The notes under the pieces are model-generated. The model searched no databases and was not told where the DNA came from. It saw nothing but the letters and a program-made list of their open reading frames with translations. A DNA stretch of 64,000 bases from NCBI RefSeq assembly GCF_001747405.1, contig NZ_CP017305.1, positions 452,001 to 516,000 of the forward strand, given 5' to 3'. Source of the DNA: Chlorobaculum limnaeum (lineage in GTDB: Bacteria > Bacteroidota > Chlorobiia > Chlorobiales > Chlorobiaceae). The position numbers were made by a program, and so were the translations under genes. Shown in pieces: positions 1-64,000 of the stretch; the first letter of the stretch is position 1, and the number at the start of each line of letters is the position of its first letter.

Positions 1-263
1 GCGAAGAGGTGCGCGGAGCCGCCGAACTGCTCGGCATCGACCCGCTCACCGTCGCCAACGAAGGCAAGGTGCTGATCGTCGTTCCCGCTGCCGATGCCGA
101 AGCGGCGCTGGCCACAATGCGGGCGCACGAGCACGGACGCGAGGCCGCCATCATCGGCAAAGTCACCGAAGAGCACCCCGGCATGGTGGTGATGCGCACC
201 CCCTTCGGCAGCCGCCGCATTGTCGAAATGCCGCTGGGCGAGCAGTTGCCGCGGATTTGCTGA
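1..263 (+). CDS. hypE: Hydrogenase maturation protein HypE, C-terminal fragment
   Basis: This is the last 86 codons of a gene that enters from the left edge, with the reading frame beginning at base 3. The fragment has the HypE ending: a DPLxVANEGK segment, then a GREAAIIGKV segment, then the RTPFGSRR stretch, and finally the terminal PRIC. In the HypE family this conserved C-terminal Cys receives a carbamoyl group from HypF and is dehydrated to a thiocyanate, which supplies the CN ligand of NiFe hydrogenases. The C-terminus is intact, so the protein is probably functional. The rest of the hyp operon must lie to the left. The identification rests on motif recognition and the characteristic terminus. 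Confidence 0.9.
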   Translation, partial: EEVRGAAELLGIDPLTVANEGKVLIVVPAADAEAALATMRAHEHGREAAIIGKVTEEHPGMVVMRTPFGSRRIVEMPLGEQLPRIC

Positions 264-264
264 G

Positions 265-309
265 GGTGGACGACGTGGACTTGGTGGAAGCGGTGGACGG
301 CGTGGACAG
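265..309. repeat. Degenerate GTGGAC short repeat after hypE
   Basis: Just after the hypE stop codon the unit GTGGAC (with TGGACGGC/TGGACTTG variants) recurs at 6-12 bp spacing. Similar tracts lie at about 6232-6310 and 13150-13200, so it is a dispersed low-complexity element at gene ends rather than a coding remnant. Confidence 0.6.
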
Positions 310-322
310 GTGAGGATTGTAT

Positions 323-352
323 TGTAGGGGCAGTTCGCGAAGCGCCCCTACA
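323..352. repeat. Hairpin, dispersed GTAGGGGC-type repeat
   Basis: TGTAGGGGC (323-331) pairs perfectly with GCCCCTACA (344-352) around a 12-nt loop. No T-run follows, so it is a weak terminator candidate. A related half-element with TAGGGGCAACC occurs after the ABC permease near 60765, which suggests a dispersed palindromic repeat. Confidence 0.55.
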
Positions 353-472
353 GGGATAACAATGCGCCACAAAAATACACCATCCGCATCGGCTTGCCAG
401 GTTTGCATCGGGCAGGGGAATGTTCTATTTTGACCGGTGTTACCAGACTTTTCAAACCGAAGGAGTAATGCA

Positions 473-1060
473 ATGATCCGATATATTTCAAGGGTGTTTC
501 CCTTTCTTCTTGCGCTCGTCATGCTCAGCGGGTGCGGTTACAATACCATGCAGCAGAACGAAGAGGCGGTCAACCGCGCGTGGGGCGACCTCGAATCGCA
601 GCTTCAGCGCCGTTCCGATCTGGTGCCGAACCTCGTCGCCACGGTGAAGGGTGCGGCAAATTTCGAGAAGGAGACGCTTCAGGCGGTGGTCGAGGCCCGC
701 GCCAAGGCGACCTCCATCCAGCTCACGCCGGAGATGCTCAGCGACCCGGCCGCCATGTCGAAGTTCCAGGCCGCGCAGGGGCAGCTTTCATCGTCGCTCT
801 CCCGCCTTCTGGTGGCTGTCGAGCGCTATCCCGACCTGAAGGCCACGCAGAATTTCCGCGATTTGCAGGTGCAGCTCGAAGGCACGGAGAACCGTATCAG
901 CGTCGCCCGCCAGCGCTATAACGAAGCGGCGCAGGTTTTCAACACCTCGATCCGCGTATTCCCGAACTCCATCACCAACAGCGTGGCGCTCAAGCTGAAG
1001 CCGAAGGAGTACTTCAAGGCTGACGAGGCGGCCAAAGCCGTGCCGCAGGTGAAATTCTGA
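473..1060 (+). CDS. lemA: LemA family lipoprotein
   Basis: The product is about 195 residues. It starts with a short hydrophobic signal ending in an LSGC lipobox, so it is probably a lipoprotein. The LemA core follows: [19 protein letters not shown], then [13 protein letters not shown], and a long helical region to the end. The start at 473 is chosen because AGGAG lies 7 nt upstream and the signal peptide begins there. LemA proteins are coiled-coil envelope proteins of poorly defined function, often encoded beside TPM-domain proteins. The next two genes are of that type, so the three probably form an operon. Confidence 0.88.
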
Positions 1061-1071
1061 GCAGTCTGTCG

Positions 1072-1833
1072 ATGAGTATCCGCAAGAGATCACGCTGGCT
1101 GTCGTCCGCACTTTTCGCGCTGGCGCTCATGCTGGCAGCCGCGCCGCTCATGGCGGCTTTTCCGCCGGTGCCCGCGCTGACGCAGCGGGTGAACGATTAC
1201 GCGGGCATGATCTCTCCCGCCGCGCGCGCGGAGATCGAGCAGAAGCTTGCCGCGCTCGAAGCGGAGGATGGAACGCAGATCGCGATGCTCACGGTGCCGT
1301 CGCTTCAGGGCGAGCCAATCGAGGAGTTCTCGATCCGCGTCGCCGAGGCGTGGAAGATCGGCGACGAAAAGCGGGACAACGGCGTCCTGCTCATCGTCTC
1401 GAAGGGCGACCGCAAAGTGCGCATCGAGGTTGGCTACGGGTTGGAAGGCGCGTTGACCGACCTGGAGTCTGGCCGCATCATTCGCGGCGTCATCCAGCCG
1501 GCATTCAAGAGCGGGGATTTCGACGCGGGTTTCACTGGCGCGGCTGACGCGCTCACACAGGCGGTGAAGGGCGAATACAAGGCCGAGCCCAAAAAGGAGA
1601 GGGACGGCAAACCGTCGATTCCGCTTGTTCTCATCATCCTCGTCGTGCTGTTCTTCTATCTCCGCATCTTCGGCGGACGCCATCACGGCGGGCCGTTCGT
1701 TTCCAGCGGTTGGGGTGGGCCCGGCGGTGGCATCTTCACCTCCGGCGGCGGCTCGGGCGGCTTCGGCGGCGGGGGTGGATTCAGCGGCGGTGGCGGCGGC
1801 TTCGGCGGCGGCGGAGCGTCGGGCGACTGGTAA
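1072..1833 (+). CDS. TPM-domain membrane protein, YgcG family
   Basis: The protein has 253 residues. It has an N-terminal signal peptide (about 1-28, ending LMAAF), a TPM domain over about 35-165 with the VNDYAGMIS opening and a KRDNGVLLIVS segment, and one membrane helix near 183-197 (IPLVLIILVVLFFY). The tail is extremely Gly/Ser-rich with repeated GGG units and ends ASGDW. TPM domains (named from TLP18.3/Psb32/MOLO-1) act in protein quality control or repair at membranes in some lineages. The gene follows lemA by 11 bp and precedes another TPM gene, the common LemA-TPM arrangement. The substrate is unknown. Confidence 0.85.
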   Translation: MSIRKRSRWLSSALFALALMLAAAPLMAAFPPVPALTQRVNDYAGMISPAARAEIEQKLAALEAEDGTQIAMLTVPSLQGEPIEEFSIRVAEAWKIGDEKRDNGVLLIVSKGDRKVRIEVGYGLEGALTDLESGRIIRGVIQPAFKSGDFDAGFTGAADALTQAVKGEYKAEPKKERDGKPSIPLVLIILVVLFFYLRIFGGRHHGGPFVSSGWGGPGGGIFTSGGGSGGFGGGGGFSGGGGGFGGGGASGDW

Positions 1834-1868
1834 GCGCGGCGGCAATCAACATCGGGAAAAGAAGCGGC

Positions 1869-2504
1869 ATGAAAGAAAAAATACAGAAGTTCCTGACTGC
1901 CGAGGAGCGGCTTCTGATCGAAAAAGCGGTCAGGGAGGCTGAAGCCTCGACCTCGGGCGAGATCGTGGTGATGGCGGTGGGCGAGAGCAGCAACTACCCC
2001 TCGGCGATTTTGGCCGCGAGCGGCGCAATTTCGCTCGTGTTCGCCATTGGCGGCGCGCTGCTCTGCGGCAGCGAGAATATGTGGCTCTTCCTCGTTCTCT
2101 TCGCCCTCTTTTTCATCGGCGCGAACGAAGCGGTCAAGCGCGTTCCCCTGCTGAAGCGCCCCTTCGTGAGCCGCGCCGAGATCGCCGAAGAGGTCGAAGA
2201 GGCGGCGATTCACTCATTTTACCACCGCAAGGTGCACGAAACCCGCGACCGCACCGGTATCCTCATCTACATCTCGCTGTACGAGCACAGCGTCCGCGTG
2301 CTGGCCGACTCGGGCATCGACGCCGTGGTGGGCAAGCAGCTCTGGCAGGAGGTGGTCGATACCATCACGAAAGGAATTCGCGACGGGCGGCAGGGCGAGG
2401 CGATCCGCGAGGCTGTCGGAATCTGCGGCAAGCTCCTGAGCCGTCATTTTCCCCGGGAGAGCGATGACCGCAACGAACTCGACGACGTGATGATCATCGG
2501 CTGA
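1869..2504 (+). CDS. TPM-domain membrane protein, second copy
   Basis: The protein has 211 residues starting at ATG 1869. An N-terminal soluble part contains TSGEIVVMAVGES, followed by two hydrophobic helices (about 45-85) and then a second conserved part with HETRDRTGILIYISLYEHSV and VLADSGIDAVV, typical of short TPM-domain proteins with a split domain. It lacks the Gly-rich tail of its neighbour. A longer reading with an upstream start would overlap the previous gene and gives an Arg-rich shadow sequence, so it was rejected. It is probably co-transcribed with lemA and the first TPM gene. Confidence 0.82.
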   Translation: MKEKIQKFLTAEERLLIEKAVREAEASTSGEIVVMAVGESSNYPSAILAASGAISLVFAIGGALLCGSENMWLFLVLFALFFIGANEAVKRVPLLKRPFVSRAEIAEEVEEAAIHSFYHRKVHETRDRTGILIYISLYEHSVRVLADSGIDAVVGKQLWQEVVDTITKGIRDGRQGEAIREAVGICGKLLSRHFPRESDDRNELDDVMIIG

Positions 2505-2612
2505 GCGCGGGCGGCAATCTGTTGCGCTGCGTGCGGAAAAAGGCTTTGATCTTTTCCCCAAATTGTTTTTTTACAAGACATTCCAACTCAGTTATCCAAA
2601 CACAGGAGATCA

Positions 2613-3710
2613 ATGAAAAAGACAGCGCTCTCAGCCTGGCATGAAGCTGCCGGTGCGAAAATGATCGATTTCGGCGGCTTTTTTATGCCGGTGCAGTACA
2701 CCGGAATCATCGCCGAGCACAAGGCCGTGCGCGAAGCGGCGGGGCTGTTCGATGTGTCGCACATGGGTAATTTCTACGTCAGGGGCGAGCGGGCGCTGGA
2801 GTTCCTCCAGTACATGACCACCAACGATCTCGGCAAAATCGTGGACGGGCAGGCGCAGTACACGCTGATGCTCTATCCCGATGGCGGCATCGTCGATGAC
2901 CTCATCATCTACCGCGTCAGCGCCGACACCTTTTTCATCATCGTCAACGCGAGCAACTGCGAAAAGGATTTCGACTGGCTTTCGAGCCATGTCGGCGAGT
3001 TCGAGGGAGTGACGCTTGAAAACCACACCAGCGAGCTGTCGCTCATCGCGTTGCAGGGGCCGAAGTCGTTCGATATTCTCGCGCGGGTTTTCCCGGATGC
3101 CGGATTGCTTGAGCTGAAATCGTTCCATTTCAAGAAACTGACCTTCGGAGGCTCGGAGATCATCGTGGCCCGCACAGGCTACACAGGCGAGGCTGGCGTG
3201 GAAATCTGCCTGCCGAACGACAAGGCTGTGGCGCTCTGGTCGGCCTTGATGGAGGCCGGAAAGGCGGACGGCATCCAGCCCATCGGCCTCGGCGCGCGCG
3301 ACACCTTGCGGCTCGAAATGGGCTATTCGCTCTACGGCCACGAGATCGAGAAGGATGTCAACCCGCTCGAAGCGCGGCTAAAGTGGGTGGTGAAGATGGG
3401 CAAGCCCAACTTCATCGGCAAGCAGGCGTGCGTGCAGGTCGAACTCGCGCCGCGCAAGAGCGTGGTCGGCTTCAGCCTCGAAGGACGCGCCATTCCGCGC
3501 CAGCACTTCAAGGTCTATAACTCCGACCACCAGGAGATTGGCGAGGTGTGCAGCGGCACCGTCTCGCCCACGCTCCAGGAGCCGGTCGGCACGGCCAGTC
3601 TCCTGCTCGACTACGCGCAGCCCGGAACGCCGATCTTCGTCGAAATTCGCGGAACCATGCAACCCGGCGCGGTCAGGCGGCTGCCGTTCGTGCACGCCGA
3701 CCGTCCATGA
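2613..3710 (+). CDS. gcvT: Glycine cleavage system T protein (aminomethyltransferase)
   Basis: At 365 residues the length matches GcvT. It transfers the methylene group from the aminomethyl-lipoyl H protein to tetrahydrofolate and releases ammonia. The N-terminal [20 protein letters not shown], the [11 protein letters not shown] motif and the [19 protein letters not shown] motif are all typical of the folate-binding aminomethyltransferase fold. A C-terminal barrel follows. AGGAG lies just upstream of ATG 2613. No other gcv gene is in the window. ftsK starts 24 bp downstream, so the two may share a transcript. The 108-bp leader shows no glycine riboswitch core that I recognise. Confidence 0.95.
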
Positions 3711-3734
3711 TCTGAAGAGGAGCCGATCGCCCTG

Positions 3735-6230
3735 TTGAAAAAAAAGATGGACATACAGGCTTTCCTCAGGGATCGTCTCGTCACTGAAGCCGGCGGCATC
3801 GCCCTGATGCTCGCCGCGCTCTTTTGCATCGCCGCCGTGCTCGGCTTCCATGCCGGGGATGAGCCGTACATCGTGACGTTGCCCTGGTACGAGATTTTTT
3901 CGAGTGCGGCCAGGGCAGTCGCCGGGACGATTCACAACCCCTTCGGACTTTTCGGAGCGAGGGTCTCGGTTTTTTTCATTCGCGTGCTGCTTGGCTATCC
4001 GATGTTGTTGCCGCTTGCCGGATTCCTCGTGCTCGGATGGCGTCTGTTCAGGACGAAGCCGCTCGACCCGGCACTCCTCTTTCTTGTCTACACTCTTTTG
4101 ATGGCGCTCGATCTCTCCGCCATGTTCGGTCTCTCCGCCGCGCCGTTCGCCGATGTGATGTCCGGCACGACCGGGCGGATGATGGCCTCGTTCCTCTCGA
4201 CGATCATCGGCTACCCCGGCGCGTGGGCGCTTACCACCGTCATCGGCGTGCTGCTGACCTTCTACATGGGGTGGGAATTTATCACGGATACGATTGCCAG
4301 AGTGAGCGCTTTTTTCGCGAAGGCGTCGGCAACCGTGCGGATGATCAGGGCCGAGCGGACGAGGAAGCGCCGCGAAAAGGAGGAGATGCAGGCAAGGAAA
4401 AAGGCGGAGCGGATGGCCGTCGTTCTCGAAAAGGAGCGGAAAAAGAGGGAGAAAAAGGAGCAGCGCGCCGCGAAAAGCACCCCTCCAAAGCCAAAGGCGG
4501 CGGCCGTCGAAAAGCCGGTCAAGCCGCCGGTTTCCTTGAGGGATGAGGAACCGGAATCCGCGCCCCCGCCGCCGCCCGTCAAGCTGCCCGCGATAGAGCC
4601 TATCGTCATTCCGGCGGAGGTCGAGGAGATCCAGGCGCCGGAACCGGCAATCGTTCGGTCGGAAGAGGGGCCGGATATGATCATCAATCCGGGAGTCCGG
4701 GAGGCGGAGGCTGACCTCGACGAGCGGAAGCTCAAGGTGAGGACGCACGATCACGTTCAGTACCGCTTTCCCTCCATCGATCTCTTGCAGCGCCCGAAGG
4801 ACGAGGACGAGAGCTACGACGAGCGCCACCTGGCAGAAACCAAGGATCGCCTGCTCGAAAAGCTCAGGATCTACAAAATCGAGGTGATCCGCATCGCCAC
4901 CACCGTCGGCCCGCGCGTGGCGCTTTTCGAGCTGGAGCTTGCGCCGGAGGTGAAGATCAGTCGGATTAAGTCGCTCGAAAACGACCTCGCCATGGCGATG
5001 GCCTCCTCGTCCGGCGGCATCCGCATCATCGCGCCCATCCCCGGCAAGAACGCCATCGGCGTCGAAATCCCGATCAGCAAGCCGCGCCCGGTGGTGATGC
5101 GCTCCGTGTTGCAAGTCGAGAAGTTCAAGAACAACACGATGGCTCTGCCCATCGTCCTCGGCAAGAGCATCTCGAACGAGGTGGTTGTCGATGATCTCGC
5201 CGCCATGCCGCACCTCCTGATCGCGGGCGCGACCGGCGCGGGCAAGTCGGTGGCGATCAACGTGCTGCTCACCAGCCTGCTCTACTCGAAAAAGCCCGAC
5301 GAGGTGAAGTTCGTGCTGATCGATCCGAAGCGGGTCGAGCTCAAACCGTATAAATTGCTGAAAGATCACTTCTTGCCGAAGATTCCTGGCATGGAGGAGC
5401 AGATCATCGTCACCGATCCGCAGAAAGCGGTCTCCGCGCTCCGATCGGTGGTGCGGGAGATGGAGCATCGCTACGAAATGCTCGAAAAGTGCGGGGTGCG
5501 CAACATCGGCGAGTACAACCGGAAGATGAAGGACGAGGCGATGTTTTACCTCGTCGTCGTGGTTGACGAGCTTGCCGACCTGATGATCACGGCGGGCCGC
5601 GAGGTGGAGGAGCCGATCACGAGGCTCGCGCAGATGGCCCGCGCGGTGGGCATCCACCTGATCGTCGCCACGCAGCGCCCGTCGGTGGATGTCATCACCG
5701 GCATCATCAAGGCGAACTTCCCGTCGCGCATCGCCTTCCAGGTGGCCAGCAAGGTCGATTCGCGCACCATCCTCGACGTCTCGGGCGCCGAGCAGCTTCT
5801 CGGCAGCGGCGACATGCTCTTCCAGTCGGCGCGGATGTCCAAGCCGGAGCGCATCCAGTGCCCCTTTATTTCCCTGACCGAAGTCGATGCGATTACGGAG
5901 TTTATCGGCGATCAGCCGCCACTGAAGACCGAGTGCATCCTGCCCGAACCGCCGTCGTCAAACGGAAACGGCTTCTCATCGGGACTGGATCAGGACAGGG
6001 ATCGCCGTGACGCCATGTTCGAGGAGGCCGCCCGGCTCGTCGTCCTGCACCAGCAGGCAAGCGTCTCGCTCCTCCAGCGCCGCCTGCGCCTCGGCTTCAG
6101 CCGCGCGGGACGGGTGATGGACCAGCTCGAACGCAACGGCATCGTCAGCGCGGGCGACGGCAGCAAGCCGAGAGATGTGCTCGTCAAGAACGAAGACTCA
6201 CTGGAGCTGCTGCTGAGGAACCTGGATTAA
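3735..6230 (+). CDS. ftsK: DNA translocase FtsK/SpoIIIE
   Basis: The product is about 831 residues. Membrane segments fill roughly the first 190 residues, followed by a basic, Lys/Glu-rich and then Pro-rich linker (about 200-330). The RecA-like motor follows with Walker A GATGAGKSVAIN near 497 and Walker B VVVVDELADLM near 614. The C-terminal gamma winged helix (about 760-831) includes the region LLQRRLRLGFSRAGRVMDQL that reads polar KOPS sequences. FtsK pumps DNA at the septum and activates XerCD at dif. TTG 3735 is preferred because a GAGGAG ribosome site sits about 12 nt upstream; ATG 3747 is the alternative. The short linker is normal for non-enterobacterial FtsK. Confidence 0.95.
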   Translation: MKKKMDIQAFLRDRLVTEAGGIALMLAALFCIAAVLGFHAGDEPYIVTLPWYEIFSSAARAVAGTIHNPFGLFGARVSVFFIRVLLGYPMLLPLAGFLVLGWRLFRTKPLDPALLFLVYTLLMALDLSAMFGLSAAPFADVMSGTTGRMMASFLSTIIGYPGAWALTTVIGVLLTFYMGWEFITDTIARVSAFFAKASATVRMIRAERTRKRREKEEMQARKKAERMAVVLEKERKKREKKEQRAAKSTPPKPKAAAVEKPVKPPVSLRDEEPESAPPPPPVKLPAIEPIVIPAEVEEIQAPEPAIVRSEEGPDMIINPGVREAEADLDERKLKVRTHDHVQYRFPSIDLLQRPKDEDESYDERHLAETKDRLLEKLRIYKIEVIRIATTVGPRVALFELELAPEVKISRIKSLENDLAMAMASSSGGIRIIAPIPGKNAIGVEIPISKPRPVVMRSVLQVEKFKNNTMALPIVLGKSISNEVVVDDLAAMPHLLIAGATGAGKSVAINVLLTSLLYSKKPDEVKFVLIDPKRVELKPYKLLKDHFLPKIPGMEEQIIVTDPQKAVSALRSVVREMEHRYEMLEKCGVRNIGEYNRKMKDEAMFYLVVVVDELADLMITAGREVEEPITRLAQMARAVGIHLIVATQRPSVDVITGIIKANFPSRIAFQVASKVDSRTILDVSGAEQLLGSGDMLFQSARMSKPERIQCPFISLTEVDAITEFIGDQPPLKTECILPEPPSSNGNGFSSGLDQDRDRRDAMFEEAARLVVLHQQASVSLLQRRLRLGFSRAGRVMDQLERNGIVSAGDGSKPRDVLVKNEDSLELLLRNLD

Positions 6231-6231
6231 A

Positions 6232-6310
6232 TGGTGGACTGAGTGGACTTTGTGGACGAATTCAGGAAAAGAGTATTCTCTTACATTTGTCCGCCAAGTC
6301 CACAGCCTCC
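6232..6310. repeat. TGGAC/GTCCA short-repeat tract after ftsK
   Basis: GTGGAC units on the plus strand (6235-6256) are followed by inverted GTCCACA and CCACCAAGCCC units (6290-6320). The tract lies between the convergent genes ftsK and nfu. It belongs to the same family as 265-309 and 13150-13200. Confidence 0.55.
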
Positions 6311-6337
6311 ACCAAGCCCACTTCCCCCCAAAACCAC

Positions 6338-6374
6338 AAACGGCTGCTCCGGTGTAAATTCCGGGCAGCCGTTT
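6338..6374 (-). terminator. Hairpin terminator downstream of the NifU-like gene
   Basis: AAACGGCTGC (6338-6347) pairs with GCAGCCGTTT (6365-6374), and the stem extends inward through CCGG/CCGG. It lies 22 bp past the stop codon of the minus-strand nfu gene and is followed on that strand by GTGGTTTT, a modest T-rich tail. A role as a rho-independent terminator is likely. Confidence 0.65.
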
Positions 6375-6395
6375 CGCATTTCTGTGCTGTTGGGC

Positions 6396-6647
6396 TCAGA
6401 CCGATTCCACTCTGGCGATTTCGGGGTTCGCTTTCTTGATGGCCTGTTCCACGCCCGCGCGGAGGGTGAGGGTGCTCATCGGGCAGGAGCCGCAAGCGCC
6501 GAGCAGCTTCACATCGACCACCATATCCTTGGTGATGCCAACGAGCTGGCAGTCTCCGCCATCGACCTGAAGGTAGGGGCGGACGGTTTCGAGGGCGCTG
6601 ATGACTCTGTCGTAAAGCGGGTCGGTTTTTGGCAGATAATCCTTCAT
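6396..6647 (-). CDS. NifU C-terminal domain (Nfu-type) Fe-S scaffold protein
   Basis: This is a stand-alone Nfu domain of 83 residues. It contains the signature LLGACGSCPMSTLTL, whose CxxC binds a 4Fe-4S cluster for delivery to apoproteins, and opens with an ALETVRPYLQVDGGDCQLV stretch typical of the family. It lies downstream of an Mrp-type P-loop ATPase on the same strand with a 139-bp gap that contains a strong hairpin. Both families work in Fe-S cluster assembly, so a functional link is likely even if the transcripts are separate. It lacks the N-terminal IscU-like domain of full NifU. Confidence 0.9.
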   Translation of the reverse strand: MKDYLPKTDPLYDRVISALETVRPYLQVDGGDCQLVGITKDMVVDVKLLGACGSCPMSTLTLRAGVEQAIKKANPEIARVESV

Positions 6648-6733
6648 GATATGTACACTTGTTTGTTTGTGTGGGTTGGTGAAAAAAGTTTTGGGTTTTT
6701 CCTGAAATCAATGACCAATATAAACAACAGCGA

Positions 6734-6770
6734 CGCAACCCTGAAAAATCCGAAACGCTTCAGGGTTGCG
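6734..6770 (-). terminator. 12-bp perfect hairpin downstream of mrp
   Basis: CGCAACCCTGAA (6734-6745) and TTCAGGGTTGCG (6759-6770) form a perfect 12-bp stem with a 13-nt loop, 17 bp past the mrp stop codon on the minus strand. The T content after the stem on that strand is weak. It could be a terminator or a processing/stability hairpin between mrp and nfu. Confidence 0.5.
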
Positions 6771-6786
6771 TTCCTCGCTGGTCAGC

Positions 6787-7923
6787 TCAGTTCAGCGAAC
6801 AGTTCGCGTTCAGGATCGAAATCTGCCGGGCGATTTCACCGGCGACGCGGCTTGCTGCCTGCGAAGTCGGCGCGTCTGGCGTGGCGATGATCGCCGGCGT
6901 GCCGCTGTCGCCGCCTTCGCGCACCGAACTGCTGATCGGAATCGAGCCGAGGAAGGTCATCGCGTTGGTTTTCGCGAACTTCTCGCCACCCTGCCGTCCG
7001 AAGATGTAGTCGCGCGTGCCGTCGGGCAGCTCGTACCAGCTCATGTTCTCGACGAGGCCGAGGATCGGCACGCCGACCTTCCGGAACATCGTGACTGCCT
7101 TGGCCACGTCGGCGAGAGCGACCTCCTGCGGAGTGGTGACGATCACCGCACCGGTGATGGCCAGGTTCTGCACGAGGGTGAGCTGGATGTCGCCGGTGCC
7201 GGGAGGCAGGTCGAAGATCAGGTAGTCGAGCTCCTGCCAGTCGACGTCGGTGATGAGCTGGCGCATGGCGCTGGAGGCCATCGGGCCGCGCCAGATCAAT
7301 GCCGTCTCCGGATCGACGAGAAAGCCGATCGACATCATCTTCACGCCGAACTTTTCGATGGGCATGAGCTTGCCGTTCTGTACCTCCGGCTTGGTGTTCT
7401 GGAGGCCGACCATCGTCGGGATGCTCGGCCCGTAGAGGTCGGCGTCGATCAGGCCGACCTTCGCGCCGGACGCGGCGAGGCTGACGGCGAGGTTGAGCGA
7501 CACGGTCGATTTGCCGACGCCGCCCTTGCCGGAGGCCACGGCGATGATGTTCTTGACGTTGTCGAGTTCGATCTTCTGCGGAGCGCCGTGGCCTCCGTGC
7601 GCGGCGTGATGGCCGTGTCCGTCGTGATTGCCGTGGCCTCCATGCCCGCCGTGGTGGCTGCACGATGAGGTGACCTTGGAGGTCATGTTGACGTCGATCG
7701 AGCCAACCTCCGGAACGGCAGCCCTGATGGCCTCGATGCAGGAGTTTTTGATCTTCTCCTTCATCGGGCAGGCCGGAGTGGTGAGCACCACGGTGAACGA
7801 AACGTTGCCAGCCTCATCGACAGCGATGTTTTCGACCATGCCGAGCGTCATGAGGTCACGTCCAAGATCAGGTTCCATGACCGTGCCCAGCGCGGCCTCG
7901 ATCTGCGATTTCTGTATTGACAT
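6787..7923 (-). CDS. mrp: Mrp/ApbC family P-loop ATPase, Fe-S cluster carrier
   Basis: The protein has 378 residues. An N-terminal MIP18/DUF59 domain covers about 1-90 (VMEPDLGRDLMTLGMV, TTPACPMKE). The ATPase domain has the deviant Walker A GKGGVGKSTVSLNLA near 130-145 and the LIFDLPPGTGD segment. The family assembles and transfers Fe-S clusters. Unusual here is a linker at about 90-117 that is almost entirely His and Gly, with about a dozen His, joining the two domains. Its position suggests metal buffering or binding, but that is inference. The usual CxxC of Mrp proteins near the C-terminus is not obvious in the sequence. It lies beside an Nfu scaffold gene. Confidence 0.92.
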   Translation of the reverse strand: MSIQKSQIEAALGTVMEPDLGRDLMTLGMVENIAVDEAGNVSFTVVLTTPACPMKEKIKNSCIEAIRAAVPEVGSIDVNMTSKVTSSCSHHGGHGGHGNHDGHGHHAAHGGHGAPQKIELDNVKNIIAVASGKGGVGKSTVSLNLAVSLAASGAKVGLIDADLYGPSIPTMVGLQNTKPEVQNGKLMPIEKFGVKMMSIGFLVDPETALIWRGPMASSAMRQLITDVDWQELDYLIFDLPPGTGDIQLTLVQNLAITGAVIVTTPQEVALADVAKAVTMFRKVGVPILGLVENMSWYELPDGTRDYIFGRQGGEKFAKTNAMTFLGSIPISSSVREGGDSGTPAIIATPDAPTSQAASRVAGEIARQISILNANCSLN

Positions 7924-7924
7924 A

Positions 7925-7965
7925 ATTATTAATGGATAATGGATAGTTGATAATTAATAATTTAA
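7925..7965. repeat. AATGGATAATTGATAATT short-repeat tract upstream of mrp
   Basis: The tract is a run of ATTAATGGATAAT, GGATAGTTGATAATT and TAATAATTT units directly upstream of the mrp start codon. The same AT-rich words recur at 13067-13100, inverted at 13217-13240, and near 22070-22100. It may overlap the mrp promoter. Confidence 0.55.
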
Positions 7966-8059
7966 AGGTAGGAATCAGTCGGGCATGTCGGTTCCGACCG
8001 TATTCTTTCTCCCAATCGTCCCATCTGTCCCAATCGGCAAATTCCGCAACACAACGGCC

Positions 8060-9397
8060 TTAATTGCCTCGCGGTTCCCGCGTTGACTTCCGCAGAAAGC
8101 GCATGGTGATCGGAATGCCCGCGAAGTCGAAGTTTTCGCGCAGGCGCTTTTCGAGGAAGCGGCGGAAGTTGCTTTCGAGCAGCTCCGGATCGTTGCAGAA
8201 AAAGGCGAAGACCGGATGGCCCGACTCGATCTGGGTCATGTACTTGATCTTCAGCTCCTTGCCCGATTTGGTGGAGGGGTGCCTCATCGAGATCGCCTCC
8301 TGCAGGAAGCGGTTCAGGTTGCTCGTGCTGATCTTCTGCCGACGGTTCAGCGCGATCTCCGCCGCCGTGTCGATGGCGCGGTAGCAGTTCTTCTTCGTCA
8401 GCGCCGAGGTGAAGATCACCGGAATGTAGCTGATGTTGCCGAGCTGGTTTTGCAGCGTGTCGGTAAACGCCTTGCTGGTTTTGGAATCCTTTTCGACCAG
8501 GTCCCATTTGTTGACCAGAATCAGCACACCCTTCTTGCGCTCGATAGCCATGTGGATGATTTTCATGTCCTGGCTTTCGAGGCCGAGCCGGGCGTCGAGC
8601 AGCACGAGCGCTACGTCGCAGCGCTCGATGGCGCGTTCCGTGCGGAGCGAGCTGTAGAACTCGATGCCGGCATCGATCTTCGTGCGCTTGCGCAGACCCG
8701 CCGTGTCGATGAGCGTGTACTCCTTGCCGTTGCGTTTCAGCACCGAGTCGATGGCGTCGCGCGTGGTGCCGGGCACGTCCGAAACGATCTGCCGTTCGGC
8801 ACCGAGCAAAGCGTTGACCAGGCTCGACTTGCCGACGTTGGGCCGACCGAGCACGGCGAGCTTGATCGAGTCGTCCTCGGCGATCTCCTCGCCTTCGGGG
8901 CATGGCAGGCTCGCCAGCATGTCATCGAGCATGTCCGCCACCCCCGCGCCGTCCCGCGCCGAGATGAAATAGGGTTCGGTGAAACCGCTCCTGACCAGCG
9001 ACTGCGCTTCGAGCGCGACCTGCGGGTTGTCCACCTTGTTGGCCACGAAAAAGATTTTCTTGTCCTTGAAGGTTTTCTGCAGGATTTTCGTGATGTCGAG
9101 GTCGAGATAGGTCAGACCCGCGCGGGCGTCCACCATGAAGATGATCGCGTCGGCATCCTCGAAGGCGCGCATGGTCTGTTCGAGCATCGCGATGCTGAGC
9201 GTGTCGTTTTCGGGCGCGTAGCCGCCGGTGTCCATCAGCAGGAACTGCTTGCCCTGCCACTCGCCAGGGCTGATGTGGCGGTCTCTGGTCACGCCCGGCG
9301 TGGGATCGACGATGGCGCTTTTCTGCCTCAGAATGCGGTTGAACAGGGTCGATTTGCCGACATTTGGCCGGCCTACCAGGGCGATCAGTGGTTTCAT
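8060..9397 (-). CDS. der: Ribosome-assembly GTPase Der (EngA)
   Basis: The product has 445 residues from ATG 9397, where the family's usual beginning [17 protein letters not shown] appears. Two tandem GTPase domains are present: first G1 near 8-15, second G1 [14 protein letters not shown] near 180, with DTAG-type G3 (DTGGYA and DTAGLR) and NKVD/NKWD G4 motifs. A C-terminal KH-like domain follows. Der is an essential 50S subunit assembly factor. The frame is open upstream of 9397, but those residues do not match the family. It is divergent from the ribosomal protein operon starting at 9547, separated by about 150 bp. Confidence 0.95.
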
Positions 9398-9410
9398 CTC
9401 TAAGCGGCGT

Positions 9411-9433
9411 GAAAACGTCGAAGGGACGTTTTC
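9411..9433. promoter_or_regulatory. Hairpin in the der/rplM intergenic region
   Basis: GAAAACGTC (9411-9419) and GACGTTTTC (9425-9433) form a perfect 9-bp inverted repeat with a 5-nt loop. It begins 14 bp upstream of the der start codon and would lie in the der mRNA leader. It could be an operator or a leader hairpin. No known riboswitch is evident. Confidence 0.4.
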
Positions 9434-9546
9434 GGTTTGAATAACTTCTTGCAAAGAGAACAAGGTAATAGTTTGTAGAATTAATCGGAATAAATTACAT
9501 TGTTCGACCTTATTTTTCGGAATAGACCAGATAATCATTGAGAAGC

Positions 9547-9999
9547 ATGAGCAAGACGTTAAGTTTTAAAACATACTCAGCCAAACCGGGCGAGGTGGAA
9601 CGGACATGGTATGTCATCGATGCGGAGAACCAGGTGCTTGGCAGAATGGCCGCCCAGATCGCGAATGTTCTGAGGGGAAAGCACAAACCGCAGTTCACTC
9701 CTCATATCGACACCGGTGATTTCGTGGTCGTGACCAATGCCGGCAAAGTTGCGCTGAGCGGTAAGAAACACGACGACAAGACCTACTTCTCTCACTCCCA
9801 CTATCCCGGTGGCGTCAGGATCGACAGCGTCAAAGACCTTCTCCAGAAAAAGCCGGAAAGGGTGATCGAGCACGCCGTGTGGGGCATGCTGCCGCACAAC
9901 AACCTTGGCCGCCAGCTCTTCAAGAAGCTCAAGGTCTACGCAGGCCCGGAGCATCCGCACGCTGCCCAGATGCCGGTGGAAATGAAAGTCAATCAATAA
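9547..9999 (+). CDS. rplM: 50S ribosomal protein L13
   Basis: The protein has 150 residues from ATG 9547. It contains the L13 landmarks: [44 protein letters not shown], and the [21 protein letters not shown] block. It is an early 50S assembly protein. A TTG three codons upstream is an unlikely start. It heads the order rplM-rpsI-rpsB-tsf, which is conserved in many bacteria; rpsI follows after 15 bp. Confidence 0.97.
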
Positions 10000-10014
10000 A
10001 CATAACGCATACTG

Positions 10015-10404
10015 ATGAAAGAGGTTATCGATACCGTAGGCCGCCGCAAGACTTCGGTTGCACGGGTGTTCATGTCGCCGGGTAAAGGCAAGATCGTCGT
10101 CAACAAGCTGCCGGTCGAAGATTATTTCAAGGATGAGTTCAAGAGAAGCCAGGCGCTGAAGCCGCTGGCAGTCGCAGAGAAGCAGAACGATTTCGATATC
10201 ACGATCAATGTCAAGGGCGGCGGCCTCACCGGCCAGTCCGGCGCGGTCAGCCTCGCCATTGCCAGGGCGCTGGTCGAGTTCGACGAGTCGATCCGTGCCG
10301 CGCTCAGGCCCGATCGCCTGCTCACCCGCGATCCCCGCATGGTAGAGAGGAAGAAATATGGCAAGAAAAAGGCCCGCAAATCCTTCCAGTTCTCGAAACG
10401 CTGA
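10015..10404 (+). CDS. rpsI: 30S ribosomal protein S9
   Basis: The protein has 129 residues. It has [18 protein letters not shown] near the N-terminus, the [19 protein letters not shown] core and the basic C-terminal tail ending QFSKR that reaches the P-site tRNA in the family. It follows rplM by 15 bp and is clearly co-transcribed with it. Confidence 0.97.
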
Positions 10405-10436
10405 TTTTTTCGTAGCAACAATCAACTCACATACCC

Positions 10437-10500
10437 TGTCATTCCGGCTTGCCGGATAACGCTTTGGGGAAGTGTCCCGAATTTCTTCGGGATCCCTCTG
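10437..10500. repeat. Dispersed palindromic repeat between rpsI and rpsB
   Basis: TGTCATTCCGGCTTGCCGG is followed by a perfect hairpin, TCCCGAA (10475-10481) with TTCGGGA (10486-10492) around TTTC. The words TCATTCCGGC and GATCCCGAAGAAATTCGGGA are typical of dispersed intergenic repeats. The related TCCCGACAAATCGGGA hairpin occurs near 38480. It sits in the 138-bp gap inside the ribosomal operon, upstream of the rpsB ribosome site, and may attenuate or process the transcript. Confidence 0.55.
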
Positions 10501-10542
10501 GCGGCGGCAGGGTAGAGGTTCAACTAAACAAAGGAGACAATC

Positions 10543-11289
10543 ATGTCAAAATTCCAGCTCGAAGAGATGCTTCGCGCAGGCGTGCACTTCGGTCACCTCG
10601 CCCGCCGCTGGAGCCCGAAAATGAAGCCGTACATCTTCATGGAGAAGAACGGCGTTCACATCATCGACCTCAAGAAGACGCTCGTCATGGCTGACGAGGC
10701 GCTCAAGGCAATCGAAGCTATCGCTTCGACCGGCCGCGAAATCATGCTGGTCGGAACCAAGAAACAGGCCAAGGTCATCATCGCCGAACAGGCCGAGCGC
10801 GCCGGTATGCCGTACGTCTGCGAGCGCTGGCTCGGCGGCATGCTGACCAACTTCTCGACCATCCGCCAGAGCATCCGCCGGATGAACGCCATCGACCGCA
10901 TGGAGACCGACGGCACCTTCGACATGATCACCAAGAAAGAGCGCCTCATGCTGCTCCGCGAAAAGGACAAGCTCGTACGCATCCTCGGCGGTATCTCCAA
11001 TATGAACCGCCTGCCCGCAGCGCTGTTCGTGGTCGATATCAAGAAAGAGCACATCGCCATCAGGGAAGCCCGTTCGCTCGGCATTCCGATCTTCGCGATG
11101 GTCGATACCAACTGCGATCCCGACGAGGTCGATTACGTCATTCCGGCCAACGACGACGCCATCCGCTCCATCGACCTGATGGTCAAGGCGGTTGCCGACA
11201 CCATCCTCGAAGCCCGTTCGCTTCAGGTCGAGCAGGAAGTGCTCGCCGAGATGGACGAAGCCGCCGAAGAAGAGACGGCCAACGACTGA
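10543..11289 (+). CDS. rpsB: 30S ribosomal protein S2
   Basis: The protein has 248 residues. S2 signatures are visible: [49 protein letters not shown], and the [23 protein letters not shown] region. An acidic C-terminal tail is rich in Glu. The ribosome site AAGGAG lies 8 nt before ATG 10543. It pairs with tsf downstream, the near-universal rpsB-tsf arrangement. Confidence 0.97.
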
Positions 11290-11375
11290 TCTTAACGCTA
11301 CCGGAACGAGGCCGGAACCCCGCGCTCCAGCCTCGTTTTCCGCAACCAATCACGATACAATACCCATAGTTTATT

Positions 11376-12242
11376 ATGAGCCAGATTTCCGCCAAAGACG
11401 TCAAGGATCTCAGGGATACCACCGGCGTCGGCATGATGGAGTGCAAGAAGGCCCTCGAAGAGACCGGGGGTGACATGCAGAAAGCCATCGAATATCTCCG
11501 CAAGAAAGGCGCGGCGATGGCCGCCAAGCGTGCTGATCGCGAAGCCTCCGAGGGCATGATCTGCATCAGATTGAGCGACGACCAGAAGAACGGCGTCATT
11601 CTCGAACTCAACTGCGAGACCGATTTTGTGGCTCGCGGCGAGGTGTTCACCGGTTTCGCCAGCGAACTGGCAGGCCTCGCGCTCGCCAACAACTGCGAAT
11701 CGCGCGACGCGCTGCTCGCCATCAATCTCGGCGAAGCGTACGGCAACGAGAGCGTCGAAGAGGCGCTGAAATCGATGACCGGCAAGGTCGGCGAGAAACT
11801 CGAACTCAAGCGTCTTGCAAGGCTGTCGGCTGAAGCAGGCGTGCTCGAAAGCTACATCCACCCCGGCGCGCAGCTCGCCGCCTTGATTGCCGTCGATACC
11901 GACAAGCCGGAAGAGACCAGGGCGCTCGCCAAAGACCTCGCCATGCAGGTCGCGGCCGCCGCTCCGATTGTCACCGACCGGTCGTTCGTGCCGGCTGAAT
12001 ATGTCGAGAAGGAGAAGGAGATTTACCGACAGCAGGCGCTCGCCCAGGGCAAGAAAGAGGAGTTCGTTGACAAGATCGTCATGGGTCGTCTCGACAAGTA
12101 CTACCAGGAGGTGGTGTTGACCGAGCAGACCTTCATCAAGGATCAGAATGCCCGCGTATCCGGCGTGCTCGACGACTTCATGAAGAAGAACCAGGCGCAA
12201 GTCAAGGTCAAAGCCTTTGTCAGGTATCAGTTAGGAGCCTGA
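11376..12242 (+). CDS. tsf: Translation elongation factor Ts
   Basis: The protein has 288 residues. It starts with the UBA-like [20 protein letters not shown] and [17 protein letters not shown] segments, then has the [13 protein letters not shown] motif that contacts EF-Tu, and two further dimer-type repeats. It catalyses GDP release from EF-Tu. It starts 86 bp after rpsB without a strong ribosome site. A clear terminator follows the stop codon, so the ribosomal operon ends here. Confidence 0.97.
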
Positions 12243-12247
12243 AACAG

Positions 12248-12280
12248 AAAAAAGCCTCGTTGATGCGAGGCTTTTTTTTT
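12248..12280 (+). terminator. Rho-independent terminator after tsf
   Basis: AAAAAAGCCTCG, loop TTGATG, then CGAGGC followed by nine T residues. It lies 6 bp after the tsf stop codon. The stem GCCTCG (12254-12259)/CGAGGC (12266-12271) extends by A-T pairs. This ends the rplM-tsf operon. Confidence 0.92.
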
Positions 12281-12345
12281 GCTTATTTGAAAGAGATACC
12301 CGATCAGTTCCGTCGCACAAGTCAATCAGAAAAAGGAGAAGCGAA

Positions 12346-13065
12346 ATGTTAAAGTACCGGAGAATCCTGCTCAAGATCAGTGGCGAATCTCTTGCTGGAG
12401 AGAGTGGCTATGGCATCGATGCCGGAGTTCTCGAAAGCTTTGCCGACGAGATCAAGGAGGCCTGCGACCTCGGCGCCGAGATCGCTCTCGTGATCGGGGG
12501 CGGCAATATTTTCCGCGGCCTCTCCACGGCAGCGGCCTCGATGGATCGCGTGCAGGCCGACTACATGGGGATGCTCGCCACGGTCATCAACTCGCTGGCG
12601 CTTCAGGACGCGCTCGAACGGAAAGGCATCTACACCCGCCTCTTGACCGCCATCAAGATGGAGCAGATCGCCGAGCCGTTCATCCGCCGCCGCGCAGTGC
12701 GACACCTCGAAAAAGGGCGCGTCGTCATCTTCGGCGCGGGCACCGGCAATCCCTACTTCACCACCGATACCGCCGCTTCGCTTCGCGCCATCGAAATCGA
12801 GGCCAGCGTCATCATCAAAGGCACCAGAGTCGAGGGTGTGTACGATTCCGACCCCGAAAAGAATCCCGACGCGGAGTTCTTCCCGCGCATTTCCTACTTC
12901 GACGTAATCCGCAAAAACCTCCGGGTGATGGACATGACCGCCATCACGCTCTGTCGCGAAAACACCCTGCCGATTGTCGTGATGAATATGAACACCAGCG
13001 GCAACCTGACCCGCCTGCTCAAGGGCGAACCGATAGGAACGCTCGTGCACGCAGGCGAAGAGTAG
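12346..13065 (+). CDS. pyrH: UMP kinase
   Basis: The protein has 239 residues and is a bacterial hexameric UMP kinase of the amino acid kinase fold. It shows [51 protein letters not shown] and [19 protein letters not shown]. It phosphorylates UMP to UDP. AAAGGAG lies 8 nt before ATG 12346. It comes after the tsf terminator, so it has its own promoter in the 65-bp gap. Confidence 0.97.
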
Positions 13066-13066
13066 C

Positions 13067-13245
13067 AGTTGATAATGGATAATTGACGATTGATAATGGA
13101 AGAGGGCGGGCTGGAAGGTTCGCCCTTTTGCGTTGTGGGGGAGTGCAGGAAATGGACGTTGTGGACTTGATGGACGATGATGGACGCAATGGACATACCT
13201 GTTCTTCTCTTACATTGTCAATTATCCATTATCAATTCATTCCCT
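13067..13245. repeat. Short-repeat tracts between pyrH and recX
   Basis: The gap between the convergent genes holds three tracts. TTGATAATGGATAATTGACGATTGATAATGG lies at 13070-13099. ATGGAC/GTGGAC units lie at about 13152-13195. Finally, ATTGTCAATTATCCATTATCAATTC at 13215-13240 is the reverse complement family of the first tract. The outer tracts can pair over about 120 nt. No gene is evident. Confidence 0.6.
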
Positions 13246-13711
13246 CCATTTCATCTTTCTCGCCCGTCACCTGTTCCACCGTTTCGCGAATGGTTTCCCA
13301 GTCGAAGCCGCGGTTTTTGAGGAAGGCGATGAGCTTTTTCTTTTTCTGTTCGGACGGGCCGGTGAGGGTGCGTATCCTCTTTTCGGCGGCTGCGCGGCAA
13401 AGGGCGGCCTGATCGAAGCTGGTGATCGCTTCGTCGATGATCTCGTTGGGCAATCCCTTTTGCTTGAGTCGGGCGCGGGTTTTGAGGCGGCCTTCGGGTC
13501 TGCGGCGGGCCATGCCGGTCATGCAGCTTTGCGCGAATGCGCGATCGTCGGTCAGACCAAGCTCGTCGAGTCTTGCGAGGGCTTTCGAGATCGCATCGGC
13601 GTCGAATCCCTTTTTTCTGAGCTTGGCTTCGAGTTCGGCTCTGCCGTGCGCCCTTCCGGCCAGCAGCCGGATGGCCGTGTCGAGCGCCGAACTCTTTTTG
13701 TTTTCATCCAT
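13232..13711 (-). CDS. recX: RecX family regulatory protein
   Basis: The protein has 159 residues, near the usual RecX length. The three-helix repeats are visible: [25 protein letters not shown], then [21 protein letters not shown], then [22 protein letters not shown] and [24 protein letters not shown]. RecX modulates RecA filaments. Its start codon overlaps the end of bchQ by 8 bp on the same strand, so it is probably translated from the bchQ transcript. recA is not nearby, which is unusual for recX. Confidence 0.85.
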
Positions 13712-15125
13712 TCAGCGCCGGTTTGACGCCTGCCAACATGCCGGGGTTCATCTTGTGGTCGCGCTCGAATGCCTTGAGCTGTGCGCTCAGGTGCGTTTTG
13801 AAGGCGATACTCGTGACGAGGTTGATCAGTTTCCTCGGGTTGTAGAGGGTTCTGAGCAGAATCTCCTTCCAGGTGTAGACGTTGACGTAACTCTTGAGCA
13901 CCTTGTACTGGAAGAGCAGCGGCTCGTAGCGGTCGGACTTGATGACCAGGTGCAGGGCGTTGTACTTCTCCCAGTCCTCGATGGTGATGAGGCCGCTATC
14001 CTTGTATTCGTGGTACATCTGCGTGCCGGGATAGGGGGTGATGATCTGGAAGATCGGCATGAAGATGTGGTTCTTCTTGACGAACTGCACCAGCTCGTCG
14101 ATGTCCTCGAAGGTGTCGATGGCCGGGTTGAAGAGGAAGTTGCCCTGGATGTTGAGACCGGCCTTGCGGCAGTCGTCGATGATTTTCGAGTACTTTTCCG
14201 CTGAGTTGACGTGTCCCTTGTTGTAAGCTTCGAGCGTGCTCTGCTTGATCGATTCGAGACCGGCCAGCACGAAGTTGCATCCGGCATCCACCAGCTTTTT
14301 AACCGTGGTCGGATCTTCGAGGAAGTTGATGCTGAGGAAGACGCTGAAGGTGATGTCGCACTCCTTGAGCAGGTCGAGCGACTCCCAGAGCTTGTTCTTG
14401 TTGATGCCAAGGTTTTCGTCGGTCAGCATGAACCAGGGCTTCGAGTTCTTGCCGTTCGCCTTGAAGAAGTACTTTTTCGCCTCCTCGACCTGATGTTTCA
14501 GCGCCTCCGGATTCTGCACACGGTACTGCTTTCCCGTAAAATTTGGCGTAACGCAGAAGGAGCAGTTGAACGGGCAGCCGCGAGTGACGTAAATCGGAAT
14601 CGACTTGGTGCCGTCAACCTTCGTGCGTTTCGATGCCTTGGCGATGCGGGCGTAATCGAGCGGCGTGATCGCTTTGACCGGCGGGAAATCCTTGGAGTCG
14701 TAGCGACTCTTGAGCCGCTTGTTGGCTACGTCGTCGAGCAGGGTCGTCCAGAGATTGTCCGCCTCGCCAACCACGATGCAGTCCGCATGAACTGCCGCTT
14801 CGTCGGGGTTGAACGAAATGTGCAGCCCTCCGAGTACCACGGTCTTGCCGTGCTTGCGGAACTCGTCGGCGATCTCGTAAGCGCGGGTGGCTTCGATGGT
14901 TCGCGAAGTGATGCCGACCATGTCGTAGTCGCCATCGTAATCGATCTTGTCGTGGAAGTGTTCGTCCACGAGTTCGATGTGATGTTGAGGTGGAGTCAGG
15001 CTTGTCAGCACGCCGAGCGCCATGTGGAAGAGGGGCTTCTGATTGCTGTCGTCATCCATTTTGCCCTGCGGGGATACGAGCAGGATTTTCAGGGGCCGGG
15101 TGGCTGCTGGGTCAGGAAATTGCAT
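13704..15125 (-). CDS. bchQ: Bacteriochlorophyllide C-8(2) methyltransferase, B12-type radical SAM
   Basis: The protein has about 473 residues from ATG 15125. It has a cobalamin-binding-like N-terminal domain (about 13-140, with [24 protein letters not shown] and [14 protein letters not shown]), the radical SAM motif [11 protein letters not shown] (about 181-190), and a C-terminal helical region. BchQ methylates the C-8 side chain of chlorosome bacteriochlorophylls. I base this on family features and on my memory that in Chlorobaculum tepidum bchQ and bchV lie near the RuBisCO-like protein gene, as here. The alternative is the paralogue BchR (C-12). The frame stays open to 15215, but that extension looks non-conserved. 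recX overlaps its 3' end. Confidence 0.78.
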
Positions 15126-15429
15126 CAGGTCAAAAAAACCGGATTTATCGAAAAAACCATGACTCTGTAGTGCAGGATTGCCCGGATTTGCCTGGGCAGG
15201 CAAGCGGGTTTTCAACCTGTCTGGTGAAACCTACGAAACCTGCCGAATTTAGCAAAATATTCCGGTAATGACAATTTCGTCAGTGCCGTAAAAAAGATCG
15301 TGGCGGAAGCGCAATTTCGCTTTTCAGAGGTTTTTCAGGGTATCCGGATTTTGCTATATTCCCTGCTTCATACAGCCGGACTGGCTGTTACAATCGTCCA
15401 CTTTCAGTTGCAAGCACAAGAAAGACTTC

Positions 15430-15903
15430 ATGCCTCGCTACACACCTGAACAGCTTGCTAAACGCAACGCATCGGTCTGGACCGATATTCAGATCATTCT
15501 GGCTCCGCTTCAGTTTTTCATTTTTCTTGCCGGTGTAACGCTCAACACGCTGTACTATTACGATCTGGCCCAGATCGAATTCTACTGGATCAGTCTCGCC
15601 ATTCTGTTCAAGACCCTCTTTTTCGCCATTCTGTTCATCACAGGCATGTTTTTCGAAAAGGAGATTTTCAACCAGTGGGTCTACTCGAAAGAGTTTCTCT
15701 GGGAGGATGTAGGCAGCACGGTGGCGGTCTTTTTTCATCTGCTCTATTTCGTGATGGCATGGATGGGCTATCCGCCAGAGGTGCTGGTCGTTGAAGCGTA
15801 CATCGCGTACCTGACCTACGTGCTCAATGCCTTGCAGTATCTGGTGAGGATCATTCTCGAAAAAAACAACGAACGAAAGCTGAAGGGGCAGGGGACGATA
15901 TGA
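15430..15903 (+). CDS. bchV: 3-vinyl bacteriochlorophyllide hydratase, BchF/BchV type
   Basis: The product is a membrane protein of 157 residues with the family opening [17 protein letters not shown] and [22 protein letters not shown], then further helices and a short basic tail. BchF and BchV hydrate the C-3 vinyl group to a hydroxyethyl group; BchV prefers highly alkylated substrates of the BChl c, d, e series and sets C-3(1) stereochemistry. I choose BchV over BchF because it stands back-to-back with bchQ, which makes such substrates, and near the RuBisCO-like protein cluster, as I recall for C. tepidum. About 300 bp separate it from the bchQ start and should hold both promoters. Confidence 0.8.
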
Positions 15904-15947
15904 TCGCCGTCCTGTTTTGCCGCCGGTCAGCATAGCTTGCGCCGATT

Positions 15948-16169
15948 ATGAATTACAGTTTCAAGACGCTCTGGAATGCGATGTTTCTGGCCATCGGGCC
16001 GGTCTGGTTTTTGCTGGTCTGGATGATCTGGTCTTCCGGACAGCTCACGACAGCGCACGATCGGATACTCTATTTCGCCCTGATCATTCCGGGCTTTATC
16101 CTGATTTATTTCTCAGGCTTTCTGATTCAGAAGCGTCATGCAAAAAAAATACAGGGCATGCACTCCTGA
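15948..16169 (+). CDS. Small two-helix membrane protein
   Basis: The protein has 73 residues with two hydrophobic segments, about 12-28 (FLAIGPVWFLLVWMIW) and 41-61 (ILYFALIIPGFILIYFSGFLI), and a basic C-terminus. I do not recognise the family. It lies 44 bp after bchV and 48 bp before the aldolase/dehydrogenase fusion, so it may link the pigment and aldolase genes in one transcript. Confidence 0.65.
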   Translation: MNYSFKTLWNAMFLAIGPVWFLLVWMIWSSGQLTTAHDRILYFALIIPGFILIYFSGFLIQKRHAKKIQGMHS

Positions 16170-16217
16170 GCAGCGTATCGCAACTTTAACCGTGATTACA
16201 GGAATAGTTCAATCCTT

Positions 16218-18338
16218 ATGAAGAATCTCTGGAACGAGTCCGATCTGAACATGACGGTGGCTGGCCGTATCGACGCCGCCGATACTCCCGCGGAACTGGT
16301 GGAGCTGGTCTATGCTTCGAGGCTGCTCGGCAAGGATGACCGGCTGGTCATGCACGGCGGCGGCAACACTTCCGTTAAAAGCGTATTGACCGATTTTATC
16401 GGCAATCACGCCAACGTGATCTACATCAAGGCAAGCGGCGTCAATCTCGCCTCGGTCGATGTTCAGGACTTCACGCCGGTACGCATCGATCCGCTGCGTA
16501 AGCTCCAGCAGATGTACACCTCCGGCCAGCGGCACAGCGAGGAGGATATCCGGGAGTTTTCAAACCGGGAGTTCAAGAATTTCCTCTTCCTGAACCTGTT
16601 CACCCTGACCGATCACATGGTCAGTCGTTCGCTGAGTCCCTCCATCGAAACATTGCTGCACGCCTTCCTGCCACACCGTTGCATCATACACACCCACTCG
16701 CTGGCACTCCTGACGCTGAGCAACCAGAGCGAGGGGGAGCGCCTGTGCCGCGAGGCGCTGGGCAGCGGCTACGGCATGGTGCCCTACATCCAGCCGGGTC
16801 TCGGCCTGGCCAATCTGGCTCACGATGCCTGGGAGGCCAATCCCTCCATCGAGGGCCTCGTGCTGCACAAGCACGGTCTCGTGACCTTCGGCGATTCGGC
16901 AAAAGAGGCGTACGACCGGATGATCGACGGCGTCAACCGTATCGAGGAGCGGATCGCTTCCGCCGAACGCAAGGTGTTCGCCGTTGCGCCGATGTCTGCC
17001 GAAATCGCCCCGGTCGAACAGGTCGCACCAATCGTGCGAGGTGCCTGCTCGTTCGAGAAGACTTCCGGCGAGAAGGATTTCCAGAGCTTCGTGCTCGAAT
17101 TCAGAACCTCGCCCGCGCTGCTCGACTATCTCAAGCTCGCCGATCTCGATGCGTTTGCCAGAAAAGGGGCGATGACGCCGGACTTCATCATCCGCACCAA
17201 AAATCATCCGCTCGTCGCGCCCGCGCCGGATGCCACCAATCTCGAAGGTTTCGGCAAGGCGCTCAGGGAGCGCGTCGAGCGCTTCACCGAGGAGTATCGC
17301 GCCTACTTCGAGCGCCAGCAGGCGGCGACCGGCATGGAGGTTTCGATGATCGATCCGATGCCGCGCGTCGTGCTCGTGCCCGGCCTCGGCCTCTTCGGCC
17401 TCGGTCGCTCCGTCGCCGACGCCAGGCTCACGGCGGACATTGCCGAGCACTCGGCAACGGCGATGCTCGATGCCGAGTCGATCGGCTGCTTCGAGTCGAT
17501 CTCCGAGAAGGACGCTTTCGAGATCGAGTACTGGGACATGGAGCAGGCCAAAGTGCGCAAGAGCCGCAACGGCGGCGAATTCGCGGGCAAGGTGGCGCTC
17601 GTCACCGGCGGCGCGGGCGCTATCGGCCTGGCCACGGCCAAGGCGTTCAAGGCGAAAGGCGCGGAGATCGTCATCATGGATCTCGATCCGGCGGCGCTCG
17701 ACAAAGCGGCGACGGAACTCGGCCCCGGCACGCTCGCGATTCCGTGCGATGTCACCAATTCCGTGGCGGTTGGCGAGGCGTTCGACGCGGTCAGCCGCGC
17801 TTTCGGCGGTCTCGACATTGTCGTCTCGAACGTCGGCGTCGCGTGGCAGGGCAGGATCGGCGATGTCTCCGACGAGCTGCTCCGCAGGAGCTTCGAGCTG
17901 AACTTCTTCTCGCACCAGACCATTTCGCAGAACGCCGTCCGCATCATGCGCCGTCAGGGCACGGGCGGGGTGCTGCTCTACAACGTCTCGAAGCAGGCGG
18001 TCAATCCTGGCCCGGACTTTGGTCCCTACGGCCTGCCGAAAGCCGCGACGCTCTTCCTGCTTCGCCAGTACGCGCTCGACCACGGACGGGATGGCATTCG
18101 CGCCAACGGCGTCAACGCCGACCGTATTCGCAGCGGCCTGCTCACGCCGGAGATGATCAAGGCCCGTTCAGCGGCTCGCGGTCTCTCGGAGCGTGATTAC
18201 ATGGCGGGCAACCTGCTTGGCCTTGAAGTGTCGGCGGAGGACGTGGCGGACGCCTTCGTCCATCTGGCGCTTGAAACCAAGACGACCGGATCGATCACCA
18301 CGGTGGACGGAGGCAACATCGCCGCCGCGCTCCGTTGA
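16218..18338 (+). CDS. Bifunctional class II aldolase / short-chain dehydrogenase fusion
   Basis: The protein has 706 residues. The N-terminal half is a class II (AraD/FucA/RhaD-type) aldolase with MHGGGNTSVK near 51-60 and the zinc-site HTHS in PHRCIIHTHSLALLTL near 152-167. The C-terminal part (about 450-706) is an SDR with VALVTGGAGAIGLATAKAF and a catalytic YGLPK. This architecture matches 'bifunctional rhamnulose-1-phosphate aldolase/alcohol dehydrogenase' proteins, which cleave a ketose 1-phosphate to DHAP and an aldehyde that the second domain oxidises or reduces. The substrate here is unknown. It precedes an LsrF-like aldolase and the RuBisCO-like protein, so a joint sugar-phosphate or methylthio-sugar route is plausible. 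Confidence 0.88.
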   Translation: MKNLWNESDLNMTVAGRIDAADTPAELVELVYASRLLGKDDRLVMHGGGNTSVKSVLTDFIGNHANVIYIKASGVNLASVDVQDFTPVRIDPLRKLQQMYTSGQRHSEEDIREFSNREFKNFLFLNLFTLTDHMVSRSLSPSIETLLHAFLPHRCIIHTHSLALLTLSNQSEGERLCREALGSGYGMVPYIQPGLGLANLAHDAWEANPSIEGLVLHKHGLVTFGDSAKEAYDRMIDGVNRIEERIASAERKVFAVAPMSAEIAPVEQVAPIVRGACSFEKTSGEKDFQSFVLEFRTSPALLDYLKLADLDAFARKGAMTPDFIIRTKNHPLVAPAPDATNLEGFGKALRERVERFTEEYRAYFERQQAATGMEVSMIDPMPRVVLVPGLGLFGLGRSVADARLTADIAEHSATAMLDAESIGCFESISEKDAFEIEYWDMEQAKVRKSRNGGEFAGKVALVTGGAGAIGLATAKAFKAKGAEIVIMDLDPAALDKAATELGPGTLAIPCDVTNSVAVGEAFDAVSRAFGGLDIVVSNVGVAWQGRIGDVSDELLRRSFELNFFSHQTISQNAVRIMRRQGTGGVLLYNVSKQAVNPGPDFGPYGLPKAATLFLLRQYALDHGRDGIRANGVNADRIRSGLLTPEMIKARSAARGLSERDYMAGNLLGLEVSAEDVADAFVHLALETKTTGSITTVDGGNIAAALR

Positions 18339-18389
18339 GCAAGACTATAGTCACTAATCAAAACCATAACCCAATCTGGAGGTCACACG

Positions 18390-19271
18390 ATGGCGGAGTA
18401 CGATAAGGACAAGCAGGCAAAAGAGTATTACACCGACATTCCGGTCAATACGCACGGCTTTTTTCTGAAAGGCGCTCATTCGCTCGACTGGGGCATGAAG
18501 AACCGCCTGTCGAGGATTTTTCGTCCCGAGACCGGCAAGACGGTGATGTTCGCCATCGACCACGGCTACTTCCAGGGGCCGACCACCGGTCTCGAACGCC
18601 CGGACGTGAACATCGTGCCGCTCATGAAGCACGCCGACGCCATCATGCTGACGCGCGGCATCCTGCGCACCACCGTGCCGCCGAGCCTCACCAAGGCGGT
18701 CGTCATGCGGTGCAGTGGCGGCCCGAGCATCCTCAAGGAGCTGTCCGACGAAGAGCTGGCCGTTGACATCGAGGACGCCATCCGCATGAACGTGGCCTGT
18801 ATCACGCTTCAGGTCTTCATCGGCGGCGAGTACGAGACCCGCTCGATCCACAACATGACCAAGCTCGTCGATATGGGCCTGCGCTACGGCATTCCGACGA
18901 TGGCCGTGACCGCCGTCGGCAAGGATATGGTGCGTGACGCGAAGTACTTCCGCCTCGCCACCCGCATCTGCGCGGAACTCGGCGCGCAGATCGTCAAGAC
19001 CTACTATGTGCCGGAAGATTTCGAGACCGTCGTTGCCTCCTGCCCGGTGCCGATCGTCATGGCTGGCGGCAAGAAGCTCCCCGAAATCGAAGCGCTGACC
19101 ATGTCGTACAACGCGATCCAGGAGGGCGCTGCTGGCGTCGATATGGGCCGCAACATCTTCCAGAGCGACAATCCCGAAGAGATGATGCTGGCGGTCAACA
19201 AGATCGTCCACGAGGGTTATACTCCGAACGAAGCCTTCGAATACTTCAATTCGCTCAAGGCGGAGAAGTGA
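18390..19271 (+). CDS. LsrF-like class I aldolase/thiolase (DhnA family)
   Basis: The protein has 293 residues and strongly resembles E. coli LsrF along its length: [75 protein letters not shown] with the Schiff-base Lys, [10 protein letters not shown] and [11 protein letters not shown]. LsrF moves an acetyl group from the phosphorylated AI-2 breakdown product to CoA. No other lsr gene is present, so the substrate may be another phosphorylated ketose. TGGAGG lies 9 nt before the ATG. It is 51 bp from the aldolase fusion, so the two are probably co-transcribed. Two hairpins separate it from the RuBisCO-like gene. Confidence 0.88.
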
Positions 19272-19278
19272 TTTGCCT

Positions 19279-19342
19279 GGCGGAGCTTTTTTCCGCCGTA
19301 ATTGTTAACCGGGAGGTGGCCGAATCTGCCTCCCGCTTTTTA
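19279..19342 (+). terminator. Two hairpins between the LsrF-like gene and the RuBisCO-like gene
   Basis: GGCGGA (19279-19284)/TCCGCC (19292-19297) forms a small hairpin with a T-rich loop. CGGGAGG (19310-19316)/CCTCCCG (19329-19335) forms a second one followed by CTTTTTAT. The second resembles a rho-independent terminator, which would leave only about 30 bp for a separate promoter of the RuBisCO-like gene. Partial read-through is likely. Confidence 0.6.
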
Positions 19343-19372
19343 TAACTGCGCAGCGGCTGATCGGATCAAATT

Positions 19373-20680
19373 ATGAATGCTGAAGGCGTCAAAGGTTTTT
19401 TTGCTTCCAGGGAATCGCTCGACATGGAGCAATACCTTGTGCTCGACTACTACCTCGAATGCGTGGGTGATATCGAGACGGCTCTCGCCCACTTTTGCAG
19501 TGAACAGTCAACCGCTCAGTGGAAGCGGGTCGGCGTCGATGAGGATTTCCGCCCGGTGCATGCCGCCAAGGTGATCGATTACGAAGTGACCGAGGAGCTG
19601 GAGCAGCTCAGCTATCCGGTCAAGCACTCCGAGACCGGCAAGATTCATGCGTGCCGCGTCACCATCGCTCATCCGCACTGCAATTTCGGGCCGAAGATTC
19701 CCAATCTTCTCACCGCCGTCTGCGGCGAAGGCACCTACTTCACGCCGGGCGTGCCGGTGGTGAAGCTGATGGACATTCACTTTCCCGACACCTACCTCGC
19801 CGATTTCGAAGGGCCGAAGTTCGGCATCGATGGATTGCGCGACATTCTCAATGCCCACGGACGCCCGATTTTCTTCGGCGTCGTCAAGCCCAATATCGGC
19901 CTCAGTCCCGAAGAGTTTTCGGAGATCGCCTACCAGAGCTGGCTGGGTGGACTCGATATCGCCAAGGATGATGAGATGCTGGCCGACGTGACCTGGTCCT
20001 CCATCGAAGAGCGCGCGGGTTACCTCGGCAAGGCGCGGCGCAAGGCGGAGGCCGAGACCGGCGAACCCAAGATTTACCTGGCCAACATCACCGACGAGGT
20101 GGACAGCCTGATTGAGAAGCACGACGTCGCCGTGCGCAACGGCGCGAACGCGCTGCTCATCAACGCGCTGCCGGTCGGTTTGAGCGCCGTGCGGATGCTC
20201 AGCAACTACACGCAGGTGCCGCTGATTGGCCACTTCCCGTTCATCGCCTCGTTCAGCCGCATGGAAAAATACGGCATCCACTCCAAAGTGATGACGAAAT
20301 TGCAGCGCCTCGCTGGACTCGACGTGGTGATCATGCCCGGTTTCGGTGATCGCATGATGACTCCCGAAGAGGAGGTGATCGAAAACGTGCTCGAATGCAC
20401 CAAACCGATGGGGCGCATCAAGCCGTGCCTTCCGGTGCCGGGAGGCAGCGATTCGGCGCTGACGCTCGAAACGGTCTACAACAAGGTCGGCAATGTCGAT
20501 TTCGGCTTCGTGCCGGGGCGAGGCGTCTTCGGCCATCCGATGGGGCCGAAGGCTGGCGCGAAAAGCATCCGGCAGGCGTGGGAGGCGATCGAGCAGGGTA
20601 TTTCAATCGAAACTTACGCCGAGACCCATCCCGAACTTCAGGCGATGGTCGATCAGAGCGCGCTGAAAAAGCAGGACTGA
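19373..20680 (+). CDS. rlp: RuBisCO-like protein, form IV (photosynthetic type)
   Basis: The protein has 435 residues, the length of the green sulfur bacterial RuBisCO-like proteins. The RuBisCO fold signature is clear: [35 protein letters not shown] near 169-184, [10 protein letters not shown] near 192-201 keeping the Lys that is carbamylated in true RuBisCO, and [17 protein letters not shown] near the end. The second Lys of the KPKxG motif is Asn, and loop 6 has no KxEG-like Lys, so carboxylation is not expected. In C. tepidum, loss of this protein disturbs sulfur metabolism and causes oxidative stress. The true reaction is unknown. An SDR gene follows after 33 bp. Confidence 0.95.
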
Positions 20681-20713
20681 GAGGCGGCGTGCCGGGGGCT
20701 GAAACGTGTTGTC

Positions 20714-21538
20714 ATGAAACAGCTTGAGAACAGGGTCGCCATCATCACCGGCTCGACCAAAGGCATCGGCAGGGCCATCGCCCGCGAGTTCGTCCGGGAG
20801 GGCGCGAAGGTGGTTATCACCTCCAGCCGCCGGGAGAATGTCGAGGCCGCCGTTCGCGAGTTTCCCGACGGCTCGGCGTTTGGCCACGTCTGTGATGTCT
20901 CCTCGTACGCCAGCGTCGAGGAGCTCGTCGAAGCTGCCGTCCGGCGGTTCGGTGCCATCGACTGCTTCATCAACAACGCCGGAATCTCCGATCCCTTCAC
21001 GAGCGTTTGCGACAGCGACCCGGAAGTCTGGGCGCGGGTGATCGACACCAACCTCAAGGGAACCTACAACGGCAGCCGGGCCGCCGCCCGCTACTTCCTG
21101 TCATCCGGCAGGCGCGGCAAAATCATCAACATGGCCGGATCGGGCACCGACAAGGGCTCGAATACCCCCTTCATTTCGGCCTACGGCTCGACCAAGGCGG
21201 CCATCGCGCGATTCACTTTTGCCATGGCCGAGGAGTATCGCAAAACCAATCTTTCGGTCATGCTGCTTCATCCCGGCCTCGTCAGGACGGAGATCAACAG
21301 CCCGGAGCACCCGACGCCGGAACTGCAAAAGCAGCTCGGTACCTTCAACGTCATCCTCGATATCTTCGCCCAAAGCCCCGAGCGTGCGGCGAGCTACGCG
21401 GTCAAGATGGCCTCGCCGTGGAGCGACGGAAAGACTGGCCTCTACCTGTCGGCGCTCGACGGAAAACGCAAGAAGATGATGCTCTTGAGTTATCCGTTTC
21501 GTAAACTGCTGAATAGAATCGATCGACAAACCTATTAA
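20714..21538 (+). CDS. Short-chain dehydrogenase/reductase downstream of rlp
   Basis: The protein has 274 residues. It has the NAD(P)-binding VAIITGSTKGIGRAIAREF near 8-26, the NNAG motif (CFINNAGISDP), a Ser in NMAGSGTDKG and the catalytic YGSTK. The family uses NAD(P)H for alcohol/ketone chemistry; the basic residues after the first strand (SSRRENV) suggest NADP. It lies 33 bp after the RuBisCO-like gene and 2 bp before the LptE gene, so it is part of the same operon. The substrate is unknown but is likely related to the aldolase products encoded upstream. Confidence 0.88.
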   Translation: MKQLENRVAIITGSTKGIGRAIAREFVREGAKVVITSSRRENVEAAVREFPDGSAFGHVCDVSSYASVEELVEAAVRRFGAIDCFINNAGISDPFTSVCDSDPEVWARVIDTNLKGTYNGSRAAARYFLSSGRRGKIINMAGSGTDKGSNTPFISAYGSTKAAIARFTFAMAEEYRKTNLSVMLLHPGLVRTEINSPEHPTPELQKQLGTFNVILDIFAQSPERAASYAVKMASPWSDGKTGLYLSALDGKRKKMMLLSYPFRKLLNRIDRQTY

Positions 21539-21540
21539 CC

Positions 21541-22059
21541 ATGAAAGCCATGCGGAAGACGACCGGAACCCTTTTCGCGCTGCTCACGCTCGTGACGCTT
21601 CTTTTACAGGGATGCTACAGCTTTTCGGGCGCATCGATTCCGCCGCATCTGAACACGGTCGCGGTGCCTTTGTTCGATGATACCTCACAGGCTGGTATCG
21701 CGGAGTACAGGGAATATATTACCCGCAGCCTTGTCAACAAGATCGAATCGCAGAGCACGCTTTCGATCGAAGCCGATCCCACCCGGGCCGATTCGGTGCT
21801 CAAGGGCGCAATCGTCGCCTACAGCGACGAGCCGAGCCAGCTCGGAAGCGTGACCGAACGGGCAGTGACCAACCGGATCACGATTGTCCTGCAAGCCGAG
21901 TTCAACGACCAGGTCAAAAACACGACCCTCTTCTCGCAGACCTTCGTCGGGTTTGCCGACTATCAGGTCGGCAGTTACACCAAACAGCAAGAAGCTATCA
22001 GGAACGCCTACAACATGGCCCTTGATGACCTCTTTAACCGGATGATTTCGAACTGGTAG
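21541..22059 (+). CDS. lptE: LptE-type outer-membrane lipoprotein
   Basis: The protein has 172 residues. The signal sequence ends with lipobox LLLQGC, followed by YSFSGASIPPHLNTVAVPLFDD, a segment typical of the LptE family in Bacteroidetes and Chlorobi ('LPS assembly lipoprotein LptE'). The TRADSVLKGAIVAYSDEP and ITIVLQAEFNDQVKN parts form the rest of the fold. LptE plugs the LptD barrel that inserts lipopolysaccharide. It follows the SDR gene by 2 bp, an operon link that probably reflects position rather than shared function. Confidence 0.82.
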   Translation: MKAMRKTTGTLFALLTLVTLLLQGCYSFSGASIPPHLNTVAVPLFDDTSQAGIAEYREYITRSLVNKIESQSTLSIEADPTRADSVLKGAIVAYSDEPSQLGSVTERAVTNRITIVLQAEFNDQVKNTTLFSQTFVGFADYQVGSYTKQQEAIRNAYNMALDDLFNRMISNW

Positions 22060-22174
22060 GGAAGAAGAGAATGATGAATTATGAGTGATGAATTATGAAT
22101 TGAAGAGGGGAGAAGGTTTTTCAGCTCTTCGTCCTATAAGACCTATTTCCACCATAACCCCGCAAAGCCTCGCC

Positions 22175-22591
22175 TCACGAGGCTTTGCGCTTTTTGCTCT
22201 CGACCTGACTTTTGAGCCAGGTGACTGCGAGGTCTTTGGTGGCGTGCAGCAGTTCCGCGCCGATGGCGCCCGCCGCTACGGCTATCGGGGAAGGTTGACT
22301 GGCCTGATATGTCTCCGGTCTCGTCTGGGTGGTTTCAACGGCGGAGGGATGGCGTTTCGGGCTGAAGAGCGAGCGGATGACCCGGCCCGCGACGATGCCG
22401 GTGACGAAGGAGACTCCGGTTGCCTCCAGCGGGTGTCTCCTGAGCATCTCTACCGGCGACAGCTCCTCCTGCAAATCCTCTTTCAACTGCCGGGTTCTGG
22501 CTTTGATCTGCTCGCCGCGGTCGCTGATGGTCTGCTCCAGCTCGTCGATTCTCGACTGGATGTTCCTGATCGGATCGTTTGCGTTAGTCAT
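22175..22591 (-). CDS. Small coiled-coil membrane-associated protein (YqjD/ElaB-like)
   Basis: The protein has 138 residues. The N-terminal half is helical and charged (IQSRIDELEQTISDRGEQIKA, TRQLKEDLQEELS). A HPLEATGVSFVTGIVAGRVI segment, probably a short membrane anchor, resembles the tail of YqjD/DUF883-type proteins, and a second weakly hydrophobic part follows. Its start overlaps the end of the upstream gene by 8 bp, so the two are translationally coupled. The family is linked to stress and ribosome or membrane association; the role here is unknown. Confidence 0.68.
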   Translation of the reverse strand: MTNANDPIRNIQSRIDELEQTISDRGEQIKARTRQLKEDLQEELSPVEMLRRHPLEATGVSFVTGIVAGRVIRSLFSPKRHPSAVETTQTRPETYQASQPSPIAVAAGAIGAELLHATKDLAVTWLKSQVESKKRKAS

Positions 22592-22982
22592 TTGCGGAGA
22601 GAAGGATTTTATGGATGAAGTTCTTCAGCGCATTTGGCTTGATTTTGGTGAAGAACGCAAAAGTCAGGATAAACACCATGCTTACAAGGAGATAACCGAG
22701 CCAGACGTGGCCGAAGAGTTCGCCAAAAAGCAGGGCGATGGTGGTGATCAGGTAGGCCACGCCAATCATGAGCACGACGAGCAGCAGCACGAGCGCGCTG
22801 ACCAGCGCCACCTTTTCGGTCATCTCTATCCTGAACAGTTCGAGCTTGGCGTCGATGATCGCCTTGAAGTCTTCGATGGTCGAAGTGACCGTACTGTCGA
22901 TCAGCCCCGGAATGCCTTTTCTCGGGCGATCCCGCTCCTCTTTACGGCTGGCTTTGGCTGGCTCTTGTTTCATCCGGCTCAT
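22584..22982 (-). CDS. Phage-holin-like membrane protein (YqjE/DUF1469 family)
   Basis: The protein has 132 residues. A basic start (MSRMKQEPAKASRKEERDRP) is followed by STVTSTIEDFKAIIDAKLELFRIEMTEK, typical of the DUF1469/YqjE 'putative actinobacterial holin-X / phage holin' family, and by two strongly hydrophobic helices (about 60-82 and 90-113). In enterobacteria yqjD, yqjE and yqjK form an operon; here three similar small genes are arranged together on the minus strand. The function is unknown, and envelope stress is a guess from the family. Confidence 0.72.
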   Translation of the reverse strand: MSRMKQEPAKASRKEERDRPRKGIPGLIDSTVTSTIEDFKAIIDAKLELFRIEMTEKVALVSALVLLLVVLMIGVAYLITTIALLFGELFGHVWLGYLLVSMVFILTFAFFTKIKPNALKNFIHKILLSAND

Positions 22983-23000
22983 GCGATAATGGGTTTCCTG

Positions 23001-23267
23001 TTATTTCCTTTTCAGCAGAAAGCCAAGAAACACGCCAGCGCCGAGGGCGTAGAAGAACGAGTTCACCGGATTTTCCGTGATGTAATCGCGAGCCTTGTCG
23101 CGAGCGTCGAGCATTTTTTCCCAGGTTTCGCTCTCCTTGAACTCGTTGAAGGCATCCGAAACTTTCTGGCCGACCTCCCTGAGCGGTTCAGGAATTTCGT
23201 CGTGAACAGCCTGGCCGGATTTGGGCTGTTCCTGAGGCATATCATTGACCGGTATCTGGTGTTCCAT
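23001..23267 (-). CDS. Small C-terminally anchored protein (YqjD/DUF883-like)
   Basis: The protein has 88 residues. It is polar and helical up to about residue 65 (EPLREVGQKVSDAFNEFKESE, KMLDARDKARDYITENP) and ends in a hydrophobic anchor, FFYALGAGVFLGFLLKRK. This matches the plan of ElaB/YqjD proteins, which have a C-terminal transmembrane tail. It is the first gene of a three-gene minus-strand group; the next gene starts 18 bp after it. Confidence 0.7.
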   Translation of the reverse strand: MEHQIPVNDMPQEQPKSGQAVHDEIPEPLREVGQKVSDAFNEFKESETWEKMLDARDKARDYITENPVNSFFYALGAGVFLGFLLKRK

Positions 23268-23440
23268 GGTAGTCGATGGAATAATGAACGAGTCGATTAC
23301 TGAGTAAATATAGAAAAAATAACGGAGGCAACGGCTCGCTTGTTCCCGGTTGGCGTGTTAATCGTTTTGAGCAACGGGAAGCATGGGTCAAACGGGAGGA
23401 ACAGGAAACGGCGATTGAAATTCCGTTTTCAATGCATCTT

Positions 23441-24178
23441 TCAGAACAGCAGCCTGCCGCCGTCCACGTTGATGACCTGGCCGGTGATGTATTCGGTCTC
23501 CATGAGAAAGCGGATCGTCGTGACGATGTCCATCGGGTCGCCGAGCCGCTCCAGCGGGATTTTGCCGACGAGGTCGGCCTCCGGCTCGTCGTCGCGGCCC
23601 GAGTAGGCCGAGATGGTGCCCGGCGCGATGGAGTTGACGAGAATTTTCGGCGCCATTTCCCTGGCGAATATCCGCGTAAGGTGCTGGATGCCTGATTTGG
23701 AGACCGTGTACGGCGCGTAGTTGCGCCACACGAGATTCGCCGAAATGTCAGTCATGGTGATCATGCGCGAAACGAACGGCTGCTTCGTCATGATCCGCGC
23801 GGCGAGCTGCATCGTGAAGAACGCGCCCTTGAGGTTGGTATCGACCAGGCTGTCCCAATCCGCTTCGGTCACTTCGAGCAGCGGCGCGCGGAAAAAGTTC
23901 GAGGCGCTCGTGATGACGAGGTCGAGCCGGTCGAAGTGTTCGCTGAAGGAGGCGAAGGCCCGTTCGATTTCGGTAACGCTCGACACGTCGCACTGCGCCA
24001 TCTGTGATTCGGGACTGACCCAGCGGATTTTTTCGAGCGTCTCTTTCGCTTTTTCCTCCGAGTGCTGCCAGGTGAAAAAAATCGAATAACCCTGCCCGGC
24101 GACCGCCAGCGCGATTTCGCTGCCGAGTTTGCCCGAAGCGCCGGTCATGAAGCACACTTTTTTCCCTGAATTTGGCAT
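23441..24178 (-). CDS. Short-chain dehydrogenase/reductase (pteridine-reductase-like)
   Basis: The protein has 245 residues. It has a VCFMTGASGKLGSEIALAV nucleotide site, an SASNFFRAPL segment instead of the usual NNAG, TDISANLVW with the upstream Ser, a catalytic YTVSKSG, and the closing GQVINVDGGRLLF. The SASxF replacement and WQHSEEKA after strand 2 resemble pteridine reductases (FolM/PTR1), so reduction of a pterin is possible. Green sulfur bacteria make unusual pterin glycosides, but that link is only a suggestion. It stands alone between the YqjD-like group and a response regulator, with a repeat tract upstream. Confidence 0.82.
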   Translation of the reverse strand: MPNSGKKVCFMTGASGKLGSEIALAVAGQGYSIFFTWQHSEEKAKETLEKIRWVSPESQMAQCDVSSVTEIERAFASFSEHFDRLDLVITSASNFFRAPLLEVTEADWDSLVDTNLKGAFFTMQLAARIMTKQPFVSRMITMTDISANLVWRNYAPYTVSKSGIQHLTRIFAREMAPKILVNSIAPGTISAYSGRDDEPEADLVGKIPLERLGDPMDIVTTIRFLMETEYITGQVINVDGGRLLF

Positions 24179-24225
24179 GGCGGCAATAGCTGGTTGAAAT
24201 GTCGCTTATGTCAAGGTAACAAAAA

Positions 24226-24290
24226 ATAGGGCCTGTAGGACTTTTAGGTCGTACAAGTCTTATTGGCCCTATAGTCTTAACAGGATACGC
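24226..24290. repeat. Degenerate GTCCTATAG-type short repeat
   Basis: The words GGGCCTGTAGGACTTTTAGG, TCGTACAAGTCTTATTGG and CCCTATAGTC follow each other with about 10-bp periodicity. A close relative lies at 33350-33386, and a diverged one at 42855-42960. It occurs between the response regulator and SDR genes. Confidence 0.55.
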
Positions 24291-24327
24291 GTTTGGGGGA
24301 ACGCTGCCTGATTGGTTTACCGGTGGC

Positions 24328-25056
24328 TCACTTGATGGTCAATGGCTCCGACAGGCGAAAACCTTTGCCGCGTACCGTTCTGACCGGCAGTTTTATGCCG
24401 TGCTCCGCGCCTTTCTGGCGAAGCCTGTGAACCACGACGTCCAGCGCCTTGCTTCCTGATGTGACGTCATCGTAGCCGAGCGCCTCTGTAAGCTCCAGGC
24501 GTGAAACGAAGTTTGGATTCGAGGCGAGATGCGCCAGAAAGTCCACCTCTTTCGACGACAGGCCGAGCTTGTCGCCTGTGGGCGTGATGATGGTCGCCGT
24601 GGCTCTCAACAGTTGCCAGCTCGAGGATAACGGTTCGAGAGGATTGAGCGCGCGAGCCGCGTCATCCTCTCCCGTCGGGGAGAACCGGCCAAGGTTGCTC
24701 TCGACCGACGCGATCAGCTCGTCGGTATTGACCGGCTTGAGCAGATAGGTGTCCGCCCCGGCCTTGTAGGCGGACACTCGGCTTTCGAGCGAAGAGCGGG
24801 CGGTGAGAATGATGATCCGCATGTTGGTGTTCTGGCGGATAAATTCGGCCAGCACCACGCCGTTCTGGTCGGGAAGTCCGAGGTCGAGGATCACCAGCGC
24901 GTAAGGTTTCTGGGCGACCTTGTGGTAGAAATCCAGAGCGCTTTTCGCTCCGGTCGCTTCGTAACCATACAGCGAGAGGGTTTCGACAATGCTGTCGCGG
25001 AAATCGCTGTCATCTTCCACGACGATAATCCTGCCCTTTTCAGCGTCATTGTTCAC
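24328..25056 (-). CDS. OmpR/PhoB-type response regulator
   Basis: The protein has 242 residues. The receiver domain (about 1-125) has acidic residues VVEDDSDF, phospho-acceptor Asp in LVILDLGLPDQNG near 57, Thr in IIILTARSS and the conserved Lys in YLLKPVN. The C-terminal winged helix (about 145-240) shows LSSKEVDFLAHLASNPNFVS, ALDVVVHRLRQK and VRTVRGKGFRL. It lies 50 bp downstream of a multi-PAS histidine kinase on the same strand, its probable partner. Its targets are unknown; the upstream pigment genes are candidates. Confidence 0.9.
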   Translation of the reverse strand: MNNDAEKGRIIVVEDDSDFRDSIVETLSLYGYEATGAKSALDFYHKVAQKPYALVILDLGLPDQNGVVLAEFIRQNTNMRIIILTARSSLESRVSAYKAGADTYLLKPVNTDELIASVESNLGRFSPTGEDDAARALNPLEPLSSSWQLLRATATIITPTGDKLGLSSKEVDFLAHLASNPNFVSRLELTEALGYDDVTSGSKALDVVVHRLRQKGAEHGIKLPVRTVRGKGFRLSEPLTIK

Positions 25057-25106
25057 TTGCGTTGCCTGTTCGACGGTTACCGAATCTGTTCATGGAGAAA
25101 TCCTGA

Positions 25107-27800
25107 TTAATCTGGCTGGTTATCGATGATGACCGGCAGGGTGATGGTGGCCTCGATGCGCTTTCCGGTTTTGGCGAGCGTGATGGAGCCGTCGTGCTGC
25201 GTGACGATATTCTTCACCAGCCAGAGCCCTAGGCCCGCGCCGACAGTGTTGCTCGTGTTGGCGCCACGGTGATATTTTTCGAAAAACATCTCGAGTTCCA
25301 TTTCGCTGAGGTCGGATAGAAGCTTGTTTCCGACCACGATTTTAACACTGTTGTCATCTTTGCTCAAGCACTTGATCGTGATGGTGGACTCTTCGGGCGA
25401 GTACTTGCGGGCGTTGTCGAGGAGGTTGAAGATCGCAAATTTAATGCCTGACTCCTCGCCGTAAATGCTGACGTTTTCCGGGCAGTTTTCAAACACCACC
25501 TTTCGCTCTTTCCAGATTCCCGAAAAGGTATCCACCTGCGATTTGATGATTTTCGCCAAAGGCAACTGGTGGCGGTTGACCAGCGACTTGTGGCGATCGG
25601 CCATTTTGCTCTCCTGAATGGAGACTTCGAGAACCTCCACCAGGCGGGCGATGCTCCGCTCGATTTTCGAGAACTCCTGCTTGTTGGTGTAGTTCCCCAT
25701 CTTGTGCTTGATCTTGATGAGGTCGAGATTGGTTCTCATGATGGCAAGCGGGGTGCGGTAGTCGTGGGAAATCATGCTCAGGAAGCGGTGCAAACGCTCC
25801 ACCTCCTTCTGCAACTGGATGTTCCGGTCGGCGATGGACTGTTCGAGGCGGCTGATATTCTGCTGCTGCATTTTCTCCAGCGTGATGTCCACCATCATGA
25901 CGAGCAGCACCGCCGCGCCTTCGATTTCGATGAACTCCGTCGAGTAGAGCACATCGACGATGTCGCCGCTTTTGTCGTTCAGCAGAAACGCCTTGTTGCA
26001 GATTCTTTCGCGTCTGGCGACGGTCGAGAGAATCGCTTCGTAATCCGATTCATGGTAATGCATGCCGATTTCCAGCCCGGTCTTGCCGGTCACCTCTTCG
26101 GGAGCGTAGCCGAGCAGTTCGAGCCATGAGTCGTTGACATCGATGATCCTGCCGGTTTCGATCTCCTTGATGGCGATGGCTATCGGGGCGTTATCGAAGA
26201 TGCTCCTGAATTTCCGCTCGTTTTCGCGCAGCTCGTCGTCGAGCCGCTTCCTTTCGGTAATGTCCATCACCGTGCCGACGTAACGGTCAAGCTCGCCCGC
26301 CTCGTTCCGTTGCGGCTTGCCGCGGCAGGCCAGCCAGTGCAGCGAGCCGTCCTCGGGGTGGCAGACACGGAACTCGATATCGATGTTGATCTCCCTCGTC
26401 GCGGCCTCCATGACGATGCCGAAGGTCTGTTCCCGGTCGTCGGGGTGGACGGTGCTTTCGCACAGTTTGTGGTTGTGAGGCTTGCTGTCGGGGGTGAGGC
26501 CGTAGAGGCGCCAGATGCGGTCAGACCAGTAAACCTCGTCATTTTTGAGGTGCCACTCCCACACACCCGCTTTGGTGGCTTCGAGGGCGAAGGCCATTCG
26601 GGTCTGGCTTTTGAGGAGCTGCTCTTCGAGTGACTTCTGCCGGGTGATGTCGATGATCGTGCCGAGGTATCTGACAATCGCTCCCCGGTTGTCCCTCACG
26701 GGTTTTCCTCTCGAAAGCAGCCAGTGAACCGATCCATCCGGGTAAAGGACGCGATACTCGATGGAGATATCGCTGCCTTCCGTCGAGGCCTTGCGAACCG
26801 TCTGGCAGGTCGCCTCCCGGTCTTCGGGAAGAATGGTCTCCGCCCAGAGCGCGAACGAGGGGGAGTTATCATGCGGTTCGAGACCGTACAGTCTCCAGAC
26901 TTCGTCTGACCAGATATTGACGCCGCTTTTCAGATTCCATTCCCAGATCCCCGCATTGGCCGCTTCGAGCGCCTGATCGAGCCGGGCCTTGTTTTCGAGC
27001 AGCGTGTTTTCGACCAGCTTCCGCTCGGTGATGTCGGTAATGAGGCCGATGTATCTGACGAGCTTTCCATCGGCGTCATACTTCGGCGATCCCTGGGAGA
27101 GCAGCCAGTGCACGGAGCCGTCCGCCGGATGAATCACCCGGTACTCCACCGAAGCGGCCCGCCCCTCGCGAACGGCATCCCTGATCACCGTACGCACGAA
27201 GGCGCGATCCTCCTCGTGAACCGTGATGACGCAAAGTTCATTGCTGAGCTCCCGGCTGTCGGGTTCAAGTCCGTAGAGCGCCCACACCTCCATCGACCAC
27301 ATCAGCCGGTCGGTGTCGGCCTCCCACTCCCAGATGCCGGAGCGAGCCGCTTCGAGAGCGAAGGAGATGCGCTCCTTGTGTTCGAGCAGCTCCTGCCGAA
27401 TCGCGGCGCTGTCGCTGCCGGCATCGGCCTCTGCAAGTTTGGTAAGGTTGCCATCGGGCGAGGATTCCGTTGCCCGGTTCAGAGGCAGGGTGACGATCAG
27501 CATCGTTTCGCCCTCCCGGGTTTGCGGCAGCACGCTGACCATGCCGGAGGAGTGGCCGGTCGCGAAGGCCTCGTTCACCATGCCGGAGATGGCCTCTGCC
27601 TGCAATGACCAAAGGGGAGAGGCGGAGAGGAGAGTGGCAAGAGGTTTCCCGAAACAGAGATCGGCGTTTGCGCCAACCTCGGCAAAAAACGGTTTGTTCG
27701 CGTGAAGGAGCGTGCCTGCGCGATTGACGATGGCTGCCGCATCCTGTATCAGTTCGATCAGGAGGTTGATGGTTTTGTCATCACAAACGGATACAGGCAT
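25107..27800 (-). CDS. Soluble multi-PAS sensor histidine kinase
   Basis: The protein has 897 residues and no membrane segments. Five PAS domains are visible: a divergent one at about 10-110, three similar ones each carrying a GIWEWE/GIWEWN/GVWEWH and LYGLxPDS pattern (starting near 147, 276 and 403), and a fifth with FRSIFDNAPIAIAIKEIETG near 535. A short coiled coil then leads to the His box FLSMISHDYRTPLA near 673-686 and a HATPase domain with NLLDNARKYSPEE and GAGLGLWLVKNIV. It should sense a cytoplasmic signal such as redox, light or oxygen. It is followed by a response regulator and preceded by the chlorophyll synthase gene. Confidence 0.9.
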   Translation of the reverse strand: MPVSVCDDKTINLLIELIQDAAAIVNRAGTLLHANKPFFAEVGANADLCFGKPLATLLSASPLWSLQAEAISGMVNEAFATGHSSGMVSVLPQTREGETMLIVTLPLNRATESSPDGNLTKLAEADAGSDSAAIRQELLEHKERISFALEAARSGIWEWEADTDRLMWSMEVWALYGLEPDSRELSNELCVITVHEEDRAFVRTVIRDAVREGRAASVEYRVIHPADGSVHWLLSQGSPKYDADGKLVRYIGLITDITERKLVENTLLENKARLDQALEAANAGIWEWNLKSGVNIWSDEVWRLYGLEPHDNSPSFALWAETILPEDREATCQTVRKASTEGSDISIEYRVLYPDGSVHWLLSRGKPVRDNRGAIVRYLGTIIDITRQKSLEEQLLKSQTRMAFALEATKAGVWEWHLKNDEVYWSDRIWRLYGLTPDSKPHNHKLCESTVHPDDREQTFGIVMEAATREINIDIEFRVCHPEDGSLHWLACRGKPQRNEAGELDRYVGTVMDITERKRLDDELRENERKFRSIFDNAPIAIAIKEIETGRIIDVNDSWLELLGYAPEEVTGKTGLEIGMHYHESDYEAILSTVARRERICNKAFLLNDKSGDIVDVLYSTEFIEIEGAAVLLVMMVDITLEKMQQQNISRLEQSIADRNIQLQKEVERLHRFLSMISHDYRTPLAIMRTNLDLIKIKHKMGNYTNKQEFSKIERSIARLVEVLEVSIQESKMADRHKSLVNRHQLPLAKIIKSQVDTFSGIWKERKVVFENCPENVSIYGEESGIKFAIFNLLDNARKYSPEESTITIKCLSKDDNSVKIVVGNKLLSDLSEMELEMFFEKYHRGANTSNTVGAGLGLWLVKNIVTQHDGSITLAKTGKRIEATITLPVIIDNQPD

Positions 27801-27911
27801 ATGTGCCGCAGCTTGCTATTGGAATATGAATCGAAACTTCATGGTAATAAATGAAAGATTTTCAACAAACCAAAAAGCTGAAGCGCTCCATGCAGCGGGA
27901 GCCGATCACGC

Positions 27912-28925
27912 TCACATATACTTCATGCCGATCATTCCTGCGGCCACGAACTGATTGATGAGAAACAGGATGTTGTTGATCACCTGAAAGCGCAGGAATG
28001 CGTTGTGTTCGTGCACTTCGCTCTTGCCGATGGCGTTGCCGAAGCCGTCGCTGACCGCGCCCTGCATGAACGACGCGCCGGTTCGCGGATCGCGATAGAT
28101 CGGAATCTGCACCAGGATGTTGACCACCAGCGAAACGAGAATCATGTACATCAGGAGATGAAAACCCCACTGCCATGCGAGGATTGCGAAACCTGCAAAG
28201 ACAAGGTCGATGATGATGAAGGCCGTGAGGAAGGTGTAGCGCGAGCCGACGAGCACGGTCAGCGATTTCATGCCGCTTTCGGCATCGCCCTTCTCTGACT
28301 TGAAATCGTTCATGATGATGAGCGAAATCGCCATGAAGAAATTCAGCACGGCCAGCCAGACCACTTCGGGCCTGATTTCGCTGAAGAGCGCGTTTGCCGA
28401 AAGGTAGGTGATGACGCCATAGGACATGCCGACCGCCGGTGCCGAGAGAAAAATGTTCTTTTTCAGCTTGAATGGCGGCGCTGAATAGATATAGCCGAAA
28501 ATCAGGCCGCTTGCCATGCAGACGCTCAGGATGAGGCCCCGCTGGCCGCCGATATGGATCGACAGAGCGATGCTGATGGCGAGCGCGGCGAAGAGCACGA
28601 TGCCCCAGTTCCAGATCGCCTCCCGCTCGGAGATCCGCCCGGAAGGGATCGGCCTGGTCGGTTCGTTGAGCCGGTCGAGTTCCAGATCGAAATAGTCGTT
28701 CACCGACTGGCTGAAACCCGTGCCGAGCGGGCCGTACATGACGAAGAGCAACAAGAGCAGCAGGTAATCATGCCAGGTCGGCTGCATCGCGCCAGAACCC
28801 ATGACACCGCAGGCAAGGCATGGAAAAACGCTGATCCAGGTGACCGGATCGAGCAGCTCGATGTGGGCCTTGATCTTCTCTTTCAGGCCCAGAGAAGAGC
28901 TGGCAGTCAGTGTGGCTATGTTCAT
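27912..28925 (-). CDS. bchK: (Bacterio)chlorophyll synthase, UbiA family, BchK or BchG
   Basis: The protein has about 337 residues from ATG 28925. It is a polytopic UbiA prenyltransferase with the chlorophyll-synthase substrate motif SVNDYFDLELDRLNEPTRP followed by IPSGRISEREA, and a second Asp-rich loop NDFKSEKGDAESGMKSL. These enzymes esterify bacteriochlorophyllides with farnesol or phytol. BchK (chlorosome BChl c/d/e synthase) is preferred over BchG because the gene follows a radical SAM gene and a chlorosome protein gene on the same strand, but the sequence alone does not settle it. The frame is open to 28955. The multi-PAS kinase gene lies 111 bp downstream. Confidence 0.75.
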   Translation of the reverse strand: MNIATLTASSSLGLKEKIKAHIELLDPVTWISVFPCLACGVMGSGAMQPTWHDYLLLLLLFVMYGPLGTGFSQSVNDYFDLELDRLNEPTRPIPSGRISEREAIWNWGIVLFAALAISIALSIHIGGQRGLILSVCMASGLIFGYIYSAPPFKLKKNIFLSAPAVGMSYGVITYLSANALFSEIRPEVVWLAVLNFFMAISLIIMNDFKSEKGDAESGMKSLTVLVGSRYTFLTAFIIIDLVFAGFAILAWQWGFHLLMYMILVSLVVNILVQIPIYRDPRTGASFMQGAVSDGFGNAIGKSEVHEHNAFLRFQVINNILFLINQFVAAGMIGMKYM

Positions 28926-28965
28926 ATCTTGCAAATGATTGGTTCGGAATTGCACGAGCGCGGCA

Positions 28966-30348
28966 TTACAGATACATGGCCGGTTTCAGGGCGCGGGTGA
29001 ACCGGTTCATCTGAAGGTTGGCCAGCCATACCCAGTTCAGCGGCTTGCCCTTCATCCGGCGCATGATGGCGCGTCCACCGTACACCTCTTTCTGTATCTT
29101 CACGAAGTTTTCGAGGAATTTTTCGGTACCGATCCCTTTGGGTTCGAACATGTAGTGATAGGTGTCGAACTTGTCCCAGTCGAAATGGCGCAGCCGTGGC
29201 TTCATCTCGTTGAAATAGGGGGTGCCGGGAAAGGGCGTAACCAGCGAAAAAACCGGGAAATCGATCCGGTTCTCCATGATGAAGTCATAGGTCATCTGGA
29301 AGCTCTCCTCGCTGTCGTTGTCGAAGCCGAACATGAAATAGCCCTGGATGGCGATTTTCTGGTCGTGCAGGTTTTTAACCACCGAGGCGTAGTTGTCCAG
29401 CCGGTTCGACCCCTTGTGCATGCTTTTGAGCGTTTCCGGGTTCAGCGACTCGAACCCGATGCTCATGAGCTCGCACCCCGACCAGGCCGCGAGTTCGGCA
29501 ACTTCTGGGTCGTGGAGGAAATTCATCGAAATGTTGGCGTTCCAGCGAATGTTCAGCCACCCCATCTGGCCGAGCAGCTCCTTGAAATATTTCGGGCGAA
29601 AACTGATGTTGTCGTCCATGAAGGAGAAGTTGACCGCCTCCTTGCCGAGACGCTGCTGATGGTAGCGCATCTCGTCGAGCACCAGGTCGATGTCGCGGTA
29701 GCGGTAGTTCTTGCCGTAAATGGTGGGCGTCGTGCAGAAATCGCATCCGACAGGGCACCCTTTCGTGGCGAGAACGGGAATCCGCGAACTGTATTTCCGG
29801 CTGTTGCGGCTGCGGAGCGCAAATGAAAAATCGGGCCGCAGCATCGCATTCATCGGCTTCAGCGCTTCGGCGCGATAGAGCGGCTTCATCGCGCCGTCGA
29901 TGACATCTTGCGACAGTTCCGGCCACACAGACTCTATTTCGCCATACACGACGCTGGTCGCATGAGCCTGGGCTTCATCGAGGGACATGGTCGGGTGCAC
30001 ACCGCCGAGCAGCGCGATTTTGCCCTGCTTTTTTGCGGCTTCGGCGATGCGGAAGGCTTTTTTCGCGTTCAGGGTGCGAGAGGTGACGGCAACGACGTCA
30101 TAGCCTGAAAAATCCTCCGGAATCCGGTCGCCCAGCCGTTCATCGATGAAATCGACCTCGAAAAGCTCGCTGGCGAGGGTCGCCACCATCATGAGGTTCA
30201 GCGGCATGCTGACGCTTCCCGAATCGACCATCATGCTGGTATTGCTCACCGGCTGAACCAGCAACCATTTTTTTCGTGATTTTCCGTTCATGCCGGTCAA
30301 TCGCCGCTGATCGGGTGTCGCTACAAAGGCAGGGTTTTGGTTTGCCAT
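28966..30348 (-). CDS. B12-type radical SAM protein of the BchQ/BchR/BciD group
   Basis: The protein has 460 residues. A cobalamin-binding-like domain covers about 28-150 (WLLVQPVSN, DVVAVTSRTLNAKKA, LLGGVHPTMSLDEA), followed by the radical SAM cluster motif TKGCPVGCDFC near 195-205. The layout and many segments parallel bchQ in this window (VTSRT, LGGxH, the CPxxCxFC motif, a FPxFxxxTPxPGT segment). That suggests a peripheral modification of bacteriochlorophyllide, such as C-12 methylation (BchR). C-7 oxidation (BciD) is another option, but I cannot decide between them. It lies between csmE-like and chlorophyll synthase genes, 40 bp upstream of the latter's ATG, so operon membership is very likely. 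Confidence 0.72.
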   Translation of the reverse strand: MANQNPAFVATPDQRRLTGMNGKSRKKWLLVQPVSNTSMMVDSGSVSMPLNLMMVATLASELFEVDFIDERLGDRIPEDFSGYDVVAVTSRTLNAKKAFRIAEAAKKQGKIALLGGVHPTMSLDEAQAHATSVVYGEIESVWPELSQDVIDGAMKPLYRAEALKPMNAMLRPDFSFALRSRNSRKYSSRIPVLATKGCPVGCDFCTTPTIYGKNYRYRDIDLVLDEMRYHQQRLGKEAVNFSFMDDNISFRPKYFKELLGQMGWLNIRWNANISMNFLHDPEVAELAAWSGCELMSIGFESLNPETLKSMHKGSNRLDNYASVVKNLHDQKIAIQGYFMFGFDNDSEESFQMTYDFIMENRIDFPVFSLVTPFPGTPYFNEMKPRLRHFDWDKFDTYHYMFEPKGIGTEKFLENFVKIQKEVYGGRAIMRRMKGKPLNWVWLANLQMNRFTRALKPAMYL

Positions 30349-30407
30349 TACGGGTCAGGATCGAAATACTGGAGAGGAATACTGCAACAAAGCGCCAGTC
30401 TGGCGAG

Positions 30408-30665
30408 TCAGGAGTCGAATCTTCTGCCGGTCTCCTTGCTCGGCCGGGCATATCCTGAAACCGCAGGCGAGTTGCCGCGGAAAAGCGCCGTACTGTTTGT
30501 GTTGCCGTAGAGATGAGGATAGGCGTTAGCCCCGAGTCTCTTGGTGCATTTGCCTGCATTTTCGAGATAATCGCCGACCACCCACCAGTGACCGTCGATG
30601 AAAACTTCGAGAAACCTGCCATAAGCTTCGGCGCCGCGCACAAACGCGCCGTTAAAATCCGTCAT
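30408..30665 (-). CDS. csmE: Chlorosome envelope/baseplate protein, CsmA/CsmE family
   Basis: The protein has 85 residues. The core FVRGAEAYGRFLEVFIDGHWWVVG DYLENAGK aligns with CsmA (GRIFEVMVEGHWETVG, then GK and RINRNAYG). The His in GHW corresponds to the proposed BChl a ligand of the baseplate, and RLGANAYPHLYG matches the mature end of CsmA. About 35 more residues follow, longer than the cleaved CsmA tail and comparable in plan to the CsmE precursor. Because it differs from CsmA at many sites I call it CsmE-like. It heads the minus-strand run leading to radical SAM and chlorophyll synthase genes. Confidence 0.72.
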   Translation of the reverse strand: MTDFNGAFVRGAEAYGRFLEVFIDGHWWVVGDYLENAGKCTKRLGANAYPHLYGNTNSTALFRGNSPAVSGYARPSKETGRRFDS

Positions 30666-31095
30666 GATGGTGTGGTTCGTTTGAAAGAGTTGGTCAATGC
30701 GGTATTGCTGTTTGAATGTAATAAATGTAAGTAATTTATTCCAAGGATTATTGCTCAACAGGCGTCGCCAGTGGCGAATCCGCATCGAGCGTTTGGGGAT
30801 GAAAAACCGTTGTGCTCCGGGCGGCTTCTTCCTGTGCCAGCCGTTAGTTGTTGATTTTGTTTGTAAATACTTATTTTATTATTGTTTATGTTGTTTTTCC
30901 GAGAAGTTTTTTTTGCAACTGCCTCAAAAGATGTCATCAGGCGCGATGTCAGGAAGATCGCGAGGTAATCGCGTGTTTTCATGGTCATTGGAGCAGCTCT
31001 CAAATTTTTTCTTTTAAAAACAACATAAATAAACTATACTTTGCGTAAGAAAAGAAAGTTTTTGAGCTTTCCCAACCAAAAAACCATAAGTAGCT
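30666..31095. promoter_or_regulatory. Intergenic region between divergent chlorosome genes
   Basis: These 430 bp separate the csmE-like (minus) and csmB-like (plus) genes and should hold both promoters. The stretch 30850-31060 is AT-rich with runs of T and A. TATACT at 31035-31040 is a fair -10 candidate for the csmB-like gene, but I see no convincing -35. Short open frames here have no recognisable product. Confidence 0.4.
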
Positions 31096-31323
31096 ATGGC
31101 ACAAGAGACTACCAGCAATTTTGCGCAGTCATTGAACGATCTCATGGGCGCTGTAGGAAAAATCGGCCAGATGCAGGTCGATCTTCTTTCCTCGGTACTC
31201 AATTCGGCGGTTTCCGCTATCGAGCCGATGAGTAAAACTGCAAGCGAGCTTGTCGGCAACGTTGCCAATACCGCAACCCAGGCGGTGCAGGGCGTTGTTT
31301 CGGCAATTGCCCCCAAAAAGTGA
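31096..31323 (+). CDS. csmB: Chlorosome envelope protein, CsmB/CsmF family
   Basis: The protein has 75 residues, the size of CsmB (about 7.5 kDa). It is helical, with SNFAQSLNDLMGAVGKIGQMQVDLLSS, then SAIEPMSKTASELVGNVANTATQAVQGV and the end SAIAPKK, a pattern I associate with CsmB/CsmF proteins of the chlorosome lipid monolayer. CsmF cannot be excluded. No strong ribosome site precedes ATG 31096. It starts a run of small hydrophobic genes and lies opposite the csmE-like gene. Confidence 0.68.
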   Translation: MAQETTSNFAQSLNDLMGAVGKIGQMQVDLLSSVLNSAVSAIEPMSKTASELVGNVANTATQAVQGVVSAIAPKK

Positions 31324-31427
31324 TTCGTGGCATTTTCCAGGCAAGGTGATCCATGCGGCCAAGGCGTGGGTCGCCTTACTTTTTCCCTTTTTGTTTCACG
31401 TCGCCTAATCTTTACAGCAACAGAACC

Positions 31428-31772
31428 ATGCCAGAGTCTTCCAGCACAGCGCTGAACCCTTCACAGAACGGCGTCAAGGGTTGGGCCATGATGCTTCCTG
31501 TCGTTGGTCTCCCGTTAGGAGTTCATGCCATCGGCGGTGCGCTTTTTGCCGGTGTCGGCATTGCCGTTACTATCGCTCCGATAGCTCTTCCGGCTGCCGT
31601 TCCCCTGCTCTACAGCGTTGCCTCGAATGGTGGTTTCGATTCCATCGTCAGAAAGATTTTTCCATCTGCCGCTACGTCGGGAGCCGTGCAAAAGGTTGCC
31701 ATCAACGTGCCTCATGCCGTCGGCAAGGAGGCAGAGCCAGTCACAAGTACCGTCATTCAGGCAAGCGTTTAA
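31428..31772 (+). CDS. Small hydrophobic protein, probable chlorosome envelope protein (CsmC/CsmD-like)
   Basis: The protein has 114 residues from ATG 31428. A hydrophobic, Gly/Ala/Val-rich middle (about 18-63: MMLPVVGLPLGVHAIGGAL, then FAGVGIAVTIAPIALPAAV) is followed by a polar C-terminus. The size (about 11 kDa) and composition fit the CsmC/CsmD family of chlorosome proteins, and the csmB-like gene lies 104 bp upstream. I do not have a diagnostic motif, so the family assignment is inference from size, composition and position. Confidence 0.55.
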   Translation: MPESSSTALNPSQNGVKGWAMMLPVVGLPLGVHAIGGALFAGVGIAVTIAPIALPAAVPLLYSVASNGGFDSIVRKIFPSAATSGAVQKVAINVPHAVGKEAEPVTSTVIQASV

Positions 31773-31796
31773 TCAGTAAACCGGGACAAGCCCACT

Positions 31797-32033
31797 ATGA
31801 TCAGGCAATTATGGCTCAATGCGGTTAACTCCGCATGGAAAGGGTACATAAAAAGAATTGACAAGTGCCAGGCCGACAAGAAGTTCAGCGATTACCTCAA
31901 GCAGAGGGTCGATCTCGACATGACTCTCGAAGAGTTTGGCGAAATGATTTTCATAGCAGGATTTACGGCGGGAGAAGAGTATGCCGGCACCCTTCCGTTA
32001 CCGAAAGGAGGCCAGACCGTCAGAATGAACTGA
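31797..32033 (+). CDS. Small soluble hypothetical protein in the chlorosome cluster
   Basis: The protein has 78 residues, charged and helical: NAVNSAWKGYIKRIDKCQADKKFSDYL, then LDMTLEEFGEMIFIAGFTAGEEYAGT. I do not recognise the family. It lies 24 bp after one putative chlorosome protein gene and 51 bp before another, all on the same strand, so it is likely part of the same operon. Codon use looks like its neighbours. Confidence 0.6.
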   Translation: MIRQLWLNAVNSAWKGYIKRIDKCQADKKFSDYLKQRVDLDMTLEEFGEMIFIAGFTAGEEYAGTLPLPKGGQTVRMN

Positions 32034-32084
32034 TCGTTCGGGCCGGCCATAGCCTCGTTTCCAGAATTATGTAAAAAAGATATA

Positions 32085-32393
32085 ATGGATAGAACCAGCA
32101 TGAATCAGAATCCGATAACCACGACGGTTACGGCCGTCGGGCTTGCCGGTGGCGCGGCTTTTCTGGCTCCCGTAGCAGCTCCGGCAATACATGGTATTGC
32201 TGGCTTTGCGGTTGTGGGGCTGGGAGTTTATGCGACCGGTTCTGCGGTTTTCAACGCAACACGCTTTCTCAACGAAAAAGCCACGGGCATTTTGAATGAT
32301 GGAGCGATGGTTGTAGAATTGATCAAAGGAAGCGTTCTGTCGAACTCCAGGCCGAAAGCGCCCGCAAAGGAGGTTCCGTTCAGGCGCAAGTGA
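32085..32393 (+). CDS. Small hydrophobic protein, possible chlorosome envelope protein
   Basis: The protein has 102 residues, or 97 if it starts at ATG 32100. An Ala/Gly/Val-rich region (about 12-55: VTAVGLAGGAAFLAPVAAPA, then GFAVVGLGVYATGSAVFN) is followed by an amphipathic helix with FLNEKATGILNDGAMVVELI and a basic tail. It resembles the composition of CsmC/CsmD proteins and of the product of 31428-31772. No diagnostic motif was found, so the assignment is tentative. The DUF2156 gene starts 29 bp later. Confidence 0.52.
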   Translation: MDRTSMNQNPITTTVTAVGLAGGAAFLAPVAAPAIHGIAGFAVVGLGVYATGSAVFNATRFLNEKATGILNDGAMVVELIKGSVLSNSRPKAPAKEVPFRRK

Positions 32394-32422
32394 CCCGGAT
32401 TTTATAACTGAAGATGTAGTCG

Positions 32423-33343
32423 ATGGATACATCCCTGCCTGCGAGCTGGCTCAGAACCGATGCCCCTTCTCCACGCTACCACGCAATAAAACTGCCGTTT
32501 TCGCGTTTCACCTGGCTTCCTTTCGCCGATATCCCCGCGACGTACGATCTTTTCGATCTGTACCGCGATCTGAAGGATTCGTTTCCGGAGGGGTTTGTCA
32601 TCCGGGGGTGCCATCCGCATATCAGCGAATTGTTCCACTCATTGCGGCACGACACCTTCAGGTCGGGAATCGAGGCGGTGCTCAGGTTGTCCGACAGCTC
32701 GCATTTTGACGGAAAAAAGGTCAGGGCCGCGCTCAAGAGAGGGTGGCGGCATGGGGTTGTCGAAGAGCTCCCGCCCGGGGCCATGCGCTCCGGGCGTTTC
32801 CGGGCGCTTTTCGCTTCATCGCGACATGCCGGAAAACCTCAGCTCCGTCATGTATTCCGGAGCGATCCGTTACACGCCTCGCGCTGTTTCGTGTTCAGCT
32901 CCATTTCGGGAAACTGGCTGGCCTGCGTGACGCTTTCGCGGCAGGGTGCCAAGGCATACCATACCGAGCTGATGCTCAGAAGCCGACACGCTCCCGGCGA
33001 CATCATGGAGTGTCTGATCACGGAAATCTCGGCAAGACTCCGGGAGGAAGGCGCTGAAGAGCTGAGTCTGGGCGAAGTGCCGTTCCTGCTCCACAAGGAT
33101 GACCATCAACCGTTGAATTTGCTCGAACAGATGGTGTTTTCCGCCGCGCCGATGTTCCGGCACGCCTACGATTACGAGAACCTCTACTTTTTCAAAAACA
33201 AGTTTCAACCCGTCTGGCGCACCATGCGTCTTTGCGCAGGCCCCGGTGTGCGGTTTTCCCCCTCGTTTCTTACCGAACTCGCCTGGTCGATGGGGGTTGT
33301 CGAACTGCTGATGTTCGGGGGATTGGCCGTTCCGGGAGGGTGA
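32423..33343 (+). CDS. DUF2156 / lysylphosphatidylglycerol synthase C-terminal-like protein
   Basis: The protein has 306 residues. It resembles the GNAT-like catalytic domain of MprF-type aminoacyl-phosphatidylglycerol synthases as a stand-alone unit (DUF2156). Features are SDSSHFDGKKVRAALKRGWRHG, ELMLRSRHAPGDIMECLITE, the LSLGEVPF motif and the closing LYFFKNKFQPVWRTMRLCAGP. It lacks the flippase membrane domain, so it may aminoacylate a lipid or other acceptor from the cytoplasm. It is on the same strand as, and 29 bp after, the putative chlorosome genes. Confidence 0.7.
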   Translation: MDTSLPASWLRTDAPSPRYHAIKLPFSRFTWLPFADIPATYDLFDLYRDLKDSFPEGFVIRGCHPHISELFHSLRHDTFRSGIEAVLRLSDSSHFDGKKVRAALKRGWRHGVVEELPPGAMRSGRFRALFASSRHAGKPQLRHVFRSDPLHASRCFVFSSISGNWLACVTLSRQGAKAYHTELMLRSRHAPGDIMECLITEISARLREEGAEELSLGEVPFLLHKDDHQPLNLLEQMVFSAAPMFRHAYDYENLYFFKNKFQPVWRTMRLCAGPGVRFSPSFLTELAWSMGVVELLMFGGLAVPGG

Positions 33344-33349
33344 AAAAAT

Positions 33350-33386
33350 GACCTATAGGACTTACAGGTCGTATAAGTCCTATAGA
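33350..33386. repeat. GTCCTATAG-type short repeat after the DUF2156 gene
   Basis: ACCTATAGGACTTACAGGTC is followed by GTATAAGTCCTATAG. The ends CTATAGGACTTA and TAAGTCCTATAG form a 12-bp inverted repeat. It is the same family as 24226-24290 and lies between convergent genes, where it may act as a terminator. Confidence 0.6.
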
Positions 33387-33415
33387 AAAAAGAGCTTGTG
33401 GGATGAAGCGTTCGC

Positions 33416-33841
33416 TCAGTCGACGCCGATGATCACGCTCGATGCCTTGAAAATGGCGCAGGCGTGTGCGCCTTCGGCAAAGCCGAGCTTCTCGGCGCTG
33501 CCGTGGGTGATGACTGCCGAAAGCACGTCGCCGCCACCGATTTCGAGATCGACTTCGCAGTTGACCGGCCCGTCGATGACGCGGGTGACGGTGCCGCAGA
33601 GAATGTTCCGGGCGCTCATTTTCGCGTCGTGCAGGTTGGTGCCGAGGATGACCGTGCTTGCCTTGACGATGGCGCTGGCCGCCATGCCCTCTTTCAGTCC
33701 GAGCCGTTCGACCGCTCCGATGGTGATAATTGAAACAATCGAAGCTCCACTGGCGAGCGCGATGGTGACTTCGGCATTGACCGCGCCACTGACGATCGAA
33801 GCAATCGTTCCCCTGAAGATGTTGCGTGCGCTGATGTTCAT
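33416..33841 (-). CDS. Molbindin-type protein with two Mop domains
   Basis: The protein has 141 residues from ATG 33841. It has two tandem Mop domains of about 70 residues: first SARNIFRGTIASIVSGAVNAEVTI with ASAIVKASTVILG, second SARNILCGTVTRVIDGPVNCEV with ACAIFKASSVIIG. Such di-Mop proteins (ModG type) store molybdate or tungstate in the cytoplasm. No mod transport gene is visible beside it. The frame is open upstream to 33982, but that part reads as a non-conserved shadow. Confidence 0.9.
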   Translation of the reverse strand: MNISARNIFRGTIASIVSGAVNAEVTIALASGASIVSIITIGAVERLGLKEGMAASAIVKASTVILGTNLHDAKMSARNILCGTVTRVIDGPVNCEVDLEIGGGDVLSAVITHGSAEKLGFAEGAHACAIFKASSVIIGVD

Positions 33842-34300
33842 GGTTTTGCGTGAGTTATGGTTGTTGCGACTGGCGAACCGGAAAGGTTTTCCATTCCTCC
33901 ATTCTGATTCGTTATGTTTGAAAAAATATAACGAATATTCGGAAAATCGATAGGGCAAACGAGAAATTCTCCCTTGCCTCATGTTTCGTTTTCATCCGCG
34001 ACAATGACCGATCCAGCGGCTCGTGCCATGTGAAGACGGCACTAAGCGTCAAACTCTCGAACGGTTGATCCCGCCGCGTCACATTTGGCCGATTCAAACG
34101 GGCGGCTCAGCCATCTCTCGTTCAGCGCAAAGCTGTATATCGAGGGTAACGATCCCTGCTGCCCGTGAACAGGGCCAGGCCGTCGCCGTGCATTACCGGC
34201 TGAATCGTGGGTGCGTTTGAATGGCAATGAAGGCGAGGGAGTGCGAGGAGCGAACGCCGAAGAGGTTTTGCTCGCTCCTGTCGCGCGACTCTCGAAGTGC
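33842..34300. other. Gene-free stretch of about 460 bp
   Basis: The stretch lies between the molbindin gene's start and a small minus-strand membrane gene. The first 120 bp probably hold the molbindin promoter. Short open frames on both strands lack a ribosome site and a recognisable product. I see no tRNA, hairpin terminator or repeat. Confidence 0.5.
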
Positions 34301-34513
34301 TCAAGACACTTTATAGAGGTGCATTGTATCGTTGTCGTTGCTTTTTTTCATCAGCCTTTTAATGGCGCCAACGACACTTCTTTTTTCAGAAATAAGCGAT
34401 TCAGGCTCGCTCTCTTCAGACTCCTTATTCAGCGATGCGAGCACCATTCCCTGAAACACTAACAGCAGAACGACTGCGATCGCGACTATTGACAACGTGA
34501 TAACTTCTCCCAT
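34301..34513 (-). CDS. Small single-helix membrane protein
   Basis: The protein has 70 residues. One hydrophobic helix (about 5-26, ITLSIVAIAVVLLLVFQGMVL) is followed by an acidic stretch (NKESEESEPES) and a basic tail. A strong ribosome site AAAGGAGG lies about 7 nt before the ATG at 34513, so I think it is a real gene. It partly overlaps another open frame in a different phase. The family is unknown. Confidence 0.55.
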   Translation of the reverse strand: MGEVITLSIVAIAVVLLLVFQGMVLASLNKESEESEPESLISEKRSVVGAIKRLMKKSNDNDTMHLYKVS

Positions 34514-34748
34514 TGCTGCCTCCTTTTACCTCTATTGACCACTTGATGAGCGTTGACACGACTGCCGGCGGAATGCAGATGTCTGACGGCAGACTTTCGA
34601 TAAGTTCTGTAAGCGCTTTCCGCAAATCTCTTGCCTCTTCTTTCATGTAATTCACATCTTTAGCCACTCGCCTCAGCCTCTTGCCCTCCTGAACATCAGA
34701 TGCATCGAGTGTTTTACAAACCAGCGATTGCTGATGCCTGTCGATCAA
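34425..34748 (-). CDS. Possible small helical protein overlapping the next gene
   Basis: The frame reads up to 107 residues if TTG 34748 is used, or 73 from ATG 34646. The part before the overlap looks coding: LRRVAKDVNYMKEEARDLRKALTELI, then SLPSDICIPPAVVSTLIKWSI. The last 30 residues, Ser/Arg-rich, overlap the start of the small membrane gene. A frameshift or recent truncation of its 3' end would explain this. The function is unknown. Confidence 0.35.
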   Translation of the reverse strand: MIDRHQQSLVCKTLDASDVQEGKRLRRVAKDVNYMKEEARDLRKALTELIESLPSDICIPPAVVSTLIKWSIEVKGGSNGRSYHVVNSRDRSRSAVSVSGNGARIAE

Positions 34749-34904
34749 ATCCGCAGGTCATCGCAGAAAAAAAATGTACAGGTGGCTGGTTCTGTGTGTA
34801 ATTGTCAGATGTATATGTTTCGTGTGTCGAGCAAGGTGACGGCAAGGCGTGAGAGCGTTGTCGATTTCACTTATTCTTAACATTGAATTATATATATAAT
34901 GTTT

Positions 34905-36278
34905 ACTAAAAGGGCTCTTCGCAGAATTTAATGGGCTGGTAGTAAAAATGAGTGGCTTGGTGTAATTTATCCAAGAACGCCAAAACACTAACCCCAACGT
35001 ATGCCGAGCCTCATTACCCATTACCAGCAGTTATTAGGATTACCAGAAACATGGAAGGTGTCTGATGTCCGGCTGTCGACGTCCGGCCCCCGGATAGAAA
35101 TCCATCTGGAGTATATCGGACCCAAAGTCGAATGCCCTGAATGCGGCAAGGCCGGACGAATTTATGACCTGGCGCCAGAACAACGGTGGCGGCATCTGGA
35201 TACCATGGAGTACGAGACGCATCTGATAGCCAGGGTGCCTCGGTGTGAGTGCAAAGAGCACAGGATCAAGACAATTCAAGTTCCGTGGGCAACGCGCTAT
35301 TCGCGCTACACCCTGAAGTTTGAAGCGCTTGCTGTCGAGTTGCTTCAGGAGTGTTCAAGCATTCAGTCGGCATCGAGGCTCTTGCGATTGAACTGGCATG
35401 CAACCAACGAGATCATGAACCGTGCAGTTAAGCGAGGCCTGAGCCGCCGGAATAAGGAGGCGATTGCTCATCTTGGTCTTGATGAAAAGAGCTTCCGGGC
35501 AGGCCATCAGTATGTGACGATCCTGAACGACCTGAAAGGTGGCCGGGTACTTGAGGTGGTCCAGAGCCGAACGACCGATGGAGCAGAAGCGCTACTCCTC
35601 AGCTTTGAAGCATCGCAACGCCAGGGTGTGAAATCGATCTCGATGGATATGTGGAAACCCTTCGCGATTGCTGCCAAAAAGCATCTGCCGCAGGCCGATA
35701 TTGTGCATGACCGTTTCCATATCAGCAAATATCTGAACGAGGCGGTCGACACGGTTCGTCGCCAAGAGTCCCGTCAACTTCATCATGCAGGGGACAGGAC
35801 TCTGATTGGCTCGAAATTCACCTGGCTGCGCAATCCGGAGAACATGACGGAAAGCCAGCGGACAAGCTTTGATCAATTGATGGCCTGTGAGCTGAAAACC
35901 GGAAAAGCCTGGTCGATGAAGAACATGTTTCGGGAGTTCTGGCGGCTGGGTTGTCGAGAGAGTGCAAGCTTCTTTTTCGATTACTGGTCTGAGCGCGTTG
36001 ACCAGTTAGCGTTGAAACCCATGATCAAGGTCAAAGAGCTGCTGAAGCGGCATCTCGACAACATCCTGAACTATTTCGAGCACGAAATGACCAACGCAGT
36101 TTCCGAAGGTCTGAACAGCAAGATCCAGTTGTACAAAGCATCGGCCCGTGGGTTCCACAGCTTTCACAGCTACCGCATAAGGATTTTGTTTTACTGTGGA
36201 AAGCTCAACATGGCTATTACCGGTTGACGTAATTGCTGACGAGCGTTACCATTAAATCTTACGAAGAACCACTAAAAG
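34905..36278 (+). mobile_element. Insertion sequence of the ISL3 family, copy 1, with target duplication
   Basis: The element spans 34913-36270 (1358 bp). Its ends are imperfect inverted repeats: left GGCTCTTCGCAGAATTTAAT, right (reverse strand) GGTTCTTCGTAAGATTTAAT, with 18 of 22 bases matching. A perfect 8-bp direct duplication, ACTAAAAG, flanks it at 34905-34912 and 36271-36278, the size expected for ISL3. The only gene is a transposase. The copy at 52520-53877 is the same length; the one difference I noticed is G here for A there in a Glu codon (35993/53600). Confidence 0.95.
35001..36227 (+). CDS. ISL3 family transposase, copy 1
   Basis: The protein has 408 residues. The N-terminal zinc ribbon has CPECGK and a later CECKEH. 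A helix-turn-helix region follows. The DDE domain has LGLDEKSFRAGHQYVTIL, VHDRFHISKYLNEAVD and the Glu in NAVSEGLNSKIQ. The reading frame is intact and the terminal repeats are present, so the element should be active. The ATG at 35001 lies 88 bp inside the left end. Confidence 0.93.
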   Translation: MPSLITHYQQLLGLPETWKVSDVRLSTSGPRIEIHLEYIGPKVECPECGKAGRIYDLAPEQRWRHLDTMEYETHLIARVPRCECKEHRIKTIQVPWATRYSRYTLKFEALAVELLQECSSIQSASRLLRLNWHATNEIMNRAVKRGLSRRNKEAIAHLGLDEKSFRAGHQYVTILNDLKGGRVLEVVQSRTTDGAEALLLSFEASQRQGVKSISMDMWKPFAIAAKKHLPQADIVHDRFHISKYLNEAVDTVRRQESRQLHHAGDRTLIGSKFTWLRNPENMTESQRTSFDQLMACELKTGKAWSMKNMFREFWRLGCRESASFFFDYWSERVDQLALKPMIKVKELLKRHLDNILNYFEHEMTNAVSEGLNSKIQLYKASARGFHSFHSYRIRILFYCGKLNMAITG

Positions 36279-36554
36279 CAAAGGGTTATACTAATTTCGT
36301 CTCCGTTTTCTGAATTTTGTCGTGAGCGTACAAGGTTCACAGGATGCGTATGGTCACGAGGGCGTAAGCGTCTCTCCCGGCAAGCGCCGGTGCATTCTTG
36401 CCAGAGCGGGGTTGATCGCCGAGGCTGCCTCGATTGTTCTGTAAATCATGTATATTCCCGCATGGCGCGCCGCGCCCGCAAGCTGGCGGAACTTCGCGTC
36501 TCCATCCGTCGTTCTCCTTGACCTGAACCCAACCCGGAGCTATCCTTTTTTGTT
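36279..36554. other. Leader region upstream of a radical SAM gene
   Basis: These 276 bp lie between the IS copy 1 right duplication and the next gene. They contain CGGCAAGCGCCGG-type small hairpins and CCGGAGC as a distant ribosome site for ATG 36555. I see no gene and no clear promoter. The IS insertion may have separated the gene from its original upstream sequence. Confidence 0.4.
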
Positions 36555-38363
36555 ATGGCGTATTACAGGAACATCTGTTTTGTCGAGGCTCCGCAGGCGA
36601 TTGTTACGCCGTTTCCGAGGTATATCAGCGACTGTATCGGCGTATGCTATCTTGCCGCCGCTGTGGAGGATATCGTCGAGAGCATGGCGATGCCGGAGAA
36701 CTACTACAACGACGGGATTTTCGAGAGCTTCGAGAAGTTGCTGAAATCGCGCCCGTTCGATCTCGTGGCGATCTCCTCGATGACCGGGTGCTTCAACAAC
36801 GCTGAGAAGCTGGCGCGGATCGCCAAAAAGCATGGCATCACGGTGGTGATGGGTGGCTTCCATCCGACCGCGCTGCCGGAAGAGGTGCTCGATCTCGGCT
36901 GCGTCGATCTGGTGGTCGTCGGCGAGGGCGAGGCGACCTTCCGGGAGCTGGTCGAAAAAGGGCCGTCGCGCGAGGTGAAGGGGCTTTGCTGGAAAGAGAA
37001 CGGCGAGTTCGTCCATACCGGAATGCGCGAGCTGATCCGCGATGTCGATTCGATCCGCCTGCCGCTGCGCTCGATCCGGCCCGAGCGGTTCGGCGAGAAG
37101 AGCGATGAGTACACCATCGATACGATCTACACCTCGCGCGGCTGCCCGTGGGTTTGCTCGTTCTGCGCGAACGACAAGATGCACAAGCAGTGGCGCGGAC
37201 GGAGCGCGGAGAATGTCGTCGAGGAGATCGCCCGGTTGCACGATCCCAAAAAGAAGAAGCTGCTGAAAATCTGGGACGCCAACTTCCTGACCAACATCAG
37301 GCGCGTCGAGCGGATTTGCGAGCTCATGATCGAGCGCGGGCTGACCAACTTCCGGATCGTCACCGAGACGCGGGCCAAAGATGTGATTCGAGCCGAGCGC
37401 ATTCTGCCGAAGCTTCGCAAGATCGGCCTCAGCAAGGTGGGGCTCGGCATCGAGAGTCCGAACCCGAAGACGCTCGCCTTGATGAACAAGGAGAACTCGC
37501 TCGACGAGGTGACGACGGCGATCAATCTGCTCAACCAGTACGGCGTCGGCTCCGAGGGGTACTTTATCGTCGGCCACTACTCGGAGAGCGTCGAGGACAC
37601 GATGCCCTATCCCAGGTTCGCCCGCGCTCTCGGCCTGCGCCAGACGCTCTTCATGGCGATGACCCCCTATCCCGGCACCCGGATTTTCGAGGAGTACGAC
37701 CGCGACAACAACATCACCTCGCGCGACTGGGATTTGTACAACAACTTTGTGCCGGTGATTCGCACGGCGCACATGGAGAACCGCGACATCATGCGCATGA
37801 TGGTCTACTGCAACGTGGCCTTCTGCGACTACCGCTCCGTGTTGAAGCGCGACGACAATCGCGGGGTGTTGCTCACGTTCCTGAAGGATCTGTTCCAGCT
37901 CGTCTTTCTGCTGAAGGTCAACAAGACGCTCGACCGAAAGGAGGCTTCGCAGATTGTGTTCGAGGCGTTCGAACTGTGGCTCGGCGCCAATCCGGCGCTC
38001 GATTACGCCAAAACGCCGCCCCCGCCGCCGCTCAGGCAGCCGACCGGCGTGTGCCTCTTGCACATGGCATCGGGCAAGCGGATCGACTTCGTCGTCGAGC
38101 AGGCGGGCGACAGGCGGGTGCTGAAGCTGCGCGAGGTTCCGGCCAGCGAGCTGACGCCGTTTCCGGTCGTGCGCCTCGACGAGGTGGTCGATGCCGCCTT
38201 CTCGCTCTCGATGGACGCGCTCATGCGCCTGCTCTACCGCAACGAACTGATGCGAAACAACCCGCGCCTGACCGCCCGCCAGGCGCTGGCGCTCATCGGA
38301 GACCGCGACATCCGCAAGCTGGCGCTGCGCTTCTGGCGGCTGTATCGCGGGTGTTTGCGGTGA
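36555..38363 (+). CDS. B12-binding-domain radical SAM protein with long C-terminal extension
   Basis: The protein has 602 residues. The N-terminal cobalamin-binding fold (about 1-150) shows [35 protein letters not shown] and [15 protein letters not shown]. The radical SAM domain has [12 protein letters not shown] near 192-204 and a [18 protein letters not shown] segment. A C-terminal part of about 190 residues follows, with a PPPPPL spacer near 490 and a domain I do not recognise. The class includes BchE-like cyclases and C-methylases. The substrate is unknown and no pigment gene is adjacent. It stands alone after IS copy 1. Confidence 0.8.
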
Positions 38364-38457
38364 AGGGGGGAATCGATGGCGATGAAGAGACTTGTCGTGT
38401 AGTGTCCAGCCACAACTGACAGATGAATATGTGAGCACGTTACCAACCTTTTCGAAC

Positions 38458-38580
38458 GACGGAAATTGGTCATCGCGAGTCCCGACAAATCGGGACGTGG
38501 CGATCCACTCTTCATTGCTTTTGCTCACTCCGCATGGATTGCCACGTCGCTTTGCTCCTCGCAATGACGGCGGATACACA
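38458..38580. repeat. Dispersed repeat with inverted halves (GCAATGACGG type)
   Basis: The stretch contains GCGAGTCCCGACAAATCGGGACGTGGCGATCC, then GGATTGCCACGTCGCTTTGC and TCCTCGCAATGACGG. GTGGCGATCC and GGATTGCCAC are inverted halves, and TCCCGA/TCGGGA is a nested hairpin. Sequences ending GCAATGACGG are familiar dispersed intergenic repeats in several bacterial groups. No gene is present here. Confidence 0.6.
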
Positions 38581-38665
38581 GAGGGGATTGGTATAACAGC
38601 GGTAATGCTAATGATATTATTACTCCGGCAACAATAAATCTCAATTTCACCCATTGTAAAAGGTT

Positions 38666-38722
38666 GGGCTAAAGCCCTGATTTATATTGCTTTATCCGCG
38701 TACCCCGGACTAAAGTCCGGGG
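38666..38722. repeat. Tandem hairpins of the CCCCGGACT type
   Basis: GGGCTAAAGCCC forms a short hairpin at 38666-38677. CCCCGGACT (38703-38711) pairs with AGTCCGGGG (38714-38722) around an AA loop. An equivalent CCCCGGCTT/AAGCCGGGG hairpin with a 2-nt loop lies at 63471-63490. It is a dispersed repeat family in gaps between genes. Confidence 0.6.
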
Positions 38723-38775
38723 CAATTGTTTAAGAGTTTTAATGGCTGGAGTAATAAAAACGTAAACATTTTTTC

Positions 38776-39441
38776 ATGATCGAGGCGATTCTTTGGGATA
38801 ACGATGGGGTGCTGGTGGACAGCGAGTCGCTCTTTTTCGAGATGACGCGGACTTTTTTCGCCGAGGCGGGGTTGCGGGTCGAGGCGGAGTACTGGAGCGT
38901 CGAGTATCTCGGCAACGCCAAGCACAGCTACCAGATCGCCGGGGAACTCGGTCTCGCGCCGGAGCTGATTGGTCCGCTGCTCGACCGGCGCAACGCGGCG
39001 TTCGTCCAGCGCCTGCGTCAATCCGTGCCGCTCATGCCGAAGGTGCGCGAGACCATCGAGGCACTCTCCGGCAAGGTGCGGCTCGCCATCGTGACCGGCA
39101 GTCCGCGCGACAAGGTGATGCTGATGCACGCGGCGCACGGCCTGCTCGACCACTTCGAGGTGATCGTCACCGATGACGAAATCACGAATGCCAAGCCCCA
39201 TCCGGAGCCGTATCTGAAAGCGATGGAGATGCTTGGCGTCGAGCCGGAGCGGTGTCTGGCTGTCGAGGATTCGCGGCGCGGCCTCGATTCAGCGGTGGCC
39301 GCCGGGCTGCGCTGCATCGCGGTGCCGAACGCGCTGACGAGGATTCAGCGCTTCGAGCGGGCTTTCGCGGTCGAACAGGATGCTTCGGGCGTTTTGAAGC
39401 ACGTGAATGCCGGAACGCGGTCAGCGTATCGAGAGATGTAA
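38776..39441 (+). CDS. HAD superfamily phosphatase/phosphomutase-like protein
   Basis: The protein has 221 residues. The HAD motifs are LWDNDGVLVDSE (residues 5-16, nucleophile Asp followed by the second Asp), VTGSPRDK, and the late GVEPERCLAVEDSRRGLDSAVAAG. The cap domain is helical, as in beta-phosphoglucomutase, phosphonatase or 2-deoxyglucose-6-phosphatase relatives. The substrate cannot be predicted. The gene stands alone; the hybrid kinase is convergent with it. Confidence 0.88.
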   Translation: MIEAILWDNDGVLVDSESLFFEMTRTFFAEAGLRVEAEYWSVEYLGNAKHSYQIAGELGLAPELIGPLLDRRNAAFVQRLRQSVPLMPKVRETIEALSGKVRLAIVTGSPRDKVMLMHAAHGLLDHFEVIVTDDEITNAKPHPEPYLKAMEMLGVEPERCLAVEDSRRGLDSAVAAGLRCIAVPNALTRIQRFERAFAVEQDASGVLKHVNAGTRSAYREM

Positions 39442-39506
39442 AGAGATAGTCGAGGGCGTCACCTCATCCAGAGCCCTATCGCTACCAAAATCGTCCTCGC
39501 CACTTT

Positions 39507-41135
39507 TCAGGCCATGTTCAGCACACGGTCGATCTTTTCGATGAAGTCGCCAATGCCGAAGGGTTTCTGGATGAAGTTTACCTCGTTTTTCTCCTTCCTG
39601 CTCAGGGCGAGCTGTTCTGGCGCGTGGGCCGACATGAAGAGCAGCTTCATCGAGGGGTGCTTCTGCCGGAGCAGACGGCTCATTTCAATGCCGTTGATGT
39701 CCGGAAGCATGATGTCCGTCACCAGGAGATCGAGCGCGCGGGCGCATCCGTTGGCGATTTGCAGACACTCCGAGGCGTCCCTGGCGATGAAAACCGTGAA
39801 GTCCCGGCTTTCGAGAATTTCCTGGATCAGCTTGAGGATGAAAGGCTCGTCGTCAACCACGAGGATTGTCTCCGCCGCATTCAGCGCGGCTTTCTCCCGT
39901 TTGGCAGCGCCATCGCCCGTTTGGCGCTCGTCAAGGTGCAGCGGCAGGTAAACCGTGAAGGTCGTGCCTGCGCCGCACTCCGAACGGCACTCGATGCGTC
40001 CCCTTTGCTGCATCACGATGCCGTAGACCGTCGAGAGGCCAAGCCCGGTGCCTTTGCCGACCTCCTTGGTGGTGAAGAATGGCTCGTATATATGGGGCAG
40101 CACCGGCTCTTCGATACCGCAGCCGTTGTCGGTGATCGAGAGCTTCGCGTAGGTTCCCGGCGCGAATTCCGCCTGGTCGGCAACGCAGTCGCCCGGCGCT
40201 AACCGGACGGTTTCGCACCCGATCCGGATGCACCCGCAGCCGGTGATGGCATCACGCGCGTTGATGAGCAGGTTGGAGAGAATCTGGTCGAGCTGCATGG
40301 GGTCGAGCTTCACCTGAACCGGTTCGCCGTGCGGGTTCCATTCGATCCGGATGTTGTTGCCGATAAGACTCCGGTGCAGGTGGATGCACTCCGAAACCGA
40401 CTCGTTCAGCTCGAACACTTGCGGCGTCGCCGTCTGCTTTCTTGCGAACGCGAGCAACTGGCGGGTCATCTCCGCCGAGCGGAGAGCGAGCTTGTGAACA
40501 TCAGTGATGTTCGGGGTGGCGGGATCTGCGGGGTTGAGTTTTCTGAGCGCCAGCTCCGTGTTGCCGATGATGGCCGCCAGCGTGTTGTTGAAGTCGTGCG
40601 CGATGCCTCCGGCAAGTTGGCCGACCAGCTCCATTTTCTGGTACTGCAAGAGCTGCTTCTGAAGCTTTTGCTGCCCCTCTTCAGCCTGTTTGAGTTCGGT
40701 AATCTCCGTAACGACCGCCACCACGCAGGGTTCGCCGCCGATGATAGCTCGCTTGCCCCGGAACATCGCCCATTTATAGGGCGGCCCGTTTTTGTGGTAC
40801 ATTCTGAACTCGCCGCTCTCTTCTATATCGAGATGGATGATGTCACGCGCTTTCCGGCTGATTTCGGCAAGGTCATCGGGGTGCACGCGCTTGAGCGGAT
40901 TGACATCCGGCATCTCATGGTCGGTGAGGCCGTTGATAGTGTCGCGCGAAAAGCTGTTCCACCCGACAAGCCGCATTCGCGCATCGACGATGATGACCGA
41001 TGCCGGAATGGCGTCATACAGTTCGGTGATGGCGGCCAGCGTGTTGTGCGTTGTTGCCTTGTCTTGCATAGCGCTCGAAGCAATGTGGCTATCCGAAGAC
41101 AGAGCTTTGTCGAAAGGCAGGGGTTGCGGAGTCAT
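39507..41135 (-). CDS. Hybrid sensor histidine kinase (PAS-HisKA-HATPase-REC)
   Basis: The protein has 542 residues and is soluble. A PAS domain covers about 35-155 ([19 protein letters not shown]). The His box is in [18 protein letters not shown] near 173-190. The ATPase domain has [17 protein letters not shown] and [15 protein letters not shown]. The C-terminal receiver (about 420-540) has [22 protein letters not shown] and FIQKPFG. This matches hybrid kinases of the NtrB-like [12 protein letters not shown] group, in which the attached receiver may be a phosphate sink. No partner regulator is nearby. A GTG or downstream ATG (MQDKATTHN) is an alternative start. Confidence 0.9.
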
Positions 41136-41605
41136 TTGTGCAGGTGTTCAGGCATGGAGATAGTTTCGCGCCATTGCATTATAAACGATTGCCATCGGGT
41201 TGCGGCTGCTGCCTTGTCCCGACAGGGTTAAGAACGAATGGTGAACGAATAAAATATTGGAATCTATACTTTTTTATAAAATTTTATATAAGAGTATCGG
41301 TAAAAATTTATTGCTCGACCCGATCTCCGCTTTGGGTGATGCTCGAAATCCTCATGCACTTCGAGTACGCTCCGGTTTCCGAGCCCAATCCACCCTGTAC
41401 TCGTGACGCTTGTCGCATTGATATACGGCGCTCTTGGAGCCTGATCGGAAAGGTCGCCGGATCTGGTTAGCTGATGCTATTCGCGAGATCCGTGCGCGAA
41501 ACGGTATCGTTCACCTGATTGCCGGAGATTCCGTTTCGGAGTATATCGCCGAAAAGGTTTTATTTTGCGGTTTTCCATCGTCAAACCATTATCCGCTTTC
41601 CCCTT
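41136..41605. other. Intergenic region between divergent genes, about 470 bp
   Basis: The region lies between the hybrid kinase and the MFS transporter start codons. The part 41240-41310 is AT-rich (TTTTTTATAAAATTTTATATAAG) and is the most likely promoter area. The rest, up to 41600, has no convincing gene, and the open frame continuing upstream of the transporter is not conserved-looking. Confidence 0.4.
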
Positions 41606-42847
41606 ATGCAGGACTCATCTCGCGCGAGCATTCGCGACGTTTTTTCTCTTCCGGTCATCGTGGCCGCGCTTGGTTATTTCGTGGATATTTATGATCTCGT
41701 GCTCTTCAGCATCGTGCGCGTGCCGAGCCTCAAGGCGTTCGGGCTCGAAGGCAAGGCGCTCATCGACTACGGCGTCTTTCTGCTCAACATGCAGATGATC
41801 GGGATGCTGGTGGGCGGCATTTTGTGGGGCTGGCTCGGCGACGTGAAGGGGCGGCTGAAGATCATGTTCGGCTCGATCCTCATCTACTCGCTGGCCAACA
41901 TCGCCAACGGAATGGTGACCTCGCTGGAGGCTTACGCCGTGCTGCGCTTCATCGCGGGGGTCGGGCTGGCGGGCGAGCTGGGGGCGGGCATCACGCTGGT
42001 CTCCGAGATTCTGCACACGAAAATTCGCGGCTACGGCACGATGCTGGTCGCCTCGATTGGCGTGACTGGCGCGATTCTGGCCAACGCGGTCGCGACGCAT
42101 TACGACTGGCGCACGGCCTTTTTCATCGGCGGGGCGCTGGGCCTGGTGCTGCTGGTGGCGCGGTTCAAGGTCTCCGAGTCGGGCATGTTCCAGACGATGG
42201 AGAGCAAGGCGGCTGTCAGCAAAGGCAATCTGCTGGCGCTCTTCACCAGCCGCGACCGCTTTTTCCGCTATCTCAATTCGATTCTCATCGGAGTGCCGAT
42301 CTGGTTCGTGGTGGGCGTGCTGATCACCTTCTCGCCCGAATTCGCCACGGCGCTTGGCATCGAGGGTGAAGTGTCGGCAGGCAACGCCGTGATGTTCTGC
42401 TACCTCGGCTTGGTGTTTGGCGACCTGTCGAGCGGTCTGTTGAGCCAGGTGCTGAAGAGCCGCAAGAAAGCGGTGTTCGTTTTTCTCCTGCTGATTATCG
42501 GGTCGGTGGCCGTGTTCTTCCTGCAAGCAGGGGCGACGCCAGCGGTTTTCTATGCCATCTGCGCCGCGCTTGGTTTTTCGGGCGGATACTGGGCGATTTT
42601 CGTGACCGTCGCCGCCGAGCAGTTCGGCACCAACCTCCGCGCCACGGTAGCCACGACCGTGCCGAACTTCGTGCGCGGCATGGTGGTGCCGATCACGATG
42701 CTCTTCCAGTTCACGCGCGGCCAGTTTGGCCTCGAAACCGGCGCCATCATCGTCGGCGCAATCTGCATTGTGCTCGCCTTCGCCTCGCTCTTCGCGCTGG
42801 AGGAGACGTTCCACAAGGACCTGGATTATTTCGAGGAGTTTATGTGA
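41606..42847 (+). CDS. Major facilitator superfamily transporter
   Basis: The protein has 413 residues with about 12 hydrophobic segments. The loop 2-3 motif appears as GWLGDVKGRLKIMF (an MFS GxLaDrxGRkxxl motif), followed by LRFIAGVGLAGELGAGITLVSE, as in the sugar/organic-acid:proton symporter group. A second half starts near 230 after a cytoplasmic loop. The ATG at 41606 is chosen because the family starts close to the first helix. The substrate is not predictable; a carboxylate or a sugar is possible. The gene is GC-rich, unlike the accessory island that follows. Confidence 0.85.
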   Translation: MQDSSRASIRDVFSLPVIVAALGYFVDIYDLVLFSIVRVPSLKAFGLEGKALIDYGVFLLNMQMIGMLVGGILWGWLGDVKGRLKIMFGSILIYSLANIANGMVTSLEAYAVLRFIAGVGLAGELGAGITLVSEILHTKIRGYGTMLVASIGVTGAILANAVATHYDWRTAFFIGGALGLVLLVARFKVSESGMFQTMESKAAVSKGNLLALFTSRDRFFRYLNSILIGVPIWFVVGVLITFSPEFATALGIEGEVSAGNAVMFCYLGLVFGDLSSGLLSQVLKSRKKAVFVFLLLIIGSVAVFFLQAGATPAVFYAICAALGFSGGYWAIFVTVAAEQFGTNLRATVATTVPNFVRGMVVPITMLFQFTRGQFGLETGAIIVGAICIVLAFASLFALEETFHKDLDYFEEFM

Positions 42848-42849
42848 GT

Positions 42850-42962
42850 TGGGGGGATTGGGTCGTATTAGTCCAATTGATCTTAAAAGTCTAATGGGTC
42901 AGACAAGCCATATGGGTTCCACAGTACTTGTCTGACCCAGAAGTCCCATTTGTCTTCGTTTC
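42850..42962. repeat. Short-repeat tract with a 12-bp perfect hairpin
   Basis: The tract contains GGGTCGTATTAGTCC, AAAAGTCTAATGGGTC and AGAAGTCCCATTTGTC words. GGGTCAGACAAG (42896-42907) pairs exactly with CTTGTCTGACCC (42927-42938) around a 19-nt loop. It marks the left edge of the low-GC defence island and belongs to the GTCCTATAG-like family. It may also terminate the MFS transcript. Confidence 0.6.
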
Positions 42963-43334
42963 CACTCCTCATCTTTATGCTCCACATAAAAGGTTTCTTA
43001 GCTCGAATGGCAATAAATGATTACCTTTCGCTTATGAGTGTTGTTGTTATACTCTTGAATGACTCTGTGGACGGCATTTAAGCAAAAAAACCGAATACCC
43101 CACGATCGAAGGTCTTTCCAATATGCTCAGACCACATACCAGATTTAGCGTTCTATATACATTAATGGGTCATTGCACTGTTATCATCATATCCTCATGT
43201 TCTGGCTTTTTCGCCTATTGAGCAGCTTACCAGAGTTCTGCCGTGCAAGAAGCGAATAGCGTTTCATAACACTCCTTGTAGGATTTTTTCGATGCTTCTC
43301 GTTCCGATTCATTCAGATTTCATTGTTTGAAGCC
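42963..43334. other. Low-GC leader upstream of the Gabija-like pair
   Basis: About 370 bp without a recognisable gene. The GC content is lower than in the preceding chromosome. It should hold the promoter of the gajA-like gene; TATACT near 43050 and TATAT near 43156 are weak candidates. No repeats or tRNA are seen. Confidence 0.4.
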
Positions 43335-45146
43335 ATGTACCTTTCACGTATCATCATCAGAAACTTCCGCAACTTTGCATTGCTTGATGTAAAGCTCCAG
43401 AATGGAGTGACATGCGTCATCGGGGAGAATAACTCTGGAAAGACCAATTTGCTACACGCACTTCGGCTTGCTATCGACACTAATCTTTCCTCTTCTTACC
43501 GAGCCCTGCTTCCTCATGACATTCATGCAGAGGAAGATTTTGAGATACCCAACCAAGTTCTCATTTCTGTTGAATTTGTAGGCTACAAGAATTCAATTAA
43601 TGACACGGCTTTATTTGGAAGTTGTGAGGTAAAAGAGGATTTGGCACGTATTCACTACCGTTTCAGGCCGCGCCGTGAGGTACGTGAGGAGATCGAAAAT
43701 GGGGATCGTGATCCCGTGGGGCTTTCTCTATCCGAGGACTACCATTACGAACTCACGGGAGGTGGTGCAGCAGACCCCACTACGGTCGCTTGGGATGAGG
43801 ATCTTGGAGGGGCACTTCGCTTTGGTGATCTTCAGGCCTTCCATATCGAGTATCTGCCTGCGCTACGGGACGTAAAGAGCAGCCTTCACAATTCTTATGA
43901 ATCTCCCTTGGGCCGTGTGCTCGGCGTTAGTAAGTTCGATGACACAGAAAAAGAGGCGCTCGTTTCAATTCTACGGGAGGCAAACTCTGCCATTGAAAAG
44001 CAACCAACTATTGAAGCCGCTGGGATGGCAATCAAGAATGCCTTCTCCAACACCTCGGGCGAAGCGCACGAAATGGGGCTCAAGCTCGGCATGTCCGAGC
44101 CAAGCTTTACGTCGATATCTCGCTCACTAAAGATTCTTCTTTCAAATGGCGCCATCAGTGATTTCGAGCCAGGTCGAAACGGTTTAGGGCTTAATAATAT
44201 CCTCTACATCAGCATGATCCTCGAGTATTTCGAGCGGAGGGCAGAGGCAGCACGAGCCTCTGGGCAGCTCCTGCTGATCGAAGAGCCCGAAGCCCATTTG
44301 CATCCGCAGCTCCAGCGTGTGCTTTACAGATCCCTTGCAGACAAGTCCTTTCAGTCGATACTCACTACCCATAGCACCCACATCAGTTCGCATGCTCCTC
44401 TGGAATCTTATATAACCTTAACGACTGAGCGAGGATCATCATCGAGCGGTTGTACACTCAAAGAGGCAGCAGGACTGAGTGATTCTGAAACTGCTGATCT
44501 AAATCGCTTTCTCGAAGCGACACGATCTATTCTTCTATATGCTCGCAAGGTGATTCTTGTCGAAGGGCCTTCCGAGTTGTTTTTGATACCAGCCCTCGTC
44601 AAATCAGTCATGAATATTGATCTCGACCGTTACGGTATATCTGTCGTGCCAATTTTCGGCAAACACTTTAAGACCTATGCAAAGTTGTTTGGGCCTGATG
44701 CGCTACGAAAGAAATGTGTGATCATCACTGACGGTGATATTACCATTGAGGACTGCGAGGAGGGCACGCAGGAGGATGACCCTATCGAAGTTAGTGTTGA
44801 TGAGTATGGTTTGAATGAATTCTTACAAGTTTTCAAATGCCCAGTAACGTTCGAAAGGGGGATGACGGTAAAAGGTACGTTGCCCATGTTGCTCGCAGCT
44901 TTGGGCGAGTGCAATTACCCGAAGGCTGTTGAAGCTTTCGAAAAAGGAATTACTGACTTGGAGACAGTGACTGACAATGACGTGATTCAGCAAAAGCTTG
45001 CGCCGTTGCGTGAGAAGACGCTCGCAAGTGCCGAGCGCTGCGGTAAGTCACGATTTGCGCAAATTGCCTCGAAATACACAGATCGTTCGTTCAGTCTGCC
45101 GAAATACATTCGAGAGGCTGTCGAGTGGATAATGGAGGATGAATGA
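43335..45146 (+). CDS. gajA: Gabija-type OLD family ATPase/nuclease (GajA-like)
   Basis: The protein has about 603 residues from ATG 43335. The N-terminal ABC-type ATPase has IIIRNFRNF, Walker A GENNSGKTNLLHAL near 30-43 and Walker B LLIEEPEAHLHPQLQR near 312. The C-terminal TOPRIM nuclease domain has the catalytic Glu in VILVEGPSELFLIPAL near 403-418 and the Asp pair in CVIITDGDITIED near 460. This is the OLD (overcoming lysogenization defect) architecture. The next gene, a UvrD-like helicase, overlaps by 4 bp, the arrangement of Gabija anti-phage systems, where GajA nicks DNA under nucleotide control. The length is close to known GajA (about 580). Lower GC than flanks suggests transfer. Confidence 0.85.
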   Translation: MYLSRIIIRNFRNFALLDVKLQNGVTCVIGENNSGKTNLLHALRLAIDTNLSSSYRALLPHDIHAEEDFEIPNQVLISVEFVGYKNSINDTALFGSCEVKEDLARIHYRFRPRREVREEIENGDRDPVGLSLSEDYHYELTGGGAADPTTVAWDEDLGGALRFGDLQAFHIEYLPALRDVKSSLHNSYESPLGRVLGVSKFDDTEKEALVSILREANSAIEKQPTIEAAGMAIKNAFSNTSGEAHEMGLKLGMSEPSFTSISRSLKILLSNGAISDFEPGRNGLGLNNILYISMILEYFERRAEAARASGQLLLIEEPEAHLHPQLQRVLYRSLADKSFQSILTTHSTHISSHAPLESYITLTTERGSSSSGCTLKEAAGLSDSETADLNRFLEATRSILLYARKVILVEGPSELFLIPALVKSVMNIDLDRYGISVVPIFGKHFKTYAKLFGPDALRKKCVIITDGDITIEDCEEGTQEDDPIEVSVDEYGLNEFLQVFKCPVTFERGMTVKGTLPMLLAALGECNYPKAVEAFEKGITDLETVTDNDVIQQKLAPLREKTLASAERCGKSRFAQIASKYTDRSFSLPKYIREAVEWIMEDE

Positions 45147-46894
45147 AGCTGACTGGACAGCAAAGAAACGCGGTTCAACATTTGGGCCATACAGTTATTA
45201 CCGCTTGTCCAGGTAGTGGAAAGACCCGCACCATCATTGCCAAGGTGCTAAGGTGTATTGACGAACTCTCCGGAACCCCGCGCAAGGTGGCGTGCATTAC
45301 CTACACCAACACAGCGGTCCATGAGATAGAGAACAGAATCCGGGCAAGCGGGGCGGCCACGAGTGAAGGTTGTTACGAGGTGTCCACCATTCATGCCTTC
45401 TGTCAGGCGAATATTCTCGGCAAATACCACTGGATGATGGAGGCTTATAAAGATGGCTACATTGTCTTGCCTTCCGATCATGATGCCTATATAGAGCTCG
45501 TTAAGGAAATTGGAGACCGCTATAGCTTGACAGACGTTGAGCGTTCGAAGTTCGAAGAGCTCGGGCGCAAGCCCGATGGCACACCGATCTCTGCTGTTAT
45601 TCCGGCAAAGGCTGCCTTAGCCTTTTGGGATGAACTGGAAAAACGGGGGTATATTGATTTTTGCAATATTGTTTACCACTCTTACCAGCTTGTCCGTGAC
45701 AATCCTTCAATAGCCCACAACCTATCCTGCCGTTTTGCTTATATATTGGTCGATGAGTTTCAAGATACGTCTGCTCTTCAGGTAGAGCTTTTGGCCCTAA
45801 TTCATGATGTGGGCCACACGATATTTTTTCTTGTCGGTGATCCAGAGCAATCAATCTATAGCTTTGCAGGTGCAGATCGGAAGTTGATGGAGGCATTCTC
45901 GCAAGTGATTGGCGCGAAAGGATTTCCTTTGTCGGGCAATTTCAGAGCAACTCAGCCACTTGTGGAACATGCCGAACGGCTTATTGCGCGTCATCCGCCA
46001 ATGGTCTCAACCAGCAAAACTTCAGCCTTTTATCCCTCAGTTTTTTATGAACATACGCAGGACAGCTTTTCGGCAATTACTGATTTTTTCTTGCCCTTCC
46101 TTGAGGCAAATGAGATCAGCTATGGCCATACGGCTATCCTCGCACAGAATTGGTTTGTCCTGAGTCCGCTTGGCAAACAGCTTCGTGAATACGGTATTCC
46201 CGTTGTTGGACCAGGCACTAGACCATATAAGCGCAAGTACTTGCTTGGCAGGATTGCTGAACAGGTTTGCGCTTACCTTGAGAGTAGTGATCCGGAAATA
46301 CTGTATCGGACGGAAAAGGAACTCTTTATGATCGCTAATGAGTTGACCGGTAGGCCTTATTTTCGGATCTTTTCTTACAAAGGTATGAGGGTTGTACACC
46401 TTTTGATGCGCATGGGCGATAGTTTACGTCAAACCCATGAGGCGGCAACCGAGTGGTTGTATGCTGTCGCTCCAGCCTTTGAAGAGATTCTCATCGAAGA
46501 GGAGATACTGCCAGTGAACTACAAAGGGTGCCTTTCTGAATCGTGTGATGAGATGTTCGCAGAAATGAGAGCTCATAACATTGATGTTACCAATATGGCG
46601 CTTGCTGATCTCGGTATTCTTGCTGATCCACGCAAGAGCATGAAACTTATGACAATGCACGGTGCCAAAGGCCGGGAATTTGAAGCTGTGGCGATTATCT
46701 GCGCGCACGACGGTCTTGTACCTTATTACAATTATTATAATCAGCTATCTCATGCAGGATTGGAGGAAGCCCGGCGGCTTTTCTACGTAGCCATGACCCG
46801 TGCTGAAAGGGCCCTTTGGATTTTCTCATCCTTTAACAACCGTCGTCAGCCGCCATCAAGGTTTATTCAAGAGATCGGTTTACATGTAAGCTGA
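45143..46894 (+). CDS. gajB: Gabija-type UvrD/Rep-like helicase (GajB-like)
   Basis: The protein has 583 residues. SF1A helicase motifs are complete: Walker A ACPGSGKTRTI (21-31), Ia CITYTNTAV, STIHAFC, II ILVDEFQDTSALQ near 203, III LVGDPEQSIYSFAGAD near 231, IV LSGNFRATQPL near 263, V MTMHGAKGREFEAV near 503 and VI LFYVAMTRAERAL near 546. It starts inside the last codons of the gajA-like gene (ATGA overlap), so the pair is translationally coupled. In Gabija, GajB senses DNA ends and activates GajA. At 583 residues it is longer than the best-known GajB (about 490). Some other OLD-UvrD pairs share this layout. Confidence 0.83.
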   Translation: MKLTGQQRNAVQHLGHTVITACPGSGKTRTIIAKVLRCIDELSGTPRKVACITYTNTAVHEIENRIRASGAATSEGCYEVSTIHAFCQANILGKYHWMMEAYKDGYIVLPSDHDAYIELVKEIGDRYSLTDVERSKFEELGRKPDGTPISAVIPAKAALAFWDELEKRGYIDFCNIVYHSYQLVRDNPSIAHNLSCRFAYILVDEFQDTSALQVELLALIHDVGHTIFFLVGDPEQSIYSFAGADRKLMEAFSQVIGAKGFPLSGNFRATQPLVEHAERLIARHPPMVSTSKTSAFYPSVFYEHTQDSFSAITDFFLPFLEANEISYGHTAILAQNWFVLSPLGKQLREYGIPVVGPGTRPYKRKYLLGRIAEQVCAYLESSDPEILYRTEKELFMIANELTGRPYFRIFSYKGMRVVHLLMRMGDSLRQTHEAATEWLYAVAPAFEEILIEEEILPVNYKGCLSESCDEMFAEMRAHNIDVTNMALADLGILADPRKSMKLMTMHGAKGREFEAVAIICAHDGLVPYYNYYNQLSHAGLEEARRLFYVAMTRAERALWIFSSFNNRRQPPSRFIQEIGLHVS

Positions 46895-46991
46895 TGTAAA
46901 ACAATTTGACAAAACTATGCCTCGATCGATACAGTCGGTGCCGCGCCTTATGCTGTGGTTGATGGCTAACGTTTTAAACTGAGGAGTCACA

Positions 46992-47816
46992 ATGTACAAG
47001 TTCATCACAGATAACGTAGTTGTTTTCGATGTCGAGTGGGTTCCGGATCCGGTGTCAGGCAGGCGTATTTACAAGGTACCAGATACGGCCTCTGATGATG
47101 AAGTCCTTGACGTCATGTGGCGAGAGGGAGGCGCAAAACAGGATGACCCTCGCCCGTATCTGAAGACGGTGATGTGCAGGGTCGTCTCCATTGCTGCACT
47201 TGTTCGAAAAATGGTAAGAGGCGAGGTGACTCTTAAGCTCATATCTCTACCCGGTCTGGATGTTAGCGAGCAAGCGGAAGGGGAAATTATCCGACAGTTT
47301 TTGGAAGCTGTCGGGAAACAAAGAGCACAGATCGTAGGGTTCAATTCGTCAAATGCCGATTTGCCTATTCTGTACCAAAGAGCCCTTGCGAACAGGGTAA
47401 GTGCGCCGACCTTTTGTCATCGCCCTGACAAGCCTTGGGACGGTGTGGATTACTTTAACAGATATAGCGATTTTAGCATCGATTTGAAGGAGCTGGTCGG
47501 TGGTTACGGAAAAGCGATGCCATCGCTCCACGAATTAGCATCTTCACTTGGAATTCCAGGCAAAATGGGAATCGATGGTGCCGACGTAATCGATTTATGG
47601 CGATCAGGCGATATTCGGAAAATTGTCGAGTACAATCAGTTCGATGCGCTCTCCACTTACCTTGTATGGCTGAGAACCGCCTATTTTTCGGGAATGCTGA
47701 AGGAAGATGAATTTGTGCAGGAAGAGCATACGCTAGAAACTCTTCTGCTTCAGGAGATCGAAAGTGGTTCGGAGCATCTTGCCCTGTTTCTCGATGCGTG
47801 GAAAGCATTGCGCTAA
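46992..47816 (+). CDS. PolB-like 3'-5' exonuclease (DEDD family, PF10108-type)
   Basis: The protein has 274 residues. It has the DEDD exonuclease motifs: Exo I VVFDVEWVPDP (Asp13, Glu15), Exo II VGFNSSNADLPIL near 114, and Exo III VEYNQFDALSTYLVW near 211, where Tyr precedes the last Asp by the YxxxD spacing. This is the 'predicted 3'-5' exonuclease related to the proofreading domain of PolB' family. GAGGAG lies 8 nt upstream. It follows the helicase gene by 97 bp on the same strand and shares its lower GC. It could be an accessory effector of the defence pair or a separate gene picked up with it. Confidence 0.82.
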   Translation: MYKFITDNVVVFDVEWVPDPVSGRRIYKVPDTASDDEVLDVMWREGGAKQDDPRPYLKTVMCRVVSIAALVRKMVRGEVTLKLISLPGLDVSEQAEGEIIRQFLEAVGKQRAQIVGFNSSNADLPILYQRALANRVSAPTFCHRPDKPWDGVDYFNRYSDFSIDLKELVGGYGKAMPSLHELASSLGIPGKMGIDGADVIDLWRSGDIRKIVEYNQFDALSTYLVWLRTAYFSGMLKEDEFVQEEHTLETLLLQEIESGSEHLALFLDAWKALR

Positions 47817-48063
47817 TCGACTGAATAAATGATTGTCGTAGGACTGAAGCGAATAGGGGGCGTTGTTCAGCAAGCGCAATAACTCAATTCTGAAATACTA
47901 TCAGCAATCCTTCTTGAGTAGGTGGCTTATATTATTATAATTTGCATGGCTTGAATACCAGAACGGGTTGCCGGGACTGTTTTTCGATTACGATTTGGAC
48001 TTCGATTGGGTGGGTGAATTTATCGCGAAGGAACTATCTGAACCATTTGTCCCATGTTCATCC
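47817..48063. other. Right edge of the low-GC island, with a short coding-like remnant
   Basis: Bases 47946-48062 on the plus strand read without stops as WLEYQNGLPGLFFDYDLDFD followed by WVGEFIAKELSEPFVPC, preceded by an in-frame TAA. It has no start codon. It looks like the tail or middle of a degraded gene, not identified. CCATTTGTCCCATG near 48043 resembles the repeat tract at the left edge (CCCATTTGTC near 42945). Confidence 0.3.
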
Positions 48064-48765
48064 CTACTTCTTCTCCCTCAGCTCATTGATCAGCTCCATC
48101 TGGATCTCCTGAATCTCCACCAGCCGTTCCCATTGCTTTGAGAGCAGGTGATCGACTTTTTGGTGGAGCTGGCGGATTTCGAGTTCGGCCTTCAGGTTGA
48201 CCTTGTAGTCGTAAATCGCTCGCTGGCGGTCGCGCTCTTCCTGGCGGTTCTGGCTCATCATGATCACCGGGGCCTGGATGGCCGCCAGCGTCGAGAGTAC
48301 GAGGTTGAGCAGGATGAAGGGGTAGGGGTCGAACGGTTTGGCGAAGATCGCTGCGATATTTATGCCCATCCACGCGGCGATGAAGAGGCCGAAAATGATG
48401 ATGAATTTCCAGCTTCCGCCGAAGCTCGCGATGTTGTCGGCGAGGCGCTGGCCGAGCGTCAGATTTTTGTCGAAATCGATGTCGGGATTGGCCGCGAGGA
48501 TTTCATGCTTGCGGAGTCCCTCGATCACCTCCTTGTCCAGCTCCGTCAGTTCGCCCTTCTCCTCCTCCAGCAGCGACTGCACGTACAGGTGCTGGTACTG
48601 TTGCAGGTCGTCCATGCATATCCAGCCATTCTCGTCCCAGTTTCCGCTTTTCTGCTGTATGATCTTCGACACGGCAGGGCGCACGATCATCGCTCGGCGC
48701 AGTTCCGAGCGCTGTTTCGTTCCGCAAATCTGGCATTCGGGGGTTTGCGCTTCGGTCGCGGTCAT
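48064..48765 (-). CDS. DUF1003 family membrane protein
   Basis: The protein has 233 residues. An N-terminal Cys pair (CQICGTKQRSELRR) suggests a small metal site. The DUF1003 core follows with LTLGQRLADNIASFGGSWKFI, two membrane helices (IIFGLFIAAWMGINI and PFILLNLVLSTLAAIQAPVIMMSQNRQ), and RQRAIYDYKVNLKAELEIRQL then a coiled C-terminus. The function is unknown; family members are predicted inner-membrane proteins. It lies 29 bp downstream of uvrA on the same strand, so it is probably co-transcribed. Confidence 0.88.
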   Translation of the reverse strand: MTATEAQTPECQICGTKQRSELRRAMIVRPAVSKIIQQKSGNWDENGWICMDDLQQYQHLYVQSLLEEEKGELTELDKEVIEGLRKHEILAANPDIDFDKNLTLGQRLADNIASFGGSWKFIIIFGLFIAAWMGINIAAIFAKPFDPYPFILLNLVLSTLAAIQAPVIMMSQNRQEERDRQRAIYDYKVNLKAELEIRQLHQKVDHLLSKQWERLVEIQEIQMELINELREKK

Positions 48766-48794
48766 GATGATCGGGCGTTGATGGTTTTCAGCGC

Positions 48795-51650
<2,856 letters not shown>

Positions 51651-52511
51651 TCGCGGTGTTATGATGAACCTCTGAAATTCCTGTACTTCAATCTATCAAT
51701 GTTCCTTGAAACGGCAACGGTCAAGAGGCGGTTCGTCGCTTTCAACCGCCGCAGATTGAATAAGGTTTCGTGAGCGCGAAAAAAGTGTGAAAAAATGGCG
51801 CACGCTCGATGTGTCGGTGAGTCTGACAATCACTGCGATCATGTGTTTGAAGAAAAGGTGGCGCCTGGCGTCAGGCGTCAGGCACGTTAGTCCGTTGTTG
51901 CCAATCTATGACAAGATCACCGAAGTCTGGTCTGATGAGAGTACGGCATAATAAAGTGATATTTGAAGTATTTTCGTGCGTTAACGTGTCTGTTCATGCT
52001 TTAGAAACTTCGTGTAGCAATTTCTGTTTGACATGAAATCCAGCGTGTAGAAGGAAAAGATTCCTTTGAGAATTTGATTTTAGAGCTTGTGTCTGTTACG
52101 GATTTTTCTGCACCGTCAATAAAGGTTTATGCCTCGAGATATTATGCTTGAAAAGAAACAGTTTTTTTATTCCGCCCGATTATGTGCGTATTACGGGCGA
52201 GAAATATGTGAAAATACTTTTTCGATAATTTTATTATGACTTTTTCGTGTGATGTTATGCATTTTATTATTAGTTTTGTATACTTTATTGTGCGTAAATA
52301 TTACTCCCGATTTTGATTGAAGTAAAGATCAGTTCATACTATCGATGAAACAATTGTCTTTGACAGATTCTGAATCAACTTTTTCGTGAGGCGAAATAAT
52401 TATGAGAAAAGCTCTGGAATATTCTTTCTCGGAATCCATTGTGTTACAAGGGTATAAGGGTCATTTCCATATTATGACAATCCAGTGTATATTTGGCGTG
52501 TATTTGCGTTA
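51651..52511. other. AT-rich gene-poor region upstream of IS copy 2
   Basis: About 860 bp without a recognisable gene. The first 230 bp include the uvrA promoter area. GGCGTCAGGCGTCAGGCAC near 51868 is a short tandem repeat. From about 51930 to 52511 the sequence becomes very AT-rich with many stops in all frames. IS copy 2 inserted into an A-run at the end of it. Confidence 0.5.
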
Positions 52512-53885
52512 AAAAAGTTGGCTCTTCGCAGAATTTAATGGGCTGGTAGTAAAAATGAGTGGCTTGGTGTAATTTATCCAAGAACGCCAAAACACTAACC
52601 CCAACGTATGCCGAGCCTCATTACCCATTACCAGCAGTTATTAGGATTACCAGAAACATGGAAGGTGTCTGATGTCCGGCTGTCGACGTCCGGCCCCCGG
52701 ATAGAAATCCATCTGGAGTATATCGGACCCAAAGTCGAATGCCCTGAATGCGGCAAGGCCGGACGAATTTATGACCTGGCGCCAGAACAACGGTGGCGGC
52801 ATCTGGATACCATGGAGTACGAGACGCATCTGATAGCCAGGGTGCCTCGGTGTGAGTGCAAAGAGCACAGGATCAAGACAATTCAAGTTCCGTGGGCAAC
52901 GCGCTATTCGCGCTACACCCTGAAGTTTGAAGCGCTTGCTGTCGAGTTGCTTCAGGAGTGTTCAAGCATTCAGTCGGCATCGAGGCTCTTGCGATTGAAC
53001 TGGCATGCAACCAACGAGATCATGAACCGTGCAGTTAAGCGAGGCCTGAGCCGCCGGAATAAGGAGGCGATTGCTCATCTTGGTCTTGATGAAAAGAGCT
53101 TCCGGGCAGGCCATCAGTATGTGACGATCCTGAACGACCTGAAAGGTGGCCGGGTACTTGAGGTGGTCCAGAGCCGAACGACCGATGGAGCAGAAGCGCT
53201 ACTCCTCAGCTTTGAAGCATCGCAACGCCAGGGTGTGAAATCGATCTCGATGGATATGTGGAAACCCTTCGCGATTGCTGCCAAAAAGCATCTGCCGCAG
53301 GCCGATATTGTGCATGACCGTTTCCATATCAGCAAATATCTGAACGAGGCGGTCGACACGGTTCGTCGCCAAGAGTCCCGTCAACTTCATCATGCAGGGG
53401 ACAGGACTCTGATTGGCTCGAAATTCACCTGGCTGCGCAATCCGGAGAACATGACGGAAAGCCAGCGGACAAGCTTTGATCAATTGATGGCCTGTGAGCT
53501 GAAAACCGGAAAAGCCTGGTCGATGAAGAACATGTTTCGGGAGTTCTGGCGGCTGGGTTGTCGAGAGAGTGCAAGCTTCTTTTTCGATTACTGGTCTGAA
53601 CGCGTTGACCAGTTAGCGTTGAAACCCATGATCAAGGTCAAAGAGCTGCTGAAGCGGCATCTCGACAACATCCTGAACTATTTCGAGCACGAAATGACCA
53701 ACGCAGTTTCCGAAGGTCTGAACAGCAAGATCCAGTTGTACAAAGCATCGGCCCGTGGGTTCCACAGCTTTCACAGCTACCGCATAAGGATTTTGTTTTA
53801 CTGTGGAAAGCTCAACATGGCTATTACCGGTTGACGTAATTGCTGACGAGCGTTACCATTAAATCTTACGAAGAACCAAAAAGTT
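52512..53885 (+). mobile_element. Insertion sequence of the ISL3 family, copy 2, with target duplication
   Basis: The element spans 52520-53877 (1358 bp), the same length and end repeats as copy 1. A perfect 8-bp direct duplication AAAAAGTT lies at 52512-52519 and 53878-53885. The two elements are in the same orientation 17.6 kb apart, so recombination between them could delete the intervening defence island and uvrA. Confidence 0.95.
52608..53834 (+). CDS. ISL3 family transposase, copy 2
   Basis: The protein has 408 residues and is identical to the copy 1 transposase, with the zinc ribbon (CPECGK, CECKEH), DDE-type LGLDEKSF, VHDRFHISKYLN and NAVSEGLNSK segments. The frame is intact. The single base change at 53600 is synonymous (Glu). 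Confidence 0.93.
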   Translation: MPSLITHYQQLLGLPETWKVSDVRLSTSGPRIEIHLEYIGPKVECPECGKAGRIYDLAPEQRWRHLDTMEYETHLIARVPRCECKEHRIKTIQVPWATRYSRYTLKFEALAVELLQECSSIQSASRLLRLNWHATNEIMNRAVKRGLSRRNKEAIAHLGLDEKSFRAGHQYVTILNDLKGGRVLEVVQSRTTDGAEALLLSFEASQRQGVKSISMDMWKPFAIAAKKHLPQADIVHDRFHISKYLNEAVDTVRRQESRQLHHAGDRTLIGSKFTWLRNPENMTESQRTSFDQLMACELKTGKAWSMKNMFREFWRLGCRESASFFFDYWSERVDQLALKPMIKVKELLKRHLDNILNYFEHEMTNAVSEGLNSKIQLYKASARGFHSFHSYRIRILFYCGKLNMAITG

Positions 53886-54058
53886 TACTGTATATTAAAA
53901 ATATATATTGTATATTTTTCGTGACAGATGACAGTTCTCATATATGGAAGACCTTGTCTTTTCTGCTTTTCGTTAAGGTCTGAAGTCAGTTTGATACAGA
54001 AGAGAGCGTTGTCGATGATTCTCGGTCAAAATGTATTCTTGAATAAAAAAGCAGTAAA

Positions 54059-54310
54059 ATGATGATACCTTACAAAAATATTCACCGTTTATCGTCTATT
54101 CTGGCCTATGAACTTGGTGATGAATCAATCAGGATTGAATTCGTTTCGGGAGCAGTGCGTGAGTACACTTATGCAAATGTGGGCCGTGATCATGTCGAGG
54201 CTATGAAGAAGTGCGCAACCAAAGGTAAAGGTCTCGGTTCTTATGTGATGAAAAATGAGCGTCATTTTATAGCTTTAAGAGAAATGCGCGCTGCTCAGAA
54301 AAATACGTAA
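54059..54310 (+). CDS. KTSC-domain-like small protein
   Basis: The protein has 83 residues. It resembles the KTSC domain: SSILAYELGDESIRIEFVSG, then AVREYTYANVGRDHVEAM, and a terminal GLGSYVMKNERHFIAL. The family often occurs near phage or recombination genes and its function is unclear. The gene is low in GC, lies 174 bp after IS copy 2 and has no operon partner. The ATG has only a weak ribosome site (AAAGCAGTAAA). Confidence 0.62.
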   Translation: MMIPYKNIHRLSSILAYELGDESIRIEFVSGAVREYTYANVGRDHVEAMKKCATKGKGLGSYVMKNERHFIALREMRAAQKNT

Positions 54311-55053
54311 GAAGCAATGATAAAATACTACGGAATAACGGCGAGTGATCTTGTGTTGATGTTAACCAAGTTCAATCTGTGTTTTCACTCCTGATTGGAG
54401 AGATATATTTGTAATACTGTTTATGATTTCGAAAGTAAGGTATCGTTCTTGCTATGACGTAATAAGCAATTGTTAAGCATCTTGATCGCGGCTGTACTCA
54501 AGCCATTGCAATGACTCCTTTTCATTATTCCATCCGCCGTCAGCGTTCTCATCACGCATTTCAGAATCTCCAGAAATTCAGAGCAGAAGCATAGGCTCAC
54601 TCCAAGCAGAAGCAGAAAACCCTGTTTTCATTTTCGACCGTATATCTTTTCATGAGCGTCATATACCATCAAATATGCGTTCGAGCTTTCATTTGTCTTT
54701 TTTTTTATGATTTGTTATGCAAAGAACTTTAGTAAAAAAACCTTTCAACAGAGACTTATGTCGCGTTGCACGTTTTTGGAAACAGGCTAAGGGCTTCGAT
54801 GGCTGACTGAAAAGATGCAGTTGGGCGACGTCTGTAGTTGTTCTGTTACAGATTTTACGCCGTTTTGATTGTGCATTTTTTTATATAGGAACTATTCTTT
54901 ATTATTAAAAGTAGATACAATTCAGCGCAAGACAACGGCGTATCGATGTACTGGTAAGGAAAAATTCATACATGCCCTCACATCATTTTGTTTGGGATAT
55001 GATAACAATTCGGTAAGGCGCGCCAGTAACTTCGTTCGTAAACTCCTTGATTT
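54311..55053. other. AT-rich gene-poor region, about 740 bp
   Basis: There are many stops in all frames, A/T runs (TTTTTTTTATGATTTG near 54700) and no recognisable product. A 74-codon open frame at 54869-55093 lacks a ribosome site and looks random. No tRNA or repeat array was found. Confidence 0.5.
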
Positions 55054-55434
55054 ATGCATGTTATCGAAACCGGAGGTAGTTATCTCAGCGTGATCTTCTC
55101 AGGAGCTGTAGATCAGGATCAGCTTTTCCGGGCATTGCGAGACATATTCATGCTTCCGGAATATCCATTCAAGAACTCGATCTGGATATTTGAAGGGTGT
55201 GAATGTGATTTTTCGAATATCAGTATGTTCAAGCTGCTTCAGATGATCAGGGCTTACTACCCCAAGGAAGCGACAAGAACAAAGACCGCGATTGTAACTT
55301 CGATCAGCCTGCATCATGCCATGGCGCAGCTCTTTTGCGAGGAGGCTGATGATTTGGCGTTAGCCTTCACCATGAAGGCATTTATGGACCGCGCCGAAGC
55401 AATCGCATGGCTGATGGAGCATGAAGTTCAATGA
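55054..55434 (+). CDS. Small SpoIIAA/STAS-like protein
   Basis: The protein has 126 residues. The alternation of strands and helices, GGSYLSVIFSGAVDQDQLFR at the start, then SIWIFEGCECDFSNISMFKL, RTKTAIVTSISLHHAMAQLF and FTMKAFMDRAEAIAWL at the end, is like the SpoIIAA-like domain (STAS fold) proteins, in which the last segment 'xxFxxxxxAxxWL' is typical. Members may bind lipids or regulate partners. No partner is visible. No ribosome site is clear before ATG 55054. It lies alone in the AT-rich region but is less AT-rich than its surroundings. Confidence 0.6.
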   Translation: MHVIETGGSYLSVIFSGAVDQDQLFRALRDIFMLPEYPFKNSIWIFEGCECDFSNISMFKLLQMIRAYYPKEATRTKTAIVTSISLHHAMAQLFCEEADDLALAFTMKAFMDRAEAIAWLMEHEVQ

Positions 55435-55483
55435 CGGTTGCCGGTGGTTCGTTGATCGTCAGTGACGCTTTTGAATTGCGAGA

Positions 55484-56035
55484 TTATTGCCGCCCGTGGC
55501 CGGAATTTCCGGATGACAAAGGTTTGCCAGTTTCTTTGCCGGTTGTCCGTTTTTTGAAAAAAAAGTGCAGGGCAAGGATGATGATGATTGCTTCGATGGA
55601 GTGACTCCATAAGGGATGTCGATCAACTATCGAAGGAGCTATTTCAATGAGTAGCGAATCTGCGCTGAACCCACGGTGAGAGAGCGGGGCCAGCCAGAAA
55701 ATTCTGTTTGCCAGGGTGTCCAGAATCATGTGAATGCAGCCATTCAGAGAGAACATGAAGGCAAAAACAGGATTCTGGCTTTTTTTGTTTGAATACATCT
55801 AAAGTACCGATCCTGCCAGCACGATCGCCCAGAAAAAAGGGAAGTGCGTCGGGTAATAGTGATGGTCATAGGTCTGGTTATCGAACAGGTGAAGGTAGAT
55901 ATAGTCCAGATCGGGAGTGACCGAACCGAGCAGTCCCCAGAACCAGTAGAGCGGATACGATTCGATTCTGCGCTCGAATCTGCCGGAAAGAAGTTTGCCA
56001 ATGATATATCCGGCGGGTAAATGTGCGTAGGTGAT
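55484..56035 (-). pseudogene. Decayed YdjM-like membrane metal-dependent hydrolase gene
   Basis: Reading the minus strand from 56035 gives TYAHLPAGYIIGKLLSGRF, LYWFWGLLGSVTPDLDYIYL and the YDHHYYPTHFPFFWAIVLAG segment, then an in-frame TAG at 55801-55799. After an immediate ATG the same frame continues NGCIHMILDTLANRIFWLAPL. This is the DUF457/YdjM plan (H...G, GSxxPDLD, YDHH..THF, HxxLDxL). No ATG/GTG/TTG start exists at the expected position: a CAGGAG ribosome site is followed by ATC (56035-56033). Both a lost start and a nonsense codon suggest a pseudogene, unless the second part is translated alone. Confidence 0.65.
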
Positions 56036-56142
56036 TTGGTACTCCTGAAAAACACGTTACAAATTCTTTTCCTGGTCTGAGCCTTTTGTGATGCTTGTTT
56101 TGTCGCAGCCCTGCGGGTTTTGTTCATCCAGGTTGGCGTCAA

Positions 56143-56459
56143 CCCATGAAAGTGGCTAAGACAAGCTGTCGCGAATATAAGACAATTGCTCGGCTTGTTT
56201 TATGCTCGAAACAGAAAATGGAGGCCCTGCCCGGCCAAAGTGGATATTCGATGAACAATCGATGACGCCAGAAGGTTTGGCGGGGATCGTTTTTCTGGAT
56301 GAACTTTTTGTATATTTGCGTAACTGCAAGTTCAGCAAGCAGTAATCCACAGATGCCTCGATGATCTTTGCATGCCGCCCGATTGCGGTGGATGCAGCGG
56401 GTTTTCGATGCGGTCTGTCAAAATGTTCAATCCTGATCATTAACCTTTACGGAGCAACC
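56143..56459. other. Intergenic region before the DUF2892 gene
   Basis: About 320 bp. A minus-strand open frame (56156-56440) has no ribosome site or recognisable product. The region should contain the promoter of the following small gene; ACGGAG lies 8 nt before its ATG. Confidence 0.4.
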
Positions 56460-56648
56460 ATGAAGAAAAATATGGGGCAAAAGGATCGCGCCGTTCGTGC
56501 TATTCTGGGCGTGGTCATGCTGGTGTATGGCATTGTTTTCCAGAATCTTGTCGGAATCGTCGGCCTGATTCCGCTGGCGACGGCAATCATCGGCTATTGC
56601 CCTCTTTATGAGGTGCTCGGGGTTACCTCCAACAAATACGCTGACTGA
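56460..56648 (+). CDS. DUF2892 (YgaP-type) small membrane protein
   Basis: The protein has 62 residues. It matches the inner-membrane domain found alone or fused to rhodanese in YgaP: MKKNMGQKDRAVRAILGVVM, LVGIVGLIPLATAIIGYCPL and YEVLGV. Two hydrophobic hairpin helices are separated by a short turn, and CPLY is the conserved end. The function is unknown; in sulfur bacteria such proteins often accompany sulfurtransferases, but none is next to it here. GGAGCAACC precedes the ATG. Confidence 0.85.
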   Translation: MKKNMGQKDRAVRAILGVVMLVYGIVFQNLVGIVGLIPLATAIIGYCPLYEVLGVTSNKYAD

Positions 56649-56733
56649 GGCCCTTCATACCGAGCCTGTTGCCGATGATGTTGCAAAACGTCCGTATTGA
56701 GCGGCTTTGCAAGGTATTCCGGAACCGCCGTTG

Positions 56734-56770
56734 CCCAGAAGGAGAAACTCGCCTGCTTTCTCCTTCTGGG
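56734..56770. repeat. 14-bp perfect inverted repeat after the DUF2892 gene
   Basis: CCCAGAAGGAGAAA (56734-56747) and TTTCTCCTTCTGGG (56757-56770) pair perfectly around a 9-nt loop. It has no T-run on either side. It lies 86 bp after the stop codon and may serve as a factor-dependent terminator or RNA-stability element. Confidence 0.6.
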
Positions 56771-56902
56771 TGAAATTTCGTCGAAAATTTTCCACCCTCT
56801 GTTTCCCACCACTTTTATTTATCCTTGACGCAATGATTGCCCGATGGTGACTTCGGGAGTAATCGCCTGTTTTCCGTTGCGCTGACAATCGGAAAGAGAA
56901 CG

Positions 56903-56934
56903 AAAAAAGGCGGCCCGTCGGGAGCCGCCTTTTT
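56903..56934 (-). terminator. Bidirectional terminator downstream of ppdK
   Basis: GAAAAAAGGCGGC (stem 56909-56914), loop, GCCGCC (56924-56929) and TTTTTG. The stem is extended by A-T pairs and flanked by A-run and T-run, so it can terminate ppdK (minus) as well as transcription from the DUF2892 side. Confidence 0.85.
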
Positions 56935-56960
56935 GATTAGTGCTGTGTTCGCTGACCGTA

Positions 56961-59711
56961 TCAGCCTTTGAGCGCCGCGCGAGCTGCCGCCAGGCGGGCG
57001 ATCGGTACGCGGTAGGGGCTGCATGAGACGTAGTTCAGACCGGTCTGGTGGCAGAACTCGACCGTGGCCGGGTCGCCGCCGTGCTCGCCGCAGATGCCGA
57101 GCTTGAGCTCCGGTTTCACCGAGCGGCCTTCCTTTGCGGACATGCTGACCAGGCGGCCAACGCCGTCCTTGTCGATGCTCTCGAACGGGTTGCGCTCGAA
57201 AATCTCCTGCTGCTGGTAGATCGGCAGGAACTGGCCGGAGTCGTCGCGGCTCATGCCGAGGCCCATCTGCGTCAGGTCGTTTGTGCCGTAGCTGAAAAAG
57301 TCGGCGGCCTGGGCGATCTGGTCGGAGGTCAGCGCGGCGCGGGGCACTTCAATCATGGTTCCGACGAGGTACTTCACGCCGACGCCCTTCTCGGCGATGA
57401 CGCTTGTCGCGGTTTTGTGAATCACTTCGCTCGTGATTTCAAGCTCCTTGACGGTGCTGACGAGCGGCACCATGATCTCCGGCACGATCTCCTGACCCTC
57501 CTGCTTGATGCGGCAGGCGGCCTCGATGATGGCGCGCACCTGCATGACGATGATCTCCGGGTGCAGGATGCCGAGGCGGCAGCCACGCAGGCCGAGCATC
57601 GGGTTGAACTCGTGCAGGCTTTCGATGCGGGCCTTGATCTCGGCGCTGGACTTGCCGATTTTTCCGGCCAGGTCGTCGATCTCGGCATCGGTGTGCGGCA
57701 GGAACTCGTGCAGCGGCGGATCGAGCAGGCGGACGGTGACCGGGCGGGCGCCCATCGCCTTGAAGAGGCCGTAGAAGTCGTCACGCTGGTAGGGGAGCAG
57801 TTTGTCGAGCGCCACCTTGCGACCGGCGATGTCGTCGGCCAGGATCATCTCGCGCATAGCGTCGATGCGGTCGCCGCCGAAGAACATGTGCTCGGTGCGG
57901 CAAAGGCCGATGCCCTCAGCGCCGAAGGTGACGGCGATCTGCGCCTGGTCGGGCTGGTCGGCGTTGGTGCGGATGTTGAGCTTGCGATATTTGTCGGCCC
58001 ACTGCATGAGCTGGTCATAGATCTTGAAGGTCGGTGCGTCCTCCGGAGCGAGCGTTTTGTCGATCAGCACTTCGAGGATTTCAGAGTTTTTCGTCTTCAC
58101 CTCACCCGCTATCACCTCGCCGGTGCTGCCGTCGATGGAGATGTAGTCGCCCTCTTTAAGGACGAAATCCTTGCCGTTGACGCGCATTTCGCCGGTCTTG
58201 TAGTCAATTCTGAGCGCGCCGCAACCGGCCACGCAGACTTTGCCCATCTGGCGGGCGACAAGCGCCGCGTGCGAAGTCATGCCGCCGCGTTCGGTGAGGA
58301 TGCCTTCAGCGGCGTCCATGCCCTTGATGTCTTCCGGCGAGGTCTCGATTCTGACGAGAATCACCTCTTCGCCACGCTCGGAGGCTTCGATGGCGTCATC
58401 GGCGTTGAAGTAGATGCGACCGCAGGCAGCGCCGGGGCCGGCGTTGAGGCCGGTGGCCAGCAGCCGACCGCTGTCGATGGCCGCTTTTTTCTCGCCGAGG
58501 TCGAAGACCGGGCGGAGGAGCTGGTTGAGCTGCTCGGGTTCGATGCGGCGCAGCACCTCTTTTTCGTCGATCAGGCCTTCGTTGAACATGTCAACGGCGA
58601 TCTTGATGGCAGCGAAGCCGGTGCGCTTGCCGACGCGGCACTGGAGCATGAAAAGCTGGTCGCTCTCGATGGTGAACTCGATGTCCATCATGTCGCGGTA
58701 GTGCTTTTCGAGAATCGAGCGTATATCGTCGAGCTGAGCGTAGATTGTCGGATTGTCCAGAGCGAGCTGCTCGATTTTGAGCGGCGTACGGGTACCGGCC
58801 ACCACATCCTCGCCCTGGGCGTTCATGAGGAATTCGCCGTAGAAGATATTTTCGCCAGAAGCGGCGTCGCGGGTGAAGGCTACGCCGGTGCCGCAATCTT
58901 CGCCCATGTTGCCGAAGACCATCGCCTGGACGTTGCAGGCGGTGCCCCAGTAACCGGGGATGTGGTTCAGCTTGCGATAGACGATGGCGCGTTCGTTGTT
59001 CCAGCTGTTGAAGACCGCGCCGATGGCGCCCTGAAGCTGCTCGGTCGGATTTTCGGGGAAGGTTTTACCGGTCTTTTCGAGGATCGCTTTTTTGTATCGG
59101 GCCACGAGGTCCTTGAGGTCATCGACCTGGAACTCGGTGTCGAGGTGGATGCCGAGTTCATGTTTTTTCTGTTCGAGAATCTCCTCGAAGGGATCGATCT
59201 GCTTCTTGTCAGCCGGTTTGAGGTCGAGCACGACGTCGCCGTACATCGACACGAAGCGGCGGTAGCAGTCCCAGGCGAATCGCGGGTTGCCCGATTTGCG
59301 GGCGAGGCCTTCGACGGTCGTGTCGTTGAGACCGAGGTTGAGGATGGTGTCCATCATACCGGGCATCGAGGCGCGAGCGCCAGAGCGAACGGAGACGAGG
59401 AGCGGGTTTTCCGGGTCGCCAAACTTTTTGCCGAGATAGTCTTCGATCTTCTTGAGAGCGGCAGGAATTTCTGTTTCGAAGAGGTTCGTAGGGTAAGTTT
59501 TCTGATGATCGTAGTAGTAGGTGCAGACCTCTGTCGACAGGGTGAAGCCGGGAGGGACGGGAAGGCCGATGTTGGCCATTTCCGCAAGGTTGGCGCCTTT
59601 GCCTCCGAGCAGGTTTTTCATGGAGGCATCCCCTTCCGCTGAACCGCCAGCAAAACTGTAAATGTATTGCTTGGCTACAGCGGATTCTTCGTTCGCGTTG
59701 GAATTCGGCAT
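56961..59711 (-). CDS. ppdK: Pyruvate, phosphate dikinase
   Basis: The protein has 916 residues. The N-terminal ATP-grasp domain starts [40 protein letters not shown]. The swivelling domain carries the phosphohistidine in [22 protein letters not shown]. The C-terminal pyruvate barrel has [21 protein letters not shown] and [14 protein letters not shown]. It interconverts pyruvate + ATP + phosphate and PEP + AMP + PPi, which in green sulfur bacteria supplies PEP from pyruvate made by pyruvate synthase after the reductive TCA cycle. The divergent permease gene is 147 bp away; a 20-bp palindrome lies between them. Confidence 0.97.
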
Positions 59712-59774
59712 GTTGCTAATGGTTGGTTAACCCGGAAAAACAGATAAATTTCATGAAACTATAAAAATAGAACT

Positions 59775-59794
59775 TCGGAAAAGTACTTTTCCGA
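59775..59794. promoter_or_regulatory. 20-bp perfect palindrome between ppdK and the ABC permease gene
   Basis: TCGGAAAAGTACTTTTCCGA is a perfect palindrome with no spacer. A half-site TTCGGAAAA recurs about 40 bp further on (near 59819), closer to the permease start. The symmetry and position, 64 bp before ppdK and 65 bp before the permease, suggest a regulator binding site acting on one or both genes. No regulator gene is adjacent. Confidence 0.5.
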
Positions 59795-59858
59795 GTCGTC
59801 AATTTAACAGAAAAACCGTTCGGAAAAAACCCGGAATAGTGCCCAAATTGTCAGTTTT

Positions 59859-60728
59859 ATGGAGAGTTTAGCGACTGTTTTCATTTTGCAGGTGCTGAGG
59901 ATTTCAGTGCCCTATCTGTTCGCCTCCGTGGGGTCGGTTTTTTCGGAACGGGGGGGTGTGATCAATCTCGCGCTCGAAGGGCTGATTCTCGCGGGGGCGT
60001 TCGGCGCGATGCTCGGCCAGCACCTGACCGGCTCGGCCTGGGCGGGGGTGGCAGTCGCGCTCGTGCTTGGCGTGATCGTTTCGCTGCTGCACGCCTTCGT
60101 GACCGTGACGCTCCGGGCCGACCAGATCGTCAGCGGCATTGCCATCAACATTCTCGTCATGGGCGCGACCCGCTTCTCGCTTGGCCTCTTCTTCGGCAGC
60201 GCGATGAACTCGGCGCGTATCGCCGGAATGGAGGTTTCGATGCCGCTCTTCGATCCGCTGCTCATCATCGCCGTATGTTCCGTCGCCATTGCCCAGTTCG
60301 CGCTGTTTCGTACGCCTTACGGCCTGCGGCTCCGCGCTGCGGGCGAGAGCGCCGAGGCGGTCGAGACGGCGGGCCTCAGCGTGCGTCGCCTGCGATACTC
60401 CGGCGTGCTCATCTCCGGCGCGATGGCCGCGCTCGGCGGCGCGTTCCTCGTCTTCCAGCAGCACAGCTTTACGGACAACATGTCCGCCGGGCGCGGCTAC
60501 ATCGCGCTGGCCGCGATGATCATCGGCAAGTGGTCGCCCGCCGGAGCGGCGCTGGCAAGCCTGCTTTTCGCCGCGACCGAAGCGATGTCGATCTGGTTCC
60601 CGTCGGGCTGGCTGCCCTCGCAGCTCGTGCAGTCGCTGCCGTATGTGATTACGCTCTTGGTGCTTGCCGGTTTCGTCGGCAAGTCAGCGCCGCCAAAAGA
60701 GGTTGGCGTACCCTACGAGCCAAAGTAG
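59859..60728 (+). CDS. ABC transporter permease, nucleoside/simple-sugar type (YufQ/NupQ-like)
   Basis: The protein has 289 residues and is a membrane protein of the BPD_transp_2 family. Segments are FASVGSVFSERGGVINLALE, the ADQIVSGIAINIL motif, FRTPYGLRLRAAGESAEAVE with TAGLSV, and GRGYIALAAMIIGKWSP. These match the second permease of YufNOPQ-type guanosine/nucleoside importers. The usual partner genes (binding lipoprotein, fused ATPase, first permease) are not in this window, so it is an orphan here. It could also export or serve another importer. Confidence 0.85.
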   Translation: MESLATVFILQVLRISVPYLFASVGSVFSERGGVINLALEGLILAGAFGAMLGQHLTGSAWAGVAVALVLGVIVSLLHAFVTVTLRADQIVSGIAINILVMGATRFSLGLFFGSAMNSARIAGMEVSMPLFDPLLIIAVCSVAIAQFALFRTPYGLRLRAAGESAEAVETAGLSVRRLRYSGVLISGAMAALGGAFLVFQQHSFTDNMSAGRGYIALAAMIIGKWSPAGAALASLLFAATEAMSIWFPSGWLPSQLVQSLPYVITLLVLAGFVGKSAPPKEVGVPYEPK

Positions 60729-60824
60729 GGGCGGCTCTTGTGGCCTCCCTTGCGTGAGATTGGTCGTAGGGGCAACCCTTGCGGTTGCCTTCCGGCGAAG
60801 GTTGAATAAATCTCGTTCTCCTTC

Positions 60825-61481
60825 TTACGCCAGTTCGAGTACTTTGGCGACCAGTTTGTCGATGCCTTTGGCGATGTCGCTGATGCCGGGGCCGAGCATG
60901 TAGGCCGGGGTGGTGACGATCTTCGCGCCGGGGCTGACGACGATCTCTTCGACCGGAGCGGCGACATGCTTCGCCCCCATCGCTGTGATGTCCGCCGCCG
61001 TCTGCTGGTCGCTGCCAATGGTCACTTCGATGCCCTCAGAGCCAAACAGCTTTGCCGCGATGACCGGCGCGATGCAGAGAAAGCCGATCGGTTTTCCGCT
61101 TTTACGGAAACGCGTCACCGCATCGGCGACCTCGGGAAGCACTTCGCATTTCGCTCCGGCGACGGCGTAATCGCTCAGGTTCTTGGCCGCGCCGTAACCG
61201 CCGGGAATGATGAGGCCGTCGAGGATCATCGTGTCGATGTCCCGCAGGTTCCGGATCGAACCACGCGCGATGCGGGCCGATTCGACCAGCACGTTGCGGG
61301 TTTCGTTTTCCGACACCTCGCCCGTCTGATGGTTGACAACGTGGCGCTGCGCAATGTCGGGAGCGAAGCAGACCGCTTCGGCCTGGGCTTTGTCGAGCGA
61401 CAGAAGCGTGAGCACCGCTTCATGGATTTCCGTTCCATCGTACACGCCGCATCCCGAAAGAATGACTCCAATCTTTTTCAT
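60825..61481 (-). CDS. elbB: Isoprenoid biosynthesis glyoxalase ElbB (DJ-1/PfpI family)
   Basis: The protein has 218 residues. It starts KKIGVILSGCGVYDGTEIHE, has FAPDIAQRHVVNHQTGE, the GGYGAAKNLSDYAV motif and a class I glutamine amidotransferase-like nucleophile elbow around GFLCIAPVIAAKLFG, where Cys is the probable catalytic residue. ElbB proteins have weak glyoxalase activity and are linked to isoprenoid pathways by old genetic work. It is a single gene, 97 bp from the convergent permease gene. Confidence 0.92.
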   Translation of the reverse strand: MKKIGVILSGCGVYDGTEIHEAVLTLLSLDKAQAEAVCFAPDIAQRHVVNHQTGEVSENETRNVLVESARIARGSIRNLRDIDTMILDGLIIPGGYGAAKNLSDYAVAGAKCEVLPEVADAVTRFRKSGKPIGFLCIAPVIAAKLFGSEGIEVTIGSDQQTAADITAMGAKHVAAPVEEIVVSPGAKIVTTPAYMLGPGISDIAKGIDKLVAKVLELA

Positions 61482-61591
61482 GCTGGTTCGGATTTTACGT
61501 TTGGGAGGATGAGCTTTTCATGGTATGGTATGAAAAAGGCGACAGTTTAAAAACAGCCAGTCTCCCTGAACAGTTCATCTCCGAAGGCTCG

Positions 61592-62185
61592 ATGATCCAC
61601 CAATCCGCTCACTCTTTTTTTCGCAAAAGCCCGCTTTTTCTCTTCGCCGTGCTCCTTTTATTCACTTCCGGCTGCACGAAGCAGGACGATGCCGCCCAAG
61701 GCATCACCATTGGCAGGCAGATCTGGATGGCCGAAAACCTCGCCACTGACCGCTACCGCAACGGCGACAAGATACGCCACGCGCGGAGTGTCGAGGAGTG
61801 GAACGAGGCGATCTCGAAGCAGGAGGGGGCGTGGTGCGATTACGGCAACGATCCTGATGGCGGTCGCCTTTACAACTGGTTCGCCGTCGCCGATTCCCGT
61901 GGCCTCGCGCCCGCCGGATGGCGTGTGCCCACCGACGAGGAGTGGCGCGAACTCGAAGCTGCCACCGATGGCCAAGGCTTCGCTACCGGGTTCACAGGAA
62001 GCCGCAACTGCCTTGGCCTCTTTTTCGGCAAAGGTACCGCCGCCTTTTTCTGGACGGCAACGCCATCAGGTGAGTTCGATGCCTGGAACCGCGAGATCAG
62101 CGAAGGCAGTCGCAAACTGCAACGAGTCAGCGTCGCCAAAGGGCTGGGCTTGTCGGTGCGGTGCGTGAAGGATCGTGAAAAATGA
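61592..62185 (+). CDS. FISUMP-domain lipoprotein
   Basis: The protein has about 197 residues from ATG 61592. A signal peptide ends in lipobox FTSGC. The Fib_succ_major (FISUMP) domain follows: GITIGRQIWMAENLATDRYR, NGDKIRHARSVEEWNEAI, the WCDYGNDPDGGRLYNWFAV signature and GLAPAGWRVPTDEEWRELE, ending SVRCVKD. Family members are surface lipoproteins of unclear function, common in Bacteroidetes, Fibrobacteres and Chlorobi. An in-frame ATG 72 bp upstream would place the signal peptide internally, so it was rejected. The next gene is convergent. Confidence 0.85.
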   Translation: MIHQSAHSFFRKSPLFLFAVLLLFTSGCTKQDDAAQGITIGRQIWMAENLATDRYRNGDKIRHARSVEEWNEAISKQEGAWCDYGNDPDGGRLYNWFAVADSRGLAPAGWRVPTDEEWRELEAATDGQGFATGFTGSRNCLGLFFGKGTAAFFWTATPSGEFDAWNREISEGSRKLQRVSVAKGLGLSVRCVKDREK

Positions 62186-62216
62186 TCGGACGGATCTGGG
62201 GCAACAGCAAGCGACC

Positions 62217-62729
62217 TTACTTTTTCAGCTTTCCCAGCCCTGGCGCGAACTTGCCAACTTTCGCGGCATAGTCGCGGTACTCGGGGTGGCGCTCGGTGAG
62301 CCAGGCCTCCTCTATCGAGGCTTTATAGTTGAAAAATGCGAGCGCCAGCGCTGTCACCAAAAGGTGCGAGAGGCTCAGCGAGAACACGGCCCATCCGGCG
62401 GCTGCGAAGAGCTGGGAGCTGTAAAGCGGGTGGCGCACCAGCGCGTAGACGCCAGTATCGACCAGGTGGTTGTCTTCGACCGGGTAGGGCAAGGGGGTCA
62501 GATAGCGGCGGATATTCAGTGAACCGCCGATGCCGAGTGTCGCGCCGATAGCCACTCCGACAATGAGAACGCACCAGCGCAGCAGAGCGAGTTGCCGGTA
62601 GATATCGCCGTTTTGGAGATCGGGCCAGATTGGAATGAAAAAATAGAGTGCTACGAGCGCCATCTGGATGACGACCAGATGTTCGCCTCGTTGTCCAAAA
62701 TGCTTCGATTTACCGGATTTCTTTGCCAT
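62217..62729 (-). CDS. Isoprenylcysteine/phospholipid methyltransferase-like membrane protein
   Basis: The protein has 170 residues from ATG 62729. Helices are at about 20-35, 50-75 and 110-135. The conserved SAM-binding C-terminal region is present: VDTGVYALVRHPLYSSQLFA, then the EEAWLTERHPEYRDYAAKVG segment, typical of ICMT/PEMT-like proteins with RHP and EE.L...P.Y motifs. It should methylate a lipid or a small acceptor at the membrane. There is no operon partner. Confidence 0.85.
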   Translation of the reverse strand: MAKKSGKSKHFGQRGEHLVVIQMALVALYFFIPIWPDLQNGDIYRQLALLRWCVLIVGVAIGATLGIGGSLNIRRYLTPLPYPVEDNHLVDTGVYALVRHPLYSSQLFAAAGWAVFSLSLSHLLVTALALAFFNYKASIEEAWLTERHPEYRDYAAKVGKFAPGLGKLKK

Positions 62730-62783
62730 CGCATCCTCTTGACATTCGTTCAAATTGCTCTATTTTAAAATCTTCCAAAATGT

Positions 62784-63377
62784 ATGAAAATGGATTCGCC
62801 GTCACCTTTAAACCATAGCCAGCAGCGCGTTATGATCACTCCGAAAGAAACTCTTCTGCTCGTCATCGATATTCAGGAGAAACTCGCTCCTGCCGTTTTT
62901 CATTCGGATCGTGGCATAAAAAATACCGGCAAGCTGATCCGGGCGTGCAAGCTTCTTGGCGTGCCGGTCGTTCATACCGAGCAGTATCCGAAAGGGCTTG
63001 GCCGCACGGTCGATGAACTGGGCGTGCTGATCGGAGACGAGCCGCCGTTCGAGAAACTCTCGTTCAGTTGCTGCGGCAACAACGAGTTCATGAAGCGCCT
63101 GCGTGCGCTGGGCCGCAATGACATCCTCGTGGTTGGCATGGAGACCCACGTCTGCGTTTACCAGACTTGCGTCGAGCTGCTCGAATTTGGCTACAACGTG
63201 CATCTGGTGACCGACGGCGTTTCGTCGAGAAGCGAGGAGAACCGCGCACTCGGCATCCGCTGCATCGAACGCGCCGGAGCCGCGCTCACCAGCACCGAGA
63301 TGGCCATTTTCGAACTCCTGCGCATCGCGGAAGGCGACACCTTCAAGGCAATATCGAAAATCGTCAAGGAGGATTGA
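62784..63377 (+). CDS. Isochorismatase-like cysteine hydrolase (YcaC type)
   Basis: The protein has up to 197 residues; ATG 62832 (MITPKETLLLVIDIQEKLAP) is also possible and would give 181. Catalytic residues are visible: Asp in LLVIDIQEKL, a basic residue near KGLGRTVDEL and the nucleophile Cys in GMETHVCVYQTCVELLEFGY preceded by the cis-peptide segment. Family members hydrolyse amides or ethers of unknown compounds. The divergent methyltransferase-like gene starts 54 bp upstream. A pair of dispersed hairpins follows. Confidence 0.87.
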   Translation: MKMDSPSPLNHSQQRVMITPKETLLLVIDIQEKLAPAVFHSDRGIKNTGKLIRACKLLGVPVVHTEQYPKGLGRTVDELGVLIGDEPPFEKLSFSCCGNNEFMKRLRALGRNDILVVGMETHVCVYQTCVELLEFGYNVHLVTDGVSSRSEENRALGIRCIERAGAALTSTEMAIFELLRIAEGDTFKAISKIVKED

Positions 63378-63423
63378 GGATTATTTTTCCCTCGAATCGG
63401 AATCGCATCAATTGGTGAATGGT

Positions 63424-63490
63424 AGGGACGGGTTTTATGCCCGTCCTCTTTATGCCCGATCACAACGAAACCCCGGCTTGAAAGCCGGGG
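63424..63490. repeat. Two dispersed hairpins between the hydrolase and lpxK
   Basis: GGACGGG (63426-63432) pairs with CCCGTCC (63440-63446), loop TTTTATG. CCCCGGCTT (63471-63479) pairs with AAGCCGGGG (63482-63490), 2-nt loop. The second equals the 38703-38722 hairpin in form. They may end the convergent transcripts. Confidence 0.6.
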
Positions 63491-63510
63491 CAACGTGAAT
63501 GTAAGATCGA

Positions 63511-64000
63511 TCAGCGTTTCACCACCCCCATCAGCCGCCTCTCCAGCTCCTTCGCGCCGTCCGGAAACTCTGGCTCAATCGTCAGATAGCGGCATCCAGC
63601 CTCCGCGAGCATTCTGGCAAGCGCCGGGTCGTCCGCGATGCGGAACCAGTCTTTCTCCGTCGTGACCGGTACGAGGGCTTGCCGCTTCGCTTCGCCGATG
63701 ATCGAGCGAATCGCCGCCTCCGTGTAGGGTTCGTGGTCGCGGAAGAACTTTGTCGCCATGACGCTTATTCCCGCCTCGTCGAGGCTGTGCAGGAAGCCCG
63801 CCGGAGCGCCGATGCCCGCGAAGGCGAGCGCTTTCAGCGATGGCTCGACACCGCCGCTCTCCGACGTATCCACCTTCATTAGTTTTCCCGGTTTGATCTT
63901 CGAACGGAGCACCGGCTTGCCGTACTCTTTGAGGCGGGCGAGCAGCGGCGCGGCTTTGATCTGGTCGGTGATTTTGCCGAGGATAATCACGTCAGCTCGC
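63511..64000 (-). CDS. lpxK: Tetraacyldisaccharide 4'-kinase LpxK, C-terminal part
   Basis: The gene runs off the right edge; the frame is open to the last base, reading RADVIILGKITDQ at the border. The visible 162 or so residues carry LpxK features: FAGIGAPAGFLHSLDEAGIS, KFFRDHEPYTEAAIRSII and LVPVTTEKDWFRI, then the YLTIEPEFPDG end. LpxK phosphorylates the 4' position of lipid A disaccharide. The P-loop is outside the window. Confidence 0.93.
   Translation of the reverse strand, partial: RADVIILGKITDQIKAAPLLARLKEYGKPVLRSKIKPGKLMKVDTSESGGVEPSLKALAFAGIGAPAGFLHSLDEAGISVMATKFFRDHEPYTEAAIRSIIGEAKRQALVPVTTEKDWFRIADDPALARMLAEAGCRYLTIEPEFPDGAKELERRLMGVVKR

Follow-up and report, generated by a model that had tools for sequence, protein, structure and literature searches.

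Chlorobaculum limnaeum carries, at about 483 kb of its genome, a divergent gene cluster in which paralogues of CsmB and CsmE and of bacteriochlorophyll (BChl) enzymes are combined with small protein families, a DUF2156 enzyme and a PAS kinase/OmpR-type regulator pair. Judging from sequence comparison, we think it probable that this cluster is an accessory chlorosome module whose expression is conditional and governed by its own two-component system. Four small plus-strand genes of the cluster are the subject of the analysis below, and their genomic context makes a chlorosome-related role for them very probable. Such a module suggests an ability of some green sulfur bacteria to remodel the light antenna when a particular condition arises. 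We found no description of this cluster in the literature searched, which consisted largely of papers available without subscription.

Gene content of the divergent cluster

The window, that is, the whole stretch of DNA analysed, is 64,000 nucleotides long and corresponds to bases 452001-516000 of the C. limnaeum genome; its features are listed in Table 1 in window coordinates. The first-pass annotation of this region described a run of four small plus-strand ORFs, and all four are present at the same coordinates. Because p78, hyd1, hyd2-type and CsmB-type proteins are conserved across Chlorobiales genomes, these ORFs are genes and not chance frames; the run does not end with them, however, since a fifth plus-strand gene, of DUF2156 type, starts 30 bases downstream of hyd2. 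The gene on the opposite strand that had been called csmE-like does encode a CsmE-type protein, 68% identical to C. tepidum CsmE, with a PF02043 match (E 4e-30) as well as a CsmE-like N terminus, although its start is probably at 30665 rather than 30785. Between it and the csmB-type gene a small minus-strand gene for a 77-aa protein had been overlooked, as had the larger point that the region holds duplicates of chlorosome and BChl genes accompanied by a two-component system of their own. From the divergent promoter region outward, the minus arm runs through the 77-aa gene, the csmE-type gene, the radical SAM enzyme (rSAM), the BChl c synthase (bchK), the PAS kinase and the OmpR-type regulator.

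Table 1. Features of the cluster, in window coordinates.
Feature	Position	Strand	Remarks
csmB-type gene, 75 aa	31096-31323	+	third CsmB/CsmF paralogue of the C. limnaeum genome
hyd1, 114 aa, Gly/Ala-rich hydrophobic	31428-31772	+	hyd2 paralogue; alternative start 31353 gives 139 aa
p78, 78 aa, small soluble protein family, new	31797-32033	+	
hyd2, 102 aa, Gly-rich hydrophobic	32085-32393	+	
DUF2156/LPG_synthase_C-type protein, 306 aa	32423-33343	+	PF09924 E 1.8e-17; last gene of the plus arm
Cys-motif small gene, 77 aa	30755-30988	-	C-terminal SPN.RCGFATG
csmE paralogue, 85 aa from the start common to CsmE	30408-30665	-	PF02043 E 4.1e-30
Second B12-binding radical SAM bacteriochlorophyllide methyltransferase, BchQ/BchR family	28966-30348	-	
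Second bacteriochlorophyll c synthase, BchK family	27912-28955	-	NF009058 609 bits
Histidine kinase, several PAS domains, HisKA and HATPase_c	25107-27800	-	
OmpR-type response regulator, receiver and Trans_reg_C	24328-25056	-	
Divergent promoter region, 107 bases	30989-31095		between the arms
Hairpin and T-run 3' of the csmB-type gene	31343-31377	+	likely partial terminator

The first gene of the plus arm had been read as CsmB/F-like, and this reading stands: C. tepidum CsmB has three matches in the C. limnaeum genome, among which the cluster copy is 42% identical, aligned over query residues 4-74. CsmB-type proteins occur in 87 of 98 Chlorobiales genomes, with up to eight matches per genome. 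A tree of 45 short CsmB-type sequences, whose 75 columns give weak resolution inside, separates a clade (95/89) from both CsmB and CsmF; this clade holds 19 of the 20 cluster copies, joined by two extra copies from other genomes. The cluster protein thus resembles the CsmB/CsmF family in its length, its GK.GQMQ(V/I) core and its C-terminal SAIAPKK pattern, but differs in being a third paralogue that groups with other cluster copies and is tied to a regulator-bearing cluster.

Elsewhere in the window, a Gabija-type anti-phage defence pair lies at 43323-46894, where GajA (PADLOC E 2e-219) and GajB (E 7e-198) are adjacent, and two 408-aa ORFs at 35001-36227 and 52608-53834 have identical first 100 residues and resemble two copies of one transposase.

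Distribution and ancestry of the duplicated genes

The 78-residue protein p78 is encoded in 35 of 98 Chlorobiales genomes, all of them Chlorobiaceae of two genera (35 of the 86 genomes of the family), and in none of 12 genomes from three other Chlorobiales families. Its homologues in the 34 other Chlorobiaceae genomes are 38-90% identical to it; a lack of homologues in chlorosome-bearing species, one half of what the first-pass annotation gave as refuting its reading, is thus not borne out. When 84,980 species were scanned, each represented by one genome, 31 loci were returned, all labelled as Chlorobi; the scan relies on two short peptide patterns and can miss distant relatives. Among viruses the patterns matched 304 times, and none of these matches was a relative.

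Conservation of gene order in Chlorobiaceae had been suggested as a check, and the divergent cluster is indeed conserved in both main genera. Neighbours were sought, at E 1e-3 or better, around 31 loci that had been found by p78 alone, contigs ending early included. They were present, with the number of loci lacking the gene despite enough contig in brackets, as follows: hyd2 in 30 (1), the kinase in 25 (1), the rSAM gene in 24 (5), the regulator in 22 (2), bchK in 21 (6), hyd1 in 21 (10), csmE in 20 (9), csmB in 19 (12) and the DUF2156 gene in 18 (12). Since csmB, hyd1 and the rSAM gene are each absent from some p78 loci, p78 has no strict need of them. Carriers include Chlorobaculum sp. 24CR, C. 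thiosulfatiphilum DSM 249, Chlorobium sp. N1, C. ferrooxidans DSM 13031 and Pelodictyon luteolum CIII, and in two of these the module shows decay: C. thiosulfatiphilum has a frameshift in hyd2 and a truncated DUF2156 gene, and the P. luteolum CIII assembly has a stop at p78 codon 4. One Chlorobi MAG locus (L062) holds, 2 kb past the cluster at 12597-15140, a further csmE-type gene, another csmB-type gene, a second N-terminal relative of the 77-aa gene and a 2Fe-2S ferredoxin-type protein (PF00111), possibly a second accessory chlorosome cluster.

The module is missing from the model species C. tepidum and from most relatives, and its presence is patchy. The C. tepidum genome used here, whose FMO protein is identical over 350 residues to PDB 3eni, which we take to be the FMO protein of that species, has no p78, no hyd1 and a single bchK. 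A second bchK accompanies p78 closely, being found in 28 of 35 p78 genomes versus 5 of 63 without p78 (Fisher 3.7e-13, uncorrected for relatedness) and, within the family, versus 5 of 51 (Fisher 2.5e-11, likewise uncorrected); the five exceptions carry two bchK copies yet no p78.

The catalytic motifs of the duplicated pigment enzymes, NDYFDLELD in the cluster bchK and CPVGCDFC in the rSAM protein, are intact by eye, and the cluster bchK scores 609 bits against NF009058, above the cut-off of 494 for a BChl c synthase. In a bchK tree built without outgroup, which leaves out the bchK of locus L082 (on the other strand and away from the cluster), 22 cluster copies, drawn from both genera, group in a single clade (95/91, recovered in 92% of bootstrap trees) versus 21 other copies. 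Because copies of both genera fall together apart from the others, the cluster bchK is one old shared duplicate and no local repeat, and the csmB tree gives a similar picture. The other C. limnaeum bchK (genome 2372110) sits on a long branch among Chlorobium copies and not with those of other Chlorobaculum, which suggests a transfer between genera.

The rSAM gene has a different history. Its product shares 74% identity with the copy at genome 947145, and the family is present in all nine genera searched. The rSAM tree, also built without outgroup, places the window-type copies (10 loci) in a 100/100 clade. The remaining 15 cluster copies fall elsewhere: one lies among the canonical copies of Chlorobium, and 14 join a single canonical copy in a group next to the canonical genes of Chlorobaculum. 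There is thus no single cluster clade (4 changes), so recruitment or replacement of the methyltransferase may have happened repeatedly, and the whole module may likewise have been assembled more than once. The only close rSAM copy of C. tepidum lies at 1241894 of 2154946, a position that fits the tag CT1320, presumably bchR, and the cluster protein is most likely of the BchR type within the BchQ/BchR family. BchE was rejected as its identity (84 bits versus that model's cut-off of 481). At locus L080 a gene of NmrA kind, which we take to be BciA, stands between the two pigment enzymes.

These data bear on a simpler explanation, namely that the cluster is a stable duplicate chlorosome set that provides extra gene dosage under no special condition, the two-component genes being unrelated neighbours. 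Such a reading would suit the abundance of CsmB-type paralogues, and Li and Bryant are said to have reported in 2009 that single envelope-protein mutants of C. tepidum are mild. The kinase and the regulator, however, keep their place in most loci and are absent from only one and two of those with enough sequence, the cluster copies of bchK and csmB have stayed in distinct clades, and the presence of the set is patchy, all of which leaves this explanation unlikely.

A second synthase also invites the idea that the cluster is equipment for BChl e, the brown pigment, with the extra enzyme serving BChlide e and the small proteins fitting chlorosomes to the pigment. C. limnaeum DSM 1677T is a brown green sulfur bacterium that makes BChl e (PMC5473272), and passages of two reviews state that every BChl e producer carries one or more second synthases, named BchK2, to which the esterification of BChlides e and f was credited (PMC7242693, PMC9066304). 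We located bciD, the gene for BChl e, through a primer given in a passage of PMC3613366 and then searched for it across the 98 genomes. It is present in nine, of which only three also carry p78 (G000, G025 and G047); thus 32 of the 35 p78 genomes are without a bciD match and six of the nine bciD genomes are without p78. The cluster moreover lies far from bciD, which is at about 2441 kb, and the C. limnaeum synthase at genome 2372110 is an equally good candidate for the reviews' BchK2. Because 32 of 35 p78 genomes lack bciD, we do not regard the cluster as BChl e equipment; the distribution largely refutes a BChl e island as the explanation, and what probability it keeps is very small. The bciD region itself (genome 2434000-2452000) holds a probable carotenoid cyclase gene, presumably cruB, and another B12-type radical SAM-like gene, and the CsmB copy near bciD at genome 2445495 shares just 49% identity with C. 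tepidum CsmB.

The small proteins p78, hyd1, hyd2 and the 77-aa Cys-motif protein

The first-pass annotation stated that the 78-residue protein matched nothing known, and we too found no relative of p78 in Pfam, NCBIfam or PDB. An alignment of 25 sequences has 16 invariant columns and shows the motif LEEF.E..FI.GF.AGE.Y together with a Trp/Tyr pair near the start. The AlphaFold model, of moderate quality (mean pLDDT 80, pTM 0.57), consists of two helices (2-22 and 44-63) and a short middle part, and its best match in the PDB has an E of 5.3, that is, no known fold. By these comparisons p78 is a new protein family found only in Chlorobiaceae. From its soluble, charged nature our guess would be an assembly factor rather than a structural part. 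In loci L077 and L079 p78 occurs twice in tandem.

The two hydrophobic proteins on either side of p78 had been read as CsmC/D-like, and this does not hold. BLASTP gave no alignment for hyd1 with CsmC or for hyd2 with CsmD, hhalign probabilities were 0.15 to 1.7% for all four pairings, and the CsmC profile PF11098, proposed earlier as a check, matches the C. limnaeum genome just once, at 2326475 beside csmA and outside the cluster. With the true csmC there, CsmC/CsmD identity is ruled out, and what hyd1 and hyd2 share with that family is only size and Ala/Gly-rich composition. In C. tepidum a csmD-like gene, which we take to be csmD, adjoins csmE.

A comparison of the hyd1 and hyd2 profiles with each other scored 35.8 (E 6e-6), while the best of 100 column shuffles reached 26.2 (0 of 100 as good), and the shared stretch surrounds a conserved His and a glycine run; on this profile evidence the two are paralogues of each other. 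Homologues of hyd1 begin at the equivalent of 31428, which makes the 114-aa form more likely than the 139-aa form from 31353. Their distributions differ, with hyd1 in 33 and hyd2-type proteins in 80 of the 98 Chlorobiales genomes. Because a shorter hyd2 relative exists elsewhere in the C. limnaeum genome and in C. tepidum, hyd2 is a diverged version of a membrane protein widespread in Chlorobiaceae, whereas hyd1 is restricted. The predicted structure of hyd2 is unusable (mean pLDDT 56).

The overlooked 77-aa protein ends in SPNARCGFATGDAC, and the CGF motif is found at the place of this gene in the window and in 26 of 31 named loci. Its Chlorobium-type relatives are longer, with the motif followed by a Nif11 domain and then a C-terminal LWGNR motif. 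Among five relatives two exceed the gathering score of the Nif11 model (PF07862), two score below it and one has no match (best E 6e-7); the window's own protein has no match to PF07862. We suggest that the 77-aa protein is a chlorosome-linked scaffold or a processed peptide. It resembles Nif11-domain peptides in that its Chlorobium-type versions contain the domain, but differs in the CGF[AS]T motif that precedes it, the LWGNR that follows it and the location of the gene inside a chlorosome cluster. It is hardly probable that the small genes encode some different peptide or membrane system, such as one yielding a Nif11-leader peptide, that only happens to lie beside pigment genes: in favour of this are the Nif11 domains of these relatives and the description, in a passage of PMC2887384, of Chlorobium Nif11 peptides as natural-product precursors, but no peptide-modifying enzyme or exporter was seen in the conserved set, the rSAM protein is close to the order's universal copy, and the window's own 77-aa protein is without the domain. 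Several Chlorobium genomes are rich in Nif11-like ORFs, with as many as 12 matches per genome, probably natural-product precursors.

Possible control of the cluster and comparison with known systems

In the 107-base region between the arms a promoter-like TTTAAA-16-TATACT is found on the plus strand at 31013-31040, in a scan barely above chance (7 sites versus 4.5 expected), and an alignment of ten loci shows conservation near the second hexamer. The hairpin behind the csmB-type gene has 14 pairs, is kept in nine loci and shows compensatory changes at six pairs; it is likely a partial terminator, through which the csmB-type protein would stay in excess. A regular expression search of the cluster kinase found no LOV-type motif.

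To return to the accessory module, we tentatively propose that it amounts to a switchable second chlorosome programme, in which a sensor and a regulator of its own would bring into use alternative BChl enzymes, an alternative CsmB and CsmE, a new membrane pair and p78. A signal, perhaps light level or redox state, would activate the PAS kinase, and the OmpR-type regulator would turn on both arms from the common promoter region. The extra synthase and methyltransferase would then shift the mix of bacteriochlorophyll homologues, and the extra CsmB and CsmE would enter the chlorosome envelope, the CsmB-type protein being made, by virtue of the hairpin, in excess over the factors encoded behind it. 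The small membrane protein pair hyd1 and hyd2 may reside in the envelope or at its contact with the inner membrane, p78 may act as a soluble assembly or adaptor factor, and the DUF2156 enzyme may modify an envelope lipid. Low light is our candidate for the signal, put forward with considerable doubt and solely because BchQ and BchR are needed in low light; their requirement for low-light adaptation was reportedly established by Gomez Maqueo Chew in 2007.

The adjustment of chlorosome pigment mix and size to light by green sulfur bacteria is known at the level of chemistry, and we know of no dedicated regulator for it. A synthase of the BChl family is said to have been given the name BchK2 by Thweatt in 2017. 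The cluster bchK is likewise a second BchK beside the normal one, but in publications BchK2 goes with BChl e makers whereas the cluster copy tracks p78 and not bciD; a passage of the review PMC7242693 calls the role of such second synthases unknown. Since the cluster places a second synthase together with envelope-protein, methyltransferase and two-component genes, both questions, that of the regulator and that of the synthase's role, can be tested in C. limnaeum, whose strain RK-j-1 is naturally transformable according to a passage of PMC3613366. The cluster further supplies candidates for chlorosome or assembly proteins, which work on C. tepidum could not have found.

A parallel, in function only, comes from cyanobacteria, in which FaRLiP clusters are light-induced clusters of paralogues. 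LoLiP is described in a passage of PMC12214013 as another light-induced paralogue cluster of these organisms. As in these clusters, paralogous antenna and pigment genes stand beside a dedicated sensor and regulator, a relation known here from linkage alone, but the genes are unrelated and the chlorosome cluster is without a phytochrome. If true, the switchable programme would be the antenna counterpart of the cyanobacterial light-acclimation clusters, one that could not be revealed in C. tepidum, which lacks the cluster.
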